From Chondrosia reniformis (Eukaryota > Porifera > Demospongiae > Chondrillida > Chondrillidae), in contig OX359194.1 of NCBI GenBank assembly GCA_947172415.1, positions 4,154,001-4,218,000 on the forward strand: a stretch of 64,000 nt of DNA. The letters run 5' to 3'. The position numbers were made by a program, and so were the translations under genes. The stretch's first letter is position 1. The number at the start of each line of letters is the position of its first letter. This document shows, in pieces, positions 1 to 64,000 of the stretch. Under the pieces are notes generated by a model. The model did no database searches. It saw only the letters and a list, made by a program, of their open reading frames with translations, and had not been told where the DNA came from.

Positions 1-1671
1 TACAATTAGTACATACAACTAGTACATACAGCTAGTACATACAACTAGTACATACAATTACTACACACATTTCGTTATTAGTACATTCAACTACTACATA
101 AAACTAGTAGCTACAAATTTAACTAGTATACAAAAAATCCACACAACTTGTACATACAAGTAGTATATATAACTACATACAACTAGTACACGCAGCTATT
201 ACATACAACTAGTTACCAGTACATACAACTAGTACCTACAACTATTATATACAACTAGCGCATATAACTAGTACATACAACTATTTCATACAACTAGTAC
301 ATACAACTAGGACCTATAACTAGTATATACAGCTAGTACATACAATTAGTCCATAAAACTAGTAAATACATCAATTTCCTGCAACTAGTACTTAAAGCTA
401 ATACAGAGAACTAGTTCATACAACTAGTACATACAACTATTATATACAACTAGTGCATATAACTAGAACATACAGCTATATCATACAACTAGTACATACA
501 ACTAGTACATATAACTAGTACATACAGCTAGTACCTACAACTAGTACTTATAAATAGTACATAAAACAATGTCACACAACTAGTATATATACAACTAGTA
601 CATATAATTATATATATACAACTAGTACCTACAACTAGTACACAGAATTAGTAAATACAGATTATTACTAACGCATACACTAGTACATACAATTAGTTCA
701 TACAATTATTACAAATATCCAGTACATGCAACTAATTACTAGTACTTACCACTACTACATACAACTAGTACATAAAGTTAGTAAATATAGTTTGTTAATA
801 GTACATACACCTAGTGCATACAACTAGTACATACAACTAATACATATAACTAGTACATATGATAACTACATACAACTTCTACATATAATTAGTACATATA
901 ACAATGTCACACAACTAGTACATACAACTAGTACATATAATTACAAACAACTAGTACATACAACAAGTACATACAATATTAAAATAAAGATTATTACCAG
1001 TACATACATCTAGAAAATACAACTAGTTTGTACAACTATTACGTATAATAGTTGCTAGTACATATAACTAGTACATGGAACTAGTACATAGAACTAGTAG
1101 TTACAGATTGTTCTAGTGCTTACACCTAGTACATACAACTAGTACATGCAACTACTTACTAGTACATAGAACAGGTACGTAAAATTATTACACACAACCA
1201 GTACATATAACTAGTACATACAACAATTTCACACAACTAGTAAATACAACTGGTAAATACAATTAGTACATACAACTATGTACTAATACATACAACTACT
1301 ACATTCAACTAGTAAATACAGAGAGTTACTAGTAGATACACCTATTATATACAGCCAGTACACACAACTAGTACATATAACTAGTTCATACAACAAGTAT
1401 ATACAAGAAGTACATACAACTAGTACATATAATTAGAACATGCAACTTTTACTAGTTCATTCAACTACTACATACAATTAGAACATCCAACTAATGCATC
1501 TAGTACATGCAAATAGCACATAAAATTAGTGCATAAAACTACATACTAGAACACATATACAACAAGTACATACAACTAACGACTAGTATATACAACTAGT
1601 ATATGCAACAAGCTACTAGTATATACAACTAGTACTTAAAACTAGTACGTACAACAATTACACACTACTAG
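1..1671 (+). repeat. 13-bp satellite array, forward orientation
   Basis: Degenerate tandem array of a 13-bp unit, best written TACATACAACTAG, which contains the palindrome ACTAGT across unit joins. Units vary in length and base content. Some are interspersed with 'acaatttcacacaac' and 'ttgttactagtacatacacc' variants, so the array is old and diverged. No gene is visible. Confidence 0.95.
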
Positions 1672-1673
1672 TA

Positions 1674-2113
1674 CAGTGTAACCCGGATAATCTGCCCCCG
1701 CTTAATACGCACAACCCCCCAATCGGTCTGAGTTCCTATTAAACGAATTCATTTACATACTAGAAGTATATATGTAAACTGCCAACCGCCAAATCCACCA
1801 TCTGCCATTATTTTCTCGCCTCAATTGTACATTTATAGGTGTTTTCCACCTTTGTAATCCGCCGCTTTCGTCAACATTTTAATCGTACGAAATAAATCTT
1901 AGAGATTACCTCTAAGCGTTCCAAAACTGACTTGAAAATTGCCCGATATGTGACTGTAAGAGGAAGAATTCAACGGCAACGCAAAAGCAAATATCGTTCA
2001 CCATTTTATTTAGCTGGTTATATTTAATGACGATATTTGGCTAATCCACCACACTCAATATTCTGCCAAAAAAGTGCTTGAACGAATTGTGGCAGATTTT
2101 CCCAGTTACACTG
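1674..2113. mobile_element. pogo/Tc1-like MITE with TA target duplication
   Basis: A 440-bp non-satellite insert. It begins CAGTGTAACCCGGATAATC and ends with the inverted counterpart. Of about 23 terminal bases, most match the reverse complement of the other end (both share CAGTGTAAC and AATCTGCC). A TA dinucleotide lies directly on each side. A TA duplication with CAGT-starting termini is typical of pogo/Tc1-mariner non-autonomous elements. There is no transposase ORF, so it would have been mobilised in trans. Confidence 0.8.
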
Positions 2114-2115
2114 TA

Positions 2116-5100
2116 CATATGAGTACATACAACTAGTACATAAAACTATTACATATAACTAGTTCATACATCTATTGCACACACTAGTAAATACAACAAG
2201 TAGAGACAACTGGTACATAAAATTTGGTATATACTACCAGTACATACAACTATGTAATACTTACAACTAGTACTACAACTAGGACATAGTACTAGTACAT
2301 ATAACCTGTATATATAACTACTATATACAAATAGTACATACAAATAGTCCATACAAGAAGTACATACAACTAATTAATACTATATAGAACTAGTACACAC
2401 AACTGCTAACTGCAACTAGTAAATATATTTAGTAGATACACAGATTACACACATCTAGTACTTTCAACTAGTACATACAACTAGTACATACAACTAGTAC
2501 AAACAACTAGTACATATAACTAGTACAAACAGCTAGTACATACAACTAGTACATACAATTAGTAAATACAGATTGTTACTAGTACATACACCTGGTACAT
2601 AAAACTAGTTCATACAACTGTTACATATAACCAGTACATGTAACTACTTACTAGTACTTACAACTAGTACGTACAATTAGGACAAACAACTACTACATAC
2701 AACAAGTACATACAACTAGTCCCTACAACTAGTAAATACAGATTGTTACTAGTTCTTCCACCTATAATATACATCTGATACATACAAATATTACATACAA
2801 CTAGTACATACAACTAGTACATGCAACAAGTATATATAACTAGTAAATACCACAATTTCACACAAATAGTAAATACAACTAGTACATATAATTACTTACA
2901 ACTAGTACATACAACTTGTTAAAACAATTAGTAAATACAGATTGTTACTAGTACATACACCTAGTCCATACAACTAGTACATACAACTAGTACATATAAC
3001 TAGTACATGCAAGTACTTATTAGTACTTACATCTAGCACATACAGTTACTACATACAAATAACTAGTACATAAAATAATTACAAACAACTAGTATATGCA
3101 TACAACTATTACATATAACTACATACAACTAGTGCAAACAACTAGTACATACAACCAGAACATACATCCAGTTACTAGTACATACAACCAGAACATACCA
3201 GTAGTACCTATAACTACATACAACTAGTACATAAATCTAGTATAAAAAGCTAGTACATAGAACTAGTACATACAACTAGTTACTAGTATATACAATTAGT
3301 ACAGGCAACTTCTAAATATAACTAGTACATAGAACAATTACACACAACTTGTACACACAACTAGTACATACCACTAGTCCATACTACTAGTACATACAAC
3401 AAGTACATACAAGTAGTACATACAACTAGTTAATACTACATACAACTAGTTACTCCTACATACAACTAGTACATACAACTAGTAACTACAACTAGTAAAT
3501 AAAAGTAATACACAAAACAATTACACACAATTAGTACATACAATTAGTTCATATAACTAGTACATAAAACTAGTAACTACAACTAGTAAATATAACTTGT
3601 ACATACAAAAATTACACACAACTGGTACATACAAGTAGTACATATAACTACATACAACTAGTGTATAAAACTGGTAAAACAACTAGTACATAGAGCTTAT
3701 ACCAAAAACTAGTACATAGAATAGGTACATACAACAAATACATACAACTAGTTATTAGTATGTACAATTAGTTTTTACAACTAGTACATACAACTAGTAC
3801 ATATAACTGGTACATACAGCTAGTACATACAACTAGTACATACAAAAAGTAGACACAACAATTACACACAACTAGTACATACAACTAGTCCATATAACTG
3901 CATACAAATTGTCCATACAGCTAGTACTTACAACTAGTAAAAACAGATTGTTACTACTTCATAAACCTAGTACATACAACTAATACATTTAACTAGTAAA
4001 TACAACTAACTACTAGTACATACTACTAGTACATAAAATTTGTACATTCAACGAGTACATACATCTAGTTCATAAAACTAGTACATATAACTAGTGCATC
4101 CAACCACTTACTAGAACACATATACAACAAGTACATACAACTAGCACATACAACTAGAACATTCAACAAGTATATACATCTAGTTACTAGTACATACGAA
4201 AAATACACACAACTAGTACATACAAGTAGTACATATAACTACATACAACTAGTTCCAACCACTAGTACATACAACTAGTACATACAATTAGTACATACAC
4301 TAGTCCATACAGCTAGTACTAGTACATAAAACTACTTACTAGAACATATATACAACTAGTACATAGAACTAGTCCATACAACTAGTACATACAACTAGTA
4401 CATACAACTAATGCATACATGTAGATACTAGTACATAAAACTTGTACATACTTCTAATATATACAACTAATACATACATCTAGAACTAGTACATACAACT
4501 TGTACATACAACGAGTACATAAAACTAGTAACTACATCTAGTAAATATAACTAGTACATACAAAAATAACACCCAACTAGTACATACAAGTAGTACATCT
4601 AACTACATTCCACTAGTTCAAACAACTAGTACATAAAACTAGTAAACAAAATTAGGACATACAGCTTATGCATAAAACTAGTATATAGAACTAGTACATA
4701 GAACTTGTACATACAACTAATACACACAACTAGTTACTAGTATGTACAACTAGTGCATACAACTAGTACATACAACTAGTACATATAACTGGTACATACA
4801 GCTAGAACATACAACTAGTACATATAACAAGTAGATACAACAATTACACACAACTAGTACAAACCATTAGTCTATATAACTACATACAAATTGTCCATAC
4901 AGCTAGTTCTTAACACTAGAAAATACAGATTGTTACTACTTCATACACCTAGTACATACAACTAATACATACAACTAGTACATACAACTAGTAAATTCAA
5001 CTAACTACTAGTACATACAACTAGTAAATTCAACTAACTACTAGTACATACAACTACTACATAACATTAATTCATACAACTAGTACATACATCTAGTACA

Positions 5101-5228
5101 TACAACTAGTACATATAACTAGTGCACACAACTTCCTACAACACATATACAGCAAGTACATAAAACTAGTACATAAAACTAGTACATACAATCAGTACAT
5201 TCAACTAATAAATACAACGAGCACGTAC
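2116..5228 (+). repeat. 13-bp satellite array, forward orientation
   Basis: Continuation of the TACATACAACTAG array on the other side of the MITE. Two blocks, near 3600-4000 and 4500-4960, resemble each other over several hundred bases (shared 'tacaagtagtacatataactacatacaactag' type order and the 'attgttactacttcata' phrase). This indicates block duplication inside the array. No gene. Confidence 0.93.
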
Positions 5229-5308
5229 ATCTAGACGCTCCCAAAGTCGAAAGATGAACCGTTACCAAGATAAGTTCGACGCAATTAGAGGAAATCCTTA
5301 TTCCATCA
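5229..5308 (+). mobile_element. Solitary Penelope-like element terminus
   Basis: About 80 bp of non-satellite sequence matching the outer end of the Penelope-like elements at 24.65-24.73 kb and 27.55 kb. Shared pieces are GACGCTCCCAAAGTCGAAAG, GATAAGTTCGACG and AATCCTTATTC. It is a bare terminus with no coding part, either a severely truncated insertion or a deletion remnant. It is flanked directly by satellite. Confidence 0.75.
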
Positions 5309-8300
5309 CATACATCTAGTTACTAGTATATACAACTAGTACATAATAAAAGTAACTTAAACTAGTAAATATAACTAGTGCTTACAAAAAATACACACAA
5401 CTAGTACATACATGTAGTACATACAACTAAATACAACTAATTCAAACAACTAATACATACAACTAGTATCTACTTAAAGTTACTAGTACATATAACTAGT
5501 ACATACAACTTCTGCCTACAACTAGTACATTAAACTAGTACTCAGAACAAGTACATACAACTATTACATGCAACTACCTACTAGAACATACAACTAGCAC
5601 ATAAAACTAGTACAGATAAGTACATACAACTAGTACATATAACAAGTATATACAACTAGTATATACATACAATTAGTACACAACTAGTACATACATCTAG
5701 TAAATGCAACTATATATTACATACAATTAGTACCACAACTAGGACATAGAACTAGTACATACAAATAGTACATACAGCTAGTATATAAAACTAGTACATA
5801 GAACAATTACACACAACTAGTATACAAATAAACCCATTTACATAAAACTACATACAACAAGTATGTGCAACAAGTTACTAGTACATCCAACTAGTACATC
5901 AAACTAGTACATACAACTAGTACATATAACTAGTTACTAGTACATACAACTAGTACAAAGAAATAGTCCATACAACTACTACATATAATTAGTACATACA
6001 TCAATTTCATAAAACTAGTACATAAATCTAATACATAGAACTAGTACATAAAATTAGTACATACAACTAGTTACTAGTATAATCCAATTAGTGTATACAG
6101 CTAGTACATCCAACTAGTACATATAACTAGTACACACAGCCAGTCCCTCCAACTAGTACATATAACTAGTACATATAACAATTTCACACAACTAGTAAAT
6201 ACAACTAGTACATACAACAAGTACATACAATATTTAAATAAAGATTGTTACCAGTACATACATTTAGGACATATAACTAGTTCATACAAGTATTATGTAT
6301 AATAGTTGCTAGTACATATAACTAGTACATACAACTAGTACATAGAACTAGTAAATACAGATTGTTACTAGGACTTACACCTAGTACATACAACTAGTAC
6401 ACACAGCTAGTACATACAACTAGTACATTTAACTAGTACATTCAAATATTACACACCACTAGTACATACAACTAGTGCATACAATTAGTCTATACAACTA
6501 ATAAATACAGATTGTTACTAGTACATACAATTAGTACATACCACTGGTACAACAGCTAGTACATACAACTAGTAGATATAACTAGTACATACAACTACTG
6601 ACAAGAAGATATATATAACTAGTACATTCAACAAGTACATATGACTAGTACATACAAAGAGTACATAGAAATAGTACATACAACTAGTAACTACATCTAG
6701 TAAATATAACTAGTTCATACACAAATTTCACACAACTAGTACATACAACTAGTACATATAACTAGTACATACAACAATTTCACACAACTAGTATATATAA
6801 CTAGTACATTCAACTAGTACATATTTTAAATTAAAACTAGTATATACATTCAACTGGTATATACAATTTGTAAATACAGATTGTTACTAGTACCTACACC
6901 TAGTACCTACAACTCCTTCATACAACTGTTACATATAACTAGTACATGCAACTACGTACTAGTACTTACAACTATTACATACCATTAGTACATACAACTA
7001 CTACATACAACTAGTGCATATATCTAGTTACTAGTACATACAACTAGTACATATAATTAGTAACTACAACTAGTAAATATAACTAGTTCATGCACAAATT
7101 TCACACAACTAGTACATACAAGGAGTACATATAATTACATACAACTAGTTCACACAACTAGTACATTCAACAATTTCACCCAACTAGTACATACAACTAG
7201 TACATATAATTACTTAAAACTAGTACATTCAACTGGTACATATAACTAGTACACAGAACAATTGCACACAAATTGTATATATAACTAGTGCATACAACAA
7301 TTTCACACAACTAGTACATACAACTAGTACATATTATTAATTAAAACTAGTATATACATTCAACTGGTATATACAATTTGTAAATACAGATTGTTACTAG
7401 TACCTACACCTAATACCTACAACTCCTTCATACAACTGTTACATATAACTAGTACATGCAACTACGTACTAGTACTTACAACTATTACATACCATTAGTA
7501 CATACAACTACTACATACAACTAGTGCATATATCTAGTTACTAGGACATACAACTAGTACATATAATTAGTAACTACAACTAGTAAATATAACTAGTTCA
7601 TGCACAAATTTCACACAACTAGTACATACAAGGAGTACATATAATTACATACAACTAGTTCACACAACTAGTACATTCAACAATTTCACCCAACTAGTAC
7701 ATACAACTAGTACATATAATTACTTAAAACTAGTACATTCAACTGGTACATATAACTAGTACACAGAACAATTGCACACAAATTGTATATATAACTAGTG
7801 CATACAACAATTTCACACAACTAGTACATATTATTAATTAAAACTAGTATATACATTCAACTGGTATATACAATTAGTAAATACAGATTGTTACTAGTAC
7901 CTACACCTAGTACCTACAACTCCTTCATACAACTGTTACATATAACTAGCACATGCAACTACGTACAAGTACTTACAACTATTACATACCATTAGTACAT
8001 ACAACTGCTACATAATAGTGCATATATCTAGTTACTTGTAGATACAACTAGTACATACAATTAGTAATTACAACTAGTAAATATAACTAGTTCATGCACA
8101 AATTTCACACAACTAGTACATACAAGTAGTACATATAATTATATACAACTAGTTCACACAACTAGTACATTCAACAATTTCACCCAACTAGTACATACAA
8201 CTAGTACATATAATTACTTAAAACTAGTACATTCAACTGGTACATATAACTAGTACATAGAACAATTGCACACAAATTGTATATATAACTAGTGCATACA

Positions 8301-8580
8301 ACAATTTCACACAACTAGTACATACAACTAGTACATATTATTAAATAAAACTATTATATACATTCAACTGGTATATACAATTAGTAAATACAGATTGTTA
8401 CTAGTACCTACACCTAGTACCTACAACTCCTTCATACAACTGTTACATATAACTAGCACATGCAACTACGTACTAGTACTTACAACTATTACATACCATT
8501 AGTATATACAACTACTACATACAACTATTGCATATATCTAGTTACTAGTACATACAACTAGTACATACAATTAGTAACTA
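5309..8580 (+). repeat. 13-bp satellite array, forward orientation
   Basis: Same 13-bp satellite. From about 6840 it becomes organised into higher-order repeats (listed separately). The segment at 5790-6200 is closely similar to 44026-44300 on the other side of the window. No gene. Confidence 0.93.
6840..8580 (+). repeat. About 505-bp higher-order repeat of the satellite
   Basis: A distinctive phrase (TTGTTACTAGTACCTACACC followed by 'tacctacaactccttcatac') recurs at about 6881, 7391, 7888 and 8395. Periods are therefore 510, 497 and 507 bp. The copies differ by only a few substitutions and small indels, so they are much younger than the 13-bp units inside them. The series is broken by the LINE insertion and resumes at 12933, where the next phrase falls at about 13259. 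Confidence 0.88.
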
Positions 8581-8619
8581 CTTGAAAAACAAAAGCCTTA
8601 ACGGAGAACCTTGTTACTT

Positions 8620-8643
8620 CTTGCCTTAGTGTACTAAGGCAAG
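8620..8643 (-). other. 3'-UTR hairpin of the LINE
   Basis: CTTGCCTTAG and CTAAGGCAAG form a perfect 10-bp stem around a 4-base loop (TGTA), about 40 bp from the 3' end of the element. Terminal hairpins can serve as the RNA feature recognised by the element's own RT. That role is inference here. Confidence 0.6.
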
Positions 8644-8850
8644 GTGTATCTGGCTTGGACAACCCTCAGTCAATTATGTTTTCCTTTCTTTGGGTTTTTA
8701 GCCAGAAGCCTCGGCTTTTCCTCCTTCCGACAGCAGCAGACGGGTGCACGTCGGGCCAAAGTTGACTGTCATAATAGGAGGGAGTACCTCCATACACCAA
8801 TCCACCACTGCTTTCCAGAGGTCGACAGGCAAGGACTGGGACAGGACTAC

Positions 8851-9576
8851 TTATCGTCCAGGCCCCAATCCCTCAACAGATAGATGTCGCCTCAATATCC
8901 TCACAGCCGAACAGAGAACAGTTCTCTGCATGGCTCTCATCACTTCTACTGCACCTTTTGACAGCTTTGGAATTCCCCTAAGGTCTTCCAGGAGCGTGTC
9001 CACTGTCCCCAAAGCACCAATTATCATCGGGACTACCTTAATTCGGTAGCCCCTAAATTGTTTCCTCATATCAGCTGCCAGCTTCTGGTACTTTTGGAAC
9101 TTCTCTTGCCATCTTCCATTAATATTGCTGTCAGTAGGAACTGACATCTCAATAATGAAGATGGACTTACATAGCCGATCCTCAACCACTAAGTCTGGCC
9201 TTCTTTCTGTCATTTCATCATCTGTAGGGATACTAGGATCCCACAAGATTTTGACAGCCCTATTCTCATAGACTGGTTTTGCTTCTAGTTTGTACCAGGG
9301 CTCTTCCTGCTTGAATCCATATTCTTTCAACAGTCTCCACAACACTATCAGTATTGCCCGGTCATGTCTCTCTTTGTAGAGAGAAAATCCCTTGGGCTCA
9401 CACATGTTAAGTATGTGTTTGACCGTTTCCATAGCCTTGCCACATTCTCTGCACATTAGGAGGCTAGAATTCTTCAGAATCCTATTTTGGTACCACCTAG
9501 TGTGCAGCACATCATCTTGGGCTGCGAGAATCAGAGCCTCAATTTGAGGTCTGAGTCTCCCCTCAGAAAGCCACAC
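8851..9576 (-). pseudogene. LINE ORF part 3: CCHC finger and REL endonuclease
   Basis: 241 codons, the C-terminal part of the LINE protein after the frameshift. The finger C42-X2-C45-X8-H54-X4-C59 (MCRECGKAMETVKHILNMC) precedes a restriction-like endonuclease core with RPD at 126-128 and a downstream acidic residue in IFIIEMSVPTD (E143). This is the PD-(D/E)XK arrangement that nicks the target in this LINE class. The end (VIGALGTV-like motif near 187-193, then AVRILRRHLSVE) is the usual family C-terminus, so the protein is complete at this end. There are no internal stops. Confidence 0.85.
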
Positions 9577-10640
9577 ATAAGACTCCCTGTTTGTGACTTG
9601 TCTGTGGTATGAGACTTTTCGGCTAGGTTACTTTTTAACCTTTCAGTCTGAGCCTCCCGGAGCTCACGTGCCACTCTCCTCCATTCTCTTACACTATTTT
9701 GTGAGGGATCTGTCTTCAGCCACATTTCCGGTTCTAGTTCTATTCCGTGGCTTCTCAGTATCAATCTGGCTTCTTTCAAGACAGTCCTCCTCTGCTTTGA
9801 GCACTCCAGCCACTTTTGGTGTTTAACCAAAACAGCTATGAGTGGATCATTGGCAGTATGGAGGTATCTTGCCAGATTCACAACAGCCCTGTCGTGATCC
9901 AAAGGAAAACTACAGAGCCCTCTACCACCTTGAGAGCGAGGCAAGTTCACTCTCTCAATGGCAGAGTTATAGTGATGACACTGGTACTTTCTCATGATCT
10001 TTCTCACCATTCGGTCCAGTTTTGGAAGCTCACTTTGAGTCCACTTCAAAACTGGGTAAGAGTATCTCAATAGAGAGGCACACAACATGTTAGAGGCTTC
10101 TGCAGCATTCTTACCATTGAGGTGAGAGCCCCACACTTTGTGGAGTCTCCTCCTCAATTCATTGATCAAGCAAGCTTTGATCTTGCTGTCATCTACATCA
10201 AACAGTTGTTCTAGCCCTAGGTACTTATAGGTAGTACCTTTTTCAAGGCTCCTTATGGATTCTTCACTGCGTTCAGGGTTGTCTGGGCCAGCCAGAACTT
10301 TCCCCTTTTGCATGTGAGCTGTTCCACACTTTCTCACTCCAAACCTCATGCCAATGGCATTTGAGGTTTTCTCCACACATTCCATGGCTTCCCTGAGTTT
10401 ATCAGGCCCTCCAGCATATATCTTAAGGTCATCCATGTACAACAAGTGTGACATGGTGTTCCTTTCCCCATTATGCCAGAGGGTATATCCCTTGGTTCTG
10501 TTAAGAACTTGGGATATGGGAGCTATGGCCAGACAAAAGAGGAGTGGCGATAGGGAGTCTCCTTGGAAGAGTCCCCTGTTATATTTAACAGGGGTGTTCC
10601 TAACCACCTTCCCCGCGGTCCTCAACTCAAGCACAGTAGC
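9531..10640 (-). pseudogene. LINE ORF part 2: RT catalytic half and thumb
   Basis: Continues in the same frame after the TGA. RT motif 4 reads GLFQGDSLSPLLFCLAIAPI, the catalytic box is LLYMDDLKIYA (about residues 64-74 of this piece), and the thumb has TYKYLGLEQLFDVDD. The following segment (LLRYSYPVLKWTQSELPKLD, then RVNLPRSQGGRGL) is characteristic of R4-type RTs. The frame ends at 9531 in a spurious tail. The real protein continues in the neighbouring frame through ...YVWLSEGRLRPQIEAL, so a one-base indel lies at about 9570-9600. All visible RT motifs are intact. Confidence 0.85.
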
Positions 10641-12764
10641 TCAGTGTTTGGAGAAGGGCTCTATAGACCTCCGGATCCAACCTGGGCACTGGATGGTTTT
10701 TAGCACCTTCATCACCCACTTGTGAGGGACTCTGACATATGCCTTCTCATAATCGATCCATGCCACACTAAGTGGCTTGCCCATAATTTTGGCATCTAGA
10801 CCAATTGATTGATCCAGCAGTAGACAGTCCACACAGCCCCACCTCCCTTTTCTCATGGCCCTTTGTGCCATAGGCAAAAGATCATTAGTGTAGGTGTAAG
10901 TGAGTAATTCTGACGCAATGTATGCTGTGACAGCCTTGTACATTGTGTTGAGACACGCAATAGGTCGGTAGTTGGCCGCACTTTTCGGGTCACCCTTTTT
11001 GGGGATGAGTAGAGTGCGACCCCTTGTAAGCCAGTCTGGGACTGACAGATCTCCGCTCACCACCCTCCGTAGTACATCTGCCAAGGCAGACTGTGCAGAG
11101 GGGAGTGCTTTCCACCAAAAAGTGTGGATGCCATCCGGCCCAGGGGCTGACCAGCTTTTTGTCTTTTTCAAGGCTTTCCTCAGTTTGGTCTCATCAATGC
11201 TATCGGGACCTTCAGAGGAGGTTCTACCCACCCTCTTTTTGGTTTCCTTTAGCCATTCTTTCACCCCTGGGTCGTCTTTGTTGACCTTACCAACAGTACC
11301 TACAATCTTTGTCCAAAAGTCTCTTACTACCTCAATTGAAGGAGCTTCATTGGAGGTTGGAACATTGCCATTCATCCGGAACTTCCTTTGGGTATTCCAA
11401 AGGTGGTTTTGTTCCTGGAATTTCCTGCGTTCAGCCGATCTTCGCTCTTGTAGGGTCCAGACCCTGAGTTTCCCCAGTGTCTGTTCCCGAGCTCTGATCA
11501 GCACATTCAGGTTTAATGAATGGAACTCCCTCCTAAGCTTTCTTCGGAGTACTTTCTGGCGTTTGGTCATAGGATTATTATTCTGTTGACGCGCTATTTC
11601 CACATCCAACCAGGCAAGCAGTCTTCTAAACCTAAGGCCTTTGGCCTTTCTGTCACTTATGTGACCTTCCTGTCTCTTACTTCCCTTCTGATTATCTGAT
11701 TTCCTTCCCTGGTTGCATGGCTGCGATTCGTTGGTTGTTTTTCCCCTCACAGCCATAGCAACAGAGTAGACTAGGCAGTTCAGGTGCCAGGCTGACCTAG
11801 GGCCCTCCTGCCACTCTTTCTCCACCCAATCATTGGCCTCCTGAAGCAGTGCCGTATCAACATGGTTGAACCGCACTGCCCCACAGGGTTTTCTATCAGA
11901 GAAATCTCCAGGTTTCTTTCGGAGACAGGCATCTTTTGCTTTGCCTAAAAGTTGCATCAGTTGATCATTGGCACTTGTCCTGGGAGCCGGATGATCATTT
12001 GTAGGAGTTTCAACAGGGGCTGCAGGCAGCTCACCATTTTGTTCAGTCACAGCCTGAACTTGGTGAAGCTCCCCCTGCCCCTGGGCTCCCACACCTTCCT
12101 CCACAGTCTCAGTTAGGGTGGTTAAACCACAAGAGTCAGGTTCCACAAGGTTTAGTCTCGAGAGACCTTGACCTCTTCGGATTCTACTAATTCTCGTAGT
12201 TAGCGCTACCTTTGTGGTTTTATGGTCTGGCATTTTAGCATTCCAAGCCTGGTACAACCGCTCGGCATACCCCTTTTTCATGGGCTTACTTTCTCGGTAG
12301 AGCTCCATGAGGATATTATCCCTCTGAAGGGTGCAGATCACCCCTTGGATCCTTCTCCTTCTAGAGGCACCTTGCAGTGCATCATTAACCAAATCTAAAT
12401 CTCGGCTACCCGTTACTTGCAGTACTCCGTCTCCTACCAAGCTCCTTTTGGCTTGGAAGGCAAGGGTTCGACCGGTCTGAGGCAAATGTGGGTATTTGCT
12501 CAGCCATTCCCGCTCTAAACGCTTTTGATAGCCACCTCTTTTGGGTTCAGATCGCTCAAAGCAATCAATTAGTGCCCTAACCATTTCCTCGGTCCAGAGG
12601 GCTGGTTGGCCCGTCACGGGGACCGAAGAAGGGTTATTACATTCAGGTACATCTACCTGTGAGGCACCAGTGGAATCACCTATTCTGGTTGACCCAGGGT
12701 TTTCTTCACCACTGGTGCACCTAGGCCACAGCCTGTCTTGAAAATTGTCATTCTCATGGCGCAA
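10641..12764 (-). pseudogene. LINE ORF part 1: DNA-binding region and RT N-terminal half
   Basis: 707 codons in frame. Residues about 56-105 and 145-195 are two copies of one module (ALWTEEMVRALIDCFERSEP and ILMELYRESKPMKKGYAERL, each followed by a basic helix). They resemble the Myb/trihelix-like N-terminal DNA-binding segments seen in R4-type LINEs. A low-complexity stretch follows. From about residue 545 the reverse transcriptase begins: SAPGPDGIHTFWWKAL, then LLIPKKGDPKSAANYRPIAC, then VAWIDYEKAYVRVPH, which matches RT motifs 1-3. The track start is a TTG codon. The frame is open upstream to a TAA, and the first in-frame ATG is codon 61. The ORF stops at a TGA (10643-10641), after which the same frame continues, so the stop is a single nonsense change. 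The TGA falls before the catalytic YMDD, so the copy is inactive unless read through. Confidence 0.85.
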
Positions 12765-12932
12765 CGTAACCCAGTGTAGCTGCCAGACGGGGGGTTAGCC
12801 CATACTGACAGGGAGGCTGATTTAGCCACAGGATGCCACATGAGGGGCTAAGCACCCTGCTCCGTCGGGGGGTTGAACTGGACAATACCCATCCTCTTGT
12901 CAGCTCGGAACCACAGCCTCCAATTCCCACGA

Positions 12933-15706
12933 CTACAACTAGTAAATATAACTAGTTCATGCACAAATTTCACACAACTAGTACATACAAGTAGTACATA
13001 TAATTACATACAACTAGTTCACACAACTAGTACATTCAACAATTTCACCCAACTAGTACATACAACTAGTACATATAATTACTTAAAACTAGTACATTCA
13101 ACTGGTACATATAACTAGTACATAGAACAATTGCACACAACTTGTATATATAACTAGTGCATACAACAATTTCACACAACTAGTACATACAACTAGTACA
13201 TATTATAAATTAAAACTAGTATATACATTCAACTGGTATATACAATTAGTAAATACAGATTGTTACTAGTACCTACACATAGTACCTACAACTCCTTCAT
13301 ACAACTGTTACATATAACTAGTACATGCAACTACGTACAAGTACTTACAACTATTACATACCATTAGTACATACAACTACTACATAATAGTGCATATATC
13401 TAGTTACTAGGACATACAACTAGTACATATAATTAGTAACTACAACTAGTAAATATAACTAGTTCATATACAAATTTCACACAACTAGTACATACAAGTA
13501 GTACATATAATTACATACAACTAGTTCAAACAACTAGTACATTCAACAATTTCACACAACTAGTACATATAATAACTTAAAACTAGTACATTCAACTAGT
13601 ATATACAATTAGTAAATACAGATTGTTACTAGTACCTACACCTAGTACCTACAACTAGTTCATACAACTATTACATTTAACTAGTACTTGCAACTACTTA
13701 TTAGTACTTACAACTATTAGTATAAACAACTACTACATACAACTAGTGCATATATCTAGTTACTAGTACATACAAATAGTAAATACAACTAGTAAATACA
13801 ACTAGTAACTAAAGCTTGTATTTAAAACTACTACACACAACAATTACAAAAAACTAATACATACACCTAGTACAAGCAACTAGTATATATACCTAGTACA
13901 CACAACTAGTACATATAACTAGAACACACAAATACCACATATAACTAGCACATACACAAAAAACTAGTACATAACTAGTATATATAACGAGTCATAAAAC
14001 TAGTACGTAAACCTAGTTCATAAAACCACTACATACAACTAGTACATACAAGTAGTACCTACGACTAGTAAATATAACTAGTACTAGTACATACACCTGG
14101 TACATACAACTACTACATACAACAACTACATACAACTAGTACATGCAACTAATGCATAGAACTAGTACATACAACTAGTACATACAAGTAGTACTTACAG
14201 CTAGTACACACAACTAGTATATACAACTAGTAAACACAACTATTACATTCAACTAGTACTACAAATAGTATAACATAAAACTAGTACATAAAACTAGTAC
14301 TAAATATACACCACGTACATAGAACTAGTACATATAATGAGAACATATAACTAGAACATGCAACTAGTAACTGCAAATAGTAAGTATAACTTATACTAGT
14401 AGATACACATAGTACCTACAACTAGTAAATATAACCAGTACTAGTACTTACAATATTACATACAACTAGTATATATACCTAGAACATACAACTAGTACAT
14501 ACAACTAGTAAATATAACCAGTACTAATACATACATACAAATAGTACATAACTGGCACACACAACTAGTACATACAAATACATACAATTAGTACATGAAA
14601 CTACTGTTTACAACTAGTTCATACAAGTAGTACCTAGGATTAGTAAATAAAACTAGTACTAGTACAGACATCTGGTACATACAACTACTACATACAACAA
14701 CTACATACAGCTAGTACACACAACTAGTATATACAACTAGTACACCCAACTATTATTTTAAACTAGTACTACAAATAGAATATAGAACTAGTACATAAAA
14801 CTAGTACATAAAACTAGTACTAACTACAACTAGAACATAGAACTAGTAAATACAACTAGTACATAAAACAATTCCATACAACTAGCACATACAACTAGTA
14901 CATATAACAAGCAGATATAACTAGTAAATGCAACTAGTAAATATAACCAGTACTAGTACTTACAATAGTACATACCACTAGTATATATACCTAGTACAAA
15001 CAACTAGTAACTACAACTAATACATACAACTAGTATCTAGTACATACAACTAGTACATAGAACTAGCAAATACAAAAAGTACTTCCAACTAGTACATCCA
15101 TCTAGTACTTGCAACCAGTTACTAGTACATGCAACTAGTACATACAACTAGTCTTTACAACTTGGATATACAACTAATTACCACTACATACAACTAGTAC
15201 ATACAATTATTACACACAACTAATACATACAACTAGTATCTAGTACATACAACTAGTACATAGAACTAGCACATACAACTAGTACATAGAACTAGCAAAT
15301 ACAAAAAGTACTTCCAACTAGTACATCCAACTAGTACTTGGAACCAGTTACTAGTACATGCAACTAGTACATACAACTAGTCTTTACAACTTGGATATAC
15401 AACTAATTACCACTACATACAACTAGTACATACAATTATTACACACTACTTAAACATACAACTAGTTACTAGTACATACAACTAGCACACACAACTAGTT
15501 CTTACAACTAGTCACTAGTACATACAACCACTACATACAACTAGCACATACAACTAGTACCTACAACTAGGAAATATAACCAGTAATAGTACATACAATT
15601 AGTCCATTCAACTATTAAAAAAACTAGTTACCACAACATACAACTAGTACATATAACTAGTTAATTTTACATACAACTATTACATAAAATTATTGCATAC
15701 AACTTA
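12933..15706 (+). repeat. 13-bp satellite array, forward orientation
   Basis: Satellite resumes in the middle of the higher-order unit interrupted by the LINE and then decays into irregular 13-bp copies. Two near-identical blocks of about 230 bp (about 15045-15215 and 15285-15445, sharing AAAAAGTACTTCCAACTAG) show later local duplication. No gene. Confidence 0.93.
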
Positions 15707-15708
15707 TA

Positions 15709-16218
15709 CGGTACAAGACAGAAAAAAGTTGACGGAGTATGTGTGTATTACATATGCGCCTACGTGTCTTCCTATGGTTTAACTACGGGCATAGAATAAA
15801 TTTCTTACGGTTATCACTACGGACATACTAAAGCATTATTAATCGACAAGTTGTAATAATGAAAGACGTGTTAACGCACTTTTCTTTCTTCTATTAGTCA
15901 GAATCAAGGAATAGACCTTGTCGAAAACGTCTAAGAATGAGTTTACACAGCATGCTTAAAGCCACGATGATGCAGGAGGACTATGCACTCGTATACTGGT
16001 CCATAGAAGATAGCGTGAGCTTCAAAAGGATTTGCTAAAGGCGATAAATGGTTAGCGCGTAAGGTGCTTATTCAATCTACGGTAAGTGGTTATATTACGT
16101 ACGTTTATGTCTACGCCTTATCTACGGGCGTAGATAAAAACGTATACGCTTTTGCTACGTATCCTATTACGGGTTTATCTACGGGCGTAATACGGCAACA
16201 TTTTTCTGTCTTGTACCG
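15709..16218. mobile_element. MITE with 18-bp terminal inverted repeats
   Basis: A 510-bp insert bounded by TA on both sides. It starts CGGTACAAGACAGAAAAA and ends with the exact reverse complement. Subterminal sequence contains repeated CTACGGGCGTA-type motifs in both orientations. Similar 'tacgtacg...ctacggg' wording appears at 52955-52975 and 53155-53175, so it may belong to a dispersed family. No transposase ORF. Confidence 0.82.
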
Positions 16219-16220
16219 TA

Positions 16221-16488
16221 CATACAACTAGTTACTAGTAGATACAACTAGCACATACAACTAGTATGTACAACAAGGAAATATAATCAGTGCTAATACA
16301 TACAGTTATAACATACAACTAGTTCATACAACTAGTTACTAGTACATATATACAACTAATACATACAACTAGTCACTAGTACAAAGAACCAGTACATACA
16401 ACTAGCACATACAACTAGTACCTTCAACTAGGAAATATAACCAGTACTAGTACATACAACTAGTATGTACAACTAGTTCATACAACTA
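16221..16488 (+). repeat. 13-bp satellite, last forward-orientation segment
   Basis: Short continuation of the satellite after the MITE. This is the last block in the forward orientation before the strand switch. Confidence 0.9.
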
Positions 16489-17070
16489 TTAATGGCAAAG
16501 CAAAAGGAATCTAGGTTGTAAATTGAAGGTTTTCAGGGTACTAAATGGGCAGGCTAAACTAACATTTCTGTAAATATATAATTATGTGTAACTCAAGAAA
16601 CAAGTAGAAACTGTAAAAAAGGCTTCTATTGCAATAAATACTACTTATCAATCTACAAATTAACAACAAATCCTATGTAAAAAGTGTCTTCTTCATAAAG
16701 TTAAATTGGCAATTTTGGAAAATAACAGAAACTCAGTCGAACCTCAATAACTCATGTGATGAATGAGCTCGAAGCTTCTAGATTTCATCAGTTATTACTT
16801 ATAATACATCTAATAATTGTATAACGTCATTAAGATAACACTCACCTAACCTTAGAAACGGCTACTTCTCAACAAGAAGGAATCCTTTAACTACTCGATT
16901 CCACAACTACCGGTGTCCGTAGCAACGGATGTCGCAATAATTATATATAATGTTACATTCCCAAACTATTAATATTTTAGTTTCTGAGTGTTTTGAAGGC
17001 TATCTTACTTCATTAATCGATTTTTCAGCATTAATCAAGCACCTCTTGGCCTAAAGAAATTTGTCTAGTG
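16489..17070. other. AT-rich unique spacer at the satellite strand switch
   Basis: About 580 bp with no 13-bp units and no ORF of note. Satellite to the left is in TACATACAACTAG orientation and to the right in CTAGTTGTATGTA orientation. CAGTCGAACCTCAATAACTC at about 16735 resembles a pogo-type terminal repeat, but no matching second end was found. Confidence 0.6.
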
Positions 17071-17372
17071 GTATGTACTAGTAACTAGTTGTATTTACTA
17101 GTATTGGTTTTGTTTATTACTTATAGGTACTGGTTATATCTACTAGTTCTATGTACTAGTTAGAGTACTATTTGTATGTACTTGTTGTATGTAATTATAT
17201 GTACTACTTGTATGTAATAGTTGTGTGTAATTGTTGTATGTTCTAGTTATTTGTACTAGTTGTAGTTACTAGTTGTATGTACTAGTTGAATGTACTGGTA
17301 ACTAGATGTTTGTACTAGTTCTATGTAGTAGTTGTATCTACTAGTTGTATGTACTAGTTTTATGTATATATA
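17071..17372 (-). repeat. 13-bp satellite array, reverse orientation
   Basis: Units read CTAGTTGTATGTA, the reverse complement of the left block. Ends at the 3' terminus of a Penelope-like element. Confidence 0.9.
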
Positions 17373-17454
17373 GTGCATTTACCTTTGGGATGGTACATCC
17401 TTCGACTTTTGTGCGTTTAAAAACACAGTTGGTTTTTTGATTCTTGGTCAAACA

Positions 17455-17490
17455 TTTCAACCCTAGGGGTCTTCCTCAGTGACTGATGGT
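17455..17490 (-). ncRNA. Hammerhead-like core in Penelope 3' terminus (candidate)
   Basis: On the minus strand CTGAGGA (17479-17473) is followed by a GACCCC/GGGT hairpin and then GAAA (17458-17455). That is the CUGANGA - stem II - GAAA order of a hammerhead ribozyme, and Penelope-like elements are known to carry such ribozymes. I could not identify a convincing stem III and cleavage triplet, so this may be a decayed or merely similar motif. Confidence 0.35.
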
Positions 17491-17583
17491 TGAGTGGAAG
17501 AATTGCCTCTATTTATAGAGGATTTTTCCCGCCATTTCCTCTTCCTGTCTTGTGACCCTCAGAAGAATGAGAAAAACAGAATA

Positions 17584-17976
17584 TTAAATCGTCTCCAGGC
17601 TTGATGTAACACAATGCCTTGATCTAAATTCATTCTCGCCTGACTCTTCTGGATCCTGATGGCTTCTTTGACCCTTCACCTTTGCCAGTGGGTTTCCCTG
17701 TCTGTAATCTTGGACTTGTCCCAAGCAATTGAGTGGCCAGTCTTGAGGGAGTGAACAGCTATACCGTTGTTCATCCCCCATCCTGACTGCTCGCTTGTGT
17801 CCTGCCAATCTCTCTTTCAGGGTCCTTCCAATTCCACCAATGTAGACTGCAGAACACTCAGAGCAAGGAATTAGGTAAACTACACCCTTGAAATCCATAG
17901 GTGGTTGTGGCTGTTTTGGGTTGGATAAAACGGTACTCAGTGATCTCTGCTTGGAGAAAGTGATCTGGATACCCAT
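17584..17976 (-). pseudogene. Penelope GIY-YIG endonuclease, frameshifted
   Basis: GVVYLIPCSECSAVYIGGIG carries the GVVY...YIG core and a C-X2-C pair, followed by RTLKERLAGHKRAV with the conserved Arg and His. GET of the sister copy at 27.8 kb is changed to GGI here. After about residue 68 the frame is wrong (the sister copy reads VNNGIAVHSLKTGHSIAWDK), so the C-terminal catalytic residues are lost to a frameshift. The domain nicks DNA for Penelope integration. Its neighbour upstream is the RT. Confidence 0.8.
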
Positions 17977-17995
17977 TTTCCCCAGCTTTTATCGA

Positions 17996-18685
17996 TCATC
18001 TCACTGAGCCCTTTATATATGGAATAAAGAGTTTGTGTTTACACTCATCCTCACTCCCCTTAGTCTGCCTTCTCCTGTTGAGCAGTCGGTGAGCCTCCCG
18101 TTTAGGGTCTCCATTAGCTTGAAGTGCTCCTTCCAGGTGCTCCTTTTCTTTTTCCAAGCTACTGGAGTTTGGTCCACAAATCTTTTTGGCTCTGTCTTTG
18201 AGACACAGTGCGATACCAGGTTTTACCCTAGGGTGGTGATGAGAGGTAAAGTGAAGGTACCTGTCTGTGTGTGTTGGTTTCCTATACACAAATGTGTCCA
18301 AACTTCCCATGCACTTCTTTACTTGCACATCCAGGAAGGGTAAGGAACCATTGATCTCCTTCTCCATGGTAAATTTGATGTTGCGATGTCTTCCATTGAG
18401 GAAACTCAAGAAGTCCTCCAGCTGCTCGTCACTATAATTCCAGATGACAAATGTGTCATCCACATATCTCAACCACAACTTAGGCCTTATCACAGCAGCA
18501 CGAAGAGCTTCTATTTCGAATTCCTCCATGAAGATGTTCGCTACCACCAGGGAGAGAGGAGATCCCATGGCTGCCCCTTCCTTCTGCTCAAAGAACTCAT
18601 CACTGTACAGGAAGTACATTGTCCTGAGACAGAGTTCTGTAAGATCCGCAATGGTGGATACATCCAAGGGTGTCCGTTGCTCCAA
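17996..18685 (-). pseudogene. Penelope RT, palm and thumb
   Basis: 229 codons. GAAMGSPLSLVVANIFMEEF (residues 38-57) is RT motif B. LRYVDDTFVIW (72-82) holds the catalytic YVDD at 74-77, and GSLPFLDVQV plus FVYRKPTHTDRYLHFTSHHH follow as usual in Penelope-like RTs. The family protein is far longer. The N-terminal part lies upstream in other frames and the endonuclease lies downstream after a stop. It acts, when intact, in target-primed reverse transcription. Confidence 0.85.
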
Positions 18686-18689
18686 GTTA

Positions 18690-19080
18690 GGGTCTTGCGT
18701 AAGTCATCTCCTGATGATCTGTAGAGATAGATCAATGGGTATTTTGGTAAATAGGCTCCTTACATCGAAACTGATCAACTTATCTTCGGTGTTCACATCC
18801 ATTCCCTGATCTTCTTGACAAAGTCATGAGAATCCCGCAAAAAGTGAGAAGTTTTCCCATAGCGGTGACAATACCCCTGCCAGGTACCTGGAAAGGTTGT
18901 AGGTAGGGGAATTAATGGAGGAAACAATTGGTCTCAAGGGGCCTTGTGGATTTTTGGTAATCCGTAGAGCTGAGGTGTGGAGCTGTTTTAGTTCTGAACC
19001 TTCTTCCTCAAATCAGAGGGGAGTTTGCCTTTTTTCTCAAGTGACCTTAGAACTTCAGTTACCTTCCGTTCTATCTTCAT
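18690..19080 (-). pseudogene. Penelope RT, N-terminal fragment (decayed)
   Basis: Translating the minus strand in shifting frames gives QLYGLPKIHKAPLRPIVSSI, then SPTYNLSRYLAGVLSPL, then DKLISFDVRSLFTKIPIDL. These are the fingers/palm motifs that precede the MGSPLS box in Penelope RTs. At least one stop and frame changes separate the pieces and the downstream RT frame. No single ORF covers this region, so it was read from motif similarity. Confidence 0.7.
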
Positions 19081-19081
19081 T

Positions 19082-19833
19082 GTGGGATCACCTGAAAAAA
19101 GAAAAAAGTATACATCTTATATATGTATTATATATCTTATATATAATATATAATGCATATATCTTATATGTATATTATATATCTTATATAATACATATAT
19201 ATGTAGAGTCAAAAATGAGTGATATTTAAAAAAGACTTCATTTACAACATATATTGGGTGACCCACATGACGGATGGTGTTACGGATGACATCGTCTGGA
19301 TACATGGTACGAGGATGTCCTGGTTCAATACCATGCAGGCTGGGTCACCTGAAAAAAAACAGTAGACATCTTATATATGTATTATATATCTTATATATTG
19401 TTTATATCTTCTATGCATATTATATATTACATATATATGTAAAGTCAAAAGTGAGTGATATAGAAATAGAACTTCATTTACAACATATATTGGGTGACCC
19501 ACGTGACCGATGGTGTTACGGATGACATCGTCTGGATACATGGTACGAGGATGCCCTGGTTCAATACCAGGCTGGGTCACCTGAAAAAAAGTATACATCT
19601 TATATACGTATTATATATGTTATATATAATATATATTGTATATATATTATATTCATATTATATATCTTATATATTACATATATATGTAGAGTCAAAAGTG
19701 AGTGATATATAAATAGGACTTCATTTACAACATATATTGTGTGACCCAAGTGACCGATGGTGTTCCGGATGATATCGTCTGGATACAAGGTACGAGGATG
19801 CCCTGGTTCAATACCAGGCTGGGCTACCTGAAA
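19082..19833. repeat. About 240-bp tandem repeat, three copies, with tRNA-like module
   Basis: The phrase GGGTCACCTGAAAAAA recurs at about 19341 and 19573 with degenerate forms at 19082 and 19819, giving periods of about 232-259 bp. Each unit has an AT-rich half (repeated 'tatatatc/atatatgta') and a conserved GC-richer half ending in GGTTCAATACC. In the middle copy (19496-19581) CCTGG-TTCAATA-CCAGG forms a perfect T-arm, and GACCCA pairs with TGGGTC followed by ACC, like a tRNA acceptor. The anticodon arm is not convincing, so this is tRNA-like rather than a tRNA gene. The minus-strand ORFs here are translations of the repeat. Confidence 0.7.
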
Positions 19834-19894
19834 CAAGTAGTTCAAGTTTAAAAACTCGTGGGGCTGCCGCCCCCGAATTAACTCGAACTACTTG
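19834..19894. other. Conserved long hairpin motif, copy 1
   Basis: AAGTAGTTCAAGTTTA at the left pairs with TTAACTCGAACTACTT at the right (14 of 16), enclosing CTCGTGGGGC-TGCC-GCCCCCG, a second GC-rich stem. A related motif lies at 44955-45016. Both sit at a border between repeat and unique DNA. Confidence 0.6.
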
Positions 19895-20694
19895 GCCGCA
19901 TCGTTGGGATTTAATATATATATTCGTAATGCTAAGTGGCTCTTGAGAACTTCCTGAAAATTATAAAATGGTATACGTTACTGTACTAGTGTTGTTGTAT
20001 CCTTGCCTACCTGTAGTTAATCCTTGGGGATGAAAAATTTGCGATACTGGGGGCCAACGTTTGGAGGCTGCTACCACCCTTGCTTCAGAACGTTTTTTCT
20101 TTCTCTAATAAGGCTACTTAGAGGTTGCTGTTGGTAAACATTCCATAGCATTATTAGACCTGCTGCTCTCCTGATTGTCCTGTAAATTGGCAGAATCCGT
20201 GTGGATTGGTAAACGGTCGTCATAGACTCTTCTTTCTTCAGTAATATTTTGATATTCATTGGACATATTATACTTTAAAGAGTTGTGTAACACTTTAAAA
20301 TATTGGTTGTACTGTTAAACAAAGCGTTTTTAGCTTTGGAGGCTTGTGTGCAGCAAAAAAGCAAGTGTTGGTGGGAGTTGCTTCTACTTATAGAGTTAGC
20401 CATGTTTGTGTCCAAGGAAACCCATGAAGCTTGCATTTTACCTAGTTTGTGGTCTAATTAATTATGCAAAATTTACACAAGCTACTAATCTGATTGGTTA
20501 AAAACGTTTTTATTATAAAATAGTTAATATCTCCTTTTCTGAGTATGATAGTAAAATTCCGATTACAACAAGTTTGAGCCTGTTAAATGCTCTTTCTTTT
20601 GTTATAAAGTTATCAAAGCGCTTTAAAAGAATAACACTTTTAAGGAACTTTACATTTTTGCAATTTTATGGTGAAATGCACTATAGGTAGTAGG
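19895..20694. other. Unique AT-rich spacer
   Basis: About 800 bp without 13-bp units, recognisable coding sequence or terminal repeats. A 62-codon minus ORF (20259-20071) has no recognisable motif. I see no function. Confidence 0.5.
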
Positions 20695-23600
20695 TAGGCT
20701 ATAGTTGTTTGTACTAGTTTTTTGTACTAGTTATATGTATTAGTTGTGTGGACTAGTAGTACATATTACTTGTATGTAGTAGATGTGTGAACTAGTTTGA
20801 TGTACTAGTTGTATGCACTAATTGTAAGTACATGTTATATGAACCAGTTAAATGTAATTGTACCAGGTACATTTCCTAATTGTAGGTACTAGTTGTATGT
20901 ACTAGTTGTATGTACTAGTTGTTTGTACTATTTGTATGTACTATTTGTATGTAGTAGTTTTATGTACTAATTGTATGTTCTGATTGTATCTACAAGTTGT
21001 ATCTACTAGGTATATACTAATTGTATGGAGCAGTTGTATGTACTATATAGTTGTATGGGTAACTACTAGTACTACACACTAGTTGTAGTATTAGTTCCAA
21101 GTACTTGTTGTATGTATTAGTTGTATGTACTAGTTGTATGTAGTAGTTTTATGTGCTAGTTCTATGTACTAGTTGCCAAAGTTTTATGTACTAGTTGTAA
21201 TGACTAGTTGTATGTACTAGTTGTATGTACTAATTTTATGTTTTAGTACTGGTTATATTTCCTAGTTGTAGGTACTAGCGGATGTGCTAGTTGTATGTAC
21301 TAGTTGTATGTACTAGCTTTATGTACCAGTTCTATATACTCTTTGTAGTACTAGTTTAATGTAATAGTTGTGTGTACTAGTTGTATGTCCTAGTTGTGTG
21401 TTATAGCTGTAAGTACTACTTGTATGAACTAGTTGTATGTACTAGTTGTATGTATTAGTTGTATGTACCAGGTGTGAGTACTAGTACTAGTTTTATTCAC
21501 TAGTTGCAGGTAGAACTTTTATGTCCTAATTGTATATATTTATATATACTAGTTTAATGTACTAGTTGGGTGTACTAGTTGTCAGTAGTACTTGAATGTA
21601 CTAGTTGAATGTACTAGTTGTATGTATATACTAGTTTTATGTACTAGTTCTATGCATTAGTGGTAGTACTAGTTTAATGTACTAGATGTATGTACTAGTT
21701 GTAAGTAGTACTTGAATGTACAAGTTGAATGTACTTGTTGTTTGTACTAGTTGCATGTACTCGTTTTATGTACTAGTTGTAGGAACTATTTATATGTACT
21801 ATATAGTTATTTTTGTATGTATTAGTTGTATGGTCTAGTGTTATGTATATAATTGTTCTATGTACTAGTTCTATGTACTAGTAGTATGTACTAGTAACTA
21901 ATTGTATATACTAGTTGTTAGTACTAACTATAGATACTAGTTGTATGTACTTGTACCAAATTGTATGTATCAGTTGTCTGTACAAGTTGTATGTACTAGT
22001 TGTATGTACAAGAACTGGTTACATTTAGTAGTTGTAGGTGCTAGTTGAATGTACAAGTACAAGTTATATTTACTATTGAAATGTACTAGTTGTATGTACT
22101 GGTTATATGTACTGGTTTAATGTACTAGTTGGTGTACTAGTTATAAGTAGTACCTGAATGTAGTAGTTGAATGTACTAGTTGTATGTACTAGTTGTATGT
22201 ATTCGTTGTATGTATTCATTGTATGTACTAGTTGTATGTACTAGTTATTTTGTATGTGCTAGTTATATGTGGTAGTTGTGTGTTCTAGTTATATGTACTA
22301 CTTGTATGTACTAGTTGTATGTACTAGCTATATATATTAGTTGTATGTACTAGCTATATATATTAGTTGTATGTACTAGTAACAAATTGTGTGTACTAGT
22401 TGTTTGTACTGGTTACATTAACTGGATGCAGGTACTAGTTAAATGTACTAGTTGTATTTATTAGCTGTATGTACTAGTTGTATGGATATACTACTTTTAT
22501 GTACTAGTTCTATGTATTAGTTGTAGTCCTAGTTTAACGCACTAGCTGTGTGTACTAGTTTTAAGTACTACTTAAATGTACTAGTTGTATGTACTAGTTT
22601 TATATACTAGTTGTATATACTAGTTTTATGTACTAGTTGAATATACTTATTGTATGAACTAGTTGTATGTACTAGGGGTATTTACTAGTTCTAATTAAAT
22701 TTACTAGTCGTACATACTACTTGCATATACTAGTTGTATGTAGTAGTTTTAAGAACTAAGTTTATGTACTAGCGTTATGACTCGTTATATATATTAGTTA
22801 TGTACTAGTTTTTGTGTATGTGCTAGTTATATGTGGTAGTTGTGTGTTCTATTTATATGTACTAGTTGTGTGTACTAGGTGTATATACTAGTTGCTTTTA
22901 CTAGGTGTATGTATTAGTTGTTTGTAATTGTTGTGTGTACTAGTTTTAAATACAAGTTTTAGTTACTAGTTGTATGTACTAGTTGTAGGGACTAGTTGTA
23001 TGTACTTGTTGATTGTACTAGTTATATATACTAATTGTATGTACTGGTAACAAGTTGTATGTACTAGTTTAATGTTCAAGTATTATGATCTAGTTGTATG
23101 TACTAGTACTGGCTACATTTACTAGTTGCAGGTACTAGTTGAATGTACTAGTACAAGTTATATTTACTATTTGTAGGTACTATTTGGAGGTACCAGGTAT
23201 ATGTACTAGTTATATGTACTAGTTGTATGTACTATTTATATGTACTAGTGATATGTGTATGTACTAAGTATATGTACTAGTTGTATGTACTAGTTATACG
23301 TTCCAGTTGTATTTATTAGCTCTACATACTATATAGTTGTAGGTTCTAGAACTAGCAATACTAGGTAAGTAAGAGTTGTATGTACTAGTTGTTTGTAATA
23401 GTTGTATGTACTAGTTATATGTACTAGTTGTGTGTACTAGTTGTAAGAACTACTTGTTTGTACTAGTTGCATGTACAAGCTTTATGTACTAGTTGTATGT
23501 ACTAATGGTATGTAGCAGTTTTCTGTACTAATTGTATGTACTAGTTGTGTATGCTAGTAATCTACTATATACTATTGCCAGGGTTAGGGTTAGAGTTAGC

Positions 23601-24007
23601 CACATTCTAGTTTTATGGAAACGTTTATGCACTAGTTCTATACCCTAGTTGTAGAACTAATTGTATGTACTAATTTTATGTCCTAGTTGTATGTACTAGT
23701 TGTATGTACTAGTCGTATGTACTAGTCGTATGTACTAGTTGTTAGATCTCATTGTATGTACTAATTATATGTATTAGTAATATGTGTATGTTCTAGTTAT
23801 ATGCGGTAGTTGTATGTTCTAGTTGTACGTACCAGTTGTAAGTACTAATTGTATGTACTACTTCTATTTACAAGTTGCATGTACTTGTAAATGTGTTGTG
23901 TGTACTAGTTGAATGTACTAGTTGAATGTACGATTAACTAGTTGTATGTAGTAGTTTTATGTACTAGTAACCAATTGTATGTATTAGTAGTATTTACTAG
24001 TTGCATG
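20695..24007 (-). repeat. 13-bp satellite array, reverse orientation
   Basis: Units read CTAGTTGTATGTA with many variants (GTAGTACTAG, TTGTAGGTAC). A short unique patch at 23570-23625 includes GGGTTAGGGTTAGAG. No gene. Confidence 0.93.
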
Positions 24008-24728
24008 TAGTCATCTTTGTAAAGGTTCATCTTTCGACTTTGGGAGCGTCAAGAGAAGCAGTTTTTTTCGTTTCTTCTTTCTGCCAAACGTTTTGACCCT
24101 GGGGGTCTTCTTCAGTGACTGATGTTAGTCTTCAAGGTGTCTTCATTTATAGGCATCTTTTACTGCCATTTGCGATTACCTCATCAGTGATGTCATCGGT
24201 TACCTCATTTCCGGAGGAAGGAGAAGTGAAAGGAGTATTCATAAAAGAGGGTTTCCAACCATTTTTCAATACAATTCCTTTATCAAAGTTCATTCTCACC
24301 TGACATTGTTGGATCTTCAGGGTTTCCTTAATTCTTCTTCTATACCAGTTCTCTTCCCTCTCCACCACTCTGGTTGGCTCCACTCAATTGGATGGCCAGT
24401 TTTAGGGAGTGAACAGCTAAGCCATTGTTCACATCCCCCATCCTGACTTTCAGTGTTCTTCCTGTTTCTCCAGTGTACACTGCAGGGCAACTAGAACTGG
24501 GAATCTGGTAAACGACACCTTTTATATCCATGATAGGCTGTGGTTGTTTAGGCCTAGAGAGGATACTCCTCAGTGATCTCTGCTTTGTGAAGATGAAGAC
24601 CCCCAGGGTCGAAACGTTTGGCAGAAAGAAGAAACGAAACAACTGCATCTCTAGACGCTCCCAAAGTCGAAAGATGAACCTTTACAAAGATAAGTTCGAC
24701 GAAGTTAAAATAAATCCTTATTCTATTA
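24008..24728 (-). mobile_element. Penelope-like element 2, remnant with inverted terminal repeats
   Basis: A 720-bp remnant. The left 120 bp (outer part AGGTTCATCTTTCGACTTTG) and the right 140 bp are the same sequence in opposite orientations. A fragment of the GIY-YIG coding region lies between them. The right end continues to GATAAGTTCGACGAAG and AATCCTTATTCTATTAT, matching the outer end at 5229-5308 and 27548. Inverted terminal copies are known for Penelope elements, whose terminal repeats can be direct or inverted. The RT is absent. Confidence 0.8.
24340..24648 (-). pseudogene. GIY-YIG endonuclease fragment of Penelope element 2
   Basis: IKGVVYQIPSSSCPAVYTGE and TGRTLKVR show the GVVY / YTG (normally YIG) core and the conserved Arg. 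A deletion then joins KVR directly to MGDVNNGLAVHSLKLAIQL, removing the ERLAEHKRAV helix present at 27.8 kb. The first of the two cysteines is replaced (SSSC instead of CSEC). The ORF start lies in the inverted terminal repeat and is not a natural start. Non-functional. Confidence 0.75.
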
Positions 24729-27547
24729 TTGCATGTACTCGTTGTATGTACTAGTTGTTTGAAATTGTTGTATGAACTAGTTATATCTACTAGTTTTAGT
24801 TAATAATTGTATGTTCTTGCTGCATGTACTAGTTGTATGTACTAGTAGTAGATCCTAGCTGTATGTTCTATATAGTTGTTAGGTTATAGTTGCTTGTACT
24901 AGTTTTTGTACTAGTTGTATGTACTAGTTGTATGTACCAATTGTATGTACTAGTTGTATGGGTATCTACTAATATTCTGCACTAGTTGTAGTATTAGTTG
25001 TATGTATTAGTTGCATGTATTAGTTGTATGTACTAGTTTTATATAGCAGTTTTATACACCAGTTGTATGTTGTAGTAGTAAGTACTATTTATATGTACTA
25101 GTTGTATGTACTAGTTATATGTAATAGTTGTATGTACTAATTCAATTTACAAGTTGCATGTACTTGTAACTGCTTGTGTGTCCTAGTTGTGTGTACTAGT
25201 TGCATGTACGATTAACTAGTTGTATGTAGTAGTTTTATGTACTAGTAACTAGTTGCATGTATTAGTTGTAGGTAGTAGTTGTATGTACTAGTTGTATGTA
25301 CTAGTTGTATGTAGTAGATTTATGTAATTGTTCTATGTACTAGTTGCAGAAATAATTTAATGTACTAGTTGTGTGTAATAGTTGTATGTGTTAGTTATAT
25401 GTACCACTTGCATGTAGCAGCTGTATGTACTATATAGTTGTAGGTTCTAGAACTAGTTATAATAGGTACGTGGTAGGTTATAGTTGTATGTACAAGTTGT
25501 ATGGACCAGTTGTATGTACTACTTGTATACAGTAGTTGTGTGTACTAGTTGTATGTACTAGTTATATGTTCTAATTGTATGTACCAGGTTTATGTAGTTG
25601 TAAGTCCTACAATTAGTTATATATACTAGTTGTAGGTACTAGTGGTATATACTAGTTGTATGTACTAGTTGTATGTACTAGTTGTATGAACTACTTGTAT
25701 CTACAATTTATATGTTCTAGTTATATGTATATGTTCTAGTTCTATGTACTAGTTGTAGTACTAGTTACAAGTACTAGTTGTATGTTCTAATTCTATGTAC
25801 TAGTTGTAGTACTAGTTACAAGTACTAGTTGTATGTTCTAATTCTATGTACTAGTTGTAGTACTAGTTACAAGTACTAGTTGTATGTTCTAATTCTATGT
25901 ACTAGTTGTATGAACTAGTTGTATGTACCAGTTGTATGTGCTAGTTATATGTGTATGTACTAGTTCTATGTACTAGTTGTAGAATTAGTTCCTAGTACTT
26001 GTTGCATGTACTAGTTATATGTACTGGTTGTATGTACTAGTTGCATGTATTAGTACTAGTTGTATGTACTAATAACATATACTAGTTTTATGTACTGGTT
26101 GTATATAGGTACTAGTAACTAGATGTTTGTACTAGTTATATATACTAGTTCTATGGACTAGTTGTATCTAGTACTAGTTTTATGTACTAGTTGTATAGAC
26201 TAGTTGTAGTACTACCTTAATGTACTAGTTGTGTGTACTAGTTGTAAGTACTACTTGAATATACTAGTTGTATGGACTAGTTGTATGAACTAGGTGTATG
26301 TACTATATAGTTGTGGGTTCTAGAACTAGTTATACTAGGTACTAGGTAGGTTATAGTTGCTTGTACTAGCTGTTTTTACTAGTTGTATGTACTAGTTGTA
26401 GGTACTAGTTGTAAATGCTAATCATATGTACTAGTTGTATGTACTAGTTGTATATACTAATTGTATGTAATAGTGGCATGAACTAGTTGTATATATGTAC
26501 TATTTATATAAACCAGTCGTATGTGTATTTACTAGTTATATGTAGTAGTTGTGTGTTCTAGTTAGATGTACTAGTTGTGTGTCCTAGGTGTCTGTACTAG
26601 TTTAATGTACTAGTTGTGTGTACTAGTTGTATTTACTAGTTGTGTTTAATTGTTGTAAGTACTAGTTATATTTACTAGTTGTAGTTAATTGTTGTATGTA
26701 CTAGTTGTATATACCAGCTGCATGTATTATATAGTTTTAGGTTCAAGTACTAGTTATGCTAGGTATTAGGTAGGTTGTTTGTTTTAGTTGTATGTACTAA
26801 TTGTATGTACTGGTTGTGTGGACTAGTTTTATGTACTACTTGTATGTACTAGTTATATACAAGTTGTATGTAGTTGTTGGATGTACTAGTTTTATGTTCT
26901 CCTTCTATGTACTAATTTATATATACTACTTATATGTACAAGTTACATGGGTATGTACTTCTTCTATGTACTAGTTGTAATACCAGTTGCAGGTATACAC
27001 TTGTTGTATGTACTAGTTGCAGTTCTAGTTGTATATACTGGTTATGTGGACTAGTTGTATGTACCAGCTGTATGTACTATATAGTTTTAGGTTCAAGTAC
27101 TAATTATGCTAGGTATTAGGTTGGTTGTTTGTTTTAGTTGTATGTACTAGTTGTATGTACTGGTTGTGTGGACTAGTTGTATGTACTACTTGTATGTACT
27201 AGTTATATACAAGTTTTATGTAGTTTTTGTATGTACTAGTTTTATGTTCTCGTTCTATATACTAGTTTATATATACTACTTATATGTACTAGTTACATGT
27301 GTATGTACTTCCTCTATGTACTAGTTGTAAAACCAGTTGCAGGGATATACTTGTTGTATGTACTAGTTGTAGTTCTAGTTGTATGTACTGGTTATGTGGA
27401 CTAGTTGTATGTACCAGCTGTATGTACTATATAGTTTTAGGTTCTAGTACTAGGTATGCTAGGTATTAGGTAGGTTGTGTGTGTTAGTTGTATGTACTAG
27501 TTGTATGTACTGGTTGTATGTACTGGTTGTGTGGACTAGTTTTATGT
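24729..27547 (-). repeat. 13-bp satellite array, reverse orientation
   Basis: CTAGTTGTATGTA units. It includes a short triplication at 25735-25910 (TAGTACTAGTTACAAGTAC phrase three times) and the 350-bp higher-order repeat listed next. ORFs such as 26934-27119 are translations of the repeat. Confidence 0.93.
26700..27540 (-). repeat. 350-bp higher-order repeat of the satellite
   Basis: The phrase ATAGTTTTAGGTTC recurs at 26731, 27081 and about 27431, exactly 350 bp apart, with highly similar sequence in between. This is a younger amplification than the base unit and distinct from the 505-bp higher-order repeat of the left arm. Confidence 0.85.
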
Positions 27548-27767
27548 ACTAATAATAGAATATGGATTCCTTATAAATGCGTTGAACTTATCTTTGGGAT
27601 GGTACATCCTTCGACTTTTAAGCGTATAAAAACGCAGTTGGTTTTCGATTGTTGGTCAATTCTTTGTCAAACCCTGGGGTCTTCCTCAGTGACTGATGGT
27701 TGAGTGGAAGAATAGCCTCTATATATAGAGAACCGTTTTATCCAACCTAAAACAGCCACAACCACCT

Positions 27768-28163
27768 ATGGATATCAAAGGTGTAGTTTACCTAATTCCT
27801 TGCTCTGAGTGTTCTGCAGTCTACATTGGTGAAACTGGAAGGACCCTGAAAGAGAGATTGGCAGAACACAAGCGAGCAGTCAGGATGGAGAATGTGAACA
27901 ACGGTATAGCTGTTCACTCCCTCAAGACTGGCCACTCAATTGCTTGGGACAAGGCCAAGATTACACACAGGGAAACCCTCTGGCAAAGGAGAAAGGTCAA
28001 AGAAGCCATCAGGATCCAGAAGAGTCAGGCGAGAATGAATTTAGATCAAGGTATTTTGTTACATCAAGCCTGGAGACGATTTAATATTCATACTTCCTGT
28101 TTTTCTCATCCTGCTGAGGGTCACATGACAGGAAGTAGAAAGGGTGGGAAAAATTCTCTATAA
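27768..28163 (+). CDS. GIY-YIG endonuclease of Penelope element 3 (best preserved copy)
   Basis: 131 codons starting ATGGATATCAAAGG. IKGVVYLIPCSECSAVYIGE has the GVVY and YIG core and C-X2-C (C12, C15). It is followed by TGRTLKERLAEHKRAVR with the conserved Arg and His, then VNNGIAVHSLKTGHSIAWDK with the His/His pair, then ETLWQRRKVKEAIRIQKSQA and NLDQGI. This is the complete Penelope GIY-YIG module, which nicks the target site. In an intact element it would be the C-terminal domain of the RT protein. Here the upstream RT is gone, so it is a remnant that happens to stay open. It shows what the two other copies have lost. Confidence 0.8.
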   Translation: MDIKGVVYLIPCSECSAVYIGETGRTLKERLAEHKRAVRMENVNNGIAVHSLKTGHSIAWDKAKITHRETLWQRRKVKEAIRIQKSQARMNLDQGILLHQAWRRFNIHTSCFSHPAEGHMTGSRKGGKNSL

Positions 28164-28196
28164 ATAGAGGCTATTCTTCCACTCAATCATCAGTCA

Positions 28197-28225
28197 CTGA
28201 GGAAGACCCCAGGGTCACAACGTTT
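28197..28225 (+). ncRNA. Hammerhead-like core in Penelope element 3 (candidate)
   Basis: CTGAGGA at 28197-28203 is followed by a GACCCC-AGGGTC hairpin, then CACAACG where the GAAA box is expected (the copy at 24.6 kb has GGGTCGAAACG). A TATA-like palindrome CTCTATAAATAGAG lies about 40 bp upstream. This is the same candidate motif as at 17455-17490, with a damaged GAAA box. Confidence 0.3.
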
Positions 28226-28259
28226 TACAAAAAATTGACGAAGAATCGAAAACCAATTG

Positions 28260-29413
28260 CCCACTAGTGGAACATGTCCACACTTCCGGGAATTTTCGAT
28301 AAAAGTTGCTAAATGACACTCTTTTTTAATTTATTCTATTTTACTTTAGAAACATCGTATTGCTAAACAAATTATATAGAATTGAAGCGCTATTCTTTCT
28401 TAATATTTTGGCTACAAGAGCGTCACGATTGCAGGCTTTTAAAAGAAGGTGAGCAGCCGTAAGTGATAGGTGCCAAATCGCCAAAAATGTTTTATTAGAC
28501 TGTGGAAAATACGAATACAGGATAAATGGTGACACCAATCTATGAAGGATAATGATATTTAATGATTGTATTGTAGTCCTTCATATCCAGTTAAACAAGG
28601 GAATATTCCAGGAGTATACATACAACTTTTAGGCTGTTACTTACTGAAGAGATTGATGTCAAAAAATGGTTAGATATACAATCCTCCACTGTCTAATAAT
28701 TGGTTTGTTTTCCATTTGTCTCTTCTCCTTCGAGTAATGGTATTGTCACATGATTATCGGCTAAAATGAGTAGTATAGCTTAGCCAATATACAATAATTT
28801 TTTATGATGTTGCTTATGCACCCAAATATTTGGTAACACGTTATACAAACATTAGACTTCCGAAGTTGATATGTCAAGTAAGGCTTCTCAGTAGCGATAC
28901 AGTTTCCTTGATCAAAGTTTTTGTTGTTGTAAGAGGTAAGTGGAAACAGTAAGCATATTGCAAGTCTACTAATATCTATGTATTTATCAATGGCGAAAAT
29001 GTATGAGCAATTAACGAAGTATAATCAAAAGAAAATTGAACGTTTTGGTCACGTAAGCCTTAATTCCCCAGCTATTATAATACGTAAATAATAGCCGAGG
29101 AATTAAGGCTTACATTGTATTCTTTTTTGATTATTAACGAACCATAATCAAAAGAAAAATAGAATATTTCGGTTATGTAGGCCTTTATTGGTCTTCCTTC
29201 GTCATTGGCCTTCCTCCGGTATACTATATAAATTGCTCTAAGTTATCACAATTGATAACGACTAGTGATGACTCGTGACGCTTCAGTGGCTGGTGCTCCG
29301 CTTCACGCTCAGGTCACACGCTAGAGACACTTTCGCCTGGAATGTGACACCTCTGTAGGCGCTAATATGACGATTTACAAAAATTAGAAATTTGTAGACA
29401 TGTTATACATGCA
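28260..29413 (+). mobile_element. Element A: non-autonomous relative of transposon B
   Basis: A 1.15-kb insert in the Penelope terminal repeat. The left 0.75 kb is closely similar to 32280-33100 (shared CACTCTTTTTTAATTTATT, GTGACACCAATCTATGAAG, CCCAAATATTTGGTAACA). The right end AGACATGTTATACATGC resembles B's right end GGACATGTTCCACATGC. It carries the same exon-like stretch (VAYAPKYLVTRYTNIRLPK, ending in a GTAAGAG/GGTAAGT donor region) but no start ATG and none of the main ORFs. It is therefore an internally deleted derivative that would need B-type transposase. Confidence 0.75.
29021..29134. other. Hairpin in element A
   Basis: ATAATCAAAAGAAAATTGAA...to...TTGATTAT forms a long imperfect inverted repeat containing GCCTTAATTCC / GGAATTAAGGC. 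The equivalent hairpin is at 33098-33230 in B. Confidence 0.65.
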
Positions 29414-29450
29414 CATTTTTAAACGCTAAAAAGTCGAAGGATGTACCATC

Positions 29451-32130
29451 CCAAAGATTCTATGTACTACTTGTATGTACTAGTTGTATGTACTAATTGT
29501 ATTGACCTGTTGTATGTACTAATTGTGTGTTCTTGTTGTATGTATTATTTGTATATACTAGTAATATTTATATTTACTAGCTGTAGTTACTAGTTGTATG
29601 AACTACTTGTATGTACTCGTTCTTTGTACTAGTTCTATGTACTATTTGTATGTTCTAGTTATTTGTGTATGTGCTAGTTATATGTAGTAGTTGTGTGTTT
29701 TAGTTATATGTACTAGTTTTGTGTACTAGTTGTATGCACTAGTTGTATGTACTAGTTGTTGTATGTACTAGTTGTATGTAATTGTTGTAAGTACTAGGTA
29801 TATTTACTAGTTGTAGCTACTAATTGTATGTACTAGTTGTATGTATTAGTTGTATATACTAGTTGTATGTACAAGTTGTATGCATCAACTGTGTATACTG
29901 TGGAGTTGTAGGTTCTAGTACTAGTTATACTAGGTACTAGGTAAGTAATAGTTGTATGTACTAGTTATTTGTACTAGTTGTATGTACTAGTTATATGTAC
30001 TAGTTGTAGTGATAGTTGCATGTACTAGTTGAATGTTCTAGTTGTATGTAATTGTTGTAAGTACTAGTTATATTTACTAGTTGCAGTTACTAATTGTATG
30101 TACTAGTTGTATGTACTAGGTGTAAGTACTAGTACTAGTTATATTTACTAGTCTTAGGTACTACTGGTATTATGTAGTAGTTTTATGTACTAGTTATATA
30201 CTTGTTGTATGTACTATTTTTATGTTCCAGGGTTATGGAATCGTTCTATGTACTAGTTCTAAGTATTAATTTTAATACCAGTTGTATGTGCTAGTTGTAT
30301 GTACTAGTTGTTTGTACTAGTTGCATGTACTAGTTGTATGTACTAGTTGCATGGACTAGGTGTTTGTACTAGTTGTATGTACTATTTATATGTACTAGTT
30401 ATATTTGTATGTGCTAGTTATATGTAGTAATTGTGTGTTGTGTTTTATATATACTAGTTGTATGTACTAGTACTGGTTATATTTCTTAGTTGTAGGTACT
30501 AGTTGTGTGTGCTAGTTGTATGTACTGTTGTATGTACTAGTAACTAGTTGTATCTATTAGTTGTATGTAATAATTGTATGTCCTAATTGTATATATGTAC
30601 TAGTAACAACTAGTTGTATGTACAAGTTGTATGAACTAGTAACTAGTTGTATGTATAAGTTCTATGTTATAATTGTAAGTACTAGTTGTATGTAAAAGTA
30701 ACTAGTTATATATACTAGTTGTATGTACTGGTAACTAGTTGAATATACTAGTTGTAAAGAGTAGTTGAATGTACTAGTTGTAAGTACTAATTGTATGTAC
30801 TAATTTTATGTACTTGTTATATGTACTAGTAGTATGTTCCAGTTTTATGTACTAGCTATATGTTTATATACTGGTTATTTGTTCTGATTGTATGTACTAG
30901 TTGTATGTACTAGTTATTGGTTGTATGTACTAGCTGTATGTAGTTTAGATGGATGTAAGAGTTATTTGTACTAGTTAAATGTTTATGTTCTGGTTATATG
31001 TACAAGTTGTATATACTAGTTATATGTACTAATTCTGTGTAATAGTTATGTACCAGTTGTAGGTACTAGTTGTATATACTAGTTATATATACTAGTTGTA
31101 TGTACTATTAACTATCTGTATGTCCTAGTTGAATGTAGTAGTTGTATGTAGTAGTTGCCTGTATTTATATGTACTAGTTTTATGTACTAGTTGTGTGAAC
31201 TAGTTGTATGTACTAGATATATATACTGGTTGTATGTACTAGTTGTGTGAACTAGTTGTATGTACTAGATATATATACTGGTTGTATGTACTAGTTGTAC
31301 GTACCACTTGTATGTATTAGTAACTATATGTATGTACTAGTTGTATTTACTAGTTGTATGTACTACATGTATGTACTAGTTGTGTGTACTTGTAACTATC
31401 TGGGTGTCCTAGTTGAACGTATTAGTTATTTGTACTAGTTTTATGTAGTTATATGTGCTAGTTTTATGTCCTAGGTTTGTGTAATTGTAGTACGTACGAG
31501 TTATATTTACTACTTGTAGTTACTAGTTTTATGTACAGGTTGTATGTAGTAGTTGTGTGTACTAGTTGTTTGTACTAGTAACTAGTTGTATGTACTACAT
31601 ATATATACTGGGTGTATGTACTAGTTGTATGTACTAGTTGTGTGTACTAGTTCTATGTACTAGTTGTATGTAGTAGTTGAATGTACTAGTAACTAGTTGT
31701 ATGTACTAGGTATATGAACTAGTTGTATCTACTAGTCGTATGAACTAGTTGTATATATGTACTTTGTGTAAGTTCTAGTAACAATCTGTATTTACTAGTT
31801 GTAGTTACTAGTTGTAAGTACTAGTTGTATGTACTAGTTGCATGTTCTAGTAATTAGTTGTATTTACTAGGTGTATGTACTGGTTGTGTGTACTAGTTCT
31901 CTGTACTAGTTGTATATACTAGTTGTATATACTAGAAACACTCTGCCTTTACTAGTTGTAGTTATTAGTTAAATATACTTGTAACTATCTGTATGTCCTA
32001 GTTGAATGTATTAGTTGTATGTACTAGTTGTATGTAGTTATGTGTACTAGTTTTATGTACTTGTTGTGTGTAATTGTTGTGTGTCCAACTTAAATTTACT
32101 ACTTGTAGTTACTAGTTTTATGTAAAATTT
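29451..32130 (-). repeat. 13-bp satellite array, reverse orientation
   Basis: CTAGTTGTATGTA units. The block at 30890-31060 is nearly the same as 43257-43420, 12.4 kb away, showing long-range duplication within the satellite. No gene. Confidence 0.93.
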
Positions 32131-32273
32131 GTTTGTAGATTGCAAACATCAACATGAACGGAAGGACTTGGTGGTACAACTGAGGCATAGACAACTGCCT
32201 GATTTGTTGAAGTGATCGAGGCAAAGTAGGAATTGAGACTAGATGCAGATGGAGTGTTAGTGACTGATGACTG
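32131..32273. other. Unique flank left of transposon B
   Basis: About 140 bp of non-satellite, non-coding sequence between the array and the inferred left terminus of B. The region 39785-39972 on the far side is its probable counterpart, so B may be nested in an older insert. Confidence 0.45.
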
Positions 32274-32880
32274 CGCAAGTGAAACATGTCAACACTTCCG
32301 AAAATTATCTATAAAAGTCGTCAACTAACACTCTTTTTTAATTTATTGTATTTTACTTTAGAAACATTGTATCATTGAACAAATTGCATAGAATTGAAGC
32401 GCTATTCTTTCTTAATATTTTGGCTACAAGAGCATCACGATTGCAGGCTTAAAGGAGAAGGTAAGCGGCTGTAAGTGATAGGTGCCAAATCGGAAAAATG
32501 TTTTACCAGACAGTGGAAAATACGAAAATAGAATAAATGGTGACACCAATCTATGAAGAATAATGATATCTAATGATTGTATGTATACTCCTTTTAAATT
32601 CCCTTTAGTTTTTGAATTATAATCGAAAACGTTTTTTCATACCTTTATTGGCCGCCTCTAGTACTTCATATCTCAGTTAAACAAGGGAATATTCCAGGAG
32701 TATACATATAACATTTAGGCTGTTACTTACTGAAGAGATTGATGTCAAAAAATGGTTAGATATACAATCCTCCACTGTCTGGTAAGCGGTTCATTTTCCA
32801 TTTGTCTCTTCTCCTTCGAATATAGGTATTGTCACGTGACAGTCAGCCTAATACTAGTAGTATTTCCAAGCCGTCATACA

Positions 32881-33015
32881 ATGACGTCTTATTACGTTGC
32901 ATATGCACCCAAATATTTGGTAACATGTTATACAAACATTACACTTCCGAAGTTGATATTTTACGTAAAGCTTCTCGATAACGATACAGTTTCCTTGATC
33001 GAAGTTTTTGTTGTC
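32881..33015 (+). CDS. Candidate first exon of the element B protein
   Basis: ATG at 32881 opens a frame (TSYYVAYAPKYLVTCYTNIT, then LPKLIFYVKLLDNDTVSLIE) also present in element A with conservative changes, which supports coding. Two overlapping splice donors follow: GTAAGAG at 33016 and GTAAGTG at 33023. Using the first, 45 codons end in phase 0 and join in frame to the ATG at 33604 after a textbook acceptor (TTTCCTTTGAATGTTTAG). The second donor would give an early stop. The 588-nt intron contains the hairpin at 33098-33230. The fold is unknown, possibly a small beta barrel. The splice model is inference. Confidence 0.5.
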
Positions 33016-33097
33016 GTAAGAGGTAAGTGGAAACAGTAAGCATATTGCATGTCTGCTAATATCTATGTAATTATCAATGGCGAAGACATATGAGCCT

Positions 33098-33230
33098 ATA
33101 ATCAAAAGATAAATAGAACGTTTCGGCCACGTAGGCCTTTATTCCTCAGCTATTATTTATTTACTACGTTAATAATAGCTGGGGAATTAAGGCCTACAAG
33201 GCCGAAACGTTTTATTTATCTTTTGATTAT
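33098..33230. other. Long hairpin inside the candidate intron of B
   Basis: ATAATCAAAAGATAAATAGA...and its inverted copy ending TATCTTTTGATTAT form arms of about 55 bp containing CGTTTCGGCC / GGCCGAAACG and AGCTATTA / TAATAGCT. It is preserved in element A at 29021-29134, so it is an original part of the family rather than a private insertion. Confidence 0.75.
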
Positions 33231-33603
33231 ACTACTTTAGAACGTTTAGGTCACATAGGCCTTCCTCCTCTACTATAAGTTAATTGTTCATAAGTTTTCG
33301 CAAATTGATAATTTGACAACGTAGTAATAAGCCTCTACAATATCACCTATGTAATTCAACAGAGAAATATACCAATCGTCATTCTTGCTTTGATAAAATA
33401 GCTTTTAGATAGCTATCATGCCCATAACATGAGGCTAGTTTTGCATGCAGATGTAGACTTAGTGACATTAAGATTCTTAAAAAGCCAAACCTAATTATAA
33501 CTGCGATCCATAAAGCTTAAGGCAAAATTTACTGCGACACTCATAAGTAGAAATAGTAAGACAGAATAGCATTAATTCATTTTGCTTTCCTTTGAATGTT
33601 TAG

Positions 33604-34599
33604 ATGCCATTTGTGAAAATTTCGGGAAGATCTTTTAACTGTGGCTTTTGCCGCACATTGGTGTATGAATGTCTACCTAAAAGGAGTGCTGGAACATCTG
33701 AGGAGAAGGAGAGTAAAAGCAAGACTGAGAAGGTTGAGCCCAATATTGTAGAAAGATTTCAAAGCTTATTTGTGGGACCGCAATTTTTGATTGGCCCAAA
33801 CTATTTTGAGAAAAAAAGTCTTAAATCCATTAGTTTGTTTGAATCCCACTGTAAAATGATAGAAAAAGCTTTTGCAAAAGGTTTTAATACTTCAACATTT
33901 AAGGAAAACTATGTAAAAGCTTTTTCTTCTTTCAATTGGTCTGAATTGTCCTCGTCTGAAAAGGAAAGACATTCTTTGTCAAACTGTGTTGCTTGTGCTA
34001 TGCAGTTTCCAGAAATCCAGAAAACCTTTCCACTGAAGCCTTTTTTTGAAATATCAGATTATGAGAAAGAAAATGCTTCAAAGGAAACATGTAATGGCAA
34101 AAAACAGAATTTTGCTAAGCCCCTGAGTGACCATTCTAGAAATAGGTGTTACAGTAAAGGGGATTTTAATAAGTTAGTTAAAGAAGCACAAAAGGAGTTA
34201 ATCCTAGAGTTTAAGGGTATACTTGATTCTAGTACCCTTCAAGCTGTTTATTCAAATAATATTAGTTTAAGCAAGGCTAAGAGCTTTCGCAAAGAACAAT
34301 TTTTTGAGCCACCCACAGATGACAAAGCCCCAAAAAGGAAACGGTATCCACTGAGACCACATGAATGCAGCAAATTTCCAGAACTTTGTGAATGCTTAAA
34401 AACATGGGACCCTAATACTAAATTTATAGCTAGTGATATAGCTAAATTGTTTAATGTCAGTGCTACTGATGGCAGTAATAAAATTAGGTTACTTGCTCAA
34501 GAAATTAATCCTTCAATTCCAGGGCTTGAAATAGTTCCAAAGCCAAAGTCTACAAAAAAGATTCGAAAGCACATCTATGGCAGTACCTGTACCTCCTAA
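33604..34599 (+). CDS. Element B ORF1, unrecognised basic protein with CxxC
   Basis: 331 codons. It has a Cys pair near the start (NCGFCRTLVYEC), a charged linker and a region rich in Lys/Phe (FVGPQFLIGPNYFEKK, SLFESHCKMIEKAFAKGF). C-terminally, a segment (ASDIAKLFNVSATDGSNKIR then LLAQEINPSIPGLE) could form a winged-helix or helix-turn-helix. No confident family. It overlaps ORF2 by 23 bp in another frame. Either the two are one protein separated by a one-base indel (the frames meet at 'PPNKRRL'), or ORF2 starts at its own ATG. The codon content is ordinary and the frame has no internal stops over 1 kb, so it was under selection recently. Confidence 0.7.
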   Translation: MPFVKISGRSFNCGFCRTLVYECLPKRSAGTSEEKESKSKTEKVEPNIVERFQSLFVGPQFLIGPNYFEKKSLKSISLFESHCKMIEKAFAKGFNTSTFKENYVKAFSSFNWSELSSSEKERHSLSNCVACAMQFPEIQKTFPLKPFFEISDYEKENASKETCNGKKQNFAKPLSDHSRNRCYSKGDFNKLVKEAQKELILEFKGILDSSTLQAVYSNNISLSKAKSFRKEQFFEPPTDDKAPKRKRYPLRPHECSKFPELCECLKTWDPNTKFIASDIAKLFNVSATDGSNKIRLLAQEINPSIPGLEIVPKPKSTKKIRKHIYGSTCTS

Positions 34600-36370
34600 C
34601 AAAAGGCGATTAGTAGACATTGACCGTACCCTTGTCCAAAGTGGTGTATTAAATGAAGGCATACCATGTATTCCCATTACTTTAGTACGATATCACAAAG
34701 GAGAAAGGGTTGAAACTGTTGCCCAAAGTCGTAAATTTCCTTTGTTTGACATTCAAAATGGTTTACTGAAGGCCCATGAAAAATTTATGAGGCTTCATAC
34801 TGATGTTAAGATTGAAGCAATGAGTAAGGAATATATTCTAGGTGTACTTAGGAAAGGGGCAGGATATTCTATGAATCAATTTGAAAATTTGAGTTTGGAG
34901 GAATTGAAACACCTCCTTTCCAAATATGAGAGGACAAGGACTATCTGGATATGGCATGACCACTCAAGTCTAGCATCACATGGTATTTTAGCCATAATGG
35001 TTGGGGTTATGTATGACCCTATTGTGTTCATGACTGAAAATGAAATAGGTAAAAATGTAGAAGAGTTTCTCCAAGAAGGAGAAATTCATGTAGTTGCTCA
35101 TGGGTCCTCATCATTACAAGATCAGGCTACTTTAATTCCTGAGCGACTCTCAGAATTGGATGGTCTAAGTGATGAGGTTCTAAGTTCAACTGGAATCAGA
35201 ATTACTGATAGGCTGCGTTTCTTCAAGGGTGATAAACCTGCAGCACAATTTGAAGCTGGAATCACATGTGGTGGAAATTATCCTTGTGTTGCTTGTGTTT
35301 GTCACCGTAATAGTTTTGCAGATTTTCCACATACAGTTAAGTGTGAACAAAGGACGCTGCAGAAAAATCTTAAAGTGGCTACAGGAGGACACTTTGGTAA
35401 AGTTCCTGGTAAGATAAAGTACTACGAAGAATTAAACACAAATCAGTTAAGAATTGAGTTAGAGAAAAGGGGTGTTAAGGACTATCCGTCTGATAAAAAG
35501 GGTAGATTAAATGTCCTAAAGGAAATGCTCTGGGGAGTGCAAAGAGTTCCCTCTTTACTGATGATGGCACCTGAAAGTTCATTAGATGAGTTTCATCTAG
35601 ATAGCTACAGTGTCCTTCCTTGTGAGCCTCTCCATGATTTAAAGGGCTATCTAGGTGCTGTCTTTAGACAATTGCCCTCGGTTTTGGGGCCTTCAAGGCT
35701 AAAAACTTCATTGTGTGATTATTTTAGTACCTTGTGGAAGAAGGCAAATTTGTATGGTTCTGACCTTCGTAAAGCACTAGTAGATGTAGCTCACATATTC
35801 CACTTATATGATACTCCAAGTACTGTGGCTACTTTTATTTGCTGTCTTGTTCAACTGTCCAATATTCTGTATTCAAAAGATTCTAACAGAAGTCCCAAAC
35901 AATGCCTACAGTTTTATAATTGTGCATATATTGTTCATGAGCTGCATTGTGAGCTGTTTGGTGACACAATGATCTCAAATTATTTTCATGCTTTACTTGT
36001 GCATGGTCCTATGCAACATGAAGTTGTTAGCTGCAGGTCAACCAACACTGAAAATGAGGAGAGAATCTTCAAGAGTGCTGAATCAGCAGCAAAGTGTACT
36101 GATCACAAGCCAGAAAACATGCAACCAGGGATACTGAAAAGACTTCAATGTAAAAGGAATCAAAAAACCAGCAACCCTTTGTTAAAATTGAGAAAGGAAA
36201 ACTCAAGAATTAGTCAGTCTGCTTCAAAACTTCCTCCCTACCCAGGCACTATCTTCAAGGAAGAGTTTATTAATAAGGGCCTGAATTGTTACATTTCCGT
36301 AATGCTACAATGGAAGGTGTTGCTGAAAGGTCCGAATCCTGTTGGAAGGAGGTTATTGAAAAGAAAATAA
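34577..36370 (+). CDS. Element B ORF2, transposase-like protein (GD-PAxQFE / CxxC / SAP-like / EPLHD family)
   Basis: 597 codons from ATG at 34577. Landmarks are IWIWHDHSSLASHGILAIMV (123-142), KGDKPAAQFEAGITCGGNYP (217-236) followed by C237-X2-C240-X-C242-H, a SAP-like segment (LNTNQLRIELEKRGV then GRLNVLKEML, about 286-318), GVQRVPSLL, and CEPLHDLKGYLGAVFRQLP (349-367). I recall the same order in many unnamed cnidarian and sponge proteins. The layout (acidic residue after a beta strand, GD-PA with a zinc-binding insertion, then a late D/E) resembles RNase H-fold transposases of the CMC/KDZ type. That is inference from pattern. SAP motifs bind DNA. The C-terminal tail after 36290 runs out of frame with ORF3, suggesting another indel. 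It may be catalytically intact. Confidence 0.65.
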   Translation: MAVPVPPNKRRLVDIDRTLVQSGVLNEGIPCIPITLVRYHKGERVETVAQSRKFPLFDIQNGLLKAHEKFMRLHTDVKIEAMSKEYILGVLRKGAGYSMNQFENLSLEELKHLLSKYERTRTIWIWHDHSSLASHGILAIMVGVMYDPIVFMTENEIGKNVEEFLQEGEIHVVAHGSSSLQDQATLIPERLSELDGLSDEVLSSTGIRITDRLRFFKGDKPAAQFEAGITCGGNYPCVACVCHRNSFADFPHTVKCEQRTLQKNLKVATGGHFGKVPGKIKYYEELNTNQLRIELEKRGVKDYPSDKKGRLNVLKEMLWGVQRVPSLLMMAPESSLDEFHLDSYSVLPCEPLHDLKGYLGAVFRQLPSVLGPSRLKTSLCDYFSTLWKKANLYGSDLRKALVDVAHIFHLYDTPSTVATFICCLVQLSNILYSKDSNRSPKQCLQFYNCAYIVHELHCELFGDTMISNYFHALLVHGPMQHEVVSCRSTNTENEERIFKSAESAAKCTDHKPENMQPGILKRLQCKRNQKTSNPLLKLRKENSRISQSASKLPPYPGTIFKEEFINKGLNCYISVMLQWKVLLKGPNPVGRRLLKRK

Positions 36371-36984
36371 CACTTCCTATTATCATGGAAAGAGAAAATG
36401 AAAGGGAAGGTAACATATCTGATATTTCCTCTGCTAACTGTGTGAATGTTTCAAGTGAACCTGAGTTTTCATTTGAAGCAACATTTATCCAGCCTACTTT
36501 GGCTTCTCCTAAGTCTTCCACTCCAAATAGGAAAACAATTCAGAGTGAGGAAAGTTCTGAAGCATCTGAAAATGGTGAAGATGGTTTTGTCCAAAAGGAA
36601 AATAGTAATGGAAATGATGAGCAAAATCCTAACCTGAACACAGAAGGTACTGTAGATGTACAAGTAGATGAGGTACTGAATAGTTGTCCTGAAGTATCTC
36701 TTGAATCATCAGTGTGTAAAGCTATCGCCAAATTGCTTGGCTCTTCCACTGATTTGAATGTATTTAATCAATTGCGGTGTATGTATAAGCAAGGAGATAG
36801 GCATATGTTGCCTTCTCAGAAGGAAAGGTATCATTCACTAGCCCGTTACTTTAGGAAAAAGATCTCAGCTAAGAAACGTAGTTTAGATCTCCAAATAGCC
36901 CAAGTATCTCCCAATAATACCATGTACAGTGAGTATGCTAAGGACATAAAGCTTTGCTTGAAATTGGTATGTAATCTTCATTAG
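36286..36984 (+). CDS. Element B ORF3, acidic C-terminal continuation
   Basis: 232 codons overlapping ORF2 by 85 bp. The listed start is TTG, and the first ATG is nine codons in. The N-terminal part is acidic and Ser/Glu/Asn rich (SEESSEASENGEDGFVQKEN), a likely disordered linker. The end is a compact basic region (VFNQLRCMYKQGDRHMLPSQ, then ERYHSLARYFRKKISAKKRS). It is most simply the C-terminal part of the ORF2 protein after a frameshift or small intron. Directly 3' lie a 25-bp minisatellite, AATAAA and a histone-type stem-loop. No family recognised. Confidence 0.6.
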   Translation: MLHFRNATMEGVAERSESCWKEVIEKKITLPIIMERENEREGNISDISSANCVNVSSEPEFSFEATFIQPTLASPKSSTPNRKTIQSEESSEASENGEDGFVQKENSNGNDEQNPNLNTEGTVDVQVDEVLNSCPEVSLESSVCKAIAKLLGSSTDLNVFNQLRCMYKQGDRHMLPSQKERYHSLARYFRKKISAKKRSLDLQIAQVSPNNTMYSEYAKDIKLCLKLVCNLH

Positions 36985-37106
36985 AGAGTCGTTGTGTGGC
37001 TCTATTATAGGAGTCGTTGTGTGGCTCTATTATAAGAGTCATTGTGTGGCTCTATTATAAGAGTCGTTGTGTGGCTCTATAAGAGTCGTTGTGTGGCTCT
37101 ATTACA
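36985..37106 (+). repeat. 25-bp minisatellite (five copies)
   Basis: GAGTCGTTGTGTGGCTC followed by TATTATAA, five copies, one with a G-to-A change and one 3 bp shorter. Each unit can form a small GAG.C / G.CTC stem. It lies in the 3' UTR of the ORF1-3 gene. Confidence 0.9.
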
Positions 37107-37112
37107 ATTTCT

Positions 37113-37134
37113 AATAAAGGCTTTTTTCAAAGCC
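37113..37134 (+). terminator. AATAAA plus histone-type 3' stem-loop
   Basis: AATAAA (37113-37118) is followed directly by GGCTTTTTTCAAAGCC (37119-37134), a 6-bp stem with a TTTC loop, and then ATCACTTCTCAGAAGA. Replication-dependent histone mRNAs end in such a 6-bp stem and 4-base loop followed by an A-rich flank and a purine-rich element. An identical stem-loop occurs at 38828. Confidence 0.55.
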
Positions 37135-37262
37135 ATCACTTCTCAGAAGATTGGCCATGCATATGCTAATGAGTCTATCTGTTCAGATCAACATTCTACC
37201 CAGCCATGCATATTCCACTTCATTGTTATGCTGAAATGTATGTCAGTCATTAGTACATACTT

Positions 37263-37338
37263 CACTAATTTACTGGTAATGAGGATGCATGAAAGACTTA
37301 ACAAAGTCTAGGTATCCCTCTTTGCTGGCTGGTTAGTG
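37263..37338 (+). other. Repeated structured motif, copy 1
   Basis: CACTAA...TTAGTG close a stem, with inner pairs GGAT...ATCC and AGACTT/AAGTCT around TAACAA. A homologous, compensating copy is at 49873-49953. It may be a structured RNA or a DNA hairpin. No known family assigned. Confidence 0.5.
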
Positions 37339-37369
37339 TTCAATGTGCATAACATCAAGTCATTTTAAA

Positions 37370-38262
37370 TTTCCCAACACAATACATACAGTTAAAGGAC
37401 TTATACCTCAAAAGTATGGCTTCCCAAAGTGCTGAAGATTTGTCCATATGGCTTCATTTCTAGGAACACCACCAAATGTCCCTGAATGGACCATTTCTTT
37501 GGTGCTGGTCCCAATAGTGAACCACATATGGAACAGCATAGATGAACAGACAAATACAGCTAAAGTTCCTTACATGTGCAAAATCATTTTAGCAAAAGTT
37601 TAGGTGACACAACACAATGCATACAATTAAAGGACTTACCTCAAAAGTATGGCTTCCCAAAGTGCTGAAGATTTGTCCATATGGCTTCATTTCTAGGAAC
37701 ACCACCAAATGTCCCTGAATGGACCATTTCTTTGGTGCTGGTCCCAATAGTGAACCACATATGGAACAGCATAGATGAACAGACAAATACAGCTAAAGTT
37801 CCTTACATGTGCAAAATCATTTTAGCAAAAGTTTAGGTGACACAACACAATGCATACAATTAAAGGACTTATACCTCAAAAGTATGGCTTCCCAAAGTGC
37901 TGAAGATTTGTCCATATGGCTTCATTTCTAGGAACACCACCAAATGTCCCTGAATAGACCATTTCTTTGGTGCTGGTCCCAATAGTGAACCACATATGGA
38001 ACAGCATAGATGAACAGACAAATACAGCTAAAGTTCCTTACATGTGCAAAATCATTTTAGCAAAAGTTTAGGTGACACAACACAATGCATACAATTAAAG
38101 GACTTACCTCAAAAGTATGGCTTCCCAAAGTGCTGAAGATTTGTCCATATGGCTTCATTTCTAGGAACACCACCAAATGTCCTTGAATGGACAATTTCTT
38201 TGGTGCTGGTCCCAATAGTGAACCACATATGGAACAGCATAGATGAACAGACAAATACAATT
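37370..38262. repeat. 234-bp tandem repeat, four copies
   Basis: The phrase AAAAGTATGGCTTCCCAAAG recurs at about 37410, 37643, 37878 and 38111 (periods 233-235). Copies are more than 95 percent alike by eye, apart from TTACC/TTATACC and a few substitutions. Minus ORFs of 65-67 codons in two copies are identical in most residues only because the repeats are. Confidence 0.9.
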
Positions 38263-38425
38263 AAATGATACTAATTTACACGCAAGACAATAACAATAAA
38301 GTGAAAACAAGGTAACAATACGTTGATAATAAGGTCATATCTTCACCTTGAGTGCAAGGTTAAGGTGGTGAGAAAGTGAGTAAGCAGCCTATAATGGGCG
38401 TGATGACACACCCTCCAACTAACAG

Positions 38426-38433
38426 TATAAATA
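38426..38433 (+). promoter_or_regulatory. TATA box of the small gene in B
   Basis: TATAAATA lies 41 bp before the ATG at 38474, a spacing that allows a very short 5' leader, as in histone genes. The upstream 150 bp are unique and AT/GC-mixed. Confidence 0.5.
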
Positions 38434-38473
38434 GACTTTACCCAGCATAGCTACAACAGCTGATACAGCAAAA

Positions 38474-38809
38474 ATGGCAACCTTCAACTTCAGAAATCTT
38501 GACAAATGCCAGATAACTATAATAAACCCTAAAGAAAACCGAGGAAAAGGAGGAAAAGGAGAAAAGAGAGCCAAGACCAAGAAGCCAGGGAACCTACCAA
38601 TGCTGTGTAGGTTCCAAGAAAAATGTAAAAAAGGTCCTAAAAAGGAGAGTGTGAATACAGGCATGTGGAACCTCACCTGCTTGAGGGCTGCAAGAGGCCA
38701 TTCATGTTGTGTTGAGGGAGGCCCTGTACAAACCCGAAGTGCAGGTTTGTACATCTGGAGGAGGAAAAGGAACCAGCTGCAAAAAAGAGAAAAGAAGAAA
38801 AATAAATAA
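38474..38809 (+). CDS. Small lysine-rich ORF with histone-gene-like layout
   Basis: 111 codons from ATG. The order is an N-terminal segment (ATFNFRNLDKCQITIINPKE), a Lys/Gly/Arg-rich stretch (NRGKGGKGEKRAKTKKPGN), a Cys-containing middle (MLCRFQEKCKKGPKKE) and a very basic tail (WRRKRNQLQKREKKKNK). It is not a histone in any frame I checked. The layout, however, copies that of a replication-dependent histone gene: TATA box 41 bp upstream, no intron, stop, then a histone-type stem-loop 19 bp after the stop. It could be a nucleic-acid-binding accessory protein of B. The middle may be frameshifted, since its composition changes. No family recognised. Confidence 0.5.
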   Translation: MATFNFRNLDKCQITIINPKENRGKGGKGEKRAKTKKPGNLPMLCRFQEKCKKGPKKESVNTGMWNLTCLRAARGHSCCVEGGPVQTRSAGLYIWRRKRNQLQKREKKKNK

Positions 38810-38827
38810 AAAGACGAACTAACAAAC

Positions 38828-38843
38828 GGCTTTTTTCAAAGCC
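38828..38843 (+). terminator. Histone-type 3' stem-loop of the small gene
   Basis: GGCTTTTTTCAAAGCC preceded by AACAAAC and followed by ACAACATGTCAAAAGAT. The 6-bp stem, TTTC loop, ACAACA flank and nearby purine-rich AAAAGA are close to the animal histone consensus (GGCTCTTTTCAGAGCC-ACCA). It is identical to the stem at 37119, although surrounding sequences differ. AATAAA motifs also lie at the stop codon. Confidence 0.6.
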
Positions 38844-38954
38844 ACAACATGTCAAAAGATTTCAACAATCTAAACAAACTAAAATGAAACGCTACATTAC
38901 ACAAATCATCTGAAGACTCTATATTAAAACACTACGTTTCACAAATCAACTAGA

Positions 38955-39505
38955 AATCTAAAATGATACATTACACAAAAGTCTAAAATGATACATTACA
39001 CAAAAGTCTAAAATGATACATTACACAAAAGTCTAAAATGATACATTACACAAAAGTCTAAAATGATACATTACACAAAAGTCTAAAATGATACATTACA
39101 CAAAAGTCTAAAATGATACATTACACAAAAGTCTAAAATGATACATTACACAAAAGTCTAAAATGATACATTACACAAAAGTCAAAAATGATACGTTACA
39201 CAAAGGTCTGAAATGCTACGTTACAACGTAGCATTTCAGACTTTCTAGATAATTTGTGTAACATCAACTAGAAAGTCTAAAATGATGCGCTACACAAAAG
39301 TCTAAAATGATACATTACACAAAAGTCTAAAATGATACATTACACAAAAGTCTAAAATGATACATTACATAAAAGTCAAAAATGATACGTTACACAAAGG
39401 TCTGAAATACTACGTTACAACGTAGCATTTCAGACTTTCTAGATGATTTGTGTAACGTCAACTAGAAAGTCTAAAATGATACGTTACACAAATCATTTAA
39501 AAAGT
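38955..39505. repeat. 25-bp minisatellite with embedded palindromes
   Basis: Unit TCTAAAATGATACATTACAC plus AAAAG, about 9 near-perfect copies from 38965 to 39190 and more after 39280. Two palindromes (about 39207-39241 and 39398-39432, arms TCTGAAATGCTACGTT and its complement) interrupt the array at about 190-bp spacing, so a larger unit is itself duplicated. Confidence 0.88.
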
Positions 39506-39784
39506 CTAAAAGGAAATGTTACGTTACATAAAACATCTAACCTTCTCGTTCTTCTACTGAGGATTTTCGATTTCTAGTCCTTCGCCGACCCTCGCCGTAC
39601 AAGGGACTAATGAATCGATTACGTTTTCCACTCTGCTGCGTCATCATGACAGTTTTTTATAATATTATTAACTTCATGTGCGAGTCACATGACATTCACG
39701 CTACTTCCTGTAAAATGTTCAAATATTTCGCACCTAAAAGGGGCTTCAAAAAATCGGAACTATTACGGACATGTTCCACATGCG

Positions 39785-39972
39785 TGAGAAGAAAGACCAT
39801 TGTATTTGCAAACTTTAATCTCTGACCACAGGTTAGAGGGACTGACTTTCTTTACCACAAGATCAGAGACATAAGACTTCTGGGCTGATCTCTGCCATTT
39901 TGTCACTTGATTGTGAAATTTTCTGTACTTTTATAGTCAGTATATAGGTGGGTCTGCAGGAACTTCCGATGC
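39785..39972. other. Unique flank right of transposon B
   Basis: About 190 bp with no 13-bp units or coding sequence, between the inferred B terminus and the returning satellite. Confidence 0.4.
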
Positions 39973-42900
39973 AGTTATATGTACTAGTTGTATGTACTAG
40001 TTGGTGTACTAATTCTATGTACTAGTTGTATGTACTAGTTGTATGTATTAGTAAATAAATTAGTTGTATGAACTAGTTGTATGAACACGTTGTATGTACT
40101 AGTTGTATGTATTAGTAACAATCTGTATTTACTAGTTGTAGTTACTAGTTGTATATACTAGTTGTATGTACTAGTGCTATGTACTGATTGTGTGTACTAG
40201 TTGTATATACTAGTCGTATATACTAGTTGTATATTCTAGTTGTATGTACTAGTTGTATGAACTAGTAACACTCTGCATTTACCGGTTGTAGTTACTAGTT
40301 GTATATACTAGTTGTATGTACTAGTTGCATCTACTAGTAACTAGTTGTATGTCCTAGTTGTAGGTACTAGTTGTGTGTACTAGTTCTATGTACTAGTCGT
40401 ATATACTAGTTGTATGTACTAGTTGTATGTACTAGTTGTGTGTACTAGTTGTATGTACTAGTCGTATATACTAGTTGTATGTACTAGTTTTATGTACTAG
40501 TTGTGCGTAATTGTTGTATGTACTACTTATATTTACCAGTAGTAGTTACTAGCTGTATGTACTAGTTGTCTGTACTAGTAACTAGTTTTATGTATTAGTA
40601 ACTAGTTGTATGTACTAGTAACTAGCTGTATGTACTAGATGTATGTACTAGTGGTGTGTACAACTTGTATGTACAAGTAACTAAATGTATGTACTAGTTG
40701 TAGTTACTAGTTTTATGTACTAGTTGTATGTACTAATTGTATGTACAAGTAACTGGATGTATGATCTAGTTGTATGTACTAGTTGTATGTCCTAGTTATA
40801 TTTACCAATTGTAGTTATTAGTTGTATGTACTAGTTGTATGTACTAATTGTTTGTACTAGTAACTAGATGTATGTACTAGGTGTATGTACTTGTTTTATG
40901 AACTAAATACTAGTTGTATATACCAATTGTATGTACTAAATATAAGTTCTAGTTGTATGGACTAATTGTTTGTACTAGTTGTGTATAGTATTTATATGTA
41001 CTAGTTATAAGTGTATGTCTAGTTTTATGTAGTAGTTGTGTGTTGTGTGTTATATATACTGGTTGTATGTTGTAAAAACCAGTTGTATGTATTACTTGTA
41101 TGTATTAGTTGTATGTACTAGTTATATGTACTAGTTGTATATATGTACTAATAACTGATCGTACAAACTAGTTGTATGTGCTAGTTATATGTGGTAGTTG
41201 TGTATACTGGTTGCATGAACTAGTCGTATGTACTAGGTGCATTTACTAGTTTATGTACTAGGTGGGTCTAATTGTTGTTTGTACTAGTTATAATTACAAG
41301 TTGTCGTTAGATGTTGTATGTACTAATCGTATGAACTAGTTGTATGTTGTAGTAAATAGTTGTATGTAGTAGTTGTATGTTCTAGTTATATAAACTAGTT
41401 GTATGTACTAGTAACTAGCTGTATGCACTAGTTGTTTGTGCTAGTGTTTTGTATTAGTACTGGTAATATTTAATAGTTGCTTGTGCTACTTGTATCTACA
41501 AGTATAAATTACATTTACTCTTTGTAGGTACTAGTTCTATGTACTAGTTGTATTTGTATGTACTAATTGTATGAATATACTAGTTTTATGTACTAGTTCT
41601 ATGTACTAGTTGTAGTACTAGTTTAATGTACTAGTCGCATGTACTAGTTGTGTGTACTGGTTGTATGCACTAGTTGTATGTCTTGTGTTATGGAATCGTT
41701 CTATGTGCTAGTTGTATGTGCTAGTTGTAGTACAAGTTGTATGCGCTAGTTGTATGTACTAGTTGTATGAACTAGTTGTATGTACTAGTTGTAGGTACTA
41801 TTTATATGTACTAGTTATTTGTGTATACCCTAGTTGTATGTTCTAGTCTTATGGAATCGTTCTGTTTGTCCTAGATACACGTTGTATGTGCTAGTTGCTA
41901 GTTGTATACACTATTTGTATGTATTAGTTATATGTTCTAGTAGTATGTACTAATTGTATGGCCTCCTTTAATGTACTAGTTGAATGTATATATTAGTTAA
42001 GAACTAGTTGTATGGACTAGTTGTATGTACTAGCTGTATTTACTTCTTCTATGTGCTAGTTGTATGTAATAGTTGCATGCACTAGTTGTATGTACCAAGT
42101 TGTATGTACTTGTTATATGTACATGTTGAATGAATTAATTGAATTTACTTTGTGTGTATACTAATTGCATGCACTAATTGTCTTTACTAGTTGTATGTAC
42201 TAGTTGTATGAACTCTTTCTATGTACTAGTTATATGTGTATTTTTAGTTATACGTATATATCCTAGTTATATGAACCACTTGGATGTACTAGTTATATGT
42301 ACTAATTGTAAGTACTAGTTGTATGTACCAGTTGTATGTACTAGTTGTATGGACTAGTTGCATGTATTAGTTGAATGCACTAGTTTTATGTACTAATTGT
42401 ATGGACTCTTTCTAGGTACTAGTTATATGTGTATTTTTAGTTATACGTATATATCCTAGTTATAGGTACCACTTGGATGTACTAGTTATATGTACTAATT
42501 GTAAGCACTAGTTGTATGTACAAGTTTTATGTACTAGTTGTATGAAATAGTAGTATGTAGTAGCTGTATATATTAGTTGTATATTTCAACAAGTTCAACT
42601 AGTAGAATTTACTACTTATATGTACTAGTTGTATGTACTAGTTGTATTTACTAGTTCTATGCACTAGTTGTAGGTACTAGTAACTAACTGTATGTACTAA
42701 ATGTATATACTAGTTGGATGTACTAGCTTTATGTAGTTATATGTAATACTTGTATGTAAGACTTGTGTGTAATTGTTGTATGTACTAGTAATATCTACTA
42801 GTTGTAGTTACTAGTTGTATGTACTAATTGTATGTACTAGTTGTATATACTAGTTTTATGTACTAGTTGTATGTACTATTTGTATGTACTAGTAAATATA

Positions 42901-43812
42901 TGTATGTACTCGTTGTAGGTACTAGTTGTAGGTACTAGTTGTATGTACTAGTAACTAGTTTTATGTACTAGTTATGTGTACTACTTTTATGTGCTAGTTA
43001 AATGTACTTAGTTGTATGTACTAGTTGTATGAACTTGTAACCATATGGATGTACTAGTTATAGGTACTACTTGTATGTACTAGTTGTGTGTAATTGCTGT
43101 ATGTACTAGTTATATTTATTAGTTGTAGTTACTATTTGTATACACTAGTTGTTTTTACTAGTTGTGTATTCTAGTTCTATGTACAAGTTGTATATGTCAC
43201 TAATTTTATGTACTAGTTGTGTGTAATTGCTGTGTGTACTAGTTATATTTACTAGTTATTGGTTGTATGTACTAGCTGTTTGTAGTTTAGTTGTATGTAA
43301 GAGTTATTTGTACTAGTTATATGTTTATGTTCTGGTTATATGTACAAGTTGTATATACTAGTTATATGTACTAATTCTGTGAAATAGTTATGTAACAGTT
43401 GTAGGTACTAGTTGTATGTACTAGTAATATATACTAGTTGTAAGTACCAGATACTAGTTGTATGTACTAGTTATATATACTAGTTGTAAGTACCAGATAC
43501 TAGTTGTATGTACTAGTTGTATGTACTAATTGCATGTACTAGTTTCTAGTTGTAAGAACTAGTTGTATATACTAGTTATATGATCTAGTTATATGAGTAT
43601 GTAATGGTTATATGTACCAGTTGTGTGTAACATCTGGATGTAATAGTTGTATGTACTTTAGTTGTATGTACTATTGTAAGTACTCGTTATTAGTTGTATA
43701 GTCTAGTTGTATGTACTAGGACTAGTTATATTTACTAGTTGGAGGTTCTAGTTGTATGTACTCAATTGTAAGTAGTAGTTGCATGTTCTAAACGTATATA
43801 CTAATTGTATGT
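39973..43812 (-). repeat. 13-bp satellite array, reverse orientation
   Basis: CTAGTTGTATGTA units, fairly regular between 40.1 and 40.9 kb. A duplicated block of about 180 bp at 42209 and 42389 shares CTAGTTATATGTGTATTTTT. No gene. Confidence 0.93.
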
Positions 43813-44950
43813 ACTAGTACATACAACTAGTTCATACAATTATTAAAAATAACCAGTACATGCAACTAATTACTAGTACTTACCACTACTACATACAACT
43901 AGCAGATAAAGTTAGTAAATATAGTTTGTTAATAGTACATACACCTAGTACATACAACTAGTACATACAACTAATACATATAACTAGTACATATGATAAC
44001 TACATACAACTACTATATATAACTAGTACATAGAACAATTACACACAACTAGTATATACATAAAACTATTTACATAAAACTACATACAACTAGTATATGC
44101 AACTAGTTACTAGTACATCCAACTAGTACATCAAACTAGTACATACAACTAGTAGATATAACTAGTTACTAGTACATACAACTAGTAAATACAAATAGTC
44201 CATACATCAATTTCACAAAACTAGTACATAAAGTTAATACATAGAACTATATAGTTCATACAATTAGTACATACAACTAGTTACTAGTATAATCCAACTA
44301 GTACATACAGCTAGTACATCCAACTAGTACACATAACTAGAACATACAGCTAGTACATCCAACTAGTACATATAACAAATTTCACACAACTAGTACATAC
44401 AAGTAGTACATATAATTACATACAACCAGTTCAAACAACTAGTACAAACCATTAGTACATACAACTACTACATACAACTAGTGCATATATCTAGTTACTA
44501 GTACATACAACTAGTACATACAATTAGTAACTACAACTAGTAAATATAACTACTACATACAGCTAGTAAAAACAACTAGTAAATACAACTAGTACATACA
44601 CCTAGTATATACAACTAGTTCATACAACTAGTTCATACAACTATTACATATAACTAGCACATGCAACTAATTACTAGTAGATACCGCTACTACATACAAT
44701 TAGTACATACAACTAGTACATACATCTAGTACATACAACTAGTTCATATAACTAATGCAAAAAACTACAAACTAGAACACCTATACAACAAGTTCGTACA
44801 ATTAGTATATTATACTAGTCCATAGAACTAGTACATACAACTAGTACATTCAAAGAGTACATAAAAGTAGTACATACAACTAGTTACTACTACATAAAAC
44901 TAATACATACAACTAGTAACTACAAATAGTAATTAAAATTAGTAGATACA
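43813..44950 (+). repeat. 13-bp satellite, orientation switched back to forward
   Basis: At about 43813 the units change from CTAGTTGTATGTA to TACATACAACTAG within one unit ('gtatgtactagtacatacaac'), with no spacer. The forward block is similar to the left arm: 43860-44030 to 720-890 and 44026-44300 to 5790-6060. Confidence 0.92.
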
Positions 44951-44954
44951 AAAA

Positions 44955-45016
44955 AAGAGTTTAAGTTTAAAAAACTCGTGGGGTCCTAGGAGACCCTGAG
45001 TAAACTCGAAATACTT
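44955..45016. other. Conserved long hairpin motif, copy 2
   Basis: GAGTTTAAGTTTA ... TAAACTCGAAATACTTG encloses CTCGTGGGGTC-CTAGGA-GACCC. The outer arms and CTCGTGGGG are conserved with copy 1 at 19834. The inner stem has changed on both sides (GGGGC/GCCCC there, GGGTC/GACCC here). Confidence 0.6.
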
Positions 45017-45440
45017 GACTGGTTCTCATCGATATCCGGTAAACTGATTTCAGATCGACTCTTGTTGGCCGTCAATTTTTGGACAAGCTTTAGGTTACAT
45101 TGTTTTAGTAATGATGGTTTTTAAGTCCATTTCGTTCGTTCAATGTTCTACCCCAAGGAAGAGAAAACTAGAAAACGAAAGCTACCCGAACATGCGCCAT
45201 TTTTAGGGGCTGCCACAGGCAGCCCTTATATTGTTTTCATTTGCCGATTACGTTGTACGGCTTCATGTTACGGAAAGATATATATATATATATATATAAT
45301 GTATGGTGAGAGATAGGGCAAATTATAAGTTCAATCAAAATTTCATAAACCCATTGAATATGTTTCATACATGCCTGTAAATAATGACACAAAGTAATGG
45401 CTATATATCTTTCTATTTGATCGTGTATATATATATATAT
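45017..45440. other. Unique AT-rich region with short GC hairpin
   Basis: No coding sequence recognised. GGGCTGCC-ACA-GGCAGCCC (45207-45225) is a perfect 8-bp hairpin. (TA)n tracts at 45270 and 45428 border the inverted repeat that follows. Confidence 0.5.
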
Positions 45441-46466
45441 TATATTAATTGTCCATGTGTAGGAATAAGGAGTGCTATATTAAGCATGTTTAAATACAAT
45501 CAAGTACTACACAGTGCAAGTTACAAAAATTTACATGGATGCAAGTGACTCCCAAGATAATCACACTGAGGTATATAATATAATACGGATGCAAATGACT
45601 CCCAAAATAATCACAATCAGGTATATTAAACGCTACAAGACTTTAGCCACACTGAAATTCTCAACTGCTGCATACAGAGTAGTAGTCTCTACAGATCATA
45701 TAAGGTTAAACGCATGGCCTTCCAATTACCTTTTCACACCTTAGTATAGACTGAAGATGATGCATCTGCATGCCATTATCAGCAAAAATTCCAGTCTCAG
45801 GCAGGGGGTCTCAGCCAATAATCACCGCAGATTTGACTTGCCTTGAGTGTGAGCTAGGAGTACTGTTGGTTGCTTGCATGCATTCACATAAACAACAGGG
45901 TGAGAGACAATTTGGTAACTTGCACACAAAGGACATTGTTCATGAAATAAATTAAAGGCCCCAGCCTTTATGTCCCTTGTATGCAAGTTACCAAATTGTC
46001 TCTCACCCTGTTGTTTATGTGAATGCATGCAAGCAACCAACAGTACTCCTAGCTCACACTCAAGGCAAGTCAAATCTGCGGTGATTATTGGCTGAGACCC
46101 CCTGCCTGAGACTGGAATTTTTGCTGATAATGGCATGCAGATGCATCATCTTCAGTCTATACTAAGGTGTGAAAAGGTAATTGGAAGGCCATGCGTTTAA
46201 CCTTATATGATCTGTAGAGACTACTACTCTGTATGCAGCAGTTGAGAATTTCAGTGTGGCTAAAGTCTTGTAGCGTTTAATATACCTGATTGTGATTATT
46301 TTGGGAGTCATTTGCATCCGTATTATATTATATACCTCAGTGTGATTATCTTGGGAGTCACTTGCATCCATGTAAATTTTTGTAACTTGCACTGTGTAGT
46401 ACTTGATTGTATTTAAACATGCTTAATATAGCACTCCTTATTCCTACACATGGACAATTAATATAT
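45441..46466. repeat. Large near-perfect inverted repeat (foldback)
   Basis: Arms of about 495 bp (45441-45936 and 45970-46466) are reverse complements with only a few differences (for example CACACAAAGGACAT against CATACAAGGGACAT near the centre). They are separated by about 33 bp. The axis is near 45953, and (TA)n flanks both ends. Identical 76-codon ORFs on opposite strands (45514-45744, 46162-46392) are a by-product. It could be a foldback transposon or a recent inverted duplication. Confidence 0.9.
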
Positions 46467-47097
46467 ATATATATATGAATGTGTACATGAATTTACTTGC
46501 ACTGTATATAGAGTGGAATCTCATTATAGTGAAACTCATTATCTCAACTCATCTCAACTCAACTCATGAGCTTGCACGCACGCATATTTATCCAAATCCA
46601 CCCCTACGTATCCAATTACACTCCTGCACACGTACACACATGGATAAGTAATAGAAAACATAAGAAGAGATGACGGAGCTTAAAGTACCACAGTTTTACT
46701 ATGGTCGTCTAAACGAATTTCTTTTATTTCTTTACATCAATATATATAGCAACACTTTTGGCTTAAACTTAGCATGAACGTATACAAATACGCTTTATCT
46801 AACCTTCGCTACAACTCTCTTATTCGGTAGCTCCTTCTCGTAGGAGAGCGTCGACTTGTCATAGCCGTTCTCGAAAGGATGATCTTCTTTAGCAACGAGT
46901 CGGTGACGTTTTCGCAACGTCACAAGATTCTCAAAATGTGTGTACCGAGCGACATACGAAGGTGTTGGTGACGCAATAGAAGAACATCACAATACATCAC
47001 CAGCTTGCGCAATCGTAACTTTGAATTCTTCATTATATCTTGATTATTTTGCTCATTTAATTAAGCAAAACTTCGCCAGACATTTCTTATACACATG
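46467..47097. other. Unique region
   Basis: Mostly AT-rich. GAGTGGAATCTCATTATAG at about 46511 resembles a pogo-type terminus but no partner was found. A 63-codon ORF (46940-47131) has no recognisable motif. Confidence 0.45.
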
Positions 47098-47099
47098 TA

Positions 47100-48221
47100 G
47101 GGCGTGGCTTCTATATTCGGACACCATGTAATTTCGGACGCCTGTTCTCAGTAGCAAAGCATTCAATCTTCTTCCTTTTCTGCTCACATAATAAGTAGAC
47201 TGACCCTAGATGGTGTACCAAGTTTGGCCCAGAAATAGCCTTCCTACTAGAAGTTATCGACCAAAGTTCAAAGTGACCGAAAATATATATTTTCGGACGA
47301 AAGTCATGTATTTCCGGACAGTAGCTCGTAAACTTTGAAGCAAGCACAGTTGCCGACTTTTAGTTGCTCTAATGATAGATATACTCAAGGGTTACTACCA
47401 GGAGAAGATTCAGATTCAACCGTTTTGAGATGACAGAGGAAGGTTTGTTTTGATTAGGCGCTCTGGGGTCATCTAAAATCGGACACCTTTTCTTCAAAAA
47501 ATGAAAATAACTGAAGTTAGTGGTGTTAAAATGAACTTCTAGGACTAATGTAGCATTCAGTTGTATTCTAGGCATTATTTGGATGTTAACTAAAGCTTAT
47601 TTGACACTGTTAAATTAAAAATGGGTATTGACCTAGTAAAATACCTAGATCCCACTTGTGCACAGATTAAAAGTGTGAAAATTCAGGAAGGTCGGTGGTA
47701 CACTAAGATAAAATGACTCTGTGGTTGTTATTACTGATATTTAGTTTGAACTAGCCTTGTTAAAGACATTAGAAGCTACAAAGTGGATACCTAAGCTATT
47801 TACAGCCCAAGAATGTCGAAATTAGTAGCAGATGGTGTCCGATTTTAGATGACCCCAGAGCGCCTAATCAAAACAAACCTTCCTCTGTCATCTTTAAACG
47901 GTTGAATATGAATCTTCTCCTGGTAGTAGCCTCTGAGTATATCTATCATTAGAGCAACTAAAAGTCGGCAACTGTGCTTGCTTCAAAGTTTACGAGCTAC
48001 TGTCCGGAAATACATGACTTTCGTCCGAAAATATATATTTTCGGTCACTTTGAACTTTGGTCGATAACTTCTATTCGGGACGCTATTTCTGGCCCAAACT
48101 TGGTACACCATCTAGGGTCAGTCTACTTATTATGTGAGCAAAAAAGGAAGAAGATTGAATGCTTTACCACTGAGAACAGGCATCCGAAATTACATGGTGT
48201 CCGAATATAGAAGCCACGCCC
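47100..48221. mobile_element. Foldback MITE with about 390-bp inverted arms, TA duplication
   Basis: Arms 47100-47488 and 47833-48221 are reverse complements with about 95 percent identity. Ends are GGGCGTGGCTTCTATATTCG and its complement, each bordered by TA. The 345-bp centre is unique and non-coding. The same 78-codon ORF on both arms is a by-product. TA duplication suggests a Tc1/mariner-type mobiliser. Confidence 0.85.
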
Positions 48222-48223
48222 TA

Positions 48224-48569
48224 CCACGATATATGTTGATTTCACAGTTATATGACAAATTGATAATTTTTATTAATATAACACATTGTTTCAATATAAA
48301 TTTCCCATATGTTTTCTATAGTCCTATGGCCTTTTATATGCAGACTTTGTCCTCTGTTTTCTAACAAACGGAGGCCTAAATCAAAAATCCCTTAATTTAA
48401 AATTAGTTTTATACCCTAAACTTTATGATGATATGCCCATTTTGTTTTTAGGTTCTTTCTTGGAGCCATATGAATTAATTAATTATATTATTTATTTATT
48501 TATATTATATATATTATATTAGATTACCTTAGTATATTGTAACTTGCACTGTATATATATATCTATATA
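48224..48569. other. Unique AT-rich region
   Basis: Low-complexity AT (attatatt runs near 48480-48530). No gene or repeat border visible. Confidence 0.5.
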
Positions 48570-48930
48570 TATAATACGGGTTCATACGCAACTATTATAA
48601 CACTTATTTTATACGTCGATATATGTATAATACGAGTTCATACGTAACTATTGTTACACTTAATTTATACGGCAATATATCGTTTTTGCAAATGGCGGCC
48701 TTCATGAAGCTGAAGCCTTTCTATCATGTTCAGGTCATTTAAGCGTCCAGAATCGTTTGGATTACCACTAGATAGCCATATTGTAGCCCAACGAAGTGGC
48801 CAAGTACTTTCAGTTTGAAGCGCAAAGAAAAAGACAAGTAAGGTTGGTCAATATCTATGAATCCTCTTTTAATTTAAGTAAAAACGGTAATACTGCGTAT
48901 GTCTAGGCCAATGTCAGTCTAGACGTTCTA
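48570..48930 (+). repeat. Leader module preceding the 45-bp satellite, copy 1
   Basis: About 360 bp closely matching 50510-50860 and 61018-61365 (shared CGTTTTTGCAAATGGCGGCC, TTCTATCATGTTCAGG, GGTCAATATCTATGAATCCT). In all three places a 45-bp satellite array follows, so leader and array form one dispersed unit. Confidence 0.85.
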
Positions 48931-49605
48931 ATGACAGAGGCGTTCTAAGTCTGTCTGAAGTTGTTCGAGTCTAACTTGACAGAGGCGTTCTAAGTCTGTC
49001 TAAAGCTGTTCGAGTGTAGCTTAGCAGAGGCGTTCTATGTCTGTCTAAAGTTGTTCGAGTGTAACTTGACAGAGGCGTTCTAAGTCTGTCTATAGTTGTT
49101 CGAGTGTAGCTTAGCAGAGGGTTCTACATTTGTCTAAAGTTGTTCGAGTGTCGCTTAGCAGAGGGGTTCTACATTTGTCTAAAGTTGTTTGAGTGTAGCT
49201 TAGCAGAGGGGTTCTAAGTGTGTCTAAAATTATTCGAGTGTAGCTTAGCAGAGGGGTTCTAAGTCTGTCTAAAGTAGTTCGAGTGTAGCTTAGCAGAGGG
49301 GTTCTAAGTCTGTCTAAAGTTGTTCGAGTGTAGCTTAGCAGAGGCGTTCAAGTCTATCTAAACGGTTGTTCGAGTGTATAGCTTAGCAGAGGGGTTCTAC
49401 GTGTGTCTAAAGTAGTTCGAGTGTAGCTTAGCATTGGGGTTCTAAGTGTGTCTAAAGTTGTTCGAGTGTAGGTTAGCTGAGGCGTTCTAAGTCTGTCTGA
49501 AGTTGTTCGAGTGTAACATGACAGAGGCGCTCTAAGTCTGTCTAAAGTCGTTCGAGTGTAGCTTAGCTGAGGGGTTCTACATTTGTCTAAAGTTGTTCGA
49601 GTGTA
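48931..49605 (+). repeat. 45-bp satellite array 1
   Basis: About 15 units of the form CTTAGCAGAGGGGTTCTAAG + TCTGTCTAAAGTTGTTCGAG + TGTAG. Two alternating subtypes exist: 'acttgacagaggcgttc' and 'gcttagcagaggggttc'. Because 45 is divisible by 3, the repeat gives long open frames (15-residue repeats) that are not genes. Confidence 0.93.
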
Positions 49606-50026
49606 GATACACTTACATTACAATGTTACGTTTATTCAAGCTTAACACTTTAATTCGAAAAAGAGCTAAGCTTATCAGTAGCGTGAATGAATTATTAGAA
49701 GGCCTATGGCTACGTAGCTTAGCGCTTTAGCTTATCCCTAGCCTGTATGACATAATGTACGACTGCATGTGTTTCTATGTAGTATTCTTGCAGTGCTTAG
49801 TTGGTGTAGACATTCCTTAAATCTATAATTATGGTTAGCAATAGCATTGAAGTGTTTCTGTGTGTGAGATTTCACTAATTTGTTGGTAATGAGGATATGC
49901 ATTAAAGACTATCTAACAAAGTCTTGGCATCCCTCTTTGCTTGCTGGTTAGTGTTGAACGTCAACTTATGTTAAATGAGACAAACAAATATATAATAAAT
50001 AATAAATCGATATGGAGTTTATGTGG
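49606..50026. other. Unique region with structured motif copy 2 (49873-49953)
   Basis: No ORF of note. 49873-49953 carries CACTAA...TTAGTG with inner GGAT/ATCC and AAGACT/AGTCTT stems, homologous to 37263-37338. Confidence 0.5.
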
Positions 50027-50100
50027 CGCACGAAATGAGCCTTTGGCTGTACCTACTATCAATATTGATAGTAGGTACCGCCAAAGGCTCATTTCATGCG
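50027..50100. other. Palindrome at the left edge of the segmental duplication
   Basis: Arms of about 36 bp (GAAATGAGCCTTTGGC ... GCCAAAGGCTCATTTC, inner TACCTACTATCAATATTGAT...) with one or two mismatches, axis at about 50063. The right arm is where the duplicated segment begins. Confidence 0.85.
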
Positions 50101-50989
50101 TATTTGCATATTTGGTGATAACCTTCACCTTTACAGTCGACTGCAAAAATGAATGTTCAGTTTCAAGCTATATGAATGTCACGTAATTCTCACTGTAGGA
50201 CTATAAGTTTAAAATATTTTCTAAAACGTTGAATCTATAAGGTTGAATAACTGATCAGTAAGGTCAAAATCATATCGCCTTTCGATCTACACTTACTAAG
50301 AACTTCCGCCAAGTTAATTACTTTAGCTGCAATACAGCTGTCGAGTAAGCGTTATTTCCTCTCGTTTTGTTTAGTATAAACACTCTTTATTTATTATATA
50401 CACCCTACTGTTTTGTATAAACATTCTATTATTAATTAATCACCTTTATAATGTATTTTTTTCATAACGCGATTTATGTATGGCTTCGTGTTACGGATAT
50501 GTATTTATATCTATATAATACAAGTTAATACGCAACTATTATAACACTTATTTTATACGTCGATATAATACGAGTTCATACACAACTATTGTAACACCCA
50601 ATTTATAGGTCAATACATCGTTTTTGCAAATGGCGGCCGTCAGGAAGCTGAAGCTTTTCTATCATGTTCAGGACACTTAAGCTTCCAAAATCGTTTGGAA
50701 TACCAGTAGATCGCCATATTGAAGCCCAACGAAGTCGCCAAGTGCTTTCAATTAGAAGCGTAATAAAAAATGCAAGTAAGTTTGGTCAATATCTATGAAT
50801 CCTCGTTTGATTAAAGTAAATACTGTAATACTCCGTCTGTATAGGCCTATGTCAGTCTAGAAAGACGTTCTAATTAATGTCTGCGATCTGTGTAACATCT
50901 GTCAATGCTAAGTTGTTATTGTAATTTAAGTTCTACCTGTGCAGCCCGTAGGACTGATTTTGTAAAAATTTTGAACAGAGACGTTCTAT

Positions 50990-51890
50990 GTGTTTGTAAA
51001 TTTGTACGTTCTAAGTCTGTCTAAAGTTGTTAGAGTGTAACTTGACAGAGGCCTTCTAAGTCTGTCTAAGGTTGTTCGAGTGTAGCTTAGCAGTGGGGTT
51101 CTAAGCGTGTCTAAAGTTGTTCGAGTGTACCTTAGCAGAGGCGTTCTAAGTCTGTCTAAAGTTGTTCGAGTGTGACTTGACAGAGGCGTTCTAAGTCTGT
51201 CTAAAGTTGTTCGAGTGTACCTTAGCAGAGGCGTTCTAAGTCTCTCTGAAGTTGTTCGAGTGTATAGCTTAGCAGAGGGGTTCTAATTGTGTCTAAAGTA
51301 GTTCGAGTGTAGCTTAGCCGAGGCGTTCAAGTCTATCTAAACGGTTGTTCGAGGGTATAGCTTAGCAGAGGGGTTCTACGTGTGTCTAAAGTTGTTCGAG
51401 TGTAGCTTAGCAGAGGGGTTCTAAGTCTGTCTAAAGTTGTTCGAGTGTAGCTTAGCAGAGGGGTTCTACATTTGTCTAAAGTTGTTTGAGTGTAGCTTAG
51501 CGGAGGGGTTCTACGTGTGTCTAAAGTTGTTCGAGTGCGACTTGACAGAGGCGTTCTAAGTCTGTCTAAAGTTGTTCGAGTGTACCTTAGCAGAGGCATT
51601 CTAAGTCTGTCTAAAGTTGTTCGAGTGTATAGCTTCACAGAGGTGTTCTAAGTCTGTCTAAAGTTGTTCGGGTGTAACTTGACAGAGGCGTTCTAAGTCT
51701 GTCTAAAGTTGTTCTAGTGTAGCTTAGCAGAGGAGTTCTAAGTGTGTCTAAAGGTTATGAGTGTAGCTAACTTTGCTGAGGAGTTTTAAGTCTATCTAAG
51801 TTGTATGAGTGTAGCTTGACAGAAGTGTTCTACGTGTGTCTAAGGTTGTACAAGTGTAGCGTACAGAAGCATTCTACCTGTGTCTGATGT
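50990..51890 (+). repeat. 45-bp satellite array 2
   Basis: About 19 units of the same 45-bp satellite, the last four increasingly degenerate. It is preceded by the leader module (50510-50860). The 101-codon minus ORF at 51638-51333 is a repeat translation. Confidence 0.92.
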
Positions 51891-52282
51891 TGTCTGTAAT
51901 TATAGCACTACAACTGTAACTTATCTCATTGTACAAATTGTGTAGTCGATTATCGTCTTTACTCAACCCTTTTTTAACTGCATGTGACATAAAAAGTCCT
52001 GCAATGGATTTGATCTCATGCTCGTGAAAGAGAGTTGATTAGACATTAAACAACCTTTAAATTAATATTGGTTAATCGTCTTGATTATCTTTTATTTTCC
52101 CGAATCAGGTTAATTAATGAATAATAAATTACATAAACAGTGCATGTATATGTTTATAGTTCTACTGGAAGAAAATGTTCCCGCCTCCAGAAACATTTAT
52201 TGAATGGAACGTCTAAAGGAAAAAAAGAGAAAAATCATTAATTTTTTATTTTACATATATTATACATTCAAGTGCATGTTGT

Positions 52283-52744
52283 TTACCATTGAACCCTTCC
52301 CCTGTCTACCCACATTGCTTTTGGGGGAGTTGCATCTTTTGCACCTCCCCCTGAAGCCAAAGTTGTAGAACCTGCATCTACACATGGAAAAGAGGTTATA
52401 ATAACATACACAAAAAACTGCTTAAGACACATCTTACGTGTTACATGTCCACCCTTTCTTGCCTGCCTTCTTTTGTGTTTGAGGGCGGGGAACTGGGTGA
52501 CAGGGTGGGGTGGTGGAGGTAGTGGGTGTAGTGCTTGGAAGGGGGGGGGTAAGTTATTGGGAGTAGTGTTGCTTGGAGGTGGAGGATTGTTGGATGTGAT
52601 AGGTGTAATGTTCGGTGGGGGTGGTGTATTGGTGAGGGTGGTGGGAGTAGGGTTGGGTGGGGGTGGTGAAGTGGTGGGGGTGGTGGGGTTGATGTTTGGT
52701 TGGGGGGTTGGGTTTATGCTTTCTTCAAGCAAGAGTGCATCGTC
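52283..52744 (-). CDS. Proline-rich protein, last two exons (copy 1)
   Basis: Minus-strand frame. The first visible exon (52744-52438) follows an acceptor TATATTATAG and encodes SINPTPQPNINPTTPTTSPP..., a Pro/Thr/Asn-rich chain with PPPP runs, ending ALKHKRRQARKGGHVT. A 60-nt intron (52437-52378) has donor GTAAGATG and acceptor CCATGTGTAG, phase 1, and length divisible by three. The last exon (52377-52283) ends with ...AMWVDRGRVQW and TAA. The frame has no ATG, so it is internal or terminal. No upstream exon with compatible phase was found. Low complexity makes function unknown. The intron could simply be retained. An identical copy exists at 63.1 kb. Confidence 0.45.
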   Translation of the reverse strand, partial: DDALLLEESINPTPQPNINPTTPTTSPPPPNPTPTTLTNTPPPPNITPITSNNPPPPSNTTPNNLPPPFQALHPLPPPPHPVTQFPALKHKRRQARKGGHVTRKMCLKQFFVYVIITSFPCVDAGSTTLASGGGAKDATPPKAMWVDRGRVQW

Positions 52745-53175
52745 CTATAATATATTTAAATAGAAAACGGGATCTAAACGATATTTACATAATCGTAACA
52801 GAATACCAATACCATAGAAACTACAATATCTCAAGCGGTTAGAGGCTTACCTACAGCTAGGGTATATGAAGACATTCCTGTTGCAATGATATACGCTGTA
52901 CAAGGATATATGTCCGTATTACGGAATATTGAGGTGTCTATAAATCAGACGTTACTTAAATACGTACGTCTACGGGCAACAATCGGGACCTTATATTTGT
53001 GTCCGCATAATCGCGATGTCCGCATTTCAGAGAGTCCCGTATAAGGGGTTACACTGTATTCTTCAATAAATTCGTATGCACATGTTATACACTTCCTTTC
53101 GTTAAAATTCTTACCAATTAATAAAATAAACTTGATAATAATTTATTTTGTTTAGTTTACGTACGCCTACGGGTG

Positions 53176-54114
53176 GTATAGTTTACGTGTCGCTAAAACA
53201 GGGCAGAGTGAGTCCGCCATTCTTTATTTAGAGGAATATCGTCCGGTATATCATGCAAGAAATGAAACTCACTACTTCCATCGTATCCATTCTTGTGTTC
53301 GCAAGCGTCTGAAATTCTTATCGCACAGCTGGAATCTGGTCCAACAGCCGAAGTTCGCTATAACGGCTGAAATTTGGCGTTTTAAGCGAGCATTTGGCGG
53401 TAACAATATTATCGATATCGCTATAACAATCTACGCTACAACGATGAACGTCGAAAAGTGGCTATTGCTTATAACAGCGTTTTTCAACGCTACAGCTATC
53501 TATCACTCCCTTCGTGAACGCCAAACATCATCTCTAGTGAGTATATTGATTATCTTCTACTAAGCAATAACGCTTATATGTATAAGTAGTAGACCTCCTA
53601 TATTATATACGCGCTGCTTATACATTAACTGATAATAATTATGTAAAGACGATTTGGCCTTTGATCGCCGTCTCTAAACAAACAGTAGTGTACAATCCAT
53701 ATAAAGATTAATATTTACACTACTCCATGTCAAGAATCGGTGAACACAAAGACGTAGGGTGCTACACTGTAGAGTGAGGGAAACACATTATCAAATCAAG
53801 TTATAGGAGGCAGCCCCGTACTCGAGCTACTTGCTCATATTTCAGTATTAAGGCATCAAGCGTACGTTTCACCGGTTCCAATTCGTCGTTTAAAGTCCGT
53901 AAGTCTTTAAAACCTTGTACGCAGGCTTTACTTTGGTTTTCATCAGTTCAGTTTTCATCAGTGCCATTTTCATCAGTGACGCTAGTGAAGAGAAAGCTAA
54001 TTAAAGCTTAGAATAGTATGCCCAAGTTAGCCTAAGCGTTGGGCATTTCGTTTACAAGTATTTGAAGATGGAAGCCATATCAAAATTTAATTTGAAATAC
54101 AGCATAGGGATTTC
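53176..54114. other. Unique region
   Basis: No ORF or known element. Contains scattered 'cgctataac' phrases (53350-53430) and a MITE-like end GGTGCTACACTGTAGAG at about 53758 similar to the 53050 terminus but not pairing cleanly with it. I see no gene. Confidence 0.45.
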
Positions 54115-54727
54115 ACGGTGCCTCCAAATACAGACTTTTCTGTTAGTCCTATAGTCTTACGGCTCATGACTTCCCTCTACTAAAGTCTTACAGTACATTT
54201 AGGCAGAGGGGTTCTACATTTGTCTAAAGTTGTTTGAGTGTAGCTTAGCAGAGGCGTTCTAAGTCTGTCTAAAGTTGTACGAGTGTAGCTTAGCAGAGGG
54301 GTTCTAAGTGTGTCTAAAATTATTCGAGTGTAGCTTAGCAGAGGGGTTCTACATTTGTCTAAAGTTATTCGAGTGTAGCTTAGCAGAGGCGTTCTAAGCG
54401 TGTCTAAAGTTGTTCGTGTGTAGCTTAGCAGAGGGGTTCTAAGTGTGTCCATAGAGTTGTTCGAGTGTAACTTGACAGAGGCGTTCTAAGTCTGTCTTAA
54501 GTTGTTCGAGTGTAGCTTAGCAGAGGGATTCTAAGTCTGTTTAAAGTTGTTCGAGTGTAGCTTAGCAGAGGGATTCTAAGTTTGTCTAAAGTTGTACGAG
54601 TGTAGCTTAGCAGAGGGGTTCTACATTTGTCTAAAGTTACGGTGCCTCCAAATATACCCTTTTCTGTTAGTCTTATAGTCTTACAGCTCATGACTTCCCT
54701 CTACTAAAGTCTTACAGTACATTTAGG
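54115..54727 (+). repeat. 45-bp satellite array 3 bounded by 90-bp direct repeats
   Basis: 54115-54204 and 54639-54727 are direct copies (ACGGTGCCTCCAAATA ... CATGACTTCCCTCTACTAAA ... TACATTTAGGC) 524 bp apart. Between them lie about ten 45-bp units. There is no leader module here. The minus ORFs are repeat translations. Confidence 0.9.
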
Positions 54728-55301
54728 CTGTAAGTTCACTTCTAACTTAAATTAGATTCCCGTGTTTACAAACAGGACAGTATTTGTTTATAAACTGTTT
54801 ATAATAAACACTGTAATGTTTGATCATCTATTGATAATCATGCTAATCAGTAATAAGAAGCGTAGGGCAAAGACATCGACGGCGCCTGCCAAATGAATAC
54901 ACTAGTCTTTTGCGCTCTGAAGGCCTTCTTTTGATTTTTAGCCATATTATATGATATCCTTAAATATGTCCGGCGCCGTACGTAATCATTTTGTCTTTGT
55001 TTAAGACAAATTACATCTATGCGTAGTAATACCTTTACTATAACGTTTAATATACTTTTTCAAATTATCTTATCAATAAACAAGGGCAAATATTACAATG
55101 ATAGTGATAAAGATGATGGTACTGTAAGGATGAGACAGTGACGTTTAATCATAGATTATGTATACTACGTAACGTTACGTAGTATAGATAATTAATCTAT
55201 GGTTTAATATAGGCACAATTCCTTTGGTGACGTTCCCTTGCTATGCTAAGGACGGCTGGTACCAAAGTTTTTTAGCTACGTGAATGAAAAGAAAAGCTTA
55301 C
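54728..55301. other. Unique region with perfect palindrome
   Basis: Non-coding. 55161-55186 is a perfect 26-bp palindrome (TATACTACGTAAC and its complement), extended by weaker outer pairs AATCATAGATTA / TAATCTATGGTT to 55145-55207. Confidence 0.6.
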
Positions 55302-55390
55302 CCCTTTGTGTGAAACTCTTTGGATATGATTTAGGGATGAACAATCACCAGTGTCCACCTCCCAAAACCTTAAAGTACCATCATCTGAAC
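55302..55390 (-). CDS. WD40-repeat exon, isolated
   Basis: On the minus strand an acceptor (ACATTTCTGTAG) is followed by 89 nt encoding GSDDGTLRFWEVDTGDC, then SSLNHIQRVSHKG. It ends at a donor (GGG|GTAAGC). SDDGTLRFWEV is the final strand of a WD40 blade, with the usual W and the D in the GSDD turn. The wording is close to BOP1/Erb1-type ribosome-biogenesis proteins (GSDDGT..WEV), but other WD40 proteins share it. No partner exon was recognised within several kb on either side, so it may be a captured or relic exon. It is too short for an ORF list. Confidence 0.5.
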
Positions 55391-56518
55391 CTACAGAAAT
55401 GTATACTTAGCTGTCGGTCTGTGAATGCTGACACCAATTTTCAGCTGCACATCTATCCATTCGAAAGAGTTGTATTTCTTCATTCGGATTCCCTTCCTTT
55501 TCCTCCTACTTTCTTAAGCTGCTAAGATTTATCTTAAATTATTACTTAAATCCGACTTCTACTTAGGACGACTTCTACTTAGGAAAAGAACAATGACTAT
55601 ATCGGTATCCGCCAACGCGCGGCTGTCACCATGTTTGTTGAAATTTCGTTTTTGGGTACAGTGTTTCCGGGACGTATGATGAGCTAAAGCGCTTTTATAA
55701 ATGACTTGATACGTCAAATAGCCTTTGAAGAGGGATACTATAAAGGATTTCATATGATTCTCGTATATCAATATAGTGTAACGATATAGAACGATCGAGG
55801 TTGTTACGCTTCCAGTTGTAGAGAATAAGCTATAGATCGTTAGCAATGACGCCAAGCTTCTCAAACTGTCGATCGAAAGGCTACCTTGCTAGGTATTGTA
55901 TTATTATTGATATATACAAAGAAGCGGAAGCGCGTAAATCGTTTATGTACCTGTAGTAGTAGCACCACAAAGTTTTTAAATGAATGCAGCATATCCCTAA
56001 TAACAGATACATGTACTAAACGGACTCTAGTAGTTAATAGTAAGAGATAATAAAGTAGGCCATCCTTTTAGTACACTTAGGAAAAACGCTTTAGATGGGT
56101 AACTTGTCCAGCAACTTTGTGTGTCTTTATCTTAGAACATGGGGTCTCCTGATATTAATCTATTTAAGTAGAGTTACTCTCTGAACCCATTGTTACAATG
56201 TATATATCTCTCATTTGAATAATAAGAGAAATATATGCTTTTTAAATTATAGTAATGCAAAATGCGGTTCCAGAGAATGTACGCTGTCAAACACAAACAA
56301 TAAAGTGTGTCTGAATGCAACTATCTTCACACCTCCAAAACTAAAATTTGGAAGCATAACAACCCTTGCTCACATCACGTTATGCCATTTCCAATCAATT
56401 TAATAGTCTTATACACACCTATATAGTCTTATTATGCAATACTTAATTGCCTTCTGAAAACTTACTGACACCTTCCATATTTATTGGAATGTAGTCATTG
56501 ACATACTTTATTTTACCG
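55391..56518. other. Unique region
   Basis: No recognisable gene. The 101-codon minus ORF (55864-55559) and the 62-codon plus ORF (56215-56403) have no motif, and neither has convincing start or splice context. Confidence 0.45.
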
Positions 56519-57092
56519 CAGTGGAACCTGTATAAGACAGTCAGCCTTGGGACCTGACCAACTGGCTCTTATACAGAGGTGGCCTGCTTATAGAGTTTGC
56601 ATCAAATATAATTACAATATATAATAATATGGCGAAACAGTATAATTTCGAAGGTGGGGATGATCAACTCCTTCGCCTTCAAAATTGCCTGCACCTGCAT
56701 TTGTCCACACTTAAAAGTGTCAGCGATCTTCCTCGTTCCAATGCCAAACAGTTTCATTTTTCTTCAGGAAGGGTGAGAGCATCGCCCTCTGTGAAGTGGC
56801 TGGGGGGATGGTTAACCGTGGCCTAGAAATTTCGTGCATGTACTGATTTTACGGATGCCTGGCCTACATAGAGAGGCTCAAGAACCTCTTTCCGTAGCAA
56901 AGAACTTTACTGACAAGTGTATTATTTTGTTTGTATTCGAGCAGTGGCCGTTTAACGTAATAGAGAGTGACCGTTACTACAGGTTAATAATGCACACAAA
57001 TTAATATGTATTCATTCGGGACTTCCCCTATAGTTACCGGCTTATACTAGGATACCGCCTAACACAGGTAACTGCTGACACAGGTTCCACTG
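56519..57092. mobile_element. pogo-like MITE
   Basis: Starts CAGTGGAACCTGTATAAGAC and ends with the inverted match (...GACACAGGTTCCACTG followed by TA). About 13 terminal bases match perfectly, with further weak pairing. The left TA is not preserved (CCG precedes). CAGTGGAACCT-type ends are typical of pogo/Tigger relatives. The internal 65-codon ORF (56629-56826) is not recognisably transposase. Confidence 0.7.
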
Positions 57093-57930
57093 TATATATA
57101 TATATACATACATTTATAGCTTTTCCAAGGTATATAAATGAGTGAAAAACTGAATTTAGTTGCTTATGAAACTGCTTTTATGGTATGCACAGTGAAACCA
57201 GAACTGGCTGGCTGACAAATTAATTTTATTTACAAATTGCATGCTATCTTATTATTACATCCTTTTTATCCCATGCAGCAGGAATCATCCCAAAAAACAG
57301 AACATGAAAGAAACAGTAAGAAAAGTTGCACAGAACACAAGCCAACTAAGCCATCATTGATACCGTAAAGTGACAATATTGCATGTATGTGTTTGTTTTA
57401 TCTATAATTATGCAAGGCAATGTCTGGGCGCATAAATTTCTATTGCATTATTTAATTACAACATTTATAAAGCTCGACCACACCAACTTCAAGTACGTCA
57501 CAATGAATTCCTTTTTCTAGCGTTGATAGTAAATTTGTTCGTAGAAGAATCGACGATAGTGGCAATAATGTTGAAGCAGCCATTTTTAAGTAAGTCGAAA
57601 TCATCACTTCCATTTACTCTACAATATAGTTATTATTAGTCCAGAATCGTGCCGTCATGTGATTCTAGAAGGCTGTGAGTGGGGCAGCTGCTTAGAGGTG
57701 ATGGGTGGGGCAGCTAGCTGCTCAAGCGGTGGTGCTATATAATCTTGATCGACAAGATCACATGCATAAAAAACGCTAATGTGTTTAGAGGCCAAATTTT
57801 TAATAATCACAGTAATTTTTTCACATGCATGCAATTGTACCTTTACGGTAAGTTGTTCTATTCTGTGTGACTGGGTTTTGTTGATAATCATTTCTATATA
57901 TATTAGCTGCCTTTCTATTTTTTATTCCAG
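57093..57930. other. Unique region upstream of the Helitron-type gene
   Basis: AT-rich, ending in a pyrimidine tract and acceptor TTTTTTATTCCAG at 57930, so it probably contains the intron or 5' region of the following gene. No exon was recognised. Confidence 0.45.
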
Positions 57931-58580
57931 GCTATAGATGTCTGAAAAATGAACAATATACGGTACGTATGCATTCTAAGACTCCATTTGCATACATCTC
58001 AAATGAACAGACTGTCATGATAGGCACTATCTACAAACATAATTACACTCAGTCTGTCAATTCTTTGCTCTGTTTCTGGAGTCAAAGTAAATCACCCTGT
58101 GGCTGGGGTCGATTACCCTGTGGCTGGGGTTGCTCACCCTGTGGCTGGGGTCAATTACCCTGTGGCTGGGGTTGCTCACCCTGTGGCTGGGGTCAATTAC
58201 CCTGTGGCTGGGGTTGCCCACCCTGTGGCTGGGGTTACTCACCCTGTGACTGGGGTTCTTCACCCTGTAGCTGGGATCAATTACCCAGTAGCTGGGGTTG
58301 CTCACCCAATGCACATGGCTGGGTAGGTTTGCCCTGTTTAGTGTCATTTCCAAGTTATACATTTAACTTAACAGACACAAATATTATTAACCATAAAGTA
58401 GTAGAGTACACTGTATTGAATGAAATAAGAATGGGCATTTTGTGTACCCTTTCTACTACTTATGGGTGTAACCATGGGCATTACACTGCTAATTGGAAGG
58501 ACTGTCATCCTAATTTAAGGAACTATTATTGTGAAATGGTGCAATTGTATAAGAAATGCATTCATCAAAATCATTTCTGA
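57931..58580 (+). pseudogene. Upstream exon with 7-residue repeats, Helitron-type gene
   Basis: Open from the acceptor at 57930, with ATG at 57969. After a 40-residue lead-in, a 21-bp minisatellite (58085-58315) encodes about ten copies of PCGWGQL/PCGWGCS. It is followed by a Cys/Asn-rich segment (TTYGCNHGHYTANWKDCHPN). The frame ends in TGA at 58578, but the same frame continues after four codons into the 2A-bearing ORF. Either the TGA is a nonsense change, or TTTCTGACTTAG at 58571-58582 is a splice acceptor and this is a separate exon. The other frame reads NYPVAGVAHPVAGV, also open. No family recognised. Confidence 0.5.
58085..58315 (+). repeat. 21-bp minisatellite
   Basis: CCTGTGGCTGGGGTYRMYYA units (about 11), in two alternating forms (GTCAATTAC and GTTGCTCAC). 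The unit is divisible by three, so all six frames tend to stay open, and ORFs on both strands here are by-products. Confidence 0.9.
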
Positions 58581-58592
58581 CTTAGAAATTCA

Positions 58593-59189
58593 TTGGACCA
58601 CTTGGCACGCAAAAGGAAACATTGTAAGCGTAACGTTTATTTAGCATGTGTGTTAAGCTTACTGTTATTGCTGGCCGGAGATGTTGAACTAAATCCGGGA
58701 CCATATCACAATGATGAAATTTCCAGCCCTCCTGCATCGGCTGCTAAGTTGACTGATGATCAGAGTAAAAAAAAAAGAGCAGAGAGTGAAGCAAGGAGGT
58801 CTTCAAGACTATCAATGCTATCAACATATCAGAGAAAGTGTCTAGAAAATGAAACAGGAAAAGAATATTCTGCAAGGCTAGCAAAAATGTCTGAAAACCA
58901 AAGACTACGCCTACAGTGTGAAACAGAACAACAACGTTGTGTAAGACTGAGTAAATACTCTGAAAATCAAAAGAAGCGCTTAAAATCAGAAAGTGATGAG
59001 CAACATGAGGGGAGAGTTGCTAAACTTTCCGAAAATCAAAAGAAACGCTTAAAATCAGAAAGTGCTGAGCAACGTGAGGCCAGAGTTGCTACACTTTCCA
59101 AAAATCAAAAGAAACACTTAAAATCAGAAAGTGCTGAGCAACGTCAGGGTAGAGTTGCTAAGCTTTCTGAAAATCAAAAAAACGCTTAA
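58593..59189 (+). pseudogene. Helitron-type protein N-terminus with 2A peptide and 23-residue repeats
   Basis: Begins at a TTG in frame with the exon upstream. There is no ATG before the 2A. A basic segment (ARKRKHCKRN) leads into a hydrophobic helix (VYLACVLSLLLLLAG) that runs straight into DVELNPGP (residues 30-37, 58680-58703). That is the 2A 'stop-carry on' motif, which makes the ribosome skip the Gly-Pro bond. Next come 69-bp repeats encoding LSENQKKRLKSESAEQREAR (23 residues each), probably a helical charged rod like those at the N-terminus of Helitron Rep/helicase proteins. A one-base deletion in an A-run at about 59177 shifts the frame, and the repeats go on in the next frame. Pseudogene or sequencing error. 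Confidence 0.7.
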
Positions 59190-60196
59190 AATCAGAAAGT
59201 GCTGAGCAACGTGAGGCCAGAGTTGCTACACTTTCTGAGAATCAAAGGAAGCGTTTAAAGGCAGAAAGTGCTGAGCAACGTGAGGCCAGAGTTGCTACAC
59301 TTTCTGAGAATCAAAGGAAGCGTTTAAAGGCAGAAAGTGCTGAGCAACATGAAGCCAGAGTTGCTACACTTCGTGAAAATCAAAAGAAGCGCTTAAAGTC
59401 ACAAAGTATTGAAGAACGTCAAGCACGGCTTGCTACTCTCTCTGTAAATCGTAAGCAAAGGCTACTGTCAGAAACAGATGAAAATCTGGAGTCAAGACTA
59501 AGTGGTATGAAGGAATGGAAAAAATCAAGAAGCGTAAAAGAATCTGAACAGGAGCGTACTCTAAGATTGAAGAGAGAAAAGGATCAAGCAAGATTAAGAA
59601 TGCAGGCATTTAGAAAGCGAAAACAGGAATTGTTTACAAACCATGAGTCATTAGATGAATACCATGGAGTGCAAAAAACTGAAAATGTACAATGTGCCAG
59701 TGTTACTTCACAGGTAAATTTGGCTGTTGGAGATATAGATATTCTATCAAAAGAAGGACTACAAGGGGAACAAATATTGCTTTGCAACCATGCAGTTTTG
59801 TATGGTGCTGCTAAGCAAGATTGCATCTACCAAATGTCTGAAGAGAAAGACATGGAAGAGGATGCAGAAGTTACTGCTATTACAGTTTCAGAATCTGTTG
59901 TTACTGTACCAACACTTCAGATTGCATTGCCATCTAATCAAGGCAAAAAATTGAGAAATAATTTGCAAAAGTTTGAAAAAGTAATTCTGGAAGGGCCTAC
60001 CCATAAATGTTATTCATGTGGAAAGTTGTGCTATAGACAGTTGGGTGCGACATTTAGCTTGGATGTTGCAGTTGAGTTACTTTCTACGATAAATGAATCA
60101 ATTCAAGATAATATTAAAACTGTTTGGTTTTGTAACAGGTGTAAGAATTTGTTACAAAGAAAAAAATTCCAGCAGTGTCTCAGTTTAATAAAATGA
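59190..60196 (+). pseudogene. Helitron-type protein: repeats, zinc-binding segment
   Basis: Same gene after the frameshift. Open from 59190, and the first ATG is at 59507. Three or four more 23-residue repeats end in LSGMKEWKKSRSVKES, then a basic helix (LRMQAFRKRKQELF) and an acidic spacer. A double Cys pair module follows: HKCYSCGKLCYRQLG (about 167-180 from the ATG) and VWFCNRCKNLLQRKK (207-220). This C-X2-C...C-X2-C pair just before 'IPAVSQFNKM' is what precedes the DUF6570-type region in Helitron Rep/helicase proteins. The frame ends wrongly in an A-run (60158-60164), and the correct continuation is one frame over. Confidence 0.7.
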
Positions 60197-60624
60197 AAGT
60201 GGTGGACATCCCTTCAGTGTTAATGGGATTAAATACATTGGAGCAACGTTTGATTTCAAAGGCCACTGTTTTCATGAAAATGGTGATATTACCAAGGGGT
60301 GGACAAAGGGCTGTCCGAGGGCAAGTGATTAACTTTCCTTCAAATGTTGACTCTGTCATTTCGGAACTCCCCCGTCTACCTAATGGGGAAGATATTGTTT
60401 ACATTCAGCAGCCACAGTCACCAGAAAGTGAAGACAAAAGTAATGGGCCTGATAAAGCTTACCATTGCTGTCGGTACTCTAGAGTTATGCAAGCATTGCA
60501 ATGGCTAAAGCAGCATAACCCCTTGTATAGAGATGTCTCCATCAGCAACATATCAGAAGGTATGTTTGTTGATGGTGAAGAAGTCACCGAAGGCTCATTT
60601 CATGCGTATTTGCATATTTGGTGA
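60175..60624 (+). pseudogene. Helitron-type protein: DUF6570-like region, truncated
   Basis: The frame joins the previous one after a one-base slip in the A-run. MKVVDIPSVLMGLNTLEQRL, ISKATVFMKMVILPRGGQ, VRGQVINFPSNVDSVISELP and VMQALQWLKQHNPLY match, in order, the conserved region before the Rep domain of animal Helitron proteins as I remember it. The real sequence stops at about 60589 (...VDGEEVTEG). The last codons up to 60624 belong to the segmental duplication. Rep (HUH) and helicase domains are absent, so the element is broken by the duplication junction. Confidence 0.7.
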
Positions 60625-61499
60625 TAACCTTCACCTTTACAGTCGACTGCAAAAATGAATGTTCAGTTTCAAGCTATATGAATGTCACGTAATTCTCACT
60701 GTAGGACTATAAGTTTAAAATATTTTCTAAAACGTTGAATCTATAAGGTTGAATAACTGATCAGTAAGGTCAAAATCATATTGCCTTTCGATCTACACTT
60801 ACTAAGAACTTCCGCCAAGTTAATTACTTTAGCTGCAATACAGCTGTCGAGTAAGCGTTATTTCCTCTCGTTTTGTTTAGTATAAACACTCTTTATTTAT
60901 TATATACACCCTACTGTTTTGTATAAACATTCTATTATTAATTAATCACCTTTATAATGTATTTTTTTCATAACGCGATTTATGTATGGCTTCGTGTTAC
61001 GGATATGTATTTATATCTATATAATACAAGTTAATACGCAACTATTATAACACTTATTTTATACGTCGATATAATACGAGTTCATACACAACTATTGTAA
61101 CACCCAATTTATAGGTCAATACATCGTTTTTGCAAATGGCGGCCGTCAGGAAGCTGAAGCTTTTCTATCATGTTCAGGACACTTAAGCTTCCAAAATCGT
61201 TTGGAATACCAGTAGATCGCCATATTGAAGCCCAACGAAGTCGCCAAGTGCTTTCAATTAGAAGCGTAATAAAAAATGCAAGTAAGTTTGGTCAATATCT
61301 ATGAATCCTCGTTTGATTAAAGTAAATACTGTAATACTCCGTCTGTATAGGCCTATGTCAGTCTAGAAAGACGTTCTAATTAATGTCTGCGATCTGTGTA
61401 ACATCTGTCAATGCTAAGTTGTTATTGTAATTTAAGTTCTACCTGTGCAGCCCGTAGGACTGATTTTGTAAAAATTTTGAACAGAGACGTTCTATGTGT

Positions 61500-62710
61500 T
61501 TGTAAATTTGTACGTTCTAAGTCTGTCTAAAGTTGTTAGAGTGTAACTTGACAGAGGCCTTCTAAGTCTGTCTAAGGTTGTTCGAGTGTAGCTTAGCAGT
61601 GGGGTTCTAAGCGTGTCTAAAGTTGTTCGAGTGTACCTTAGCAGAGGCGTTCTAAGTCTGTCTAAAGTTGTTCGAGTGTGACTTGACAGAGGCGTTCTAA
61701 GTCTGTCTAAAGTTGTTCGAGTGTACCTTAGCAGAGGCGTTCTAAGTCTCTCTGAAGTTGTTCGAGTGTATAGCTTAGCAGAGGGGTTCTAATTGTGTCT
61801 AAAGTAGTTCGAGTGTAGCTTAGCCGAGGCGTTCAAGTCTATCTAAACGGTTGTTCGAGGGTATAGCTTAGCAGAGGGGTTCTACGTGTGTCTAAAGTTG
61901 TTCGAGTGTAGCTTAGCAGAGGGGTTCTAAGTCTGTCTAAAGTTGTTCGAGTGTAGCTTGGCAGAGGGGTTCTACATTTGTCTAAAGTTGTTTGAGTGTA
62001 GCTTAGCGGAGGGGTTCTACGTGTGTCTAAAGTTGTTCGAGTGCGACTTGACAGAGGCGTTCTAAGTCTGTCTAAAGTTGTTCGAGTGTACCTTAGCAGA
62101 GGCGTTCTAAGTCTGTCTGAAGTTGTTCGAGTGTATAGCTTAGCAGAGGGGTTCTAAGTGTGTCTAAAGTTGTTCGAGTTTAGCTTAGCCGAGGCGTTCT
62201 AAGCGTGTCTAAAGTGGGACGAGTGTAGCTTAGCAGAGGGGTTCTACGTGTGTCTAAAGTTTTTAGAGTGTGACTTGACAGAGGCGTTCTAAGTCTGTCT
62301 AAAGTTGTTCGAGTGTACCTTAGCAGAGGCGTTCTAAGTCTGTCTGAAGTTGTTCGAGTGTATAGCTTAGCAGAGGGGTTCTAAGTCTGTCTAAAGTTGT
62401 TCGAGTGTACCTTAGCAGAGGCATTCTAAGTCTGTCTAAAGTTGTTCGAGTGTATAGCTTCACAGAGGTGTTCTAAGTCTGTCTAAAGTTGTTCGGGTGT
62501 AACTTGACAGAGGCGTTCTAAGTCTGTCTAAAGTTGTTCTAGTGTAGCTTAGCAGAGGAGTTCTAAGTGTGTCTAAAGGTTATGAGTGTAGCTAACTTTG
62601 CTGAGGAGTTTTAAGTCTATCTAAGTTGTATGAGTGTAGCTTGACAGAAGTGTTCTACGTGTGTCTAAGGTTGTACAAGTGTAGCGTACAGAAGCATTCT
62701 ACCTGTGTCT
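61500..62710 (+). repeat. 45-bp satellite array 4
   Basis: About 26 units, same order of variants as array 2 except for an inserted block of about seven units between 62100 and 62420. This is expected from unequal exchange or slippage after the duplication. Confidence 0.92.
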
Positions 62711-63107
62711 GATGTTGTCTGTAATTATAGCACTACAACTGTAACTTATCTCATTGTACAAATTGTGTAGTCGATTATCGTCTTTACTCAACCCTTTTTT
62801 AACTGCATGTGACATAAAAAGTCCTGCAATGGATTTGATCTCATGCTCGTGAAAGAGAGTTGATTAGACATTAAACAACCTTTAAATTAATATTGGTTAA
62901 TCGTCTTGATTATCTTTTATTTTCCCGAATCAGGTTAATTAATGAATAATAAATTACATAAACAGTGCATGTATATGTTTATAGTTCTACTGGAAGAAAA
63001 TGTTCCCGCCTCCAGAAACATTTATTGAATGGAACGTCTAAAGGAAAAAAAGAGAAAAATCATTAATTTTTTATTTTACATATATTATACATTCAAGTGC
63101 ATGTTGT

Positions 63108-63569
63108 TTACCATTGAACCCTTCCCCTGTCTACCCACATTGCTTTTGGGGGAGTTGCATCTTTTGCACCTCCCCCTGAAGCCAAAGTTGTAGAACCTGC
63201 ATCTACACATGGAAAAGAGGTTATAATAACATACACAAAAAACTGCTTAAGACACATCTTACGTGTTACATGTCCACCCTTTCTTGCCTGCCTTCTTTTG
63301 TGTTTGAGGGCGGGGAACTGGGTGACAGGGTGGGGTGGTGGAGGTAGTGGGTGTAGTGCTTGGAAGGGGGGGGGTAAGTTATTGGGAGTAGTGTTGCTTG
63401 GAGGTGGAGGATTGTTGGATGTGATAGGTGTAATGTTCGGTGGGGGTGGTGTATTGGTGAGGGTGGTGGGAGTAGGGTTGGGTGGGGGTGGTGAAGTGGT
63501 GGGGGTGGTGGGGTTGATGTTTGGTTGGGGGGTTGGGTTTATGCTTTCTTCAAGCAAGAGTGCATCGTC
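63108..63569 (-). CDS. Proline-rich protein, last two exons (copy 2)
   Basis: Identical to 52283-52744 at offset 10825: exon 63569-63263, 60-nt intron 63262-63203, last exon 63202-63108. Absence of differences between the two copies reflects the youth of the duplication and says nothing about selection. Glycine/valine-rich ORFs on the opposite strand are shadows. Confidence 0.45.
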   Translation of the reverse strand, partial: DDALLLEESINPTPQPNINPTTPTTSPPPPNPTPTTLTNTPPPPNITPITSNNPPPPSNTTPNNLPPPFQALHPLPPPPHPVTQFPALKHKRRQARKGGHVTRKMCLKQFFVYVIITSFPCVDAGSTTLASGGGAKDATPPKAMWVDRGRVQW

Positions 63570-64000
63570 CTATAATATATTTAAATAGAAAACGGGATCT
63601 AAACGATATTTACATAATCGTAACAGAATACCAATACCATAGAAACTACAATATCTCAAGCGGTTAGAGGCTTACCTACAGCTAGGGTATATGAAGACAT
63701 TCCTGTTGCAATGATATACGCTGTACAAGGATATATGTCCGTATTACGGAATATTGAGGTGTCTATAAATCAGACGTTACTTAAATACGTACGTCTACGG
63801 GCAACAATCGGGACCTTATATTTGTGTCCGCATAATCGCGATGTCCGCATTTCAGAGAGTCCCGTATAAGGGGTTACACTGTATTCTTCAATAAATTCGT
63901 ATGCACATGTTATACACTTCCTTTCGTTAAAATTCTTACCAATTAATAAAATAAACTTGATAATAATTTATTTTGTTTAGTTTACGTACGCCTACGGGTG

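Follow-up and report, generated by a model that had tools for sequence, protein, structure and literature searches.

A DNA transposon family of the sponge Chondrosia reniformis with 2-bp target duplications and a transposase carrying the ordered residues of the CMCT clade

Introduction

The window, a 64,000-nucleotide stretch of Chondrosia reniformis DNA, holds a 7.5-kb segment with matching inverted ends and a protein-coding frame of an unnamed family. A first-pass annotation read the segment as a transposon with a deleted relative close by, and its protein as the transposase of a possibly undescribed superfamily. We asked whether the segment belongs to a genuine transposon family, and where its transposase stands among known DDE enzymes.

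The CMCT clade, as PMC12730594 defines it, comprises EnSpm/CACTA, Mirage, Chapaev, Transib, Plavaka, ESTA and Lanisha, together with RAG1. The same paper gives as its marks a D, D, C(2)C, His, H(3-4)H, E series of residues, target site duplications (TSDs) of 2-5 bp, and ends that are mostly CA...TG. Zisupton and Kyakuja, by the same account, have longer TSDs, the former of 8 bp and the latter of 7 bp.

Results

Extent and ends of the window element

Shared ends and a TSD delimit an element of 7,511 bp (32274..39784, + strand). Its 5' terminal inverted repeat CGCAAGTGAAACATGTC (32274..32290, + strand) and its 3' terminal inverted repeat GACATGTTCCACATGCG (39768..39784, - strand) match at 15/17 bases when inverted, and reading of the flanks places one copy of TG on the left (32272..32273) and another on the right (39785..39786), in agreement with the inverted ends first noticed at this locus. 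Tandem arrays with units of 25 bp (36985..37104), 233 bp (37375..38259) and 25 bp/194 bp (38957..39492, close to the 3' end) lie within the element. An ORF of 111 amino acids (38474-38809) was considered as a second gene and rejected, since its frame is broken at about residues 55-58 or divergent in most other copies.

The first 977 bp of the element were used as a query for the 5' end, and 40 of the 265 candidates were scored; 38 of these 40 long rows (window included) start at query position 1-5. With the last 262 bases as query, where position 255 is the final base of the element, 18 long rows besides the window stop at position 254-259. Fifteen copies were assembled, and wherever their ends could be read (both ends in 10 of the 15) these were the ends of the window element. 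An exact 2-bp TSD was present in 9/10 copies with both ends readable, the 5 copies without one end being left out of this count. Short copies of about 1.1-1.4 kb also keep the family ends. Both ends were visible in 28 of them (counted by eye), and among the 20 fetched for TSD reading, 18 carried an exact 2-bp TSD, while identity at the flanks extended to 3 bp in 0/20; the chance of a 2-bp flank match per site is 0.077. A paralogous empty site, identical at 239/240 bases, contains one TG in place of the pair at the filled site. Inverted repeats common to dispersed copies and a TSD of constant length, by which a cut-and-paste transposon with terminal inverted repeats is recognised, were both found, the ends of the window's lineage (lineage 1) being CGC...GCG. 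Several copies lie within or adjoin satellites of 13 bp, 45 bp and 247 bp.

Element A (28262..29413, + strand) was placed by comparison of its ends with the family patterns and by its match to the big element. It does carry both ends, with 1 and 2 mismatches, as the first-pass annotation held, but starts 2 bp inside the position 28260 given there. Three blocks, 85-87% identical, match positions 5-925 of the big element. No target duplication was seen at its ends, and with these ends mutated as well, element A was ruled out as a TSD-bearing copy; it is a decayed non-autonomous relative.

The encoded protein

Three other copies hold an intact frame of 1,183 amino acids, and ORF1, ORF2 and ORF3 of the window are its pieces. 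ORF1 (33604..34599, + strand) begins like the intact frame, ORF2 (34577..36370, + strand) is the catalytic part from residue 336 onward, and ORF3 (36286..36984, + strand) ends in IKLCLKLVCNLH like the intact frame. Judging from this broken frame, the window copy is long but dead. The motifs attributed earlier to ORF2 are indeed present, although ORF2 covers only about residues 336-909 of the full protein; across 574-577 residues it is 94-97% identical in amino acids to 6 other copies. The SAP-like segment reported for ORF2 is weak, its sole Pfam match having an E-value of 0.2 and falling ahead of the first Asp, at residues 102-117 of ORF2.

A second transposase lineage, with 34-42% amino acid identity, was found in 6.9-kb elements whose ends are CAC...GTG (CACAGGCGCCATATGAC...GTCATAAGGTACCAGTG). 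A 2-bp TSD was read at 8/9 sites, or 7/8 independent sites once a probable duplicate is removed (C14:3498918, whose 5' flank is that of the C7 site), and two of these TSD sites flank 6.9-kb copies carrying the transposase. A palindrome with inverted flanks (C2:5219014-5221647) was left out of the TSD counts. That the second lineage lies in elements with the same 2-bp duplication identifies the proteins of this family as transposases. The reading of ORF2 as part of a transposase, in a terminal-repeat transposon with non-autonomous derivatives, is thus strongly supported by the ends, the TSDs, the second lineage and the empty site.

Taken with the many copies and the intact frames, these observations show that the family is a real DNA transposon. 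A host gene family or an immobile, satellite-embedded repeat with ends arising by chance is highly improbable: the satellites in or beside which several copies lie would suit it, but the exact termini, the 2-bp TSDs in two lineages and the empty site would not.

Candidate catalytic residues

Conservation among paralogs points to a set of candidate functional residues, all encoded on the + strand. The candidate first and second catalytic Asp are D463 in WHDHS (34958..34960) and D554 in GDKPA (35231..35233), and the candidate Glu is E830 in NTENEE (36059..36061). Putative zinc ligands are provided by the CxxC (C572, C575; 35285..35296), which reads CxC in four rows of the paralog alignment and lacks its first Cys in two decayed rows, and by the H(4)H (H806, H811; 35987..36004). 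The His of EPLHDLKG, H688 (35633..35635), is a further residue with a probable role.

The D, D, CxxC, LH, HxxxxH and E are conserved in this order in the family, which is the order of the CMCT signature. The pattern D..D(15-21)CxxC..[LM]H..H(3-4)H(12-22)E, with residues conserved at 75% and spacing ranges chosen after the family was seen, arose in 0/20,000 column shuffles, and a looser form in 5/20,000; the pattern is lost at 85% conservation. The TSD of 2 bp falls within the CMCT range, and of the two lineages, the second (CAC...GTG) has the CA...TG usual in the clade and the first (CGC...GCG) does not.

Searches for known relatives

A Pfam-A scan of ORF2, the intact protein and the family gave no significant match. 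When the 11 alignment members were scanned, ten Pfam families were hit by one member each (best E 0.028), which we took as chance. Neither the family profile nor an EnSpm profile matched any PDB chain. PF02992 (Transposase_21) matched neither the intact protein nor the 11 alignment members, although in the same genome it finds true EnSpm elements (61 matches, 54 above the cut-off), and all 61 lie clear of the family places listed, as compared by eye. PF18759 (Plavaka) had no match in the intact protein, the alignment members or the genome. PF12940 (RAG1) had none in the intact protein or the alignment members; it was silent in the genome too, but so was the control, and absence from the genome is therefore not shown. 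Pattern searches for relatives gave 1 match (one protein) and 41 matches (three-row alignment) in IMG/VR and 86 in GTDB contigs, none confirmed by tblastn. No description of the family was found among literature titles and the starts of abstracts, a search that ran without Repbase, Dfam and most subscription journals.

HHalign comparison with the genome's own EnSpm, using shallow profiles, gave a probability of 0.07% and an E-value of 0.71 with the motifs not aligned, and scans with single motif blocks found no significant best match at the homologous site of EnSpm; by these methods no profile similarity to EnSpm was detected. In mouse RAG1, the best place for the H(4)H block was FHKTLAH (936), a fit that 0/200 shuffles equalled. 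The block of the second Asp and CxxC fitted best where its cysteines fall on C727/C730 (p 0.055). Neither the LH block nor the long H-to-E block found its proper site, and the stretch of RAG1 compared contains nothing that corresponds to the first-Asp block. Among 25 block-target tests, one off-site match (the LH block on EnSpm L094) also beat 200/200 shuffles, and single block results of that size are therefore not decisive; the H(4)H block on RAG1 is the sole one to stand out at its proper site.

Discussion

The family is probably a cut-and-paste DNA transposon whose DDE-type transposase represents a CMCT lineage as yet without a name. Because its conserved D, D, CxxC, LH, H(4)H and E make up the signature published for that clade, such a lineage is likelier than a wholly new kind, and the possibly undescribed superfamily suggested at first is only partly supported. 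We infer from the sequences that the 1,183-aa enzyme encoded by the element would bind the inverted ends (CGC...GCG in lineage 1) and excise the element by an RNase-H-type active site formed by D463, D554 and E830, along with a CxxC/HxxxxH zinc module. Insertion at target cuts staggered by 2 bp would yield the 2-bp duplications, often at TA, and the short copies that retain the ends may be mobilised in trans. The family comprises at least two lineages that differ in their ends.

With RAG1 and Transib the family shares the H(4)H and closely similar spacings, of 18/21 residues from the second Asp to the cysteines against 19/22, and of 19 from the last His to the Glu against 20; the roles of the compared RAG1 residues are assumed here. 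The transposase resembles a remote relation of the enzymes from which antibody-gene recombination arose. It differs in that no member matches the RAG1 model, and that its TSD is 2 bp, whereas Transib produces 5-bp duplications. Kolobok and the KDZ elements (Zisupton, Kyakuja) are also DDE transposons, some of them in animals; Kolobok makes TTAA duplications, and neither these nor TSDs of 7-8 bp agree with the 2 bp of the sponge family.

A separate, undescribed DDE superfamily outside CMCT is unlikely; its D/C/H/E order would have arisen by convergence, or be a distant trait of RNase-H transposases that carry zinc inserts. The missing Pfam-A and PDB matches, the HHalign and block scans without significance at the right EnSpm sites, and the lineage-1 ends would all suit such a superfamily, but the ordered signature in none of the 20,000 shuffles, the H(4)H block falling on FHKTLAH of RAG1, and the lineage-2 ends and 2-bp duplications, both among the CMCT features published in PMC12730594, argue against it. 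Somewhat unlikely, too, is an animal EnSpm/CACTA or Mirage family that is already catalogued, for example in Repbase, a reading that overlaps the preferred one in mechanism and clade. Mirage makes 2-bp duplications. Animal CACTA elements do so as well (7/14 copies of SmTRC1), and share with the sponge family a CxxC near the second Asp, internal tandem repeats and a D/E-x-[LM]-H, their D-x-[LM]-H-x3-L-G resembling EPLHDLKG, as given in PMC1636069. Unlike the SmTRC1 type described there, the sponge protein has no PF02992 match and reads WHDHS for DG, and the ends are not CCC; moreover, the true EnSpm elements that PF02992 finds in this genome lie elsewhere than the family places listed. A bolder and doubtful view is that these DDE transposons with 2-bp TSDs form an animal superfamily not yet described, distantly sister to the RAG1/Transib-EnSpm clade and with several lineages in early-branching animals, of which many 'uncharacterised' animal proteins would be transposases or domesticated descendants.

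An unannotated animal protein family becomes one of transposases for which the ends, the target duplication and candidate catalytic residues are defined. Should common descent underlie the RAG1-like spacing, the family would offer an extra outgroup for the origin of the zinc-bearing DDE domain of the RAG recombinase. Gene sets listing these proteins among the host's own genes could be corrected, as could repeat libraries without them. Intact frames are at hand for testing, and two of those of 1,183 amino acids, when compared, gave a dN of 0.010 and a dS of 0.036.

Termini, copies and target site duplications

The 7,511-bp element at window positions 32274-39784, a copy of lineage 1 (ends CGC...GCG), had been described in the first-pass annotation as bounded by inverted terminal matches, and 15 of 17 bases were indeed identical between its inverted termini. 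A search of the genome (117,379,552 bases in 15 contigs, the window being C6:4154001-4218000) with both termini, the check proposed there, recovered copies that share these ends. The first 977 bases of the element matched at least 153 stretches, and query position 1-5 was the start of at least 38 long rows (38 of 40, with 40 of 265 candidates scored). The last 262 bases matched 48 stretches, and 18 long rows besides that of the window stopped at positions 254-259 of this query, in which the last base of the element is 255.

We assembled 15 copies, including that of the window. Both ends were readable in 10, two of these being short copies, and identical 2-bp target site duplications (TSDs) surrounded nine of them (TG in four, TA in three, CA and AC). 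The exception, at 4.33 Mb on C4, was flanked by CG and GA, and has no TSD unless its last base was lost. Among 20 further short copies with both ends read, an identical dinucleotide lay immediately outside the ends in 18, and an identical trinucleotide in none, where the per-site chance of a dinucleotide match is 0.077 from the composition of the window. TA was the most frequent target among the 18 matched short sites (8 TA, 3 TG, 3 CA, and one each of CT, AA, AG and GG). A paralogous empty site was also found, in which a 247-bp satellite unit about 0.9-1.1 kb from an insertion carried a single TG and was identical at 239 of 240 bases to the joined flanks of that insertion. We regard the insertion, ends and duplication of the element as established. 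Hairpin arms of 61 nt, 92% complementary, were seen at 33097-33231 in the shared 5' region, where self-complementary matches also recur in other copies.

The transposase and a second lineage

A single open frame of 1,183 amino acids was present in three copies (C3:4.69 Mb, C3:8.2 Mb and C7:2.69 Mb), two of the proteins differing at 3 residues and the third at 28. In the window copy, frame breaks separate three pieces of this protein, at 33604-34599, 34577-36370 (ORF2, the presumed catalytic piece) and 36286-36984. Between the C3:8.2 Mb and C7 frames dN was 0.010 and dS 0.036, and third positions accounted for 29 of the 55 differences; all three differences between the two near-identical frames alter residues. 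This comparison of sequences therefore offers modest evidence of constraint. No Pfam-A match to the whole intact protein was obtained at E up to 10; ORF2 alone gave solely SAP, under the cut-off (E 0.2). The PDB search with ORF2 returned one chain (E 0.77), and that with the family profile none. A basic ORF of 111 amino acids lies in the 3' part of the element (38474-38809), and similar sequence in other copies is mostly frame-broken near residues 55-58.

Related proteins occur in the same genome at about 29-58% identity to the window family. That of locus L046 is 34-42% identical, and the 5' end of its element was placed where copies begin to match. In this second lineage (ends CAC...GTG), the terminal pattern CACAGGCGCCATATGAC occurred 134 times at up to 2 mismatches, where its reversed control gave 3; for the 3' pattern GTCATAAGGTACCAGTG the corresponding counts were 148 and 18. 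Transposase-bearing copies were delimited at C10:3386217-3393132 (6,916 bp, TSD TC/TC) and C4:4142211-4149112 (6,902 bp, TSD AT/AT). Identical 2-bp flanks were seen at 8 of 9 sites read, or 7 of 8 without one probably duplicated site; the site lacking them was C9:3382427-3389705. Both diverged lineages of the protein family thus reside in terminal-repeat elements with 2-bp TSDs, which is the main support for calling these proteins transposases, and bears out the earlier proposal for ORF2. Lineage-2 ends were also found at C2:5218990-5221670 (loci L111 and L112), where each flank is the exact reverse complement of the other; this is not an ordinary insertion but a large palindrome.

Relationship to the CMCT clade

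PMC12730594 defines the CMCT clade (EnSpm/CACTA, Mirage, Chapaev and Transib/RAG1) by D, D, C(2)C, H(3-4)H and E, in which two Cys and three His are conserved, and gives duplications of 2-5 bp and ends that are mostly CA...TG. Our alignment of 14 paralogs, several of them decayed copies read through frame breaks and stops, showed the block order WxDHS, FFxGD, CxxC, EPLHxxKG, HHEL, FHxxLxH and NTExEE, with D463, D554, C572, C575, H688, H806, H811 and E830 as candidate key residues of the intact protein. When the alignment was reduced to residues conserved at 75%, a CMCT-type pattern was present; at the 85% threshold it was absent. In 20,000 column shuffles the strict pattern arose 0 times and a looser form 5 times, the spacing ranges having been picked after inspection of the family.

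The RAG1 sequence came from PDB chains, as a fragment that excludes its first Asp, and we take D708, C727, C730, H937, H942 and E962 to be the relevant residues. The spacings are similar. The second D lies 19/22 residues from the cysteines in RAG1 and 18/21 in the sponge transposase, both have H(4)H, and the last H is 20 residues from E in RAG1 as against 19. When motif blocks were scanned against RAG1, the H(4)H block was best placed on FHKTLAH (equalled by 0 of 200 shuffles), and the second-D/CxxC block set CxxC on 727/730 (p 0.055); the LH block and the long H-to-E block missed the homologous place.

No significant HHalign match was obtained to six EnSpm proteins from this genome, but the profiles compared had little depth, with Neff of 1.7 and 2.4, and this negative result is therefore weak. 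Block scans against EnSpm of the same genome gave no significance at homologous sites. The LH block matched the EnSpm protein L094 off-site, better than 200 of 200 shuffles in one of 25 block tests; values of that size can thus arise by chance among 25 tests, and our confidence in the reading as a cut-and-paste transposon of the CMCT clade was lowered slightly, to a level at which we still hold it to be probable. PF02992 matched 61 EnSpm places in the genome, 54 above the cut-off, and none of the 61 overlapped those listed for the window transposase family. Repbase may already list the family, as EnSpm or under a different name. Its assignment to the CMCT clade is a proposal that draws on the order and spacing of the motifs, the TSD and the ends of lineage 2 rather than on a significant alignment. 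The elements have the architecture of ordinary transposons and encode an unclassified transposase.

By cut-and-paste transposition of presumed DDE chemistry, the transposase would bind and cleave the element ends, and joining to the target at a 2-bp stagger would yield the 2-bp duplication, with TA the commonest target. Short copies would be derivatives mobilised in trans; they still carry the initial 0.9-1.0 kb of the element together with its 3' tip, as expected.

Sequence surroundings in the window

Much of the window is occupied by a very large, degenerate 13-bp satellite, ATGTACTAGTTGT or its complement (1-8576, 12934-15585, 20702-27551, 29461-32124 and 39973-44951), and similar sequence flanks several short elements of both lineages. 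Arrays of a 45-bp satellite lie at 48935-49606, 51007-51876, 54203-54638 and 61513-62718; elsewhere in the genome, the transposon copy at C3:4.69 Mb sits inside this satellite. Immediately before element A, a decayed non-autonomous relative at 28262-29413, is a fragment of a GIY-YIG endonuclease (27768-28163, Pfam E 9e-6), an arrangement seen at the end of Penelope-like elements. Broken reverse transcriptase frames were found on the minus strand at 8851-12764 and 17996-18685, with RVT_1 matches at E 3e-11 and 3e-12, and another under the cut-off (4.5e-6). An ORF with STPR peptide repeats (58593-59189, PF21107, E 1.6e-19) adjoins a 42-bp repeat ORF at 57969-58580.
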